38,005 nt of DNA from Caldimonas manganoxidans ATCC BAA-369 (GTDB taxonomy: Bacteria; Pseudomonadota; Gammaproteobacteria; Burkholderiales; Burkholderiaceae_C). Shown one piece after another: positions 1-38,005 of the stretch (its first letter is position 1; each line of letters opens with the position of its first letter). The stretch lies in the NCBI RefSeq assembly GCF_000381125.1, contig NZ_KB905957.1, positions 1 to 38,005 of the forward strand, in the 5' to 3' direction. A model generated the notes under the pieces. That model ran no database searches and had not been told where the DNA came from. It saw nothing but the letters and a program-made list of their open reading frames with translations. A program made the position numbers and the translations under genes.

Positions 1-93
1 GGGTAGCTGACGCGCTTGGACAGCTTCAGGTAGCGCGGGCCCCGCCCTTCGCTGCGCCAGCGCTGCAGGGTCTTGGGGCTCAGGCCCCAGCGC
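1..93 (-). pseudogene. C-terminal part of host HTH protein split by the prophage
   Basis: Read on the minus strand from 93 to 1, the sequence encodes WGLSPKTLQRWRSEG followed by GPRYLKLSKRVSYP and runs off the window. This is the second half of a MerR/AlpA-like (helix_turn_helix_17) DNA-binding domain: recognition helix SPKTLQRWR, then the wing-like GPRYLKLSKRVSY. The missing first half is at 35653-35757, so the two pieces were one gene before the prophage entered. The fragment no longer has its own start. AlpA-like proteins are usually small regulators or excisionase-like proteins; no specific target can be seen here. Confidence 0.85.
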
Positions 94-95
94 TG
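86..95. repeat. Left copy of the target-site repeat
   Basis: CCCAGCGCTG occurs here and again at 35649-35658, at the outer edges of the prophage. Mu-type transposition duplicates 5 bp. The extra matching bases are explained by chance identity between target and phage termini (the target contains the palindrome CAGCGCTG), so the true duplication is a 4-5 bp piece around AGCGC. Confidence 0.75.
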
Positions 96-280
96 GAGAG
101 GAAAAGATTTGAGGAGACTGATGTGATGCGACGGTTTGGTCGCGGGAAATGGGGGGAAGTGTTGGGAAATGGCGCTACATCAATGAGTTAGCGCGGTTAT
201 CCACAGGGCGGATGCGTTTGGGTGGCGTGTTCGCATTCTGGGCGACGATTCGCGCCTTGTGGGAGGGCCGCAGGAGGCGG
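94..280. other. Prophage left end, no gene seen
   Basis: The first 23 bases (94-116) match the inverted right terminus at about 15 of 23 positions (both start TGG, share AGG and an A-rich run before TT, and end in GAG), so they are a candidate L1 transposase site. The conserved GCAC-N2-ATTA core seen three times at the right end is not obvious here, so the left-end sites are more diverged. A 6-bp inverted repeat (GCGCTA/TAGCGC, 172-194) lies just downstream of the repressor stop. No convincing ORF is present. Confidence 0.6.
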
Positions 281-694
281 TCAGGCGGTCTTTTTTAGGG
301 TGGCTGTCAGGGTCTTGACGGCTTGGCGCAGCTCGGCCAGCTCTGCCGTTTGGCGAGCGCGCGCAAAAAGCTCGTCGAGGAAGGCGGAGCGCTCTTCCTC
401 GTCTTCGATGCCCTCGACGAGGGCCATGATTTTTTCCCACCGGCGGGCGTATGGGCTGGCGGAAATGTCAGGCGTGACAGGCACTTGCACGCGCATCTCG
501 CCTTCTCCGGTCAGTAGCCACGTCATGTTGACGCCTGTTTTGGCGATGGCGGCGAGGGCATCTGCACCGGGCTTTCGTTGCCCGACTTCATAGCCAACAA
601 GCGTTGCCTTTGACATCCCGGCGAGCTTTGCGAACTCGTCCTGGGTGAGGCCGAGCGCGTGCCGCCATGCCTTGATTCGGTTGGCTAAATCCAT
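281..694 (-). CDS. Mu-like phage repressor, XRE-type HTH (c)
   Basis: A 137-residue protein on the minus strand, divergent from the early genes. The N-terminal 60 residues are a classic XRE/lambda-Cro helix-turn-helix (RIKAWRHALGLTQDEFAKLA, then GMSKATLVGYEVGQRKPGAD). A short linker with TWLLTGEGEMR follows, then a helical C-terminus (about 85-137) likely used for oligomerisation. The start at 694 is chosen because the HTH begins at MDLANRIKAW and AGGGG lies just upstream. In Mu the repressor sits at the left end, faces away from ner and A, and binds operators between them; here the repeat array at 711-829 starts 17 bp from the ATG. No LexA-type peptidase is seen. Confidence 0.85.
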   Translation of the reverse strand: MDLANRIKAWRHALGLTQDEFAKLAGMSKATLVGYEVGQRKPGADALAAIAKTGVNMTWLLTGEGEMRVQVPVTPDISASPYARRWEKIMALVEGIEDEEERSAFLDELFARARQTAELAELRQAVKTLTATLKKTA

Positions 695-710
695 GGCGAT
701 GCCCCTATGA

Positions 711-829
711 AGCGGGGAAAAGTGCGACGTGAAAGCGGGGAAAAGTGCGACGCGGCTAAGTGCGACAAGCGCGACAAGCGCGACGTGAAAGCGGGGAAAA
801 GTGCGACAAGCGCGACGCGAAAGTGCGAC
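711..829. repeat. Operator-like array: eight AAGYGCGAC nonamers
   Basis: AAGTGCGAC or AAGCGCGAC begins at 720, 743, 758, 767, 776, 799, 808 and 821. Three copies sit in an identical 18-mer, AGCGGGGAAAAGTGCGAC (711-728, 734-751, 790-807), two of them preceded by GTGAA. The array lies between the repressor and the early promoter, 0.6-0.74 kb from the left end. In Mu this place holds repressor operators O1-O3, which double as the transpositional enhancer bound by the A protein N-terminus. A similar double role here is inferred. Confidence 0.7.
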
Positions 830-875
830 GCGACCGCGCGGCACTGGAGCGCGTAAAAAAGTTGTCGAATGACTA

Positions 876-902
876 TTGACATGCTTGTCGATCGGATAAT
901 AT
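876..902 (+). promoter_or_regulatory. Candidate early promoter with flanking TTGTCGA repeats
   Basis: TTGACA at 876-881 and TAATAT at 897-902 (15 bp spacing, slightly short) form the only good sigma70-like promoter in this AT-poor region, 34 bp upstream of the Ner-like start. TTGTCGA occurs at 862-868 and 885-891, flanking and overlapping the -35 box. These are candidate operators for the Ner-like protein or the repressor. Confidence 0.6.
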
Positions 903-935
903 AGTCGCACCGTGTTCCATGAGGTTACACGAAAC

Positions 936-1136
936 ATGAGCCGATTGACAAAGACTCCAGATGAGGTGCGCGCCGACCTCGACCGGCGCGGGAAGTCCGT
1001 CCGGGAGTGGGCGCGCGAGCACGGCTTCTCGGATCGCATCGTCTATGAGGTGCTGCGCGGCCGCCTGAAGGGGCGGCGTGGGCAGACCCACAAGGTGGCG
1101 GTGCTGTTGGGGCTCAAGGATGGGGTTGTCGAATGA
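936..1136 (+). CDS. Ner/Cro-like early regulator (BcepMu gp16-like)
   Basis: A 66-residue basic DNA-binding protein. The HTH core reads VREWAREHGFSDRIVYEVLR, followed by GRLKGRRGQTHKVAVLLGLK. This matches the short Ner-like proteins of BcepMu-type phages that switch off early and repressor transcription. ATG 936 is preferred over the in-frame GTG at 912, because GAGG at 921-924 sits 11 nt before 936 and nothing similar precedes 912. The stop overlaps the transposase start (ATGA, 1133-1136), so A translation is probably coupled. It is the first gene of the rightward early operon. Confidence 0.75.
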   Translation: MSRLTKTPDEVRADLDRRGKSVREWAREHGFSDRIVYEVLRGRLKGRRGQTHKVAVLLGLKDGVVE

Positions 1137-3736
1137 CAAACTTCACGATTGAGCAAATTGCGGAAGCTACGGGGGTGAGCAAGCGCAGCGCAGAGCGCCG
1201 CGCCCTCCGCGAATCCTGGCCCTACACAGAGGAGACCTGCCGGGGTGGCCGGCGGCGGTTGTATGACCCGCAGGCGCTGCCGGAGGACGTGCGGGTGAAG
1301 GTGGAGTGCTGGCAGGCGCTGAGGCTGGCGCAGGAAAAACGCCTGACCACAGGAGGGATGGATCATGGACATGGTGACGCACCCGGACACGGAGTTGATG
1401 GTGGCCACGCTCACCCGCGTGGGGCGGCGCTGGATGCTGATGCTCTGGGATGGCGAGGGCCGGTATCTGGCCACGCAGTGGCACCGCTCGCGCAAGTCGG
1501 CGCTGTCGCGGCTGCTGTCGCATTGCACGGCGCTCGGGGTGCCGTGGCCGGCGTTTTGACCGCCCCCGCTACGCCAGATGTCGCCATTGCTACGCCGGAT
1601 GTAGCGCCTTCCTCTTTTATCTCCGCCCTCAGCGGCGAGTCCATCCCGGCGGGCGTGCCCTCTCCCGCCGATTCCAGCCCGGCGGCCACCGGCGCGGGTG
1701 GGCTCGCCGATGGGGGTGGCGCTGGATGCGCCTTGGTATCACGGGGCCAGGGCCCTGGCCGCCGTGACGGTACCAGCGGCAAAGCGGGCGACGGCCCGTC
1801 GAGCGCTGGCAAAGGGCAGCTAACCCTGGGGGCCGGTTCGATTCCGGCTGCCCCCACCCATACCCCGCCCGATGACGTGCCCGACCATGTGCTGGTGGCG
1901 CAGCTGGTGGGCGCGCGGCTGGCGACCGAAGCGGATTTTGCCCGGGTGAACAGGGCGCGGATGCTGGCGCACCGGCTGGCGGGCCTGTTGGCCGTGCCGG
2001 ATGGTCAGCGCGGGCGGCGGGAGGTGGCCAAGAGAATCGCCGCGGAGTTCGGGTTCAAGAGCTTCCAGCACGTGTACCGGCTGCTGGACCTTTACAAAAA
2101 GGGGGGGCTGATGGCGCTGGCGCGCCTGGGGCAGCGCAGGGACCGCGGGCAGGCGCGGGTGCTGGTGTCGGTGGCCTTCGAGTCGTGGGCGGCGTCGCAC
2201 CCGGAGCTGGGAGAGCCTGCCGCGCTGGCGGAGAAGATGATGCAGCTCACCCGCGCGGCGTGGGTGGGCGGGGCTGCGGGGGCGATGCAGGCGTGGCTGA
2301 AGGCCACGGCCGCCCTGGCGAAGGAGTTGATGGATGCGGGGCATGCGCGCGAGGCGGCTGCGCAGCTGCTGTCACTGCCGTGCCCGCGGCGGTTCGTGGA
2401 GGCCGAAGGCAGGAAGTTCCGCGTGGCGGGGCTGGCGAAGCGCGACGGCAAGGCGGTGTACGACCGGCATCTGGCGCCGGTGCCGCGCACGGCGGCGGGG
2501 CTGATGCCGGGGGATGTGGTGTGCGGGGATATCAGCCCGCTGGACATTCCGGTGGCGCGCAAGGATGGCAGCGTGGCCTACGCGCGGATGATCGCCTGGC
2601 ACGACGTGGCCACGAACTGGCTGCATGTGGACGTTGTGCTGCTGGACAAGGGCGAGGGCATCCGCCGCGAGCACGTGGCGGCGTCGTTCTGCCGCATGTG
2701 CGAGACCGCACCTTTCGGTGCGCCGCGCCACCTGTATCTGGACAACGGCAGCGAATACAAGTGGGAGGAGCTGATCCAGGCGTGGGTGCAGGTGGCGATG
2801 CTGACCAAGCATGCGCTGCGGGTGGATTTGAATGAGCTGCTGCCGGAGCAGGCGCGGGTGACGCGCTCGATTCCCTTCCACCCGCGCGGCAAGCGGATCG
2901 AGGGGCGGTTCGGGAATCTGCATCAGCACCTGGCCTGGTGGTTCGGCTATGTGGGCGGCAACCGCATGGCCAAGAAGATCACGACGATGGGCAAGGGGGT
3001 GGAGGTTTCCGACTTTGCGCTGGTGCAAGAGTGGCTTCAGTTGACGCTGGAGGACTACCACACCACGCCGCAGCAGGCCGAGCACATGAAGGGGCTGTCG
3101 CCCATGCAGAAGCTGGAACAGGCGCGCGAGGCGGGCTGGAAGAAGGCGGTGATCGAGCGGGAAATCCTGATGCTGGCCTTTGCCGACCGCGAAATGCGCA
3201 AGGTGGATCGCGGCTGCATCAACTGGATGGGGCGCACGTGGTTCCACGACGAGCTGATGACGATCGATGGCCGGGTGGAGGTGGCCTGGCCGCGCATCGC
3301 CGCGCCGGAGTACGAGGGCTTGATCGTGCTGGATCCGCGCACGCAGCGGGTGATTTGCGTGGCGCAGCCGCAAGTTCCGGTGGGTCTGCTCGACCAAGCC
3401 GGGGCGAAGGAGGCGGCGCGGCGGCGCAAGGCGTTCCGGCTGCTGGTGGCCGACCGCGAGAGGGAGGCTGGCGGTGCGCTCGACGGCGCGGCTCTGGCCG
3501 GGGTGCGGGCGAAGGCGCTCGGATTGGACGAGACCCTGGCCGCCGTGGAAGCGGAGGCGGTGCGCATCGAGCCGAGCCCGGAGGCGCAGCAGTTGCGGCA
3601 GAAGTACCTGGAGGCGATGGAGGCGCGGCTCAAAGAGACGACGCGCCGGGCCGCCGAGCGGGCCGCCGCGGAAAACCTCATCCGCTGGGCGGAGGAGGAC
3701 GAGGACACCAAGGCCGCAAGGGCGATGGGGTTCTGA
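1133..3736 (+). CDS. A: Mu-type DDE transposase A
   Basis: An 867-residue transposase that cuts and joins phage ends for integration and replicative transposition. Residues 1-70 are a MuA-type winged-helix enhancer-binding domain (IEQIAEATGVSKRSAERRA). Residues about 75-245 are an atypically long, low-complexity Gly/Ala/Pro linker. Residues 246-420 are the end-binding helical domain. The catalytic core has D466 (VCGDISPLD), D537 (LYLDNGSEYK) and E590 (KRIEGRFGN), spaced much as in MuA (D-D-E at 269/336/392). A Mu-transpos_C beta-barrel follows near 690-745, then a charged helical tail that would contact B. Its start overlaps the previous stop. The linker (1365-1860) contains a second ORF and a tRNA-like structured stretch, so it may be an in-frame insertion. 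Confidence 0.95.
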   Translation: MTNFTIEQIAEATGVSKRSAERRALRESWPYTEETCRGGRRRLYDPQALPEDVRVKVECWQALRLAQEKRLTTGGMDHGHGDAPGHGVDGGHAHPRGAALDADALGWRGPVSGHAVAPLAQVGAVAAAVALHGARGAVAGVLTAPATPDVAIATPDVAPSSFISALSGESIPAGVPSPADSSPAATGAGGLADGGGAGCALVSRGQGPGRRDGTSGKAGDGPSSAGKGQLTLGAGSIPAAPTHTPPDDVPDHVLVAQLVGARLATEADFARVNRARMLAHRLAGLLAVPDGQRGRREVAKRIAAEFGFKSFQHVYRLLDLYKKGGLMALARLGQRRDRGQARVLVSVAFESWAASHPELGEPAALAEKMMQLTRAAWVGGAAGAMQAWLKATAALAKELMDAGHAREAAAQLLSLPCPRRFVEAEGRKFRVAGLAKRDGKAVYDRHLAPVPRTAAGLMPGDVVCGDISPLDIPVARKDGSVAYARMIAWHDVATNWLHVDVVLLDKGEGIRREHVAASFCRMCETAPFGAPRHLYLDNGSEYKWEELIQAWVQVAMLTKHALRVDLNELLPEQARVTRSIPFHPRGKRIEGRFGNLHQHLAWWFGYVGGNRMAKKITTMGKGVEVSDFALVQEWLQLTLEDYHTTPQQAEHMKGLSPMQKLEQAREAGWKKAVIEREILMLAFADREMRKVDRGCINWMGRTWFHDELMTIDGRVEVAWPRIAAPEYEGLIVLDPRTQRVICVAQPQVPVGLLDQAGAKEAARRRKAFRLLVADREREAGGALDGAALAGVRAKALGLDETLAAVEAEAVRIEPSPEAQQLRQKYLEAMEARLKETTRRAAERAAAENLIRWAEEDEDTKAARAMGF
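1365..1559 (+). CDS. Small ORF nested in the transposase linker
   Basis: A 64-residue ORF in a different frame from A, starting MDMVTHPDTELMVATL and containing RVGRRWMLMLWDGEG and a basic RSRKSALSRLLSH. It has a textbook ribosome site, AGGAGG at 1351-1356, 8 nt from the ATG. Its composition is protein-like (mixed hydrophobic, W, R, D), whereas the A frame over the same bases is low-complexity Gly/Ala/His. This suggests the nested frame is the selected one here. I do not recognise the family. It could be an overprinted gene, or a former separate gene bridged when A became one long frame. Confidence 0.4.
   Translation: MDMVTHPDTELMVATLTRVGRRWMLMLWDGEGRYLATQWHRSRKSALSRLLSHCTALGVPWPAF
1712..1860 (+). 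ncRNA. tRNA-like multi-hairpin segment inside A
   Basis: Successive helices: GGCGC/GCGCC (1718-1732); a 17-bp bulged stem (1734-1775); CGGGC/GCCCG (1785-1798); AGGG/CCCT around the 7-nt loop CAGCTAA (1813-1827); and a perfect T-arm, GCCGG-TTCGATT-CCGGC (1832-1848). GGGGGTG (1712-1718) can pair, with two wobbles, with TGCCCCC (1849-1855), which is followed by ACCCA. The 3' half looks like the end of a tRNA, but the unit is about 146 nt, has no U33 in the anticodon-like loop and no normal D-arm. It is not a standard tRNA. It may be a tRNA-derived relic or a structured RNA, and it is also translated as part of A. Confidence 0.4.
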
Positions 3737-3749
3737 ATGGTTTTGAGTT

Positions 3750-3780
3750 CCGCCCTGCGGCAACCGGGCGGGTGTTTTGA
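3750..3780 (+). terminator. Hairpin between A and B (attenuator candidate)
   Basis: CCGCCC (3750-3755) pairs with GGGCGG (3766-3771), followed by TGTTTT. The T-run is short and interrupted, so it may be a weak terminator or attenuator lowering B relative to A. It sits in the only sizeable gap of the transposition operon. Confidence 0.4.
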
Positions 3781-3804
3781 GGGCAACAACAGGAGGGCTA
3801 TCCC

Positions 3805-4527
3805 TTGAGAACGAATGATATCCGCGAGACCAAGGTGGTGAAAGAGGCCGTGGCGCTGGCGTCGCTGGTGCTGGCCTCGGAAAACCCCATCGGCGAGATC
3901 ACCGGGCCCGCGGGCGCGGGCAAGAGCATGGCGGGCCGCGCGATTTGTGCGCGGCATGGCGCGGTGCGGGTGGCGGCGTGGGATGGCATCACCCGGCACC
4001 AGATGCTGGCGGCGATTGCAGCGGGCCTCGGCATCGAGGGCGCGGGGGCGGTGGAGCGGCTGTTGCGCCGGGGTGATGACGAGGAGCGCGCGCTGGTGGT
4101 GGTGGACGAGGCCAACAAGCTCGGCTGGCGGGTGCTCGAAGCCCTGCGCTACCTGGCTGACGAGTGCGGCGTCGCGGTGATCCTGATCGGCACCGAGCTC
4201 TACACGCGCAAGTTCACGGATGCGCGCACGCGGCCGCTGCTGCTTCAGTTGGGCAGCCGCATCGGGGCCAAGCGCGTGGCCGCGCGGCACCTGGACCGGG
4301 CGGAGACCTATGCGCATGTGATCCGGCCATGGCTTGGCGAGGTGACGGACAAGGACCTCGTGACCGCCTTCTGGACCGGCTGCCGCCGGGGCAACTACCG
4401 CGAGGCGGTGGAGCTGGCCGGCGAGTGCCGCCGGGTGATGGAGACCAACGGCCTTGGCGTGCTCACGCCTGCGGTGCTGGAGGCGGCGGTGAAGTGGATG
4501 GCCAACCGGTATGCGGTGGAGGGGTGA
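3805..4527 (+). CDS. B: Transposition ATPase B (AAA+, MuB-like)
   Basis: A 240-residue AAA+ ATPase that in Mu binds target DNA, delivers it to the transpososome and provides target immunity. Walker A is GPAGAGKS at residues 34-41. Walker B is ALVVVDEANK near residues 96-105. A sensor-type IGTELYTRKF follows near 127-140, with a helical lid at the C-terminus. The start is TTG at 3805, seven bases after AGGAGGG (3791-3797); the nearby ATG at 3814 is out of frame. It is directly downstream of A, as in all Mu-like phages. It lacks the long N-terminal HTH extension of Mu's own B (312 aa), so it is the short form seen in BcepMu-type phages. Confidence 0.92.
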   Translation: MRTNDIRETKVVKEAVALASLVLASENPIGEITGPAGAGKSMAGRAICARHGAVRVAAWDGITRHQMLAAIAAGLGIEGAGAVERLLRRGDDEERALVVVDEANKLGWRVLEALRYLADECGVAVILIGTELYTRKFTDARTRPLLLQLGSRIGAKRVAARHLDRAETYAHVIRPWLGEVTDKDLVTAFWTGCRRGNYREAVELAGECRRVMETNGLGVLTPAVLEAAVKWMANRYAVEG

Positions 4528-4530
4528 TGG

Positions 4531-4761
4531 ATGCGGCTCTCCGACATCGCGCAGGTGCTGGGCTGCTCGGTGCCCACGGCCTCGCTCTTGCGCAACGGTC
4601 GCTATGGCGAGGTGGCCAAGGACTCCCAGCTTCCCGAGCGCTACGCGGCGCTGGTGCGGCTGGTGGAGGAGGCGCGCGCAGCGGCCACGCTGGATACGGC
4701 AGCGATTTGCCGCACCTGCCCGCGCGAGGACTGCACGGGGTGCCGGGTGGCGGAGTTGTGA
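4531..4761 (+). CDS. Small HTH protein with Cys cluster
   Basis: 76 residues starting three bases after the B stop. Residues 1-25 (RLSDIAQVLGCSVPTASLLR) look like a Cro-type helix-turn-helix. The C-terminus has four cysteines (CRTC-PRED-CTGC), a likely zinc knuckle. Such small HTH proteins commonly follow B in BcepMu-type phages, but the role is unknown. A DNA-binding regulator of the early region is the most likely function. Confidence 0.7.
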   Translation: MRLSDIAQVLGCSVPTASLLRNGRYGEVAKDSQLPERYAALVRLVEEARAAATLDTAAICRTCPREDCTGCRVAEL

Positions 4762-4777
4762 GCGAAGGAGACTGGAG

Positions 4778-5134
4778 ATGATGACGTTGAGGCGCGAGGT
4801 GCGGCGCGTGCTGCGCGACGGAACCATCCTCATCAACGGGGTGGCGTTTGATCTGGGTCGTGATCTGGCAGGGCGGTTGGTCGAAGCAGTGCTCGAACCA
4901 GACGGTCGAGCTTGTCATTGGCGTCTTGTAGTTGATGACGCAGAAAGTCAAGGCACTTTGGCATCACCCGGCCTTGCTCGCACTCCGGGCTGTAGTTGTC
5001 AAGGCCATTGCAGTCGTACGCGTGCTTGCACGATGCGAACTGGCGGAATAGCGCGCGCTCGTCCTCTTCTGACATGCGACCTTCTGGTGGATACAGCATG
5101 CGCATGCGCCGCAGCAGATGGGCCGGGAGCATGA
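4778..5134 (+). CDS. Early ORF, 3' part probably decayed or overprinted
   Basis: ATG 4778 is well placed behind AAGGAG (4765-4770). The first 35-50 residues look real (REVRRVLRDGTILINGVAFD, then LGRDLAGRLVEAVL) and resemble the small beta-strand end of a Mu transposase C-terminal barrel. Beyond about 4900 the frame turns into Cys/Ala/Arg noise and lies antisense to the convincing minus-strand gene at 4833-5273. I read this as an early gene whose 3' end was replaced when the minus-strand gene arrived. The stop at 5134 is only the formal end of the frame. Confidence 0.35.
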   Translation: MMTLRREVRRVLRDGTILINGVAFDLGRDLAGRLVEAVLEPDGRACHWRLVVDDAESQGTLASPGLARTPGCSCQGHCSRTRACTMRTGGIARARPLLTCDLLVDTACACAAADGPGA

Positions 5135-5273
5135 AGGCACCGCAGCGGGGGCAGAGTTTTCGCGGGGCGGCAGGCGTGCGGCGGCGGTTGATGTCGTCGC
5201 TGCTGGGCGTGACGGTGATGGTCTCGCGCGTTTCGCACAGATAGCAGGCGTATTCGGCTTCGATGGGCTTCAT
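4833..5273 (-). CDS. Minus-strand Cys-rich protein, possible moron
   Basis: 146 residues with a balanced composition unlike the noise of other antisense frames. An N-terminal zinc-ribbon-like arrangement is seen: CYLC at 10-13 and CPRCGAF at 41-47. Further cysteines follow in the middle (CKHAYDCNGLDNYSPECEQG), then a helical C-terminus (CLDFLRHQLQDANDKLDRLV). Local GC is lower than in its neighbours around 4890-5060, which suggests separate ancestry. It is divergent from the gene at 5320 with 46 bp between. A moron expressed in the lysogen, or a zinc-binding regulator, is plausible; the family is not recognised. Confidence 0.65.
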   Translation of the reverse strand: MKPIEAEYACYLCETRETITVTPSSDDINRRRTPAAPRKLCPRCGAFMLPAHLLRRMRMLYPPEGRMSEEDERALFRQFASCKHAYDCNGLDNYSPECEQGRVMPKCLDFLRHQLQDANDKLDRLVRALLRPTALPDHDPDQTPPR

Positions 5274-5319
5274 GAGGGCAGTTTAGACCCCTGGCCGGGG
5301 GCGCAAAGAGGATCAAAAC

Positions 5320-5802
5320 ATGGCAAAGGTGGCAAAGAAAGAGCAAGCAGTGGCGGCAGCCGAGGTCAAGGCTGGCCAGCCTGCGGCGTACATCGAGCCG
5401 CACGGCGGCGGCGAGTGCGTGGACGCTGTGGCCCCGGCGCTGGTGCGGCAGGCGGTGGCCGCTTGGGGGCTGGTCAAGCGCATCGATGAGCTGGAGGAGG
5501 AGCTCAAGGGGCTCAAGGACGAGCTGGCGCAGGCGCTGGGCACGGGGGTGTCGCTGGTGGTGCCGGGGGTGTGCCGGGTGAGTGTGGTGGCCACGTCCAG
5601 CGTGTCGGTGGCGGATGCGGACAAGCTGCGCGCGCTGTTGGGCGAGCGTTTTGACGACCTGGTGACCGAGAGCGTGAGCTACAAGCCGAGCGAGCAGCTC
5701 ATCGAGATGAGCGCCGATGGCGACGATCCGATGGCCCCGGCATACCGCGCGCTGCTGAAGGTGCGGCAGGGGCGCACGGTGCGCATCACGGCCGAGAAGT
5801 GA
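5320..5802 (+). CDS. Conserved early phage protein, coiled coil
   Basis: 160 residues. The N-terminus is Lys/Ala-rich, a helical coiled coil occupies about 45-75 (VKRIDELEEELKGLKDELAQ), and a beta-rich part follows (SLVVPGVCRVSVVATSSVSV) with a Lys/Arg-rich end. Proteins of this size and layout occur between B and GemA in Mu-like prophages. I cannot name its activity. Gam-type DNA-end binding is one option for this locus, but no Gam motif is visible. Confidence 0.7.
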   Translation: MAKVAKKEQAVAAAEVKAGQPAAYIEPHGGGECVDAVAPALVRQAVAAWGLVKRIDELEEELKGLKDELAQALGTGVSLVVPGVCRVSVVATSSVSVADADKLRALLGERFDDLVTESVSYKPSEQLIEMSADGDDPMAPAYRALLKVRQGRTVRITAEK

Positions 5803-5817
5803 GGCGGAGGGCGCGCC

Positions 5818-6048
5818 ATGGATGAGGTGGATCTGGATACCCCGACGGCGCGCCCGCCGGTGCGCGCCTTCGATGCGGGGCTGGCGCAGCGGGTGGCGCA
5901 GGGTCTGGGCGGGGTGTGGGAGGCGCGCCAGATCGAGGGGCTGCTGGCGTGGCTGCAGCGCTACGAGCGGGCGCTGCAGCACATCGCGGTGCACGGCGAC
6001 GCCCGTAGCGCGATGCTGGCGTGCCGCACGCTGGCTGGGGTGGAGTGA
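5818..6048 (+). CDS. Small hypothetical early protein
   Basis: 76 residues, ATG 5818 preceded by GGCGGAGGG. Mostly helical (GLAQRVAQGLGGVWEARQIE, then GLLAWLQRYERALQHIAV). It lies 15 bp after the previous gene and is clearly part of the same operon. No family recognised. Confidence 0.6.
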   Translation: MDEVDLDTPTARPPVRAFDAGLAQRVAQGLGGVWEARQIEGLLAWLQRYERALQHIAVHGDARSAMLACRTLAGVE

Positions 6049-6060
6049 GGCGCGCCCCGC

Positions 6061-6082
6061 CATGCCCGGCGTGCCGGGCATG
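6061..6082. repeat. Perfect inverted repeat, 10-bp arms
   Basis: CATGCCCGGC (6061-6070) and GCCGGGCATG (6073-6082) are perfect reverse complements separated by GT, in the short gap before gemA. There is no T-run, so it is not a classical terminator. The core CATGCCCG/CGGGCATG recurs as a second inverted repeat at 16923-16940. Confidence 0.7.
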
Positions 6083-6110
6083 TCAGGACGTGTCACGGGA
6101 GTGCGAGGCG

Positions 6111-6557
6111 ATGGGTGAGCGAGTACGAGTGGCAGACCGCCGTCGGCGCTTGATCGCGCAGGCGCATCTGGCCGCCAAGCAGGCCGGGTGCGTGGAGGAG
6201 GCGGACCGGCGCGCGGTGCAGCAGATGGTCACCGGCAAGGCGAGCTGCGCCGAGATGAGCGAGCGCGAACTGGTGCGGCTGATCGACCACTGGGGGCGCG
6301 TGGGCGCGCAGGTGCGCGCGGCCCTGCCCGACGGCGGCGACGCACCGGGCATGGTGACGCGCTGGCAACTGGCCACCCTCGAGCGCCTGGCCTGGGAGAT
6401 GGGCTGGGACGAGGGCCTGAAGGATGAGCGGCTGCTGCGCTTTGTGCAGCGCACGGCCAAGGTGGAGCGCATCCAGTGGCTGGAGAAGGCTGCGGCTTCC
6501 GCCGTGATCTCCGGCCTGATGCGCTGGAAGCGCCAGCGCGTGCGGAGGGCGGCATGA
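6111..6557 (+). CDS. gemA: GemA-like protein (Mu gp16, DUF1018)
   Basis: 148 residues. In Mu, GemA modulates host gene expression and DNA topology or replication. The DUF1018 pattern is visible: RRLIAQAHLAAKQAG, then VTGKASCAEMSERELVRLID near 43-65, and later LATLERLAWEMGW (compare 'liraLwielG') and FVQRTAKVERIQWLEKAAAS near 110-130. ATG 6111 is chosen because the domain begins immediately and GGGAG lies about 9 nt upstream. Its stop overlaps the next start (ATGA). Confidence 0.82.
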   Translation: MGERVRVADRRRRLIAQAHLAAKQAGCVEEADRRAVQQMVTGKASCAEMSERELVRLIDHWGRVGAQVRAALPDGGDAPGMVTRWQLATLERLAWEMGWDEGLKDERLLRFVQRTAKVERIQWLEKAAASAVISGLMRWKRQRVRRAA

Positions 6558-7108
6558 GGCTGGGGCGCTGCCCAGTGTGCCATGCGCACCTGCACCTGGA
6601 CGCGCTGGTGCAGGACGAGGCCGGGCGCGAGCTGCTCGCATTGTGCGCGACGCTTCCAGACGATCTGGGGCGGGCACTCATCGGGTATCTGAGCCTGTGG
6701 CGGCCCGCGCGCGGCGACCTGGACAACGCGCGGGCGCTCAAGCTCGCCCGCGAGGCGCTGGCGCTGGAGGCGGACGCCGCGCGGCTGGCGGCGGCGATGT
6801 TTGAGACGGTGGAGGCCATTCGCGCCAAGGGCGAGGCTCGGCGGATGACGAACCACAACTACTTGAGGCGCGTGCTGGAGGGGATGCCGCAGGGTGCGGC
6901 GGCGGTGGCGGTGGAGCGAGTTTCACCGGCTCGCCGTGTCGTCAGCAGACTCTCGGCCACCGAAGAGGCGATTCTCGCCATCCGGCAGGTTGGCGTCGAG
7001 GGTGACGCGCGGGCGTGCGCGTACCGTGGTGCGCAGGCGCGGGCTCAGGGCGGTGAGCGCAGTCTCGGGCGCGAACTCCACGGCTTCGATGACGCGATCG
7101 ACGTTTAG
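6554..7108 (+). CDS. Conserved phage protein with N-terminal CxxC
   Basis: 184 residues starting in an ATGA overlap with gemA. Residues 6-9 are CPVC, followed by HAHLHLDALVQDEAGRELLA, a mini zinc-binding start common in a Mu-like-phage family next to GemA. A helical section with GDLDNARALKLAREAL follows, then TNHNYLRRVLEGM near 104-116. The last 60 residues (after about 6925) are antisense to a convincing minus-strand gene (6923-7162) and look less protein-like, so the C-terminus may be degenerate. Function unknown; probably a replication or regulatory accessory. Confidence 0.65.
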   Translation: MRLGRCPVCHAHLHLDALVQDEAGRELLALCATLPDDLGRALIGYLSLWRPARGDLDNARALKLAREALALEADAARLAAAMFETVEAIRAKGEARRMTNHNYLRRVLEGMPQGAAAVAVERVSPARRVVSRLSATEEAILAIRQVGVEGDARACAYRGAQARAQGGERSLGRELHGFDDAIDV

Positions 7109-7162
7109 CGCGGCGGCAATGGAGGATTCGAGATCGTGAATCGAGCGGTTTCGCATGTCCAT
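6923..7162 (-). CDS. Small minus-strand protein, possible moron
   Basis: 79 residues starting at ATG 7162 with GGAG six to seven bases upstream on the minus strand. The sequence is protein-like and acidic-helical at the start (RSIHDLESSIAAALNVDRVI, then EAVEFAPETALTAL), then basic (RLRTTVRARPRVTLDANLPD) and ends GENRLFGGRESADDTASR. It overlaps the plus gene ending at 7108 almost completely antisense. The family is not recognised. It resembles small lysogen-expressed regulators or toxin-antitoxin-like proteins only in size. Confidence 0.5.
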   Translation of the reverse strand: MDMRNRSIHDLESSIAAALNVDRVIEAVEFAPETALTALSPRLRTTVRARPRVTLDANLPDGENRLFGGRESADDTASR

Positions 7163-7525
7163 GCTGAGACTCCGGCATGGCTGCTGGAGCTTGTCAAGGC
7201 GCGCATGGAGCGGCTGGTGATTCTGGGGCTGGAAGGCCGCCCGCTGGGGCGCGCCATGGGCGAGGTGGTGCGGATGTGGGCGCAGATCATCGCCGGGCGG
7301 CTGCCGCAGGCCGATGCGGCGCTGGATGCGCCCCGGCTTCATGCGGCGTTCGATGTGCTGGAGGCGACCTGCGAGCGCTGGCCAGCGCCGAAGCAGCTGC
7401 TCGATGCGCTGCCCGCGCGGCCGCAGCCCCAGCCGCTGCCGCCGCCGCCGATGAGCGAGGATCAGAGGGCGAAGGTGCGGGCGATGTTGGCCGACGTCGC
7501 CGCCAAGCTGAGGATGCCACGGTGA
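7136..7525 (+). CDS. Conserved hypothetical middle protein
   Basis: 129 residues from GTG 7136, with GGAGG at 7121-7125. A helical N-terminus (AWLLELVKARMERLVILGLE) leads to a Pro-rich linker (PARPQPQPLPPPP) near 93-108 and a short basic helix, MSEDQRAKVRAMLADVAAKL. The organisation (a helical domain plus tethered C-terminal helix) is typical of small DNA-replication or regulatory adapters in Mu-like middle regions. No specific function can be assigned. Confidence 0.6.
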   Translation: MNRAVSHVHAETPAWLLELVKARMERLVILGLEGRPLGRAMGEVVRMWAQIIAGRLPQADAALDAPRLHAAFDVLEATCERWPAPKQLLDALPARPQPQPLPPPPMSEDQRAKVRAMLADVAAKLRMPR

Positions 7526-7746
7526 TGCATGCGGCCAGATTGGATGCGAGCCCCCGCTTGCAGCGGGTGCTGGATGTGTTGATGACGGGGCGGGACTTGA
7601 CCACGCTGGATATCGTGGTCGAGGCCGGGGTGTGCGCGGTCAATTCGTGCGTGGCGGAGCTGCGGGCCAACGGCTACGACATCCGCTGCTGGCGCGAGGG
7701 GGCGCTGTGGTTTTACCGACTGGAGGGGCAGCGTGGCGTTGGCTGA
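7525..7746 (+). CDS. Small winged-helix protein
   Basis: 73 residues, start ATG 7525 overlapping the previous stop (TGATG). The order helix-helix-recognition helix-wing is clear: RLQRVLDVLMTGRDLTTLDI, VVEAGVCAVNSCVAELRANG, then YDIRCWREGALWFYRLEG as the wing. This is the layout of 'helix-turn-helix domain' proteins just before the Mor gene in BcepMu-type phages. A transcriptional role is inferred. Confidence 0.7.
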   Translation: MHAARLDASPRLQRVLDVLMTGRDLTTLDIVVEAGVCAVNSCVAELRANGYDIRCWREGALWFYRLEGQRGVG

Positions 7747-8095
7747 CACGCGGCTGCTGGAGGGCCTGATCGGCCGCGAGGCGCTGGAGGCGCTCATCCA
7801 GACCTGCGGCGGGCTGTCGATTCCGATCCCGAAGCGGCTGCCGCTCTCGGGCCCGCTGATGGACCTGCCGCCCGCGGCGCAAGCGGCGCTGGTGCGCTAT
7901 GCGGGCGGGACGGAGCTGTATATCCCCAAGTGCGACGGCGCGCGGCGCGAGGCGCTGTACCAGCGCATCCGCGCCGAGTACGACGCGGGCGCGCGGGTGC
8001 AAGACCTGGCGCGCAAGTACCGCTTCACCGAGCGCTGGATTTACGAGGTGCTGGGCCGCCCCAGCCGCGAGGAGGCGCAGGGCGCGCTGTTCTGA
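7733..8095 (+). CDS. mor: Mor/C-family transcription activator
   Basis: 120 residues of the Mu Mor/C family, which dimerises and turns on middle or late promoters with sigma70 polymerase. The C-terminal part has the family signature: LYIPKCDGARREALYQRIRA, then EYDAGARVQDLARKYRFTER and WIYEVLG, a helix-turn-helix at about 75-108. The start is GTG 7733, six bases after GGAGGGG. It is the only Mor/C-type gene in the prophage (Mu has both Mor and C), and it lies directly before the first of three identical candidate late promoters (8118, 16943, 28311). One activator may therefore do both jobs. Confidence 0.88.
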   Translation: MALADTRLLEGLIGREALEALIQTCGGLSIPIPKRLPLSGPLMDLPPAAQAALVRYAGGTELYIPKCDGARREALYQRIRAEYDAGARVQDLARKYRFTERWIYEVLGRPSREEAQGALF

Positions 8096-8117
8096 CGCGC
8101 CGCCGGGCAGGCGCGGG

Positions 8118-8168
8118 TGAACGCTTTCGCGCTACCCGCTGCGCGCTGGACGCGGGACGATGGCGGGC
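8118..8168 (+). promoter_or_regulatory. Late promoter candidate 1 (lysis operon)
   Basis: TGAACGCTTTCGCGCT (8118-8133) is followed at base +38 of the unit by GACGAT (8156-8161), and the lysozyme ATG lies at +51 (8169). The same layout precedes the protease and baseplate W genes. If transcription starts at or beside the ATG, GACGAT fits a -10 and box 1 is centred near -43.5, the distance known for Mor at Mu Pm. Confidence 0.6.
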
Positions 8169-8678
8169 ATGCGCAAGCCCGCTGCCTTGACTGTCGTTGC
8201 TGCCCTCACGCTCGCGTCCATCGCGGGCTACGAGGGCTATCGCCGCACGGCCTACGACGACGGCGTGGGCGTGCAGACGGTGGGCTTTGGCTCCACCCGG
8301 CACCCGGACGGGCGGCCGGTCAAGCCCGGCGATGCGGTGACGCCTGAGCGCGCCGTGCTGATGCTGGCTCATGATGCCGACCGCATCTGGCGCGAGGCGG
8401 CAGCATGCATCGCCGACGTGCCGCTCACCGACGGCGAGGCGGCGGCGTACCAGAGCCTGGTCTACAACATCGGCGCGGGGGCGTTTTGCCGCTCGACCCT
8501 GGTCAAGAAGCTCAAGGCGGCGGCCGCACCACACCTCACCCCAGAGGAGCGCGAGGCGCGCTACGCCGGGGCCTGCCGCGAAATCCTGCGCTGGAACCGC
8601 GCGGGCGGGCAGGTGCTGCCGGGCCTGAGCAAGCGCCGGGAAGCCGAGTACCGGCAGTGCATGGGGGAGGTCAAGTGA
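8169..8678 (+). CDS. SAR-type phage lysozyme (endolysin, GH24)
   Basis: 169 residues. A T4-type muramidase that cuts peptidoglycan at lysis. The catalytic triad E22, D31, T37 (GYEGYRRTAYDDGVGVQTVG) has exactly the T4 lysozyme spacing (E11/D20/T26). A weakly hydrophobic Ala/Thr/Leu-rich N-terminus (4-20) looks like a signal-anchor-release segment, as in P21 and P1 endolysins. ATG 8169 is chosen over 8160 because it has the same +51 position as the starts of the other two late operons. Neighbours Rz and Rz1 complete the lysis cassette; no separate canonical holin was recognised. Confidence 0.9.
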   Translation: MRKPAALTVVAALTLASIAGYEGYRRTAYDDGVGVQTVGFGSTRHPDGRPVKPGDAVTPERAVLMLAHDADRIWREAAACIADVPLTDGEAAAYQSLVYNIGAGAFCRSTLVKKLKAAAAPHLTPEEREARYAGACREILRWNRAGGQVLPGLSKRREAEYRQCMGEVK

Positions 8679-9235
8679 TCCCGGCGTCGATGCGCACGCC
8701 CTGGCCCGCCGTGGCCGCTGCCGTGCTGCTCATCGGAGCCGGGTTCGCTGGCGGTTATGCCCTCAAGGGGCGGCTGGATGCCACCGAGATCGAGCGCTTG
8801 CGCGGCGACTTGGCCCGCATGGCGGCCGCCCACGCCGAGGACAAGCGCGCCGCTGCCGAGGCGGCTGCTGCGCGGCTGGCGCAGGCCGAGGCTGCTGCGC
8901 GCGAGGCCACGCTCGCATTGCAGGCGACGAAATCCGCGCTCGCCGCCACCCAGAAACGCCTGAAGGAGGAGCTCCATGCCTTGCCGACTGCTGGCCGTTG
9001 CGGCCTGTCTGGCCCTGCTCGCGGCCTGCTCAACGCCGCCATCGCGGCCAACGCCCTGCCCGATGGTGCCGCCGCATTTGCTGACGCCGATGCCGAATCT
9101 GCCGCCGATACCGGCCCCAGCAGCGAGGCCGACGTCGGCGGATGGATTGCCGACGCCATCGCCCTCTACGGCGAGTGCCGCGCCCGGCTCGACGCCATCC
9201 GCCAGTGGGATGCAACCGTGAACGGGGGGCGGTGA
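8675..9235 (+). CDS. Rz: i-spanin (Rz-like)
   Basis: 186 residues. An N-terminal membrane anchor (WPAVAAAVLLIGAGFAGGYA, about 9-28) is followed by a long periplasmic Ala/Glu/Arg coiled coil (about 35-105), as in Rz-type inner-membrane spanins that fuse inner and outer membranes at lysis. The start is GTG 8675 overlapping the lysozyme stop, with GGGAGG five bases upstream. The o-spanin Rz1 is nested in another frame from 8976, the classic Rz/Rz1 arrangement. The C-terminal half is shaped by that overlap. Confidence 0.85.
   Translation: MIPASMRTPWPAVAAAVLLIGAGFAGGYALKGRLDATEIERLRGDLARMAAAHAEDKRAAAEAAAARLAQAEAAAREATLALQATKSALAATQKRLKEELHALPTAGRCGLSGPARGLLNAAIAANALPDGAAAFADADAESAADTGPSSEADVGGWIADAIALYGECRARLDAIRQWDATVNGGR
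8976..9221 (+). CDS. Rz1: o-spanin (Rz1-like lipoprotein), nested in Rz
   Basis: 81 residues entirely inside Rz in another frame. It begins MPCRLLAVAACLALLAACST, a lipoprotein signal peptide with lipobox LAAC (Cys18), followed by a Pro-rich mature chain (TPPSRPTPCPMVPP, PMPNLPPIPAPAARP). AAGGAGG ends 7 nt before ATG 8976. Proline-rich outer-membrane lipoproteins of this kind pair with Rz to span the periplasm. Confidence 0.88.
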   Translation: MPCRLLAVAACLALLAACSTPPSRPTPCPMVPPHLLTPMPNLPPIPAPAARPTSADGLPTPSPSTASAAPGSTPSASGMQP

Positions 9236-9549
9236 TGGAAGGGGATATTTTGGGCGGACTGATGCGCTGGCAGGTGTCGATCTGGATGATCGGCGCGCTG
9301 GCGGGGGCCTTGTTTTTTGTGATGCGCGCGGCGCTCTCGCGCTTCATGCGGGAGATGGATGCGCGGCTGGAGCGCATCGAGCGGGTGACGGAGGAGATCG
9401 CGCGCATCGACGGCGAGCTGGCGCGGCTGCGCGCGGAGCTGCCGGTGCACTACATCCGCCGCGACGACCACGTGCGCGACATCACCACGCTGTCGGTCAA
9501 GCTGGACCGCATTTATGAGCTGTTGCTGATCAAGGGGGTGCAGAAATGA
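9235..9549 (+). CDS. Small membrane protein with coiled coil (DUF2730-like)
   Basis: 104 residues; ATG 9235 overlaps the Rz stop. One transmembrane helix (WQVSIWMIGALAGALFFVMR, about 11-30) is followed by a charged coiled coil (RFMREMDARLERIERVTEEI, then ARIDGELARLRAEL) and a short C-terminal helix. This fits the DUF2730 proteins located between lysis and terminase genes in Mu-like phages. A holin-like role cannot be excluded because no other holin is seen, but a single span with a long coiled coil is not typical. Confidence 0.65.
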   Translation: MEGDILGGLMRWQVSIWMIGALAGALFFVMRAALSRFMREMDARLERIERVTEEIARIDGELARLRAELPVHYIRRDDHVRDITTLSVKLDRIYELLLIKGVQK

Positions 9550-9872
9550 CGAGCGAGCGCCGCATCGACGCCGCGCTGGATGTGGGCCGCGCGCACCGCG
9601 AGACGCTGCGCTGGGTGCTGCTGACGGCCTTGTGGCATTCGCGCCCGTATGGCGCGCGGGAGGATTTGTTGAGCCTGTGCGCGGCCGACGCGGGTGTGAG
9701 CGCCACGCTGGACGAGGTGCGCCGGGAGCTGGGCTGGCTGGAGAGCCATGGTCTCGCTCGGCTGCTCAAGGAGCGCCCGGTGTGGGACGCGACGCTCACC
9801 GCGCTGGGCGAGGACGTGTACGACTACCGGGCCGAGGCCCCGGCGGGGCTGGCGCGCCCGCCGCGCTGGTGA
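9546..9872 (+). CDS. Winged-helix phage protein (Mu gp26-like position)
   Basis: 108 residues, start in an ATGA overlap. Sequence features of an ArsR-like winged helix: RWVLLTALWHSRPYGARE, then LDEVRRELGWLESHGLARLL as recognition helix plus start of wing, and LTALGEDVYDYRA. It occupies the slot of Mu gp26, just before the small-terminase gene. DNA binding is likely; its exact function is not known. Confidence 0.65.
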   Translation: MTSERRIDAALDVGRAHRETLRWVLLTALWHSRPYGAREDLLSLCAADAGVSATLDEVRRELGWLESHGLARLLKERPVWDATLTALGEDVYDYRAEAPAGLARPPRW

Positions 9873-9882
9873 GGTGGGCGAG

Positions 9883-10422
9883 ATGGCGCGCAAATACGCC
9901 GCCAAGCGCCTGGACCCGCAGGCGCGCGCCTGGCTGGAAGCGGCCATTGCGCAGGACCGCTACACGCTGGCCGAACTGGTGGCTGAGTTGCAGGCCCGCT
10001 TCGGCGAGACCCTGAGCAAGTCGGCCATCCACCGCTACGGGCGCGAGATTGCCGAGCGGGCGCAAGCGGCCATGGCCCGCGTGGAGGCCACGGCGCGTGT
10101 GGCGCGCGAGATCGTGGCCGCCAGCCCCGACGAGGCCGACGAGCAGTCGGCGGCCACCATCCGGCTGGTGCAATCGGCCTTGTTCGATGCGCTCTTGAAG
10201 GTGCAGGAGGCCGAAGGCGAGGAGACGGCCGAGCGCATCAAGCTTTTGAGTCAGGCTGCGCGGGCGATTGCCGATGCCAGCCGCGCCAGCATCGGGCAAA
10301 AGCGCTGGCAGGACGAAGTGCGCGCGCGCATCGATGCGCTGGAGAAGGACGCCGCCAAGGGCGGCAAGCGGCTCGATGCCGAGACGCTGCGCGCGGTCAA
10401 GGAGGGGTTGTATGGGGGCTAG
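9883..10422 (+). CDS. Small terminase-like protein (Mu gp27, DUF3486)
   Basis: 179 residues. The N-terminal HTH (LAELVAELQARFGETLSKSA, then IHRYGREI, about 30-58) and the helical remainder match DUF3486, the Mu gp27 family proposed as the small terminase subunit that recognises the phage end for headful packaging. ATG 9883 has GAGGTGGG upstream. It overlaps the start of the large terminase by 11 bp. Confidence 0.85.
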   Translation: MARKYAAKRLDPQARAWLEAAIAQDRYTLAELVAELQARFGETLSKSAIHRYGREIAERAQAAMARVEATARVAREIVAASPDEADEQSAATIRLVQSALFDALLKVQEAEGEETAERIKLLSQAARAIADASRASIGQKRWQDEVRARIDALEKDAAKGGKRLDAETLRAVKEGLYGG

Positions 10423-11728
10423 CCCCATCCTCTACCCCTACCAGCGCCGGTATCTGGCGGACAAGAGCCGCTGGAAGGCCGCCTGCTGGAGCCGCCAGAC
10501 CGGCAAGACCTTCACCACCACCCTGGAGGCGGTTCTGGACGTGCTGGATGCCGAAGCCGAATGGCGGCTCAGCCGCTGGACGATCCTCTCCATCTCGCGC
10601 GATCGCGCCCTGGATGCTATCCGCAACGGCGCGGCGCTGCACATGCGGGCGATCGGCGCGGCGTTTGAGCTGCTGGACGTGCCGTTTGAGCACGACGAGA
10701 TGGCGCACATGGTGCGGCTGCCGGGCGGCTCCTATGTGCGGGCGATCGCCGCGCGGCCCGAGACGGCGCGCGGCATGAGCGACAACCTGATCCTGGACGA
10801 GTTCGCCCACCACAGGGACAACCGCGAGCTGTGGCGGGCGCTGGTGCCGGTGGTCTCCCGGCCCGATCTGAAGCTCAGGGTGATCTCCACACCGAACGGC
10901 GTGGGCGACATGTTCCACCAGATCATGACAGACGGGCTGGGTGGGCTGTTTTCCCGGCACGTGGTGAGCATTCACGATGCGGTGGCCGACGGCCTGCCGC
11001 GCGACATCGAGGAGCTGCGCCGGGCGGCGGGTGATCCGGACACCTGGGCGCAGGAATACGAGTGCCAGTTCCTCGACCACGCCGCCGGTCACTGGCTGGC
11101 GATGGAGGACATTCTGGCCGCGCAGGGGCCGACCGGCGACTACGCCTGGGGCTGGTGCTACGTGGGCATGGACATCGCCGCGCGCGGGGATATGACCGTG
11201 ATCGCGGTGCTCGAAGAGGTGGGCGATGTGCTCGCCTGCCGCGAACTCGTCGAACTGAAGGCCGCCTCGTTTGCCGCGCAACTGGCAGAACTCGATCGGG
11301 TGATGCGGCAGTACCGGGTGGCACGCGCCTGCATCGACCAGACCGGCATGGGCGAGATGCCGGTGGAAGAAGCCCGGCGGCGGCACGGCAGCTACCGCAT
11401 CGAGGGGGTGGTGTTCACCCCGGCCGCGAAGCTGGCCATGGCCGTCTCACTCAAGGACCGCTTGCAGCAACGGCGCATCCGGCTGCCCGAGGGCGAGGCG
11501 CTGGTGGCCGATCTGCGCAGCGTGAAAAGCGAACCCGGCGCGGGGGGCGCGCCCCGGCTGCTCGCCGAGCGGCAGGGCGGCAGCCACGGCGACCGCTTCT
11601 GGGCGCTGGCGCTCGCCTGCGCGGCGGCGGGATCGGAAGGACCGCCCGCCTACGAAGGATTCAAGGCCATCCCGCGGGTGGCCGGGGCTGCGGATGATGG
11701 CCCGCAGTACGGACGGAGGATGTTATGA
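10412..11728 (+). CDS. Large terminase subunit (Mu gp28)
   Basis: 438 residues. The ATPase-nuclease motor that packages phage DNA with flanking host DNA. Walker A SRQTGKTF near 27-34, Walker B NLILDEFAHH near 127-136, motif III RVISTPNG near 154-161, and an RNase H-like nuclease domain in the C-terminal half (YVGMDIAARGDMTVIAVLEE near 250). ATG 10412 follows GGAGGGG. The end overlaps the convergent small gene 11723-11992 by six bases. Confidence 0.93.
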   Translation: MGASPILYPYQRRYLADKSRWKAACWSRQTGKTFTTTLEAVLDVLDAEAEWRLSRWTILSISRDRALDAIRNGAALHMRAIGAAFELLDVPFEHDEMAHMVRLPGGSYVRAIAARPETARGMSDNLILDEFAHHRDNRELWRALVPVVSRPDLKLRVISTPNGVGDMFHQIMTDGLGGLFSRHVVSIHDAVADGLPRDIEELRRAAGDPDTWAQEYECQFLDHAAGHWLAMEDILAAQGPTGDYAWGWCYVGMDIAARGDMTVIAVLEEVGDVLACRELVELKAASFAAQLAELDRVMRQYRVARACIDQTGMGEMPVEEARRRHGSYRIEGVVFTPAAKLAMAVSLKDRLQQRRIRLPEGEALVADLRSVKSEPGAGGAPRLLAERQGGSHGDRFWALALACAAAGSEGPPAYEGFKAIPRVAGAADDGPQYGRRML

Positions 11729-11992
11729 GCGTGTTGACGGATTGGGCAGATCGAACGTTGCGTCGAGCACTTGCCGGAGACGGTCTAGTTCGGTCAGGAA
11801 ATCGTCCGCGATGGCGCTGTTTAGCGCGCGTGCTTTCAGCGTTTCGGCGTGAAAAGCAAAGCGCTGGCGCAGGCGGTCGCGATCCGGGTGTGTCTCGATG
11901 AGTGCAATGCAAAACGGCACGAGCACCTGCATTTGCGCTTCCAGCGCGCGCAGGCGCTGCTGCACGTTGAGGTTGATGGCTTTCTGATCCAC
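11723..11992 (-). CDS. Small minus-strand helical protein, possible moron
   Basis: 89 residues from ATG 11992, with AGGAGGG nine bases upstream on the minus strand. The protein is almost all helix (QQRLRALEAQMQVLVPFCIA, then RDRLRQRFAFHAETLKARAL and LTELDRLRQVLDATFDL). GC is lower than in its neighbours, and the gene fills the gap between large terminase and portal on the opposite strand. Mu-like phages often carry morons here. Function unknown; a small dimeric regulator is one possibility. Confidence 0.72.
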   Translation of the reverse strand: MDQKAINLNVQQRLRALEAQMQVLVPFCIALIETHPDRDRLRQRFAFHAETLKARALNSAIADDFLTELDRLRQVLDATFDLPNPSTRS

Positions 11993-12027
11993 GGCTGCCC
12001 TCCTGTGATTGTGACGGGGTATTACAC

Positions 12028-13614
12028 ATGATTCTCGACGCCTACGGCCAGCCGATCCGGCAGGCCGAATTGAAAGAGCCGCAGACCGCGCGGATTGCGC
12101 GGCACGCGCGGCCGTGGATCGACCCGGCGCTGGTCAAACTCACCCCGCGCGAGGTGGCGCAGCGGCTTGCCGCCGCCGACGACGGCGACCTCTCGGCCCA
12201 GCACCGGCTGTTTGCCGACATGGAAGACCGCGACGCGACCATTGCCGCCGCCATGCAGCAGCGCGCGCTGGCGGTGGCGCGCCTGCCCTGGCACATCGAG
12301 CCGCCGCCGGGCGCGGATGCCAAGGAGAAAAAAGCCGCCGAAGCCGCCGAAGAACTCATCCGCGCCGGGATCGACGCGCTGGAGGATGTGCTCGTGGACC
12401 TCATGGCCGCCGTGGGGCATGGCTTTGCCGCTGTGGAAATCGCCTGGCAGCGGCAGGGCGATGCGTGGCTGCCCGACCTCTACCCGCGCCCGCACGAGTG
12501 GTTTGGCGTGTCGGATGACCGGCGCAGCCTGGCGCTGCTGGACGATTCGGGCCGCGGGCAGGGCTTGCGCCCCTTTGGCTGGGTGCTGCACCAGCCGCGC
12601 CGACCCAAGGCCGGGTACGTGGCGCGCGGCGGGCTGTACCGCGCGCTGGTGTGGCCCTTCGTCTACAAGGCGTATGCGGTGGGCGACCTCGCTGAGTTCC
12701 TGGAGACCTACGGCCTGCCCTTCGTGGTGGGCAAGTACGGCCGCGAGGCCACCGAGGAGGACAAGACGCGGCTGCTCTCGGCGGTGGCGAGCCTTGCGCA
12801 CGACGCGCGCGCCATCATGCCGCTGGAGATGCAACTCGAAATCCACAAGATCGCGGGCAGCGGCGACGGCGCGCCGCACCTGAAGATGATCGCCTGGGCG
12901 GACGAGGCCATCGCCCGCTGCGTGCTGGGGCAGACGCTCTCCAGCGAAGCCAAGAGCACGGGGCTGGGCAGTGGCGTGGCCGATCTGCACGCGCAGGTGC
13001 GCCAGGACATCCGTGATGCGGATGCGCGACAACTGGCCGCCACGCTCACGCGCGACCTGATCTGGCCGGTGGTGGCGCTGAACTTTGGCCTCGCCGACCC
13101 CCGGCGCGGCCCGCGGTTGGTGTTCGACACCTCCGAGCCGGAGGACGTGAGCACCTGGGCGGAGGCGCTGCCCAAGCTCGTCTCCATCGGCCTTCCGGTG
13201 CCCGCGCGCTGGGCGGCGGAGAAGCTGGGCATCCCCGCGCCGGAAGGCGACGAGCCGGTGCTGGGGGCAGCGGCTGCGAGCGCGCAGACGGCGCAGACGG
13301 CGCAGACGGCGGCGCTGGCGGCGGGGGATGACGCGCAAAGGGTCACCCAGAATGCGAGCACGCCACCGCAGCCGGACGCGCTCGATGCGCTGGTGGAGGA
13401 GGCGCTGGCCGACTGGCAGCCGCTCGTCGAGCCGATTGCCGAGCGCATGCAGGCCATCGTCGATGAGGCCGTGCGCGACGGCGCGACCGCCGCCGAGCTG
13501 ATCGAGCGGCTGACCCGTGCGCTGCCCGAGCTGCCCGCCGAACGGCTGGCCGGGCAGCTCGCGCGCGCGCAGTTCGTGGCCCGCGTGGCGGGGGTGGAGG
13601 GGCGGGATGGATGA
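12028..13614 (+). CDS. Portal protein (Mu gp29, DUF935)
   Basis: 528 residues. A dodecameric head-vertex channel for DNA. DUF935 hallmarks: an early region with LFADMEDRDATIAAAMQQRA and RLPWHIEPPP, then FVYKAYAVGDLAEFLETYGL, PFVVGKYGREATEEDKTRL and VLGQTLSSEAKSTGLGSGVA. An Ala/Thr/Gln stretch (AQTAQTAQTAAL, about 421-432) is encoded by a short triplet-like repeat (GCGCAGACG). The position after gp28 and before gp30 is standard. Confidence 0.93.
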   Translation: MILDAYGQPIRQAELKEPQTARIARHARPWIDPALVKLTPREVAQRLAAADDGDLSAQHRLFADMEDRDATIAAAMQQRALAVARLPWHIEPPPGADAKEKKAAEAAEELIRAGIDALEDVLVDLMAAVGHGFAAVEIAWQRQGDAWLPDLYPRPHEWFGVSDDRRSLALLDDSGRGQGLRPFGWVLHQPRRPKAGYVARGGLYRALVWPFVYKAYAVGDLAEFLETYGLPFVVGKYGREATEEDKTRLLSAVASLAHDARAIMPLEMQLEIHKIAGSGDGAPHLKMIAWADEAIARCVLGQTLSSEAKSTGLGSGVADLHAQVRQDIRDADARQLAATLTRDLIWPVVALNFGLADPRRGPRLVFDTSEPEDVSTWAEALPKLVSIGLPVPARWAAEKLGIPAPEGDEPVLGAAAASAQTAQTAQTAALAAGDDAQRVTQNASTPPQPDALDALVEEALADWQPLVEPIAERMQAIVDEAVRDGATAAELIERLTRALPELPAERLAGQLARAQFVARVAGVEGRDG

Positions 13615-13804
13615 CGCCGACCGCGCGCAATTGGAGGTGGAACGCGAGCAGGAACGCTTGATGCGCGCGCGCCGCCCGGCGGGGCCTGCCGCCACCGGCG
13701 CTTGCCTGTGGTGCGAGGAGCCGCTGCCCGATGGCCGCCGCTGGTGCGACGCGGCCTGCCGCAACGCCTGGGAGCTGACCCATGCCCGTGCGCCTGGCCG
13801 CTGA
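13607..13804 (+). CDS. Small zinc-finger protein (TraR/DksA-like Cys4)
   Basis: 65 residues; ATG 13607 overlaps the portal stop. Residues about 27-45 contain a four-cysteine cluster (ACLWCEEPLPDGRRWCDAAC) preceded by a helical RAQLEVEREQERLMRAR. This is the layout of small phage TraR/DksA-type zinc-finger proteins, some of which modulate RNA polymerase. The long N-terminal secondary-channel hairpin is reduced here. Any role in late transcription is inference. Confidence 0.65.
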   Translation: MDDADRAQLEVEREQERLMRARRPAGPAATGACLWCEEPLPDGRRWCDAACRNAWELTHARAPGR

Positions 13805-15116
13805 TGCGGGCGATGCGCCGCTGTTCGCTGCGGCCAGCCCCCAGGAGTTCGCCCGCGCCTTCCGCCTCACGCCCGAGGGGGCGGTGCGTTATCTCCAAGG
13901 TCGCGCGCGCGTGCGCGTGACCTACGACTGGCACGAGTTGTGGCAGGACGAGCATGCGCGGGCCTTCACCGTCTCGCGCCTCACCCGTGCCGATCTGCTG
14001 GAGGCAATCCGCCAGAGAATCGAAGCGAGCGTGCAGGGCGACCTCTCCCGGCGCGACTTTGTGCGCGACGTGAAAGCCATGCTCCGTGAGGCGGGCTGGT
14101 GGGGAGAAAACCGCGTCCTCACGCCCGACGGGCGCGAGGTCAAAACCCACTTCCACCCCCGGCGGCTCAACCTTATCTACGACGTCAACACCCGCATGGC
14201 CTACGCCGCCGGGCGCTGGGAGCGCGTCCAGGCGGCCAAGGCGAGCCACCCCTTCCTGCGCTACGTCACCCGTGCCGATGAGCGCGTGCGGCAAAGCCAC
14301 CGCCAATGGCACAACGTCACGCTGCCGGTGGATGACCCGTGGTGGCGGACGCACTACCCGCCTTGCGGCTGGCGCTGCCGCTGTACGGCGGTGGCGCTGC
14401 GGGCCAAGGACGCGGAAGGCAACCCGAGCTTGAAGCGCCAGGCTCCGCAAGAGCCGCTGGTGGAGTGGAAAAACCCCGTCACCGGCGAGCTGCGGCAGGT
14501 GCCCTACGCCATCGACCCCGGCTTTGGCTACAACGCGGGCGAGGCGGCCGCGCGCTGGCGGGGGCTGATTGACGCCGCGCGCGACAAGGTGGCGCGCTAC
14601 GCGGCGGCCACCGGTGCCGGGTTGGCCGATGACCTTGCCCCGCTCATCGAGCGCGACTGGGCGGGCTGGGTGGAGGACGTGCTGGCCGGGCGCGAGCGCA
14701 ACCGGCTGGGCTGGCTGGGGGTGATCTCGCCGCTCGATCTGGCGCACCTCGTGCAAGCCGGCATCGAGCCGCTGTCGGCCGAGGTGATGGTGCGCCCTGG
14801 GCTGCTGCGCGGGCCGAAGGCGGCGCGCCATGCGCGCGATGGAGACGTGATCCCGGATGCGCTGTGGCGGGTGCTGCCCGCGTTGTTCCGGCAGGCGCGG
14901 GCGCTGCTCGTGGACGTGAAATCCGGCAAGCCGCTGTGGGTGCTGCCGGGTGGCGGCGATGGGACGGCGCAACTGGCCATGCAGGTGGATTTCGTCACCG
15001 GCAGGCCAAAGCGGACGACCAATGCGATGGTGTCGGCCTACCGAGTCACGCTCGGCAATCTGCGCAACCGGCTGCGTGAAGGCAGCGTGCGCCTGTTGTG
15101 GGGGAGTCTTGAGTGA
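13782..15116 (+). CDS. Head morphogenesis protein gp30/F with nuclease-like C-terminus
   Basis: 444 residues. The N-terminal 230 residues are the SPP1 gp7/Mu gp30 minor head protein: FVRDVKAMLREAGWWGENRV, LIYDVNTRMAYAAGRWERVQ, the ADERVRQSHRQWHNVTLPVD core and CGWRCRCTAVAL. The C-terminal 130 residues (SAEVMVRPGLLRGPKAARHA, then DALWRVLPALFRQARALLVD and LGNLRNRLREGSVRLLWGSL) resemble the PBECR barnase-EndoU-colicin-RelE-like nuclease domains fused to such proteins. That domain may be injected with the DNA. The fusion call is from memory of the family and less certain than the head domain. Confidence 0.88.
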   Translation: MPVRLAADAGDAPLFAAASPQEFARAFRLTPEGAVRYLQGRARVRVTYDWHELWQDEHARAFTVSRLTRADLLEAIRQRIEASVQGDLSRRDFVRDVKAMLREAGWWGENRVLTPDGREVKTHFHPRRLNLIYDVNTRMAYAAGRWERVQAAKASHPFLRYVTRADERVRQSHRQWHNVTLPVDDPWWRTHYPPCGWRCRCTAVALRAKDAEGNPSLKRQAPQEPLVEWKNPVTGELRQVPYAIDPGFGYNAGEAAARWRGLIDAARDKVARYAAATGAGLADDLAPLIERDWAGWVEDVLAGRERNRLGWLGVISPLDLAHLVQAGIEPLSAEVMVRPGLLRGPKAARHARDGDVIPDALWRVLPALFRQARALLVDVKSGKPLWVLPGGGDGTAQLAMQVDFVTGRPKRTTNAMVSAYRVTLGNLRNRLREGSVRLLWGSLE

Positions 15117-15336
15117 CGGAGGGGCGGGAAACTCCCTCATTGATCTACGGCGCGGGCCGTAACCTCGTGGACACCCCTTGCCACGACTCGCCACTCAAGA
15201 CGGAGCAGCGGAGGGCCGGACGTCCCCTCATCCAACGCGGTCTGTGCAACCGCCCTGCCCGTGGACTCCGAAAATTTCCACGGCTCGCTGCCTATGCGGA
15301 TCATAGCCCGCTGTGGGGGAGCATGGAAGATGAAAA
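15117..15336. other. Intergenic stretch without a convincing gene
   Basis: About 220 bp between gp30 and the tRNA-like element. An 81-codon plus frame from GTG 15113 and a 55-codon minus frame (15304-15137) are open, but neither has a ribosome site or clear protein character. GC is lower than around it. It may be the remains of a moron. Confidence 0.5.
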
Positions 15337-15416
15337 GGCTGCGCAGGGTGGGAATTGAACCCACACATGCTCCGCGCATCGCGGTCCCGTTACCGGTCAG
15401 GGCGCACCGCACAGCC
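15337..15416 (-). tRNA. Degenerate tRNA-like element (probably not functional)
   Basis: On the minus strand an 80-nt unit closes with an 8-bp stem (GGCTGTGC with GCGCAGCC, one wobble). It has a perfect T-arm (GTGGG-TTCAATT-CCCAC) and a D-loop-like segment (CCC-TGACCGGTAAC-GGG). The anticodon position is a CCGCG-ATG-CGCGG hairpin with only a 3-nt loop, and three extra bases separate T-arm and acceptor. A normal tRNA cannot form. It is most likely a decayed tRNA or a tRNA mimic. Confidence 0.4.
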
Positions 15417-15443
15417 TTGCTGTCAATATAGCACGGAGGCCGC

Positions 15444-15884
15444 ATGATCCGCATCGACATCGACGACCGCGAAGTCCGGCAGGCGCTGGAACAGCTTGCC
15501 CGGCGCGTGGCCGACATGACCCCGGCCCTGCGCGCCATCGGGCAGGAGATGGAAACCCGCATCGCCACCCGCTTCGAGGCCCGGCGCGACCCGGCCGGCC
15601 GCCCCTGGGCACCCTTGCGCCCGGCCACCGAAGCCGCCAAGCGCGGGCGCGGTTCGATCCTCTACCGCACCGGCGAGATGCTCGACTCGCGCACCCATCG
15701 CGCCGGGCCCTTCGAGGTAGCGGTGGGCTTTGGCAAGCCCTACGCGGCCTATCACGAGTTCGGCACGAAGCGGATGCCGCGGCGCGGGCTGCTCATGGCC
15801 GACCCCGAGCGGGGCGCGCTGGGCGAGGATGACAAGCGGGCGATCCTGGACATTCTGGCCGAGTACCTGGCCGGGGGGCGCTAG
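15444..15884 (+). CDS. G: Virion morphogenesis protein G (gp31, phage tail completion)
   Basis: 146 residues of the Mu G / P2 gpS-like virion morphogenesis family, acting at head-tail joining. Family features: MIRIDIDDREVRQALEQLAR at the start, then ARRDPAGRPWAPLRPATEAA, ILYRTGEMLDS, and the conserved AYHEFGTKRMPRRGLL near 105-120. ATG 15444 has GGAGG upstream. The 3' end meets the convergent minus gene at 15881. Confidence 0.9.
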   Translation: MIRIDIDDREVRQALEQLARRVADMTPALRAIGQEMETRIATRFEARRDPAGRPWAPLRPATEAAKRGRGSILYRTGEMLDSRTHRAGPFEVAVGFGKPYAAYHEFGTKRMPRRGLLMADPERGALGEDDKRAILDILAEYLAGGR

Positions 15885-16765
15885 GCCAGCGGCAGCTCGA
15901 TCTGCGGCGCACCAGGCCGGTGTTCCTGTACCGCGAGCAGCGTGTAATCTGTGCGCAGGTTGCCGTCGGGCATCAGGCGCTGCGTGATGCGGGTGCGGCC
16001 GATGATGAGATCGCCCTTGGCAAAACGCACCAGGTTGCGGTCCACGCGCGAGAGAAAGTCCTGATCGGCCACTTCGACGAAGGCGGTGACGTTGCCGTCC
16101 GACAGCCGCCACTTGTTGCCCTCCTTGAACGAGAGGCTCACGATCGAGAACGCCATCGTGTGCTCGTCTTCGTGCACCACGGTTTCATCGGCCGCGGGGG
16201 GCACGAACCAGGCGGCTTGCTCGCGCGTGACCACGGCATCGATGCGCTCATCGGTGCCTAGCGCCACGGTGTCCACGCCGTCGCGCTCGATGGGGGCGAC
16301 CACCTGCCACAGGTGTTCGCGCACGCGCAGGTGCCGCAGCAGCACGATGGTGTGTTCTTCTACGGTGATCGCGTCGCCGTCGTCGCACAAGAGCCGCCGC
16401 TTGCCGTCCGGCGTGGTCTCCACGCCACGCGGGCGGCGGCCGCGAAGCCACTGGAGCGCGCCGATGAGGCCGCCGATGGTTCCCAGCAGGGACGCCCCGT
16501 TGACCAGCGAGGTGGCCGTCTCGCCGCGCAGCCACTGCATGACCTGCTGCGCCAGGTCGGCTGCCACGGTGAGGTCGATGCCAAAACTGCCGGTCTTGAA
16601 GCTGGCCTTGACCTCAACCTTGACGAGGATTTGATCGCCCCACAGGGCGCGGGCCGCTTCTTCGGCCAGATCGCCGAAGGCCAGCAGCGCCGGGGCCAGC
16701 AGCCGCACGTCCATCGTGTGCGCCTGCAAGGCAGGACCGTCGTATGTCAGGCGGGCGGAGCTCAT
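15881..16765 (-). CDS. Minus-strand conserved protein between G and I (moron candidate)
   Basis: 294 residues, well formed on the minus strand. The N-terminal part is RLTYDGPALQAHTMDVRLLA, then LLAFGDLAEEAARALWGDQI with SFKTGSFGIDL; one possible membrane or amphipathic segment (LVNGASLLGTIGGLIGALQW) lies at about 88-107; a beta-rich C-terminal domain begins near 110 (RLLCDDGDAITVEEHTIVLL). The protein occurs as a cargo-type hypothetical in mobile elements, but I cannot name a function. No plus-strand structural gene occupies these 880 bp, so it is a clean insertion between G and I. It is a lysogenic-conversion or phage-defence candidate; TACCAT seven bases before its ATG could be a -10 for a nearly leaderless mRNA. 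Confidence 0.8.
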   Translation of the reverse strand: MSSARLTYDGPALQAHTMDVRLLAPALLAFGDLAEEAARALWGDQILVKVEVKASFKTGSFGIDLTVAADLAQQVMQWLRGETATSLVNGASLLGTIGGLIGALQWLRGRRPRGVETTPDGKRRLLCDDGDAITVEEHTIVLLRHLRVREHLWQVVAPIERDGVDTVALGTDERIDAVVTREQAAWFVPPAADETVVHEDEHTMAFSIVSLSFKEGNKWRLSDGNVTAFVEVADQDFLSRVDRNLVRFAKGDLIIGRTRITQRLMPDGNLRTDYTLLAVQEHRPGAPQIELPLA

Positions 16766-16772
16766 GCGAAAA

Positions 16773-16829
16773 ATGGTAGCACGCCCAAAAACCGCCTCTG
16801 GCGCGTTTTTTCATGCGGGTGGCTACCAT
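16773..16829. terminator. Bidirectional terminator in a long inverted repeat
   Basis: Inner hairpin AAAAACCGCC-TCT-GGCG-C-GTTTTT (16787-16810) gives a T-run on both strands. Outer arms ATGGTAGC (16773-16780) and GCTACCAT (16822-16829) extend it into a 57-bp cruciform-like repeat. It would stop plus-strand transcription from the head operon before promoter 2 and shield the minus gene from the other side. Confidence 0.7.
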
Positions 16830-16846
16830 CCCATTGACCAGGCCCG

Positions 16847-16940
16847 GACCCCCACTTTAGCGGGCTTTAGCGGGGGGTCTATGGGGCTTTTGGGCGGCGG
16901 GGGTGGGCTGCGCTGGTCGCGGCGGGCATGAACATGCCCG
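16847..16940. repeat. Two inverted repeats before the protease promoter
   Basis: GACCCCC (16847-16853) pairs with GGGGGTC (16873-16879) around a tandem CTTTAGCGGG x2. CGGGCATG-AA-CATGCCCG (16923-16940) is a perfect 8-bp-arm inverted repeat ending two bases before late box 1 at 16943, and it shares its core with the repeat at 6061-6082. This gap between G and I lies near the prophage centre. Confidence 0.65.
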
Positions 16941-16942
16941 GC

Positions 16943-16993
16943 TGAACGCTTTCCGGCTGGGCGGCGCGGCGCTGGCTGGCGACGATGCGGGGC
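16943..16993 (+). promoter_or_regulatory. Late promoter candidate 2 (protease/head operon)
   Basis: TGAACGCTTTCCGGCT at 16943-16958, GACGAT 38 bases in (16981-16986) and ATG 51 bases in (16994): the same geometry as 8118 and 28311. In Mu a C-activated promoter (PI) stands at exactly this place, before gene I. Confidence 0.6.
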
Positions 16994-17980
16994 ATGTCGA
17001 ACCTGCCCATGTCTGTTGCCGCGACCTCCTGCCTGGCGGCGCTGGCCGCCAATTTGCCCAGCGCAGCGCCGGAAGCCTTCCGGCTGCTGCCGCTGGGGTC
17101 TTTTCGCGCGGTGGACGGGCGGCCCGAGAAACTCGACGCCTGGGTGCTGACGGCAGACGACGCGCAAAAGATCGCCGCCGACCTCGCGGCATTGAACCGC
17201 GACCTGCCCATCGATTACGAGCACCAAATATTAGAGGCCAAGCGCAACGGCCAGCCCGCCCCGGCGGCCGGCTGGATCCAGCGCGTGGGCGTGCGCGCGG
17301 AGGGCGACGCGCCGGGTCTGTGGGCCGAGGAGGTGGTCTGGACCGAGCGCGCGCGCCAGATGATCGCCGCCGGGGAGTACCGCTACATCTCCCCGGTGTT
17401 CCGTTTCGACCCCAAGACGGGGCGCATCACGGCGCTGCTGATGGCGGCGCTGACCAACCACCCCGGCCTCGATGGCCTGACTGACCTGCAACCCCTCACG
17501 GAGGACACCCCCATGCCTGATTCCATCGCCGCCCTGCGCGAGGCGCTGGGCAACCCTGACCCGGCCATCGACCCGGCCGCCGCTGCCGTGGAGGCGCTCA
17601 AGGCCAAGGATGCCGAGATCGCGCGCCTGAAGAAAGAGGTGGAGGCCGTACAGGCCGCCGCCGTGCCGATGAGCGAGCACGCCAAGCTCCAGGCGGAGCT
17701 GGCCGCTCTGTCCGCCCGTGTGGAAGCCGACGAGCGCGCGCGCCTGATCGAGGCGGGGCTTGCTGACGGGCGCATCCTGCCCGCGCAAAAGGACTACTGG
17801 AGCCAGCAGCCGATCGCCGCGCTGAAAGCCTGGCTGGAGGTGGCCCAGCCGGTGGCGGCGCTCACCGGCCAGCAGTCTGGAGAAGTCGCGCCGAATGCGA
17901 ACAAGACCGCCGCCTTGAGCGCCGAGGCCGAGCATCTGTGCCGCATCGCGGGCTGGACGCCGGAGGTGTTCCGTGGCTGA
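16994..17980 (+). CDS. I: Head maturation protease I with scaffold region
   Basis: 328 residues of the Mu gene I protease/scaffold family. The protease part (1-170) shows FRLLPLGSFRAVDGRPEKLD, the conserved LPIDYEHQILEA with histidine near residue 77, PAAGWIQRV, and GEYRYISPVFRFDPKTGRIT near the end of the domain. The C-terminal part (174-328) is a helical scaffold that can also be made alone (see 17513). ATG 16994 is preferred to 16985 because it matches the promoter-to-start spacing of the other two late operons. Confidence 0.9.
   Translation: MSNLPMSVAATSCLAALAANLPSAAPEAFRLLPLGSFRAVDGRPEKLDAWVLTADDAQKIAADLAALNRDLPIDYEHQILEAKRNGQPAPAAGWIQRVGVRAEGDAPGLWAEEVVWTERARQMIAAGEYRYISPVFRFDPKTGRITALLMAALTNHPGLDGLTDLQPLTEDTPMPDSIAALREALGNPDPAIDPAAAAVEALKAKDAEIARLKKEVEAVQAAAVPMSEHAKLQAELAALSARVEADERARLIEAGLADGRILPAQKDYWSQQPIAALKAWLEVAQPVAALTGQQSGEVAPNANKTAALSAEAEHLCRIAGWTPEVFRG
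17513..17980 (+). CDS. Z: Internal-start scaffold protein (Mu Z-like)
   Basis: An in-frame ATG at 17513 inside gene I has its own ribosome site (GGAGG, 17500-17504, 8 nt spacing). The 155-residue product begins MPDSIAALREALGNPDPAID and is a coiled-coil scaffold (EALKAKDAEIARLKKEVEAV), ending in RIAGWTPEVFRG. In Mu, scaffold Z is made from the 3' part of I in the same way. Confidence 0.75.
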   Translation: MPDSIAALREALGNPDPAIDPAAAAVEALKAKDAEIARLKKEVEAVQAAAVPMSEHAKLQAELAALSARVEADERARLIEAGLADGRILPAQKDYWSQQPIAALKAWLEVAQPVAALTGQQSGEVAPNANKTAALSAEAEHLCRIAGWTPEVFRG

Positions 17981-18224
17981 CCTGACCGCTCACCGCGCCG
18001 CGCGCCGCCGCCTGCTGATTGCGCTGTACGAGGCGCGGCTGGCCAACCCGCTGCCGCGCATGGACCCGTATGTGTCGCTGGCCGTGCTGGCCGACCTGGT
18101 GGCCGACGCCGAGTTCCACATGGGCGTGCTCACCGAGGCAGGCTACGTGCGTCAGCGCGGCTACGCCTGGGCGATCACCGCGCAAGGCTGCCTGTACCTC
18201 ACCGATCAACTGAACGAGGAGTAA
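17973..18224 (+). CDS. Small winged-helix-like protein before major head gene
   Basis: 83 residues from GTG 17973, overlapping the I stop. Helix-turn-helix-like layout: RAARRRLLIALYEARLANPL, YVSLAVLADLVADAEFHMGV, then LTEAGYVRQRGYAWAITAQG as a wing. It sits between scaffold and major capsid genes, where a decoration protein is more usual, so its role is unclear. Confidence 0.6.
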   Translation: MADLTAHRAARRRLLIALYEARLANPLPRMDPYVSLAVLADLVADAEFHMGVLTEAGYVRQRGYAWAITAQGCLYLTDQLNEE

Positions 18225-18230
18225 ACCGAC

Positions 18231-19142
18231 ATGGCCATCATCACCCCGGCGCTGCTGAGCGCTCTGAACACCGGCTTCAAGAAGGACTACCAGGACGCGT
18301 TCGAGGCGATGCGCGCCGCGAGCGTCTATCAGAAAATCGCCACCGTGGTGCCTTCGGCCACGGCGTCCAACACCTACGGCTGGCTGGGGCAGTTCCCGGC
18401 CTTCCGCGAGTGGGTGGGCGACCGTGTGATCAAGGACATGGCCGCGCACGGCTATGCGATCACCAACAAATCGTGGGAAGCCACGGTGGGGGTCAAGCGC
18501 ACCGACATCGAGGACGACGCGGTGGGCGTCTACCGCCCGCTGATGGCCGAGATGGGCCGCGCCGCAGCCGCTTTCCCGGACGAGCTGGTGTTCGGCCTGC
18601 TCAAGGCGGGCGAGAGCACGCTGTGCTTTGACGGGCAGAACTTCTTCGACACCGATCACCCGGTCTATCCGAACGTGGACGGCACCGGCTCGCCCGCGCT
18701 GGTGTCCAACCTGCAAGCGGGCACCGAGACGCCCTGGTATCTGCTGGATGCCTCGCGCGCCATCAAGCCGCTGATCTACCAGGAGCGCAAGGTCCCCGAG
18801 TTCGTCGCCATGACCAAGAGCGACGACGAGCGGGTGTTCACCAGCAACGAATACCGCTACGGCGTGGACCTGCGCGCCAACGCGGGCTTTGGCTTCTGGC
18901 AGATGGCCTACAAGTCCAAGGCGGCGCTGACGCCCGAGAACTACGCCGCCGCGCGCACGGCGATGATGAGTCTGAAGGCCGACGGCGGTCGGCCGCTGGG
19001 CATCCGCCCCACGCTGCTGGTGGTGCCGCCGAGCCTGGAGGCCGCCGCGCGCGCGATCGTGGGCAGCCAGCTCACCACCGGCGGGGCGACCAACCCGTGG
19101 TACGGCACGGCCGAAGTCATCGTCACGCCGCATCTGCTGTGA
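18231..19142 (+). CDS. T: Major head protein T (Mu gpT)
   Basis: 303 residues, the capsid shell protein of the Mu gpT family. Family features: MAIITPALLSALNTGFKKDY, ASNTYGWLGQFPAFREWVGD, the conserved VGVKRTDIEDDAVGVYRPLM near 90-110, LCFDGQNFFDTDHPV near 131-145 and FTSNEYRYGVDLRANAGFGF. It follows the protease/scaffold gene, as in Mu. AACGAGGAGTAAACCGAC before the ATG supplies the ribosome site. Confidence 0.95.
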   Translation: MAIITPALLSALNTGFKKDYQDAFEAMRAASVYQKIATVVPSATASNTYGWLGQFPAFREWVGDRVIKDMAAHGYAITNKSWEATVGVKRTDIEDDAVGVYRPLMAEMGRAAAAFPDELVFGLLKAGESTLCFDGQNFFDTDHPVYPNVDGTGSPALVSNLQAGTETPWYLLDASRAIKPLIYQERKVPEFVAMTKSDDERVFTSNEYRYGVDLRANAGFGFWQMAYKSKAALTPENYAAARTAMMSLKADGGRPLGIRPTLLVVPPSLEAAARAIVGSQLTTGGATNPWYGTAEVIVTPHLL

Positions 19143-19152
19143 GGCTAAAGCG

Positions 19153-19380
19153 ATGGCCGCCAAAAAACCCCGCGCTGCTGACGCGCCTGAGGCCGCCGCC
19201 CCGGTGGCGGGTGTGGTGTACCTGGTGGTGACGCTCAAGGCCAGCCACCCGACGCCGCGCTACCACCGGGCGGGCCGCCTGTTCGCGCGCGGTGCGCCGC
19301 AGGAGGTGGCCGCCTCGCCCGAGGAGGCCGAGGTGTTGCTGGCCGACCCGCACCTGGCGGTGCAGCGGCAGGAGGGTTAA
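19153..19380 (+). CDS. Small hypothetical protein after major head gene
   Basis: 75 residues. Ala/Pro/Lys-rich start, then GVVYLVVTLKASHPTPRYHR and AGRLFARGAPQEVAASPEEA, ending EVLLADPHLAVQRQEG. This matches in size and position the small HI1506-like proteins between gpT and gp36 in Mu-like prophages. Possibly a minor capsid accessory. Confidence 0.65.
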   Translation: MAAKKPRAADAPEAAAPVAGVVYLVVTLKASHPTPRYHRAGRLFARGAPQEVAASPEEAEVLLADPHLAVQRQEG

Positions 19381-19383
19381 GTC

Positions 19384-19800
19384 GTGCCCTACGCCACCCA
19401 GGCCGATCTGGCGCTGGCCATGCCGCCGGTCACGCTCAAGCAACTGGCCAACGACGACCCGGCTGCCGAGTCGCCCGACCCGGCCATCGTAGAGGCCGCG
19501 CTGGAGCACGCCACGGCCCGCATCGACGCGGCGCTGGCGGCGGCCGGTGCCAGGCTACCCGACCCGCCCCCCGCGATCATCCGCGAGGCTGCGGTGGGGC
19601 TGGCGCGGGCGTGGCTGTATCACCGCCGCCCGGAAGGCATGGACTACCCCGATGCGGTGCGCCGCGAGGCCGACGCGCTGGAAGCGATGCTCAAGGCCAT
19701 TGCCGCCGGGCAGCTTCGCATCGGCGCGACCGGCACGCCTTCCGGCACGCTGGAGGTGGCGCGGGGCGCGCGGCCGCGTGACTGGGGGATGCTGGCATGA
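19384..19800 (+). CDS. Head-tail connector gp36 (DUF1320)
   Basis: 138 residues from GTG 19384. Typical DUF1320: PYATQADLALAMPPVTLKQL, then IVEAALEHATARIDAALAAA, AIIREAAVGLARAWLYHRRP and DAVRREADALEAMLKAIAAG. Helical head-completion proteins of this type bind the portal neck. It overlaps the next gene by four bases (ATGA). Confidence 0.88.
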   Translation: MPYATQADLALAMPPVTLKQLANDDPAAESPDPAIVEAALEHATARIDAALAAAGARLPDPPPAIIREAAVGLARAWLYHRRPEGMDYPDAVRREADALEAMLKAIAAGQLRIGATGTPSGTLEVARGARPRDWGMLA

Positions 19801-20291
19801 GCGCGGCCTTTGACACGCGCGCCGTGCTGGCCGCCGTGGCCGCACGGATCAAGGCGACGGTCACCGGCGTCGAGGTGGGGCTGACGCCCGAGCGTGCGAG
19901 CAGCTGGCGACTCAACCACCCGCGCGCCGCGCTGCTGGTGGACTACCGCGGCAGCCGCTACGGCCAGCCGCAGCGCATGGGGCTGGTCGCGCAGCCGCGC
20001 ACGGTGCAGATCGGCGTCAACGTCGTCGCCCGCACGCTCAACGACGCCTATGGCGCGGTGGCGCTGGTGGATGCCGTGCGCGCGGCCCTCTTGGGCTGGA
20101 CGCCGCCGCACTGCAAGGCACTTGCGGCCGCCTCCGACCGCTTCGTGGCGGAGGAAGGGGGCCTGTGGTTTTACGAGATCGTCTTCGAGGCCGAGACGCT
20201 GGCCATCGAAGACCGGGAATCCGCCGCGCTGCCCGTCTTGACGCGCGGCAATGCCGACTATGGCTTCGAGACGGAGGACATCACGCCATGA
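19797..20291 (+). CDS. Tail terminator-like gp37 (DUF1834)
   Basis: 164 residues of the Gp37/DUF1834 family: FDTRAVLAAVAARIKATVTG, NHPRAALLVDYRGSRYGQPQ, MGLVAQPRTVQIGVNVVART near 60-80, then VALVDAVRAALLGWTPPHC and WFYEIVFEAETLA. Position and fold type suggest a neck or tail-terminator role. Start in ATGA overlap. Confidence 0.85.
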   Translation: MSAAFDTRAVLAAVAARIKATVTGVEVGLTPERASSWRLNHPRAALLVDYRGSRYGQPQRMGLVAQPRTVQIGVNVVARTLNDAYGAVALVDAVRAALLGWTPPHCKALAAASDRFVAEEGGLWFYEIVFEAETLAIEDRESAALPVLTRGNADYGFETEDITP

Positions 20292-20482
20292 CCACTTATA
20301 TCTACAGCGGCCCGATGAGCGCGGCCACCCTGCCCGACGGGCGCGAGGTGGTGCTCATCGACAGCCAGACCGTGGAGCTGCCCGAGGACAACGCCTGGGT
20401 GCAGACGCTCGTTGCGCGCGGGCACCTCGCCCCCGTGCCGACTGCGCCCGCGCCCAAGAAAACCGCCCAGAAAGGAGACTGA
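20288..20482 (+). CDS. Small gp38-like protein
   Basis: 64 residues starting in an overlap with the gp37-like stop. It begins MTTYIYSGPMSAATLPDGRE and continues VVLIDSQTVELPEDNAWVQT, with a Lys/Pro tail. This is the Mu gp38 slot before the sheath gene: small, mostly beta. Function unknown. Confidence 0.65.
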   Translation: MTTYIYSGPMSAATLPDGREVVLIDSQTVELPEDNAWVQTLVARGHLAPVPTAPAPKKTAQKGD

Positions 20483-20485
20483 ACC

Positions 20486-21922
20486 ATGGCCGCAAACTTC
20501 CTGCACGGCGTCGAGACCGTCGAAATTCTCAAGGGGCCGCGCCCGATCCGCCAGGTCAAGACCGCCGTGGTGGGGCTGATCGGCACAGCCCCGACCGGCC
20601 CGCTCAACACCCCAACCATCGTGCTCTCGGAGCGCGACGCCGCCGCCTTCGGCGAGGCGCAGTATGCGAGCGGATACACCATCCCGCAGGCGCTGGACGC
20701 GATCTTCGACCAGGGCGCGGGCACGGTGATCGTGATCAACGTCTGCAACCCGGCCACGCATAAGCAGGCCGTGACCAACGAGACGGTGACGCTCGATGCC
20801 GTCACGGGCGTGGGCAAGCTGGCCAAGACCTACGTGAGCGCCGTCGTCGTCAAGAGCGAAGACCTCGCCACCCCCTACGTGCTGGACACCGACTACACGC
20901 TGGACGCGGCGGCGGGCACCATCACCCGCAAGCCGGGCGGCGCAATCGCCAGCGGTGCCACGCTCAAGGTGAGCTACGAGCATGTCGCGCCGAATCTCGT
21001 GACCTCCAGCGACATCATCGGCACGGTGACCGCCGGGGGCGACCGCACCGGCATCAAGGCGCTGGACGACACCTACAACCGTTTCGGCTTCAACGCCAAG
21101 CTGATCCTGGCCCCGGTCTATGGCACGCTGACTGCCGTCTCCACCGAGCTGATCGCGATGGCGCACAAGCTGCGCGGCATGGCCATCATCGACGCGCCCA
21201 TCGGCGTGACGGTGCAGCAGGCGGTCGAAGGCCGGGGGCCTGCGGGCAGCATCAACTTCAACACCTCCAGCGAGCGGGCCATCCTCTGCTACCCGCATCT
21301 CAAGGTGTTCGACGCGGCGACCGGCGCCGAGCGGCTGGAGCCGATGAGCCAGCGCCTGGCGGGCGTGATCTGCCGCAAGGACGCAGACAACGGCTATTGG
21401 TGGAGCCCCTCGAACACCGAGATCATGGGCATCACCGGCGTCGAGCGGCCCATCACCGGGCGCATCAACGATCCGCAGAGCGAGGCGAATCTCCTCAACG
21501 AAAACGGCATCGTCACCGTCTTCAATTCCTTTGGCACGGGCCTGCGCGCCTGGGGCAACCGCTCCGCGGCCTGGCCGTCGATGACCCACCCGCGCAACTT
21601 CATCAACGTGCGCCGCACGGCGGACGTGCTGCACGAATCGGTGGAATACAGCATGCTGCAGTTCATCGATGCGCCCATCGACGACGGCCTGATCGATGCG
21701 GTCAAGGAGTCGGTCAACGGCTTCATCCGCACGCTGATCGCGCGCGGGGCGCTCATCGACGGGGCCTGCACCTACGACCCGGCCAAGAACCCGCCGACGG
21801 AAATCGCGCTCGGGCATCTGACGTTCGACGTTACCTTCATGCCGCCCACGCCCGCCGAGCGGATCACTTTCGAGAGCTTCATCGACATCGGTCTGCTGGC
21901 CAAGCTCGGCAGCCAGCAATGA
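20486..21922 (+). CDS. FI: Contractile tail sheath protein (P2 FI type)
   Basis: 478 residues. P2 FI-like sheath: N-terminal FLHGVETVEILKGPRPIRQV and TAVVGLIGTAPTGP. An inserted beta-rich domain (about 95-175) contains the surface hairpin SEDLATPYVLDTDYTLDAAA. The conserved C-terminal sheath domain includes MGITGVERPITGRINDPQSE, LNENGIVTVFNSFGTGLRAW, GNRSAAWPSMTHP and a final FEDI-type end (FESFIDIGLLAKLGSQQ). From here on the tail genes are of P2 type rather than Mu type. AAAGGAG precedes the ATG. Confidence 0.94.
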   Translation: MAANFLHGVETVEILKGPRPIRQVKTAVVGLIGTAPTGPLNTPTIVLSERDAAAFGEAQYASGYTIPQALDAIFDQGAGTVIVINVCNPATHKQAVTNETVTLDAVTGVGKLAKTYVSAVVVKSEDLATPYVLDTDYTLDAAAGTITRKPGGAIASGATLKVSYEHVAPNLVTSSDIIGTVTAGGDRTGIKALDDTYNRFGFNAKLILAPVYGTLTAVSTELIAMAHKLRGMAIIDAPIGVTVQQAVEGRGPAGSINFNTSSERAILCYPHLKVFDAATGAERLEPMSQRLAGVICRKDADNGYWWSPSNTEIMGITGVERPITGRINDPQSEANLLNENGIVTVFNSFGTGLRAWGNRSAAWPSMTHPRNFINVRRTADVLHESVEYSMLQFIDAPIDDGLIDAVKESVNGFIRTLIARGALIDGACTYDPAKNPPTEIALGHLTFDVTFMPPTPAERITFESFIDIGLLAKLGSQQ

Positions 21923-21933
21923 GGAGCTAAGAC

Positions 21934-22458
21934 ATGGCCAACATCCTGATTCACCGCATCACCAATGCGAACATCTACATGGACGGCGCAAACCTTCTTG
22001 GTCGTGCCGAGGAAATCGAGCTGCCGCAGGTCAAAGTCAAAATGGCCGAGCACAAGGCGCTGGGCATGGTCGGCACCATCCGCGCCTTTTCCGGCATCGA
22101 GGCGCTGGAAGGCAAGATCAAGTGGGCGAGCTTCTACGCCGATGTGCTCAAAAAGGCTGCCAACCCCTTCAAGACCGTGCAGCTTCAGGTGCGCGGCTCG
22201 CTGGAGGGCTGGAACACTCCCGCGGGTCGCAACACCGAAAAGCCCGTGGTGGCCGTAATGCAAGTTCTGTTCAAAAACTTCCCGCTCGGGCAGTTCAAGC
22301 AGCACGAGAACGTCGAGATCACCACCGAGTTCGACGCCTGGATGGTCAAGCTCACCGCCGAAGGGCAGGACATCCTGGAGATCGATGTGGCGGCCAACAT
22401 CTACAAGGCGGGCGGCGTCGATATGCTGGCGAACTACCGCGCCAACATCGGAGGCTGA
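21934..22458 (+). CDS. FII: Major tail tube protein (P2 FII type)
   Basis: 174 residues, the inner tube around which the sheath contracts. FII features: HRITNANIYMDGANLLGRAE, ELPQVKVKMAEHKALGMVGT near 30-50, SGIEALEGKIKWASFYADVL, and the C-terminal LTAEGQDILEIDVAANIYKA. This is distinctly P2-like and not the Mu M tube. Confidence 0.93.
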   Translation: MANILIHRITNANIYMDGANLLGRAEEIELPQVKVKMAEHKALGMVGTIRAFSGIEALEGKIKWASFYADVLKKAANPFKTVQLQVRGSLEGWNTPAGRNTEKPVVAVMQVLFKNFPLGQFKQHENVEITTEFDAWMVKLTAEGQDILEIDVAANIYKAGGVDMLANYRANIGG

Positions 22459-22463
22459 GCTAG

Positions 22464-22706
22464 ATGGACATCGACCTCAAATACCCGATCACCACCGGCG
22501 ACGGCAAGAAGGTCTCGCGCCTTCAGCTTCGCCGCGCCACCGTGGGCGACTTGAAGGCCGCGCAGCGCGTCTCGGACAAGGCCGAGGAGCAGGAAATCGC
22601 GCTGATCGCGCGGCTCACGGGCCTCGTGCCGGAAGACGTGGAGCTCTTGGACCTGGCCGACTTCAAGCGGCTGCAGGATTCCTTTCGCGCGGCTCTCGAC
22701 GGCTGA
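22464..22706 (+). CDS. E: Tail assembly chaperone E
   Basis: 80 residues. Phage tail assembly chaperone (P2 E / Mu gp41 class): DIDLKYPITTGDGKKVSRLQ, LRRATVGDLKAAQRVSDKAE, EIALIARLTGLVPEDVELLD and LADFKRLQDSF. It keeps the tape measure protein soluble during tube assembly. Its 3' end overlaps a second frame encoding a GpE domain (see 22683-22842). Confidence 0.85.
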   Translation: MDIDLKYPITTGDGKKVSRLQLRRATVGDLKAAQRVSDKAEEQEIALIARLTGLVPEDVELLDLADFKRLQDSFRAALDG

Positions 22707-22842
22707 CATCGAGGCGGGCGTGGAGCTGCTGGCGCTGGCCTACCGCTGGCCGCCGTCGGAGGCCGAGCGCATGGACATCGACGAGTTCGTGCGCTGGAGC
22801 AAAAGGGCGGACGAGGCGCTCAAGGCGCGCGCCGGAACATGA
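22683..22842 (+). CDS. GpE-type frameshift extension of the tail chaperone
   Basis: In the frame one base ahead of E (+1, equivalently -2), reading from the TTT-C at 22683-22686 gives ARLSTADIEAGVELLALAYR followed by WPPSEAERMDIDEFVRWSKR and ADEALKARAGT, stop at 22842. ADIEA...YRWPPSE...FVRW is the P2 GpE domain. There is no start codon before 22771, so it is most likely joined to E by programmed frameshifting, as in P2 (E+E', -1) and Mu (-2). UUU-C would allow a +1 slip of tRNA-Phe to UUC. Confidence 0.7.
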
Positions 22843-22975
22843 CAGAGGCCGCGCCGACCGCGCCCGGCACGAGAAGCGCCAGCAGCGCCCCGGCGGGCAC
22901 CAGCGCCCACCACGGCAACCAGGCGGCCAGTGGCACGGCGGCAAGCGCGATGAGGATGACGGCAACGAGAGTCAT
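22820..22975 (-). CDS. Possible small two-helix membrane protein
   Basis: A 51-residue minus-strand ORF starting MTLVAVILIALAAVPLAAWL, then PWWALVPAGALLALLVPG, ending MFRRAP. Two hydrophobic helices with a Trp-Pro turn and a basic C-terminus look like a small membrane protein, such as those that block superinfecting DNA. There is no clear ribosome site. It fills the otherwise empty 144-bp gap before the tape measure gene. It could also be an artefact of GC-rich sequence. Confidence 0.35.
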   Translation of the reverse strand: MTLVAVILIALAAVPLAAWLPWWALVPAGALLALLVPGAVGAASVMFRRAP

Positions 22976-22986
22976 GACGCAATAGT

Positions 22987-25644
22987 ATGGCGCAGGAATT
23001 CTTTCTCGGCATCAAGCTGGGCGCGATCGGGGCGTCCGCCGTCGGTGCGGCGCTCGGCTCCGCCCAGTCCGCCATGACGCGCCTGGGCGATGTGGCCAAG
23101 AGCCTCACCCGCGAGCAGGAGCGCCTGGGCGAGGCCGTCCGTCGCCACATGGGCACGCTTGCGCCCAAGACGCTGGCCAGCCTCAACCGCGACTACGAGC
23201 GCCTGGGCCAGACCATCGACGCCGTGCGCGCGCGACAAGAGAAGCTCGGCGCGGCCATGAGCCGCCGTCAGGCGCTGGCCGACCAGCGGGGGCGCATCGG
23301 CGGCGAGATCATGGGCACCTATGCCACCGCCTTGGCCGTGGGGGCGCCGGTGATCGGCGCGGTGCGGGAGGCCGCTGGGTTCGGCGATGCGGTCAAAGAC
23401 ATCGCCATCGTCGGCGAACTCACCGCCGCCGAGGAAAAAAGGCTCGGCGCGAGTTTGCGCGCCGTGGCCTTGAACGTGAACCAGACCGCCGAGGACATGG
23501 CGCGCGGGGTGGGCCTCTTGATCGCCAACGGCATGGAGGCCAAGGCCGCCGCGCAGCAGGCCCAGTTGCTCGGGCGCTTTACCACCGCGACGCGGGCCTC
23601 GTTTGAGGACGCGGCGAAGATGATGGTGAGCTTCTCGCAACTGGGCGTGTCCGCCGACCAGATGGCGCTGGCCTTTTCTCAGGCGGCCAAGGCGGGCAAG
23701 CTCGGCAGCTTCGAAGTGCGCGACATGGCGCGCTGGTTCCCGCAACTGGGCGGCTATCTCAAGGCCATTGGCATCACCGGCAACGAGGCGGTGGTCAACA
23801 TGGCCAGCCGCTTGCAGGTGGCGATGAAGACGGCGGGCAGCACGGATGAAGCGGCCAACAACTTCCGCAACTTCCTGGCCAAGCTCACCAGCCCGGACAC
23901 GGTCAAGGACTTCGAGAAGCTGGGCCTGGACTTGCAAGGCTCGATGCTCAGGCTCGCGCGGCAGGGGCTGGACCCGATCGAGGGCGCGGTAGGGATGATC
24001 CTCCAGAAGGTCGGCCAGCGTGCACCGGAGGTCACGCGCGAACTGGAAGCGCTCTCCAAAGAACTGGCCTCCATCAAAGACCCGGCCGAGCGAGCCGCCG
24101 AGATGGAGCGCCGCCGCGCGATGATCGAGGCGCTCGGCCAGCGCGCGGGCCTGGGGCAGATGTTCCAGGACATGCAGGCGGTGGGCTACTTGCTGGCCGA
24201 AATCCAGAACCGGGATGATTTGAAGCGCATCCGCGCGGAGGTCGCTACTGGAAAAAATGCCGACGGCCAGATGAGTCTGGACGCCGACTTTGCCAAGCGG
24301 CTGGAATCGCCCGTCGAGCAGATGAAGGCGATGCGCATCGCCATGTCCGACATGGCGATGGCGGTGGGCGACGCGCTCTTGCCCGCGCTCAACGACATCC
24401 TTCAGGCCGTCAAGCCCGTGGTGCTGGGGCTGGCCAACTGGGCCAAGGAACACCCGGCGCTCATCAAGGGCGCGGTGGGGTTTGCGCTGGGGCTGGCCAC
24501 GGTCAAGGCGGCCACGCTCTCGCTCGGGTGGGGGCTCAACTTCTTCGTCAAATCGCCCATCGCCAGCTTGCAGGTGGCCTGGCAGTCGCTCGCCTCGCGG
24601 GCGCTGATGGCGCGTGCGGCGCTGCTGGCAGGGTCCGGCGGCTTCAAGGCCGTGGCGCTGGCCGCCGGGTTGTCGGAGGGGTTGATCGGCAAGCTGGGCG
24701 CGGGGCTCGTCAGGTTCCGCGCCGTGGCGGTGGCGGCGCTCACCGGCGCGGGCCGGGCGCTGATGTGGCTGGGGCGCGCCGTCATGCTCAACCCCATCGG
24801 GCTGGCGCTGACGGCGATTGCCGGGGCGGCGTATCTGGTCTGGCGCAACTGGGATGTGATCGGCCCGAAGCTGGCCGCCGTGTGGCAGCAGATGAAGGCC
24901 GGATTCGTCACGGCCTGGGCTTGGCTCAAGGGCCTGCCGGACCAGATGCTGGCGCTCGGGCGCGAGATCGTGGCGGGCCTGATCGACGGCATCAAGGCGC
25001 GAATCGCCGCTGCGGGCGAGGCCGTCACGTCCTTGGGCGAGACGATCAAGAGCAAGTTCAAGGGGTGGCTGGGCATCCGCTCGCCCAGCCGCGTGTTCGC
25101 CGAGTTCGGGCAGATGATCGGCCTGGGCGCGGCGCAGGGCATTGCGGGCATGGGCGGGGCAGTGGCGCGCGCCACGGCGGGGCTGGCGCTGGCGGCGACA
25201 GGGGCGTTCAACCCAGTGCTGGCCGCGCCGGTGCCGCTGGCGGCCGCCGTCATGCAGCGCGTCACGCAAGCAGTGCAGCCCATCACCCTTCCGACCGTGC
25301 CCGACGCAGTGCGCACGATCCGCGAGCGGCTCGTGCCCGCCGATCTGCCGCAGCCGCCCGAGGCGATCCGCGCCGTGCACGACGAAGCGCTGGCCGCCGG
25401 TGTGCCCGCATTGCAGGCGACGCTTGCCGCAAAGCCCGCGGGCGACGACCGGCCATCGGCTGAAGCGGCCGCGCCGATGACCATCACCTTCGCGCCGGTG
25501 ATCCATGTGACCGCCGCACATGGCGGCGACGTCAAGGCGCAGGTGCAGGAAGCGGCGCGCCTGTCGTTTGCCGAGTTCGAGCGCTTGATGCGCCGCTGGC
25601 AGGATGAGCGGCGTCGGCTCTCTCCGATGGGAGGCCTGTCATGA
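22987..25644 (+). CDS. T(P2): Tail tape measure protein (P2 T type)
   Basis: 885 residues, setting tail length; 885 residues corresponds to a tail of roughly 130 nm by the usual 1.5 angstrom per residue rule. N-terminal coiled coil (AMTRLGDVAKSLTREQERLG, LNRDYERLGQTIDAVRARQE). The TP901-type core includes GVGLLIANGMEAKAAAQQAQ, ASRLQVAMKTAGSTDEAANN and FRNFLAKLTSPDTVKDFEKL. Hydrophobic central segments occupy about 490-625 (GLANWAKEHPALIKGAVGFA, LNPIGLALTAIAGAAYLVWR), and GIRSPSRVFAEFGQMIGLGA is near 695-715. It is preceded by the chaperone pair, as expected. Confidence 0.93.
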   Translation: MAQEFFLGIKLGAIGASAVGAALGSAQSAMTRLGDVAKSLTREQERLGEAVRRHMGTLAPKTLASLNRDYERLGQTIDAVRARQEKLGAAMSRRQALADQRGRIGGEIMGTYATALAVGAPVIGAVREAAGFGDAVKDIAIVGELTAAEEKRLGASLRAVALNVNQTAEDMARGVGLLIANGMEAKAAAQQAQLLGRFTTATRASFEDAAKMMVSFSQLGVSADQMALAFSQAAKAGKLGSFEVRDMARWFPQLGGYLKAIGITGNEAVVNMASRLQVAMKTAGSTDEAANNFRNFLAKLTSPDTVKDFEKLGLDLQGSMLRLARQGLDPIEGAVGMILQKVGQRAPEVTRELEALSKELASIKDPAERAAEMERRRAMIEALGQRAGLGQMFQDMQAVGYLLAEIQNRDDLKRIRAEVATGKNADGQMSLDADFAKRLESPVEQMKAMRIAMSDMAMAVGDALLPALNDILQAVKPVVLGLANWAKEHPALIKGAVGFALGLATVKAATLSLGWGLNFFVKSPIASLQVAWQSLASRALMARAALLAGSGGFKAVALAAGLSEGLIGKLGAGLVRFRAVAVAALTGAGRALMWLGRAVMLNPIGLALTAIAGAAYLVWRNWDVIGPKLAAVWQQMKAGFVTAWAWLKGLPDQMLALGREIVAGLIDGIKARIAAAGEAVTSLGETIKSKFKGWLGIRSPSRVFAEFGQMIGLGAAQGIAGMGGAVARATAGLALAATGAFNPVLAAPVPLAAAVMQRVTQAVQPITLPTVPDAVRTIRERLVPADLPQPPEAIRAVHDEALAAGVPALQATLAAKPAGDDRPSAEAAAPMTITFAPVIHVTAAHGGDVKAQVQEAARLSFAEFERLMRRWQDERRRLSPMGGLS

Positions 25645-26543
25645 GCCTGTACGCGGTGCTCGGCGAAACCGAGCTGGACATCATCGCCTGGCTCGACGGC
25701 TTCGAGGCACGCTTTGCTGCCGAGTGGCCCGAGCAGGGACTGATCGGAAGGAAGAGCCTGATCCAGCACACCGGCTTTGCGCCGGACGAGGTGCGGCTGC
25801 GCGTGCTGCTGCACAGCCAGTGGTGCGACCCGGGTGCGGAGCTGGCCAAGCTCAAGGCGCGGCTGGACGATGCGCAGCCGCTGGCCTTCGTGCTCGGCAC
25901 CGGCGAATACCGGGGCCGCTTCGTGCTCACCGAGGTGTCGGCGGTCACGCGCCAGACCGATGGTTACGGGGCCTTGATCGCGTTGGAGGCCGACATCACG
26001 CTCAAGGAGAGCATCGGCGACCCGGCCGAGCCCGTGCCGCCTGCGGTGCTCTTGCCCGGCTGGCAGGCGCCGGTGACGCAAGCCGGGGAGGCGATGGACG
26101 TGCCGGTGGAGACGGTGTTTGCCGAGTCCCCTGCGGGAGATGCTGCCGAGGCCATCGGCGCGGCCATTGGCGCGATGGGGCAGGCGGCGCAGGTGGCTTC
26201 TGGCCTGTCCAGCCTCGTGGCGGTAGCGCAGTCGGATCCGCTCGCCGCCGTGTCGCTCGCCGCGCCGCTGGCATCGTCCATCGGCGCGGTGGCCGAAGCC
26301 TTGCCGGTGGAGGCGGTAGCGGGTATCCAGGCCATCAGTAGCGCGGCGGGGGCCTTGTCCATCGCCAGAGGCGATCTCGAATCCGCCGCCGCTTGGCTGG
26401 CTTCGCCTGCACCGGGCGCGATCTTGGCGCGCGCGGGGTATGCGCTTTCGCACACCCGCGATGCGCTGGAGGTGCTCGATTCGGCGCGCGGCGTCTTCGC
26501 ACAGGCAGCGGCCGCGATTGCCACCCGGAGCTTTGCAGCATGA
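25641..26543 (+). CDS. U: Tail protein U (P2 gpU) with Ala-rich C-terminal extension
   Basis: 300 residues. The first 130 match P2 gpU: MSLYAVLGETELDIIAWLDG, LIGRKSLIQHTGFAPDEVRL, FVLGTGEYRGRFVLTEVSAV and ALIALEADITLKES. The remaining 160 residues are Ala/Ser-rich hydrophobic helix (AIGAAIGAMGQAAQVASGLS and similar), as in other GpU proteins of temperate phages. It joins tube to baseplate hub. It overlaps neighbours on both sides by four bases. Confidence 0.9.
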   Translation: MSLYAVLGETELDIIAWLDGFEARFAAEWPEQGLIGRKSLIQHTGFAPDEVRLRVLLHSQWCDPGAELAKLKARLDDAQPLAFVLGTGEYRGRFVLTEVSAVTRQTDGYGALIALEADITLKESIGDPAEPVPPAVLLPGWQAPVTQAGEAMDVPVETVFAESPAGDAAEAIGAAIGAMGQAAQVASGLSSLVAVAQSDPLAAVSLAAPLASSIGAVAEALPVEAVAGIQAISSAAGALSIARGDLESAAAWLASPAPGAILARAGYALSHTRDALEVLDSARGVFAQAAAAIATRSFAA

Positions 26544-26758
26544 AGGCGCTGATCCACATCACCCGCGAGGGCGAGCGCTGGGACGGCATCGCCTGGGCCT
26601 ACTACCGCGACGCGCGGCAGATGCAGCGCTTGCTGGAGGCCAACCCGCACCTGGCCGCCGCGCCCACGCTGCCGTCGGGCCAGAAGGTCGTCGTGCCGCT
26701 TGTGACGCGTGATCCAGCCGCCACCGACCCGGCGAGGCTGCCGCCATGGCGACGCTGA
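26540..26758 (+). CDS. X: Tail protein X (LysM-like)
   Basis: 72 residues, ATG 26540 overlapping the U stop. P2 gpX/LysM pattern: HITREGERWDGIAWAYYRDA, MQRLLEANPHLAAAPTLPSG and QKVVVPL. LysM-type folds at the tail tip may bind glycan; in P2 gpX acts in tail assembly. It overlaps D by 13 bp. Confidence 0.88.
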   Translation: MKALIHITREGERWDGIAWAYYRDARQMQRLLEANPHLAAAPTLPSGQKVVVPLVTRDPAATDPARLPPWRR

Positions 26759-27759
26759 CCCACCCGCGCGCCACGCTCAGCTACAACGGGCGCGACGTGA
26801 CCGCCGACCTCTCGCCCTACCTGATGGAGCTGAGCTACACCGACCGCCTCACCGGCGAGGCCGATGGGCTGGACGTGCTGCTGGCCAGCCCTTCCGCGCT
26901 CGATACCCGGTGGCTTTCCGACTGGTACCCGGACAAGGGCGTCACGCTCGCCGCCACACTGGGCTACGCGGGCGGGCCGCAGGTGGCCAGCGGCGAGATG
27001 GAGGTGGACGAGATCGAGATCGAGGCACCCCCTTTGCAGGTGCGCATCCGCGCCATTGCCGCGGGCCTGACCCGCCGGGCGCGCACGCGCATCGGCAGGG
27101 CTTACGAGGGCAAGAAGCTCTCGCAGATCGTGGACGAGGTGGCGGCGCGCCTGGGCGCGCGGCGCGCGGGCGCCATCGACCCCGACCCGCTGTTGGATCG
27201 CGTCACGCAGTATCAGGAAGGCGACTGGGCCTTTTTACACCGGCTGATGCGCGAATACGGCCACACCGTCAAGCTCGCCGACAACAACCGCACGCTGGCC
27301 GTGGCGCGGCCCAAGACGCTCGCCGAGCAGGAGCCGGTGGCCACGCTCACGCCGGGGCTCATCACCGCCTGGCGCTACCGCGACAAGATCACCGACGTGC
27401 CGCAGAAGGTGGCCGTGAAACACCACGACCCGGCCAAGGGCGGGGTGACGGTGGCCGAGAAGGCCGACGGCGGCGAGCATGCCGAGGACGTGCGGCTGAT
27501 CCACCGCCGCGCCCGCTCGCCGGAGGATGCCGCCGCGCAGGCCGAAGGCGAGGCCGAGCGCCATGCGATCGACAAGACGGCGCTGACGCTTGCGCTGCCC
27601 GGCGACCCGGCCGTCGTCGCGGGCAGCGTCATCCAACTTGCTGGATTTTCTCGGCTCGACGGGCGCTATCTCGTGACCGAGGCGCGGCACAGCATTTCCC
27701 GCTCCGGCTACACGCTGGAGATCGACACCCGGAGGTTGCCCGATGCTGGAAACGCATGA
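26746..27759 (+). CDS. D: Baseplate hub protein D (P2 gpD)
   Basis: 337 residues of the P2 gpD/phage late control D family, part of the hub that carries the spike: LSYNGRDVTADLSPYLMELS, YTDRLTGEADGLDVLLASP, WLSDWYPDKGVTLAATLGYA, then EGDWAFLHRLMREYGHTVKL near 155-175 and GSVIQLAGFSRLDGRYLVTE near 300. Despite the old name, it is structural. Confidence 0.92.
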   Translation: MATLTHPRATLSYNGRDVTADLSPYLMELSYTDRLTGEADGLDVLLASPSALDTRWLSDWYPDKGVTLAATLGYAGGPQVASGEMEVDEIEIEAPPLQVRIRAIAAGLTRRARTRIGRAYEGKKLSQIVDEVAARLGARRAGAIDPDPLLDRVTQYQEGDWAFLHRLMREYGHTVKLADNNRTLAVARPKTLAEQEPVATLTPGLITAWRYRDKITDVPQKVAVKHHDPAKGGVTVAEKADGGEHAEDVRLIHRRARSPEDAAAQAEGEAERHAIDKTALTLALPGDPAVVAGSVIQLAGFSRLDGRYLVTEARHSISRSGYTLEIDTRRLPDAGNA

Positions 27760-28306
27760 CGAAGCGGGCGTCACGCTCCGCTGGGGTTTCGTGACCGCCA
27801 TCGACGAGACGAATCACACAGTGCGCGTGTGGCTGCCCGACCTCGAGCTCGAAACCTGGTGGCTGCAAGTGCCCACCGCTGGCAGCCGGTGCGATAAGCA
27901 CTACGCGCTGCCGGACATCGACGAGCACGTGGTCTGCCTGCTGGACCGCCGCGGCGAGGTGGGTGTGGTGTTGGGCAGCGTGTTCGGCCAGCGCGATGCG
28001 GTGCCGGTGACGGGCGGCGCGGACCGGCACCACATCCGCTACCGGGACGGCACCACGATCGACTACGACCGGCGCACGCACCGGCTGGCGCTCTCGGTGC
28101 GCGGCCCGGTGGAGCTGGTGGCCGACGGGCCGGTGACGGTGGCCGCGCCCTCCGTCACCCTCGACAGCCCGCAGGTGACGGTGACGGGGCATTTGACCGC
28201 GCAAAGCGGCCTTCAAGTCAACGGCCCGGTGGCGGTGGACGGCAGCATCGATGCCACGGGCAGCATCATGGACGCGGGCGGCAACTCGAACCATCACAGT
28301 CACTGA
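27743..28306 (+). CDS. V: Baseplate spike protein V (P2 gpV)
   Basis: 187 residues. OB-fold N-terminus (LRWGFVTAIDETNHTVRVWL, WLQVPTAGSRCDKHYALPDI, EHVVCLLDRRGEVGVVLGSV), then a repetitive beta-helix (VAAPSVTLDSPQVTVTGHLT). The C-terminus ends NHHSH, an HxH motif like that binding an iron ion at the tip of P2 gpV spikes. The spike pierces the outer membrane on sheath contraction. It overlaps D by 17 bp and closes this transcription unit. Confidence 0.92.
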   Translation: MLETHDEAGVTLRWGFVTAIDETNHTVRVWLPDLELETWWLQVPTAGSRCDKHYALPDIDEHVVCLLDRRGEVGVVLGSVFGQRDAVPVTGGADRHHIRYRDGTTIDYDRRTHRLALSVRGPVELVADGPVTVAAPSVTLDSPQVTVTGHLTAQSGLQVNGPVAVDGSIDATGSIMDAGGNSNHHSH

Positions 28307-28310
28307 ACCC

Positions 28311-28361
28311 TGAACGCTTTCGCGCTGCCCTTGAGCGCGGCGGCGCGCGACCATCGCCGCC
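28311..28361 (+). promoter_or_regulatory. Late promoter candidate 3 (baseplate/fibre operon)
   Basis: TGAACGCTTTCGCGCT at 28311-28326 is identical to the box at 8118. GACCAT follows 38 bases in (28349-28354) and the ATG 51 bases in (28362). It starts 4 bp after the V stop in the only gap of the tail region. Mu's PP promoter lies in a comparable place before tail genes. Confidence 0.6.
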
Positions 28362-28724
28362 ATGAGCACGATGGCCGCCACCCTGCCGCGCCGCGCCCAC
28401 TGGCAGCTTGCCATGGGCGGGACGGGCTACGCCGAGGCGCTGGACGACCTGCGCCAGGCGATCGCCATCATCCTGCTCACCCGCAAGGGCAGCGACCCGC
28501 TGCGCCCCGCGTTTGGCTCGGACATCTGGCGTTACATCGATCACCCGATCGACCGCGCGCGGCCGCACCTGGTGCGCGAGGTGGTCGAGGCCATCCGCCG
28601 CTGGGAGCCCAGGGTCAAGATCGAGCGCGTGACGGTCGCGCCCGATGAGGCGCACGCCATCCGCATCGGCATCCACTTCACCACGCCGGACGGGCAGCCG
28701 GTATCCATGACGGTGACGCCATGA
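28362..28724 (+). CDS. W: Baseplate protein W (gp25-like)
   Basis: 120 residues, baseplate wedge of the GPW/gp25 family: AEALDDLRQAIAIILLTRKG, LRPAFGSDIWRYIDHPIDRA near 50-70, HLVREVVEAIRRWEPRVKIE. ATG 28362 matches the +51 position of the late-promoter unit; no Shine-Dalgarno is visible before it. It overlaps J by four bases. Confidence 0.9.
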   Translation: MSTMAATLPRRAHWQLAMGGTGYAEALDDLRQAIAIILLTRKGSDPLRPAFGSDIWRYIDHPIDRARPHLVREVVEAIRRWEPRVKIERVTVAPDEAHAIRIGIHFTTPDGQPVSMTVTP

Positions 28725-29545
28725 GCGAGCTGCCGAAGATCGTCCCCGACGACCCGGCGGCCATCGCCGCCGAGCTCAAGGCGGCCTACGAGGCGGCCAC
28801 GGGCCGCACCGTCTATCCGGGGCAGGCCGAGCAGCTCTTGATCGACCTGTGCGCCTACCGCGAGTCGCTGTGCCGCGCCGCGATCAATGAGACCGCGCGG
28901 CAGAACCTGGTTGCTTTCGCGCGCGCGCCGATGCTGGACTACCTGGGCGAACTCGTCGGGGTGGCCCGCCTGCCGGGCGAGGACGACGAGCGGCTGCGCG
29001 AGCGCATCCGGCTCGCGCCCGAGCATTTCTCGGTGGCCGGGCCGCGCCTGGCGTACCGCTACCACGCGATGAGCGCGGACGCCGCCGTGCTGGACGTGGC
29101 CGTGCGCTCACCCGAGCCGGGCGTGGTGGTGCTGCATCCGCTCGCCTCGATCGACGGCGCACCGGCGATGCCCACCGCCACCCTCAAGGCCCGCGTGCTC
29201 GCCGCCGCATCCGCCGAGGACGCGCGCCCGCTGTGCGACACGGTGCAGGTCGAAGACCCGGTGGACCGGCCCTACACCGTGAGCGCGCGCATCGTCGTCG
29301 ATGCCGGGCGCGATGCCGAGACCGTGCGGCAAGCTGCGCTCGACGCCGTGTCCGCATTCTGCGCGACGAAATCCCGAAGCCTTGGCCAAGACATCGCCCG
29401 CTCGGCGCTGATCGCCGCGCTCCACGCGGCGGGGGTCAAGCGCGTGACGCTGGACGCGCCCGCCGCCGACATCGTGGCCGACGTGCACCACTGGACGCAC
29501 GCCACCGCGATCTCCGTGACCGTCGAGGGGGTCGAAGATGCCTGA
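28721..29545 (+). CDS. J: Baseplate protein J
   Basis: 274 residues, P2 gpJ family baseplate wedge: IAAELKAAYEAATGRTVYPG, LLIDLCAYRESLCRAAINET, ARQNLVAFARAPMLDYLGEL, VARLPGEDDERLRERIRLAP, then a mixed C-terminus ending HHWTHATAISVTVEGVEDA. W-J-I order is that of P2. Confidence 0.92.
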   Translation: MSELPKIVPDDPAAIAAELKAAYEAATGRTVYPGQAEQLLIDLCAYRESLCRAAINETARQNLVAFARAPMLDYLGELVGVARLPGEDDERLRERIRLAPEHFSVAGPRLAYRYHAMSADAAVLDVAVRSPEPGVVVLHPLASIDGAPAMPTATLKARVLAAASAEDARPLCDTVQVEDPVDRPYTVSARIVVDAGRDAETVRQAALDAVSAFCATKSRSLGQDIARSALIAALHAAGVKRVTLDAPAADIVADVHHWTHATAISVTVEGVEDA

Positions 29546-30575
29546 TCGCAGCTGGTACCCCGACGTGATCGCCGCGGACGCGCGGCTCTCCGCGCTCGCC
29601 GACCTGTCGGCGCGGCTCGAAGCCCTGCCGGTGGACAAGGCGCTGACGCACTTGGTGGACGCCGTGGACGCGCGGCTGCTGCCGCATCTGGCGCACGGCT
29701 GGCACGTGACCGACCTCGAAGGCTGGCGGCTGGCCGACACGCCCGAGAAGCGCCGCGCCATCCTGCGCCGGGCGATTGCGCTTCACCGCAAGAAGGGCAC
29801 GCCGTGGGCGGTGAAGGAGGCGCTGCGCGCGGCCGGGCTTGGGGCGCTGTCGCGCCTGATCGAGGGGCGCGCGATGCGCCGCTACGACGGCGCGGTCTAT
29901 GCCGACGGCAGCGATATCTACGGCGGCCACACCTGGGCCGAATGGCGGCTGGAGGCCGACCTGGGCGAGACCGCCGGGCTGGATGCGGGTATTGCCGCCG
30001 CCGCCGAAGCCATCGCCCGCGAGTGGGCGCCGGTCTCGCGCCACCTGACGGCGCTCGCCTGGCGCGCGGACGTGTCCGAGCGCATCGACAGCCGCGACGC
30101 TTCGGCCGCCGCCGCCGCGTGGAGCGGCGAAAGCCTGCGCCCCTGGCGGCGCTACTACGACGGCGCGCACCGCTACGACCAAGGGCTGCTGCTGCGCTAC
30201 GACGGCGGCACACAAGCCGACGGCAGCCGCCGCTACCAGGGCTGGGCCGCCAATGACGCCCACTGGCGCGCTGGCGCTCCCGAGTCCGACACCACGCTCG
30301 CGCTCGCCTGGGATGACGCCGACCGCCAGCAGGCGCTGCCGCGCTACGACGGCGCCACGCAGGCCGACGGCGGCACCGACTACGGCGACGCCGCGCCGGT
30401 GGCGGAAGACGCCGTGATGCCCATCACCGTCACGCGCCTGGTGCGCTACGACGGACGCCACCGCTACGGCGCGGACAACCGCTACGACGGTGCGGGCCGC
30501 TTCGACGGCAGCCGCCGCTACCTTGCCGGGCGCATCGCCTCGGGCGACGAGATCACCTACCTGGAGGCCGCTTGA
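29538..30575 (+). CDS. I(P2): Tail protein I with C-terminal RYDG repeats
   Basis: 345 residues. The first 190 are P2 gpI: ARLEALPVDKALTHLVDAVD, LLPHLAHGWHVTDLEGWRLA, RRAILRRAIALHRKKGTPWA, VKEALRAAGLG, and YGGHTWAEWRLEADLGETAG. The C-terminal 150 residues carry at least six Tyr-Asp-Gly motifs (RYDGAVYADGS, RYDGGTQADGSRRYQG, RYDGATQADGG, RYDGRHRYG, RYDGAGRFDGSRRYLAG). These are probably a repetitive adaptor that docks the fibre. It attaches the tail fibre to the baseplate. Confidence 0.88.
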   Translation: MPDRSWYPDVIAADARLSALADLSARLEALPVDKALTHLVDAVDARLLPHLAHGWHVTDLEGWRLADTPEKRRAILRRAIALHRKKGTPWAVKEALRAAGLGALSRLIEGRAMRRYDGAVYADGSDIYGGHTWAEWRLEADLGETAGLDAGIAAAAEAIAREWAPVSRHLTALAWRADVSERIDSRDASAAAAAWSGESLRPWRRYYDGAHRYDQGLLLRYDGGTQADGSRRYQGWAANDAHWRAGAPESDTTLALAWDDADRQQALPRYDGATQADGGTDYGDAAPVAEDAVMPITVTRLVRYDGRHRYGADNRYDGAGRFDGSRRYLAGRIASGDEITYLEAA

Positions 30576-30970
30576 TGACCGCCTTGCTCATCCTCACCGC
30601 CGCGCTCTTCGCCGGGCTGGCGCTGGCGCTTGTCTTTGCCACGCTCACCGCCCGCTGGCGCATCGCCGTGGACCTCACGCCCATCGAGCACGCGCTCATC
30701 GCCGCCGCCGTGCAGGTCGGCTGGGGCCTGACTGCGGGCGACTGGATCGCCGGTGGTGTGATGGGCGTGCTGCTCTTCGTCGGCCGCGAGCACGCGCAGG
30801 CCGAGTACCGCTACATCAACGCCCACGGCGGCAGCCGCTATGCCACGCCGCGCGAGCCTGCCATTGGCTGCCTGCACCCGCGCTACTGGAGCACCGGCAG
30901 CGTGCTCGACATCGTAGTGCCCGCCGCCGTCTGCCTTGCCATCGGAGTGATTGCCCATGCTGCTGTCTGA
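30575..30970 (+). CDS. Membrane protein inside the tail operon
   Basis: 131 residues; ATG 30575 overlaps the tail I stop (TGATG). Hydrophobic helices at about 1-22 (TALLILTAALFAGLALALVF), 37-70 (ALIAAAVQVGWGL, WIAGGVMGVLLFVG) and 112-131 (VLDIVVPAAVCLAIGVIAHA). A soluble segment between them reads REHAQAEYRYINAHGGSRYA. An integral membrane protein is unusual between tail protein I and fibre genes. It could be a holin or a superinfection-exclusion protein, but no family is recognised. Confidence 0.6.
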   Translation: MTALLILTAALFAGLALALVFATLTARWRIAVDLTPIEHALIAAAVQVGWGLTAGDWIAGGVMGVLLFVGREHAQAEYRYINAHGGSRYATPREPAIGCLHPRYWSTGSVLDIVVPAAVCLAIGVIAHAAV

Positions 30971-31400
30971 CACCGCCGCCCTGCGCGGCCGCTTCCTGCT
31001 CGACATCCGGCGTGCCCGCGACGGCGCGCTGATCGAGCGCTTCGAGGACGCCAACCTCATCGTCAACGGCGCGAAAGACCAGCTCGCGCGCCTGGTGGCG
31101 GGCGACACCGCCAGCCGCCACATCACCCACATCGGCTTTGGCGTGGGCACGGCGGCTGCCGCGCCGACCAACACCGGCCTCACCGGCGCGTTCTGGAAGC
31201 CGATCGCCAGCGTGAGCTACCCCGCCACCGGGCAGGTGGCCTTTGCCTGGGCGCTGGGCGCGGGCGAAGCCGACGGGATGGCCATCACCGAGTTCGGCCT
31301 GCGCACGGCGGGCGGCGTGCTCTTCGCGCGCAAGGTGCGCAACCCCATCCACAAATCCGACGACCTCACGCTCTCGGGCGTGTGGACGCTGATCTTCTGA
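30957..31400 (+). CDS. Phage tail accessory protein
   Basis: 147 residues from ATG 30957 (GGAGTG upstream). Beta-rich with RGRFLLDIRRARDGALIERF, LIVNGAKDQLARLVAGDTAS, HITHIGFGVGTAAAAPTNTG, then VAFAWALGAGEADGMAITEF and a typical ALFARKVRNPIHKSDDL-like end (VLFARKVRNPIHKSDDLTLS). Proteins with this pattern are found beside tail fibres in P2/Mu-like phages, probably as collar or fibre-docking modules. Confidence 0.7.
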   Translation: MLLSDTAALRGRFLLDIRRARDGALIERFEDANLIVNGAKDQLARLVAGDTASRHITHIGFGVGTAAAAPTNTGLTGAFWKPIASVSYPATGQVAFAWALGAGEADGMAITEFGLRTAGGVLFARKVRNPIHKSDDLTLSGVWTLIF

Positions 31401-31416
31401 CGAAAGGAGTCTGCCG

Positions 31417-32349
31417 ATGGCAAATCTCAATGAAACCGCCGCCTGGGAGTCCGGCGTCTACCGCATCGAGACGACCGACCCCATCCTGGGCGGCGAGACC
31501 GGCACCGCCAACATCCAGGCCAAGCAGCTGGCCAACCGCACGCTCTGGCTGAAAGCCCGCGCCGACCAGGTGGACGCCGCCGCCGCAGGCTACGGCAGCT
31601 TGCAAGCGCGCCTGGCCACCCTGCAATCGCAGGTCGAGGCGGTGGGTGCGGACATGCAAAACGTCGAACAAGCCGCCGTGCTCGAAGCGCTGATGCAGGC
31701 GCGCACGGCGCTGGGCATGATCGATGCGCTGCGCATCGGGCCCTGGCAGCAGCAGGGCGGGGTGACCATCGCCAACCGGGGCGTGGTCGGCGGCTGCGTG
31801 GTGAGCAAATCCACCACCGCCGCGCGCAACCTCAACATCACGCCGGGCCGTGTCTTTGCCAACGGCCGCACCTACGTCGTGCTCGAAGGCACCAACGCCG
31901 CGAGCGTCCCGCCCAACACCGGCAGCGGTGCGGTCACCGTCTCGGCCTACCTCTACCCGCACAGCGCGGGCGATTGGCGGCTGGCCGTCACCGCCATCGG
32001 CCAGAGCGTGCCAGCCGGCGGCATGGAGATCTACCGCCTGACCCTCCCCGCGAACAGTACCGACGCCACCGACCCGAACCTGACCGGCGTCACGCTGACC
32101 GACGTTCGCCGCATCGAAGCCGACTGGCCCGAGCTGATGAGCAGCCCGCCCGAGGCGCAGGTGCTCTTGCCGCGCGCCTTGCGCAGCAGCGGCTACCGCC
32201 TGCACCTGGAGCCGGTCGCCTGGAGCGGCCCGCAAGACCGCCCCGAGGTGCAGGTGGCCAGCCGCGCCAGCAACGGCTTCACCTTGCGCCTCATCAGCGC
32301 CCACGACGCGGTGACGCTGCGCTGGGGCCTGCAAAAGCTCGACGACTGA
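31417..32349 (+). CDS. Tail fibre protein
   Basis: 310 residues, AAAGGAG before ATG 31417. The N-terminus (MANLNETAAWESGVYRIETT, DPILGGETGTANIQAKQLAN, RTLWLKARADQVD) is the conserved baseplate-attachment region of phage tail-fibre/collar proteins. A short coiled coil follows (SLQARLATLQSQVEAVGADM), then a beta-rich shaft. It is shorter than a stand-alone receptor-binding fibre, and the variable lectin-type protein at 32715 probably sits on its tip. Confidence 0.8.
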   Translation: MANLNETAAWESGVYRIETTDPILGGETGTANIQAKQLANRTLWLKARADQVDAAAAGYGSLQARLATLQSQVEAVGADMQNVEQAAVLEALMQARTALGMIDALRIGPWQQQGGVTIANRGVVGGCVVSKSTTAARNLNITPGRVFANGRTYVVLEGTNAASVPPNTGSGAVTVSAYLYPHSAGDWRLAVTAIGQSVPAGGMEIYRLTLPANSTDATDPNLTGVTLTDVRRIEADWPELMSSPPEAQVLLPRALRSSGYRLHLEPVAWSGPQDRPEVQVASRASNGFTLRLISAHDAVTLRWGLQKLDD

Positions 32350-32367
32350 TCCACCAGGAGACTCACC

Positions 32368-32691
32368 ATGCCCATGATCACCCTCATGTCCCCCGGCCAG
32401 CGCGTGGCCGCCTTAGCCATCGACGGCAGCCATATCGCCATCGGTGGCCTCACCCTCGACTGTGCCGGGCACCAGCGCGACGAAGCTGTCACGCTGGAAG
32501 TGCGCGGCACTGCGTCCGCCCCCACGCTCGGCGGCGACGGCCCGTATCTGGCCACCATTCGCATCCCGGCGCGGCAATACACCGAGCAGGCGGGCGCGCC
32601 CGACCCGATGACCGGCGTGCCCACCCTGGAGCGCGTGCCGCTGCCGCTCGACCCCGATGCCGTCGAGATCATTCTCTGGCCAGCCGCCTGA
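32368..32691 (+). CDS. Small protein between fibre and variable protein
   Basis: 107 residues, ACCAGGAGACTCACC before the ATG. Beta-rich: MPMITLMSPGQRVAALAIDG, SHIAIGGLTLDCAGHQRDEA, VTLEVRGTASAPTLGGDG. No family recognised. Its place directly before a DGR target suggests a linker between fibre shaft and variable tip, or a chaperone. Confidence 0.55.
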   Translation: MPMITLMSPGQRVAALAIDGSHIAIGGLTLDCAGHQRDEAVTLEVRGTASAPTLGGDGPYLATIRIPARQYTEQAGAPDPMTGVPTLERVPLPLDPDAVEIILWPAA

Positions 32692-32714
32692 CCTGACCCA
32701 CAAGGAGACCGAAC

Positions 32715-33824
32715 ATGCCCACCGTATTCGTGAAAGACGACCTGCGCGCCGCTGTCGAAGCCGCCACCGGCGGCCTGGTCAGCGTCCACTACACCCAGCA
32801 AGGCCAGCCGACCTTCATGCGCTGGATTCCCAAATTCAACCTCGAAGACCTCGGCGCCGACTACGGCACCGGCGTGCACCCCGCGTTCGTGGTCGATGGC
32901 GTGACCCGCGACGGCATCTGGATCGGGGTCTATCCCGGCATCGTGCGCAATGGCGAGCTGCTCTCGCTGCCCGGTGTCGCGCCCACCGTGAGCCAACCGT
33001 ACACCTCTTTCGTCACCGCCGCGCGCGCGGCCGGGCCGGGCTTTCACGTGATGACCAATGCAGAATGGTCGGCCATTGCCCTGTGGTGCGCCCGCAATGG
33101 CTACCAGCCGCGCGGCAACACCAACTGGGGCCGCGCGCACGACGCCCCGTGGGAGACCGGCACCCGCGTGGACGGCGGCACGCCAGGTAGCGCCAGCGGC
33201 AACGGCAACACTCTCACCGGCTCCGGCCCCGTCTCGTGGCGGCACGACAACAGCCCCGCCGGTATCGCCGACCTGGTGGGCAACATCTGGGAGTTCACGC
33301 CCGGCGTGCGGTTGGTCGAAGGCGAAATCCAGATTCTGCCCAACAACAACGCCGCCAGCGCCGCGCTGTTCGACGACACCGCCCCTTGGCAGGCGATCCG
33401 CGCCTCCGACGGCGCGCTGGTGGCCCCCGGCACGGCGGGCACGCTCAAATACGACAGCACTGTGGCCTACAGCGACAACGGCGTCGTCAACGACCTCGGG
33501 GCATTCCAAATCGATGACGTGGTGGACTTCCGCAACGGCCCCAGCGGCGACGACAGCAACAGCTACGACAACAACAGCATTGCGTTCTCGTCGCTGGCAG
33601 CCGACACCGGCATCACCGTGCCCGCCATCCTGCGCGCCCTGTGCCTCGCGCCCGGCAGCTTGAGTCTCAAGGGTCGCATCTGGATGCGCAACCACGGCAA
33701 GCGCTACCCGCTCCGCGGCGGCTCCCGCAGCTACGGCGCCTACGCGGGCCTCGGCGCGCTCAACTTGTACAATCCGGCGTCGAACGCGTACAGCGACGTC
33801 GGTGCCCGCCTCGCGAAGGTGTGA
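32715..33824 (+). CDS. DGR variable protein (C-type lectin / FGE-sulfatase fold)
   Basis: 369 residues, AAGGAGACCGAAC before ATG 32715. Residues about 110-220 show the formylglycine-generating-enzyme type C-lectin fold: HVMTNAEWSAIALWCARNGY, QPRGNTNWGRAH, GIADLVGNIWEFTPGVRLVE. The C-terminus (334-367) is the variable region, RGGSRSYGAYAGLGALNLYN and onward. Seven residues there differ from the template copy: S339, Y340, Y343, Y352, Y359, D361, V362. Such folds display diversified residues on a rigid face, as Mtd does in phage BPP-1. Likely the receptor-binding tip of the tail fibre. Confidence 0.9.
   Translation: MPTVFVKDDLRAAVEAATGGLVSVHYTQQGQPTFMRWIPKFNLEDLGADYGTGVHPAFVVDGVTRDGIWIGVYPGIVRNGELLSLPGVAPTVSQPYTSFVTAARAAGPGFHVMTNAEWSAIALWCARNGYQPRGNTNWGRAHDAPWETGTRVDGGTPGSASGNGNTLTGSGPVSWRHDNSPAGIADLVGNIWEFTPGVRLVEGEIQILPNNNAASAALFDDTAPWQAIRASDGALVAPGTAGTLKYDSTVAYSDNGVVNDLGAFQIDDVVDFRNGPSGDDSNSYDNNSIAFSSLAADTGITVPAILRALCLAPGSLSLKGRIWMRNHGKRYPLRGGSRSYGAYAGLGALNLYNPASNAYSDVGARLAKV
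33716..33817 (+). repeat. DGR variable repeat (VR)
   Basis: 102 bp at the 3' end of the variable-protein gene, matching TR (34276-34377) at 95 positions with a constant 560-bp offset. The differences are at 33730, 33732, 33741, 33768, 33789, 33795 and 33798; every one faces an adenine in TR (four A-to-T, three A-to-G). The 3' end, GGTGCCCGCCTCGCGAA, is identical to TR and is the likely start site of mutagenic homing. Confidence 0.95.
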
Positions 33825-33830
33825 TGCCTG

Positions 33831-33848
33831 ATGACCGTGAAGGGTCAT
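33831..33848. promoter_or_regulatory. Hairpin 13 bp downstream of VR
   Basis: ATGACC (33831-33836) and GGTCAT (33843-33848) form a 6-bp stem with a GTGAAG loop, 13 bp after VR ends. BPP-1 and other DGRs have a DNA hairpin or cruciform in this position that raises homing efficiency. Here it coincides with the first codons of avd. Confidence 0.55.
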
Positions 33849-34250
33849 GACCTCCAGCCCGCGCCCGAGGCGCGGGCGCTCTCCCGTCAGGGGCAGGCGG
33901 TGCGCTACGCGCCCTATCAGGCGCTCATCGAGCGCATCGAGGAGCTCGACGCCTACAGCCATCAGGTGATGCACCAGTGGCCCAAGATCGAGCGCCATGT
34001 GCTCGCGGCGGAGGTGCGCGCCACGCTCCTGCGCATCCGGCGTATCTGTGCTATCGCATGGAAGCGGCGACAAAAGTCGGCGGCGCTCTTCGATCTTGAC
34101 GTCGAGATCGAGGTGCTGCGGCACCTGGTGCGCAAAGCGTGGCGGCTGCGCTACATCACCGCGCAGCGGCTGGAGGTCTGGACCCGTCACATCGACGAAA
34201 TCGGCCGCATGGTCGGCGCCTGGATCAAGCATGCAGGCGCTGCGCCATGA
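33831..34250 (+). CDS. avd: DGR accessory variability determinant (Avd)
   Basis: 139 residues, a basic four-helix bundle typical of Avd: QALIERIEELDAYSHQVMHQ, IERHVLAAEVRATLLRIRRI, LFDLDVEIEVLRHLVRKAWR and LRYITAQRLEVWTRHIDEIG. Avd forms a pentameric ring that binds the reverse transcriptase and TR RNA and is needed for cDNA synthesis. ATG 33831 begins 7 bp after the variable gene stop; a modest AGGTG at its 5' side falls at the end of VR. The stop overlaps an ATG (34247) that opens a frame through TR into the RT. Confidence 0.9.
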   Translation: MTVKGHDLQPAPEARALSRQGQAVRYAPYQALIERIEELDAYSHQVMHQWPKIERHVLAAEVRATLLRIRRICAIAWKRRQKSAALFDLDVEIEVLRHLVRKAWRLRYITAQRLEVWTRHIDEIGRMVGAWIKHAGAAP

Positions 34251-34275
34251 GGCAGATAGGGGTGCGGGCGTGCTA

Positions 34276-34377
34276 CGGCGGCTCCCGCAACAACGGCGCC
34301 AACGCGGGCCTCGGCGCGCTCAACTTGAACAATCCGGCGTCGAACGCGAACAGCAACATCGGTGCCCGCCTCGCGAA
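34276..34377 (+). repeat. DGR template repeat (TR)
   Basis: 102-bp template with 22 adenines, most in AAC codons as judged in the VR frame (AAC cannot mutate at A to a stop). Copying with A-specific errors yields cDNA that replaces VR. It lies between avd and RT, with about 150 nt of further transcript before the RT start. The functional TR RNA probably includes sequence on both sides (about 34250-34525). TR is open in the same frame as RT. Confidence 0.95.
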
Positions 34378-34525
34378 CGATACAGGCGGCCAGAAGCCGG
34401 GCCTGCCACGGCAGTCCGGCCAGTGCCCATCCTTCGGCGCCCGCATCCTGAGCATTCCGCTCAAAGATCAACAGCCGCGCGCGGCCAGTAGCTCGTCGAC
34501 CGTGGCGCGCGGTGCCCGCTTCGAT

Positions 34526-35596
34526 ATGCCAAAAACGCACACCGGACTATTCGACCGCATCATCGCTTTTGACAATCTCGTGGCCGCCTACGAGGAGGCG
34601 CGTCGCGGCAAGCGCTACACCCCGGAAGCGCTCGCCTTCGCTACGCGCTGGGAAGAGCAGCTCATCAACACCCATGAGCACCTCGTCTGGCACTCGTGGC
34701 ACCCGGGGAGTCCGCGCGTCTTCACCGTCAAGGACCCCAAGCGCCGCGACATCACCGCGCCGCCCTTTGCCGACCGCATCGTCCATCACGCCCTGGTGCG
34801 GGTGGTGGAGCCGCTCTTCGAGCGCCGCTTCATCGCCGACAGCTACGCCTGTCGCACTGGCAAGGGGTCGCACGCCGCCGTCGCCAGAGCGCAGGACTTC
34901 CTGCGCCGCGCCAAGCGCAACTGGGGCGACGGCATCTACCTCGTGCACGCCGACGTGAGGAGTTACTTCGCGAGCATCGACCACGACGTGGCGATCGCCT
35001 GCATCCGTCGCGTCATCGCCGATGAGGATGTGCTGTGGCTGTGGCGGAGAATCATGCACGGCTACGGCTTCGATGGCGGCGTCGGCCTGCCGGTCGGCGC
35101 GCTGACCAGCCAGCTCGTCGCCAACATCGTGCTCGACCAGGTGGATCATGCGATCAAGGACGACGCCGGCGAGCCGTACTACCTGCGCTACATGGACGAC
35201 ATGGTCGCCGTCTGCCGCGACAAAGCGCACGCCAGGCAGACGCTAGAGCGCATCGCCGATGCCTGTGCGCGGCTCAAGCTGCGCCTCAACCCCAAGAGTC
35301 GCTACGAGCCATGGCAGCGCGGTCTGGACTTCTGCGGCTACCGCGTCTGGCCCACCCACGTCCTGCCGCGCAAGCGCAACACCAAGCGCTGGCGGCAACG
35401 CCTGCGCCGCCTGGTCGCGGACTACGCCGCCGGGCGCGCGACGCTGGCCGACGCCCGCCAGATGATCGCGAGCTGCATCGCTTACTACAACCACGCCAGC
35501 GCGCGGCATACCCTTGGTGGCCTCCTTTCGCAGGCAGCACTACGCCGCGGAAAATCCACTGCTCGCATTCCGCGAGACGAAAGTCGTCACCTGTAA
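34526..35596 (+). CDS. rt: DGR reverse transcriptase
   Basis: 356 residues counted from ATG 34526. Hallmarks in order: HADVRSYFASID (motif A, catalytic D143), the DGR-specific LPVGALTSQ at 188-196 (GxxxSQ where other RTs have QGxxxSP), YMDD at 222-225, RLKLRLNPKS and LDFCGYRVWPTHV. With Avd it copies TR RNA and misincorporates opposite adenines. No strong ribosome site precedes 34526; an upstream in-frame ATG at 34247 overlapping the avd stop could give a 449-residue form that includes translated TR. The stop codon lies inside the outermost transposase site, 56 bp from the phage end. Confidence 0.95.
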   Translation: MPKTHTGLFDRIIAFDNLVAAYEEARRGKRYTPEALAFATRWEEQLINTHEHLVWHSWHPGSPRVFTVKDPKRRDITAPPFADRIVHHALVRVVEPLFERRFIADSYACRTGKGSHAAVARAQDFLRRAKRNWGDGIYLVHADVRSYFASIDHDVAIACIRRVIADEDVLWLWRRIMHGYGFDGGVGLPVGALTSQLVANIVLDQVDHAIKDDAGEPYYLRYMDDMVAVCRDKAHARQTLERIADACARLKLRLNPKSRYEPWQRGLDFCGYRVWPTHVLPRKRNTKRWRQRLRRLVADYAAGRATLADARQMIASCIAYYNHASARHTLGGLLSQAALRRGKSTARIPRDESRHL

Positions 35597-35652
35597 TTCG
35601 TGCCGGTCGCCTGTAATGTGTGCAGGCGTCTCATTTAATTTGTGCCTGCCCA
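35590..35652 (-). other. Prophage right end with three transposase-type sites
   Basis: Read inward on the minus strand, GCAC-N2-ATTA occurs three times: GCACAAATTA, GCACACATTA and GCACGAATTA, spaced 22 and 20 bp. The outermost lies eight bases from the terminal TGGGCAGG. This matches the tight R1-R2-R3 array of MuA sites at Mu's right end. The RT stop (35594-35596) is inside R3. Confidence 0.8.
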
Positions 35653-35757
35653 GCGCTGCGCGAGCTCGTTCTCGTTGAGGACCCGACGGTCGCCGGGAGA
35701 CAGACCGTTGATCGCATCGACCGGCGACCGGGGGATGGTGCTTGCCGTTGTCGGCAT
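35635..35757 (-). pseudogene. N-terminal part of the same split host HTH gene
   Basis: A minus-strand ORF starts at ATG 35757 behind a strong AGGAGG (about 7 nt spacing). It encodes MPTTASTIPRSPVDAINGLS followed by PGDRRVLNENELAQRW. After W the frame enters the prophage end and stops four codons later (AGTN, TAA at 35637-35635), giving a 40-residue hybrid. Joining ELAQRW here to GLSPKTLQRWR at 1-86 restores a continuous HTH domain. The gene is therefore disrupted by insertion, and the truncated peptide holds only the first helix. Confidence 0.85.
35649..35658. repeat. Right copy of the target-site repeat
   Basis: CCCAGCGCTG, identical to 86-95. Bases 35653 onward read as host coding sequence on the minus strand. 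Bases up to 35652 end the phage in CCA. Confidence 0.75.
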
Positions 35758-35978
35758 GGAAGCCTCCTATGACGCTGTTGAGGAACAGGTGTCATTGCAG
35801 GCTTCGGGTGGCGAACCTTGGAGGGACCGAATGGCGAACCACGAAGGAACTTCTGGTTCGCCGATGGCCACAAGCACGAACGGCGTGCACGCGGCTCGCC
35901 TGGCCGGACTGGATTGGGATGAGGGGGGTGCGACACAGGCTCCTTCGCACCGATGGAGCGCCGACGGGTCGTGCGGCG
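35758..35978. other. Host intergenic region with inverted repeat
   Basis: No gene is seen between the diguanylate cyclase stop and the HTH start. A perfect 9-bp inverted repeat, GGCGAACCA (35833-35841) and TGGTTCGCC (35854-35862), with a 12-nt loop, could be a terminator-like or REP-like hairpin. A third GGCGAACC occurs at about 35813. The HTH promoter should also lie here. Confidence 0.5.
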
Positions 35979-36968
35979 TCAGCGCCGACTGGACGAATGG
36001 CAGACTGTGGTGTTGCGGCCCTGGGACTTGGCGGCATACAGCGCCTCGTCGGCGTGTTGCAGCACCTCATAGAGATCGGCATCGTCGCTGAGCGCAGCGG
36101 CGGCGCCGATGCTCACCGTCACTGCCAGTCCACCGGGCCGGGCGCGGGCGATCTCCTCATGCGCCCGCGCGGCCACTACCAGCGCTTGCGAGACGTCCGC
36201 GTCGGGCAGCACCAGCGTGAACTCCTCTCCGCCATAGCGAACCACGGTGTCGCTTTGCCGCGCGCAGCGTCGCAGGCACTCGGCCACCCCCGCCAGCACC
36301 GCATCGCCCCGCGCATGGCCGTGCTGGTCGTTGATGGCCTTGAAGTGGTCGATGTCGATCATGAGCACCGCATATGGCCTCCTTGGTGCCGGGCGCGATG
36401 CCAGCGCCTGCGACAGCGCCTGCAGGCTGCGCCGGTTGCCCAACCCGGTGAGGGGATCATGGGCGGCCAGTTCGGACAGGGTGCGGTTCTCGGCCTGCGT
36501 CTGATGGATTTGCCGCTGGAGCTGCCCGTTGAGCAGGCGCAGCCGCGCGTGCGCCTCCTGCAACTGCTCGGCCTGGGATTGCGCGCGTTGCCGGGCCTGG
36601 ATCAGCGCTTGTTCGAAAGCTTGGCGATCCTCGGCGGCGAACAGCAGCCACAAATACTGCGGCTCGGCGTCGTGTTCCATCCGCTTGGCGCTGACATAAG
36701 CCCCCGAGCGCCGGCCGCCTGGCTGCCAGTAGGCAAAGATTTCGACGATGAGGCCGTCGCGGCGCAGCGTGGGCCAGACGTGGGTTTCGAAGAAGATACG
36801 GCCGGCGGGCGTGAGCCAGTCGGTCATCGTCACGGCAACATCGCCTTGCGCACCCGGATCGGGCAAGCCCGCCCACTCGGCCAGCCGAGCGTTGTAGCGC
36901 CGCAGCACGCCCTGGCCGTCGGTCACCCAACAGGGCGCGGGAATGTCGCTCAGGGGGACGTGGCTCAT
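35979..36968 (-). CDS. PAS-GGDEF diguanylate cyclase
   Basis: 329 residues. N-terminal PAS-like sensor (1-115; PCWVTDGQGVLRRYNARLAE), a coiled coil at about 115-165 (IQARQRAQSQAEQLQEAHAR), then the GGDEF domain starting AAHDPLTGLGNRRSL. The catalytic signature GGEEF is at 246-250 and the inhibitory I-site RQSD at 237-240, exactly five residues upstream, so an active, feedback-inhibited cyclase making c-di-GMP is predicted. It lies 31 bp after an RsbQ-like hydrolase on the same strand; RsbQ acts on a PAS domain in Bacillus RsbP. It is soluble, with no membrane segment. Confidence 0.92.
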   Translation of the reverse strand: MSHVPLSDIPAPCWVTDGQGVLRRYNARLAEWAGLPDPGAQGDVAVTMTDWLTPAGRIFFETHVWPTLRRDGLIVEIFAYWQPGGRRSGAYVSAKRMEHDAEPQYLWLLFAAEDRQAFEQALIQARQRAQSQAEQLQEAHARLRLLNGQLQRQIHQTQAENRTLSELAAHDPLTGLGNRRSLQALSQALASRPAPRRPYAVLMIDIDHFKAINDQHGHARGDAVLAGVAECLRRCARQSDTVVRYGGEEFTLVLPDADVSQALVVAARAHEEIARARPGGLAVTVSIGAAAALSDDADLYEVLQHADEALYAAKSQGRNTTVCHSSSRR

Positions 36969-36999
36969 CAGGGGGGGGCGGCTGGGCTCGCGCCCCGCG

Positions 37000-37794
37000 C
37001 TAATCCTTCAACACTCCGCGCACCGCCTCGATGACCAGGTGGGGGTGGCTCATGTGGGCGCAGTGCCCGGTGACGTCGAGCACCTGCAAGGTGCTGAGCG
37101 GCAGATGGGCGTGCAAATACTCGCCCACCGCCAGCGGCGCCAGCGCGTCGCGGGCATGCTGCAAGATGAGGCAGGGGGTGCTCACCCGAGGCAGATCGGC
37201 GCGGTTGTCGGCAAAGAAGGTGGCCTCGGCGAAAGTCTTGGCCATCACCGGGTCGGTGGAGCAGAAGCTCTCGCGCAGTCTGGCGCGCGATGTGTCGCTG
37301 TCGCCGGCGACCACGGGTGCCAAGAAATCCGCCCAGCCCATGTAGTTGCGCTGCATCAGCTCCAGAAGCTCTTGCAGGTCGCTGCGCTCGAAGCCGCCGA
37401 CGTAGGGGGGATCGTTGACGAAGCAGGGGTTGGGGCCGATCAGGACCAGGTGCCGGAACCATTGCGGGCGCTCGATGGCCGCCAGCATGGCGATCGAGCA
37501 GCTCACCGAATGCGCCACCACTACCACGTCGCGGGTCAATCCGGTGGCCTCGCACACCTCCAGCAGGTCCTGCGCATAGCCGCGCAAATGGCAATAGCGC
37601 TGCACCGAAAACGCCGACGGATCGGAGCGGCCCGAGCCGACGTAGTCGAACAACACCTGCCGGTGCCGGCCGGCGAACGCTGGCGTGATATCGGCCCACA
37701 TGTCTTGATGGCAGCCAAAGCCGTGGGCGTAGAGCACAGGGGTGCCTGGGCCCGCATGGTCGGTGACGTGATTGCGCCGCAGGATGTTCGTCAT
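37000..37794 (-). CDS. RsbQ-like alpha/beta hydrolase
   Basis: 264 residues. RsbQ-type start ILRRNHVTDHAGPGTPVLYA, then HGFGCHQDMWADITPAFAG, VLFDYVGSGRSDPSAFSVQR, and the nucleophile elbow AHSVSCSIAMLA (Ser near 95). The acid is in LQHARDALAPLAVGEYL and the histidine in VTGHCAHMSHPHLVIEAV. In Bacillus, RsbQ supplies or senses a small ligand for the PAS domain of RsbP. Related KAI2/D14-like hydrolases cleave butenolides. Here the partner is the PAS-GGDEF protein immediately downstream. ATG 37794 is the first residue of the conserved start. Confidence 0.92.
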   Translation of the reverse strand: MTNILRRNHVTDHAGPGTPVLYAHGFGCHQDMWADITPAFAGRHRQVLFDYVGSGRSDPSAFSVQRYCHLRGYAQDLLEVCEATGLTRDVVVVAHSVSCSIAMLAAIERPQWFRHLVLIGPNPCFVNDPPYVGGFERSDLQELLELMQRNYMGWADFLAPVVAGDSDTSRARLRESFCSTDPVMAKTFAEATFFADNRADLPRVSTPCLILQHARDALAPLAVGEYLHAHLPLSTLQVLDVTGHCAHMSHPHLVIEAVRGVLKD

Positions 37795-37863
37795 GGGTTT
37801 GAGCTCCCCCTCGAAGGACAGGCCAGCGTCAAACTGGTCGCGTTTCCCACGCCACTATCTTAT

Positions 37864-38005
37864 GGAAACGCTGATCAAGTCCTGCGCCTGGCAGTAGTCC
37901 GTCTTGTCGCCCTGGTGATGGGCGGCGATGATTACGGTCATGAAGCAGATGACCTTGGCAGCGGCGGCCGATGCGTCCGCGGGATTCGAGCGTTTTCGCA
38001 AGCCC
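37864..38005 (+). mobile_element. IS5-family element, left end only
   Basis: From GGAAACGCTGATCAAGTCC (37864), which looks like an IS5-group terminal repeat, to the window edge. The transposase start is at 37940. The rest lies outside the window, so completeness is unknown. The element sits about 70 bp upstream of the hydrolase gene, pointing away from it. Confidence 0.6.
37940..38005 (+). CDS. IS5-family transposase, N-terminal fragment
   Basis: 22 codons reading MKQMTLAAAADASAGFERFR followed by KP, cut by the window end. This matches the usual start of IS5-group transposases (MKQxTLAxAAD...FExFRKPTRR). Only the beginning can be judged. Confidence 0.65.
   Translation, partial: MKQMTLAAAADASAGFERFRKP

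Follow-up and report, generated by a model that had tools for sequence, protein, structure and literature searches.

A BPP-1-type diversity-generating retroelement as the probable last module of a Mu-like prophage in Caldimonas manganoxidans

Retroelements in Mu-like phages

Diversity-generating retroelements (DGRs) have been described in transposable phages. The hankyphage is a transposable phage with a DGR, and the sections consulted of its reports give VR diversity measured at adenine positions (PMC6199706; PMC12135933). In Thermus aquaticus Y51MC23, prophage 2 is presented in the text consulted as having many Mu-like genes and a DGR with the variable protein TaqVP (PMC4605624; PMC6328139). 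Chromohalobacter phage YPCBV-1 is an isolated phage that its report, in the part consulted, calls Mu-like (PMC9769972). Because DGRs in transposable phages have been published, the presence of a DGR in a Mu-like phage is already known. The cassette analysed here is a further, well-formed example of this known combination and not a new type of system.

The cassette lies in a stretch of 38,005 nucleotides of Caldimonas manganoxidans ATCC BAA-369 (contig NZ_KB905957.1, positions 1 to 38,005), referred to below as the window. On the forward strand, between 32715 and 35596, the gene of a variable protein (VP) with VR at its 3' end is followed by avd, TR and the reverse transcriptase (RT) gene. This series in a single orientation had been claimed from a first reading of the letters and is borne out by the ORF positions. 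Judged from one assembly, the cassette is real, complete and probably functional as a DGR.

The order VP(VR)-avd-TR-RT is shared with T. aquaticus prophage 2, which also has a homologous VP and an RT near the terminal prophage boundary in the published account consulted. Its host is distant and its VP is different in detail; the comparison covers layout and VP. BPP-1 has the same order, a hairpin past VR and nearly the same spacings as the window (VR-TR 556 against 560; TR-RT spacer 144 against 148 nt), but its RT is 36% identical and its hairpin lies at +4 with the loop GAAA. In YPCBV-1, target, Avd and RT are the last genes, a transposase is present and the adenine rule holds at 14 of 14 mismatches; unlike in the window, the hairpin loop is GGCA, the RT is 37% identical and the target is without clear VP similarity (E 0.053). 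The hankyphage, compared by its description, differs in being a Bacteroides phage with its VR in a protein of >2,000 residues, according to the sections consulted.

Two further phages resemble the window. Bacillus phage BalMu-1 has a Mu-type transposase, an RT near the right end, TR/VR mismatches at adenines in 10 of 11 cases and a target related to VP (E 4e-39), but lysis genes follow its RT, which is 39% identical. Pseudomonas phage Bise, for which a paper search gave no result, has VP, an Avd-like protein, RT, a transposase and TR/VR mismatches at adenines in nine of nine cases; in contrast to the window, a small reverse-strand ORF separates avd from RT, and RT is followed by a DNA adenine methylase gene. 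By its title, a 2013 paper reportedly adds Mu-like phages from Firmicutes as further cases of these retroelements. The phrog_310 transposase family was found in nine of the 20 records searched, many of the rest being fragments, and was absent there from BPP-1 and from the near-complete genome of locus L010. YPCBV-1, BalMu-1, vB-Vv-ZX4290 and Bise each combine a DGR with a match to a Mu-type transposase, a match that crosses stop codons in BalMu-1 and ZX4290.

Prophage and core genes

The surrounding element had been called a Mu-like prophage, and its transposase, transposition ATPase, head and tail genes and its insertion site support this. The prophage is about 35.6 kb long and interrupts a host gene, an uninterrupted copy of which is present in a congeneric genome (one of eight others searched). 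Its inferred ends (94..35652), drawn at TG...CA from the comparison of the flanks with the uninterrupted gene, are uncertain by a few bases. Agreement with that gene is exact in the left flank up to base 95 and resumes in the right flank at 35649. Mu insertion duplicates 5 bp; the two flanks overlap by 10 bp in the uninterrupted gene, which is compatible with such a duplication but does not fix its length. Mu-like phages are expected to have similar inverted ends that begin with TG; the termini here are only moderately alike (17 of 25 bases agree). Three similar stretches of about 21 bp, present as ungapped direct repeats at the right end (35586..35646), are possible transposase-binding sites.

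Near the left end, on the + strand, are the genes of a Mu-type transposase (1133..3736; phrog_310, E 1.4e-67; Pfam Mu-transpos_C, 17.3 bits, under its cut-off of 21.7) and of a transposition ATPase (3805..4527; phrog_296, E 7e-38) that we take to be MuB-like. Families of endolysin, large terminase, portal, minor head protein, head protease, major head protein, head-tail adaptor, tail sheath, tape measure and baseplate follow from left to right, and the series therefore indicates a Mu-like phage with a contractile tail. The gene of a tail-fibre-like protein (31417..32349, + strand), which has N-terminal matches to the tail fibre families phrog_3100 and phrog_4209, is the second gene upstream of the VP gene. 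Families without a cut-off, and weak matches, were left out of the profile evidence. The rightmost slot attributed to the cassette was confirmed, the RT stop at 35596 being 56 bp short of the inferred prophage end. In Mu, com and mom occupy this position.

The RT gene (34526..35596, + strand) was called mechanically from a GTG at 34139, an ORF that passes through TR; homology places the start at the ATG at 34526, giving 356 residues. Both expected motifs are present in the translation: LPVG at residue 188 continues with ALTSQ, which fits GxxxSQ, and YMDD is found at residue 222. The protein matches phrog_1423 (E 1.4e-126), and 8ub7_A, an entry labelled as reverse transcriptase with Avd that we take to be the BPP-1 complex, is its top PDB hit (E 9.4e-48). 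A group II RT ranks behind it (E 3.7e-23). Among 37 RTs placed in one tree, the window RT groups with 20 DGR RTs (support 95/94), each from a locus with a detected TR/VR pair. Separate groups are formed by the group II RTs, nine in number (97/96), and by the seven from retrons (100/100). The group II and retron RTs were drawn from the host's family, and one of the nine and three of the seven, respectively, score under the cut-off of their own model. Loci L049 and L050 are absent from this tree.

The probability that the RT instead belongs to a group II intron, a retron or a defence system, with the repeat being incidental, is close to nil. This alternative draws on cross-matches below cut-off to group II (130.5 bits, curated cut-off 300), retron (49.8 bits, cut-off 235, for the one matched retron model whose cut-off is cited) and DRT models, and on the 82 PADLOC families that match the RT. 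It is opposed by the position in the DGR clade, by the adenine rule and by the adjoining Avd. Group II and retron RTs are ruled out by the scores below cut-off, the PDB ranking and the separate clades; the PADLOC matches, the best of which is a generic RT model (E 6.6e-41), are not taken as defence. PADLOC gave no family for VP or Avd. The preliminary description had proposed a DGR-type RT that a profile search could refute, and profiles and tree together place the enzyme with the DGR RTs. Its occurrence in the host's family is sporadic, with three of 399 genomes matching at E <= 1e-60, its own included.

The accessory variability determinant is encoded by avd (33831..34250, + strand), an ORF of 139 residues. 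Avd is common but not universal in DGRs. The window protein matches NCBIfam NF033474 (101.7 bits, cut-off 80), Pfam PF22296 (79.7 bits, cut-off 40) and phrog_3206 (E 2.5e-35).

Repeats, variation and the hairpin

VR (33716..33817, + strand, at the 3' end of the VP gene) and TR (34276..34377, + strand) form a direct repeat with a spacing of 560. The 102 bp reported as common to both were recovered, with 95 of 102 positions identical. All seven mismatches fall at TR adenines (four A to T, three A to G), and all 80 non-adenine positions of TR are the same in VR. Such clustering on the 22 TR adenines, seven of which differ in VR, has a hypergeometric P of about 9e-6. Twenty of these adenines sit in 11 TR codons (nine AAY, one AGC, one ATC), from which about 15^9 x 16 = 6e11 stop-free protein variants are arithmetically allowed. 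When the host's own 3.53-Mb assembly was searched with TR, five matches were obtained: TR itself, VR and three others of 18-29 nt (E 0.27-0.92) that we take as chance. This search gave no convincing further VR target.

At the 3' ends of VR and TR, a GC-only tract and a difference between IMH and IMH* are expected in DGRs. The last 19 bp of the repeat are the same in both copies, with 14 of 19 being G or C, and neither a GC-only 14-mer nor a block of mismatches was found there in the VR/TR alignment. An Rfam search of 31000-38005 gave no match at gathering scores.

TR/VR pairs were also sought in 57 of 62 loci, those of the own genome (L001-L005) being left out, and were obtained in 37. They were found in 28 of the 32 loci that the RT retrieved from phage, genome-contig and viral-contig sets (the misses being L013, L036, L037 and L041), in one of two from the host-family search (L015 was missed, and L016 is on the same contig as L009), in six of 21 found via VP and in both loci taken from the window itself (L014 and L017). 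As a control, the same scan gave such a pair in none of 18 group II and retron loci. The scan detected no pair in L015, whose RT is 56% identical, so decayed relatives of the cassette may exist; none was detected either in L048, whose VP is 72% identical.

The open frame through TR was compared in 25 loci. TR is open and in frame into RT in six (the window, L018, L019, L020, L022 and L009), in frame but with stops in five, and out of the RT frame in 14, among which L024 is without stops. Translation of TR as part of RT was rejected, its support being confined to one clade of GC-rich DNA.

Taken together, the locus is very probably a BPP-1-type DGR that forms the last module of a Mu-like prophage, works by a BPP-1-like mechanism and varies VP so as to change binding. 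By analogy with BPP-1, TR would be transcribed and then copied into cDNA by RT and Avd, with template adenines being misread. This cDNA would take the place of VR in the VP gene, presumably directed by the sequence that TR and VR have in common and by a GC hairpin past VR. The varied VP, on the virion tail, could then alter what the phage binds.

Differences in VR between otherwise identical copies are seen in relatives only. L020 and L021 differ at 12 of 102 VR positions, ten at TR adenines and two elsewhere, and at none of the 2,436 positions compared outside VR (800 in the target gene upstream of VR, 434 in the gap, 102 in TR and 1,100 beyond it). Between L029 and L030 there are 17 differences in the 102 VR positions, all at TR adenines, and eight in 2,413 others. 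Relatives that differ almost solely in VR accompany a clean and complete DGR in a Mu-like prophage. Identical VRs are found in L009 and L023 and in L029 and L031. As far as their identity over all compared stretches tells, L009 and L023 represent a single prophage present in two collections; near-identical rows of this kind were kept in the counts.

It is unlikely that the DGR was formerly active and is silent in the present lysogen, being unexpressed or hindered by an atypical hairpin, with VR fixed. In its favour, only seven of 22 adenines differ and the hairpin loop departs from GRNA. Against it, relatives with a CGAA loop (L020 and L021) do differ in VR, and the RT and Avd genes are open and under purifying selection. 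Relative to L018 and L019, dN and dS are 0.19 and 1.0 for RT, and 0.21 and 0.7-1.2 for Avd. For VP without its last 35 codons they are 0.19-0.21 and 0.73-0.83, relative to L042, L043 and L045. Purifying selection on RT, Avd and the VP body is shown by a dN well below dS, the ratios being rough at a dS near 1, which is near saturation.

The likely target-site element is a GC hairpin (33857..33877) with a perfect 9-bp stem and the loop CGA, located 39 bp past VR within the avd reading frame (p 0.005 for the stem, 200 mononucleotide shuffles). The best stem after TR has 4 bp; stems of at least 7 bp are found after VR in 18 of 31 loci and after TR in four of 31. In BPP-1 the hairpin was shown to be required, with a stem whose sequence may vary and a loop whose size and sequence matter; the part of that report consulted gives a GRNA loop consensus and distances of 4-34 bp (Guo et al., 2011). 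The window departs from both values. Under a stricter rule applied to 39 loci, GRNA loops were found in 18, CGA-type loops in nine, other loops in three and no hairpin in nine. The CGA-type set comprises the window, L009, L018, L020-L023, L049 and L050, the loop being CGAA in L020 and L021; L019 has a CGA hairpin with one altered stem base and was counted under other loops. One clade of the RT tree (100/100) comprises the window, L018, L009 and L020. L021-L023 are almost identical to L020 and L009, and L049 and L050, outside the tree, are next in RT similarity.

Between the stems of the window, L020 and L049, five of nine pairs are changed on both sides and all nine pairings are kept, while the Avd peptide and the phase over the hairpin differ between these stem types (the avd frame chosen for L050 is probably wrong, another comparison placing avd elsewhere). 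With about three independent types, the paired changes are a lead and not proof. Since pairing is kept while peptide and phase differ, the shape of the DNA may be what is selected. We tentatively propose, at somewhat less than even chances, that a burkholderial Mu-like phage lineage reads an altered hairpin over the first avd codons, with CGA, CGAA or CGAC in place of GRNA. The other loop would be recognised by RT, Avd or a host nuclease, in a core shared between targets. The loop change is set here beside the BPP-1 consensus and is not claimed as new to the literature. It offers a natural comparison for DGR target recognition, a process worked out in detail in BPP-1.

The variable protein and exchange of targets

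The VP gene (32715..33824, + strand) is an ORF of 369 residues of the TaqVP-like C-type-lectin family. Residues 5-367 match the crystallised TaqVP (PDB 5vf4_A, E 1.5e-115), and this homology supports the lectin fold ascribed to the protein, with VR at the C-terminus. TaqVP itself has been reported, in the text consulted, to have a lectin fold of FGE type whose variable region forms the extreme C-terminus (PMC4605624; PMC6328139). The window VP also matches phrog_2889 (E 5.7e-140) and, with its best stretch at residues 322-367, phrog_5302, annotated as tail protein (E 4.4e-17). Pfam gave no family for VP. Among 399 genomes of the host's family, only the own genome matches at E <= 1e-20.

The most likely place of VP is the virion tail, and its variation there would alter phage binding; that it binds a receptor and thereby switches tropism, as first proposed, goes one step further and is our inference. 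An active DGR whose VP serves other ends, such as action on the lysogen surface, binding to mucus or to mates, or a retained enzyme-like activity, is improbable, though it deserves some weight. The annotation of phrog_2889 as of unknown function fits it, as does the existence of VP homologues without a nearby DGR, and TaqVP is of the FGE subtype, its ligand being unnamed in the text consulted (PMC4605624; PMC6328139). On the other side, the VP gene follows tail genes, the nearest RT relatives have a tail-type target, and viral DGR targets of several clades are mostly annotated as tail proteins in the portion consulted of Roux et al. (2021). A tail role of VP is favoured because the target of the RT relatives and the VR end of the window VP both match phrog_5302. 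Of the sequence evidence gathered here, the tail annotation of these nearest relatives speaks most strongly for a part in contact with the host.

The closest RT relatives, L018 (76%), L019, L020, L022 and L009 (on a Tepidicella xavieri contig), are without the window's VP. In these loci VR stands at the end of an open frame of 863-894 codons, and in the three targets examined (L018, L020 and L009) the C-terminal third matches phrog_5302 (E 6e-37 to 6e-43). Conversely, phage Bise has a VP that is 53% identical and an RT that is 32% identical to those of the window. From this mismatched kinship of RT and VP we infer that DGR core and target protein recombine. One RT lineage with different targets shows how cassettes may be re-aimed in evolution. 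Between the window VP and the target of about 865 residues, the VR is 45% identical over 40 residues, and a weak stretch outside VR is 27% identical over 157 residues.

Targets of the mutagenic core

The protein diversified in the closest relatives of the window reverse transcriptase (RT) was found to differ from the window variable protein (VP). In three of these loci, it is a tail-type protein of approximately 865 aa (L018, 1693-4293; L020, 1768-4353; L009, 6762-9353). This different pairing suggests an exchange of mutagenic core and target. In locus L027, a single template repeat (TR; 4727-4838) matches two variable repeats (VRs) at offsets of -518 and -1572, suggesting that one template may feed two targets. 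No TR/VR pair was detected in L015 (G016:C42), a locus from the host's family whose RT is 56% identical; it is possibly a decayed or rearranged DGR.

VP homologues and the hairpin past VR

Klebsiella matches to the window VP end at residue 349, inside the VR-coded part. Within the stretches examined, a TR/VR pair was not found beside the VP homologues L048 and L071 (Klebsiella phage YMC16/01/N133), the latter stretch being without an annotated RT. Four metagenome contigs encoding close VPs (L043, L044, L045 and L047) end about 50-290 bases from the VP match, as if the assembly had broken at the hypervariable repeat.

The putative target-site hairpin of the window (33857-33877) carries a CGA loop. 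A CGA, CGAA or CGAC loop replaces the published GRNA consensus (Guo et al., 2011) in the window, L009, L018, L020-L023, L049 and L050. These hairpins lie within the beginning of avd, in varying reading phase.

Prophage ends

Insertion of the prophage has interrupted a small, helix-turn-helix-like regulator gene on the minus strand, leaving pieces at 1-93 and 35653-35757; the gene is intact in one of eight other genomes of the genus (L069). The right end of Mu carries a DNA modification gene. Pseudomonas phage Bise is reminiscent of it in having a DNA adenine methylase gene (L070, 9352-10176) at its right end, after the DGR.
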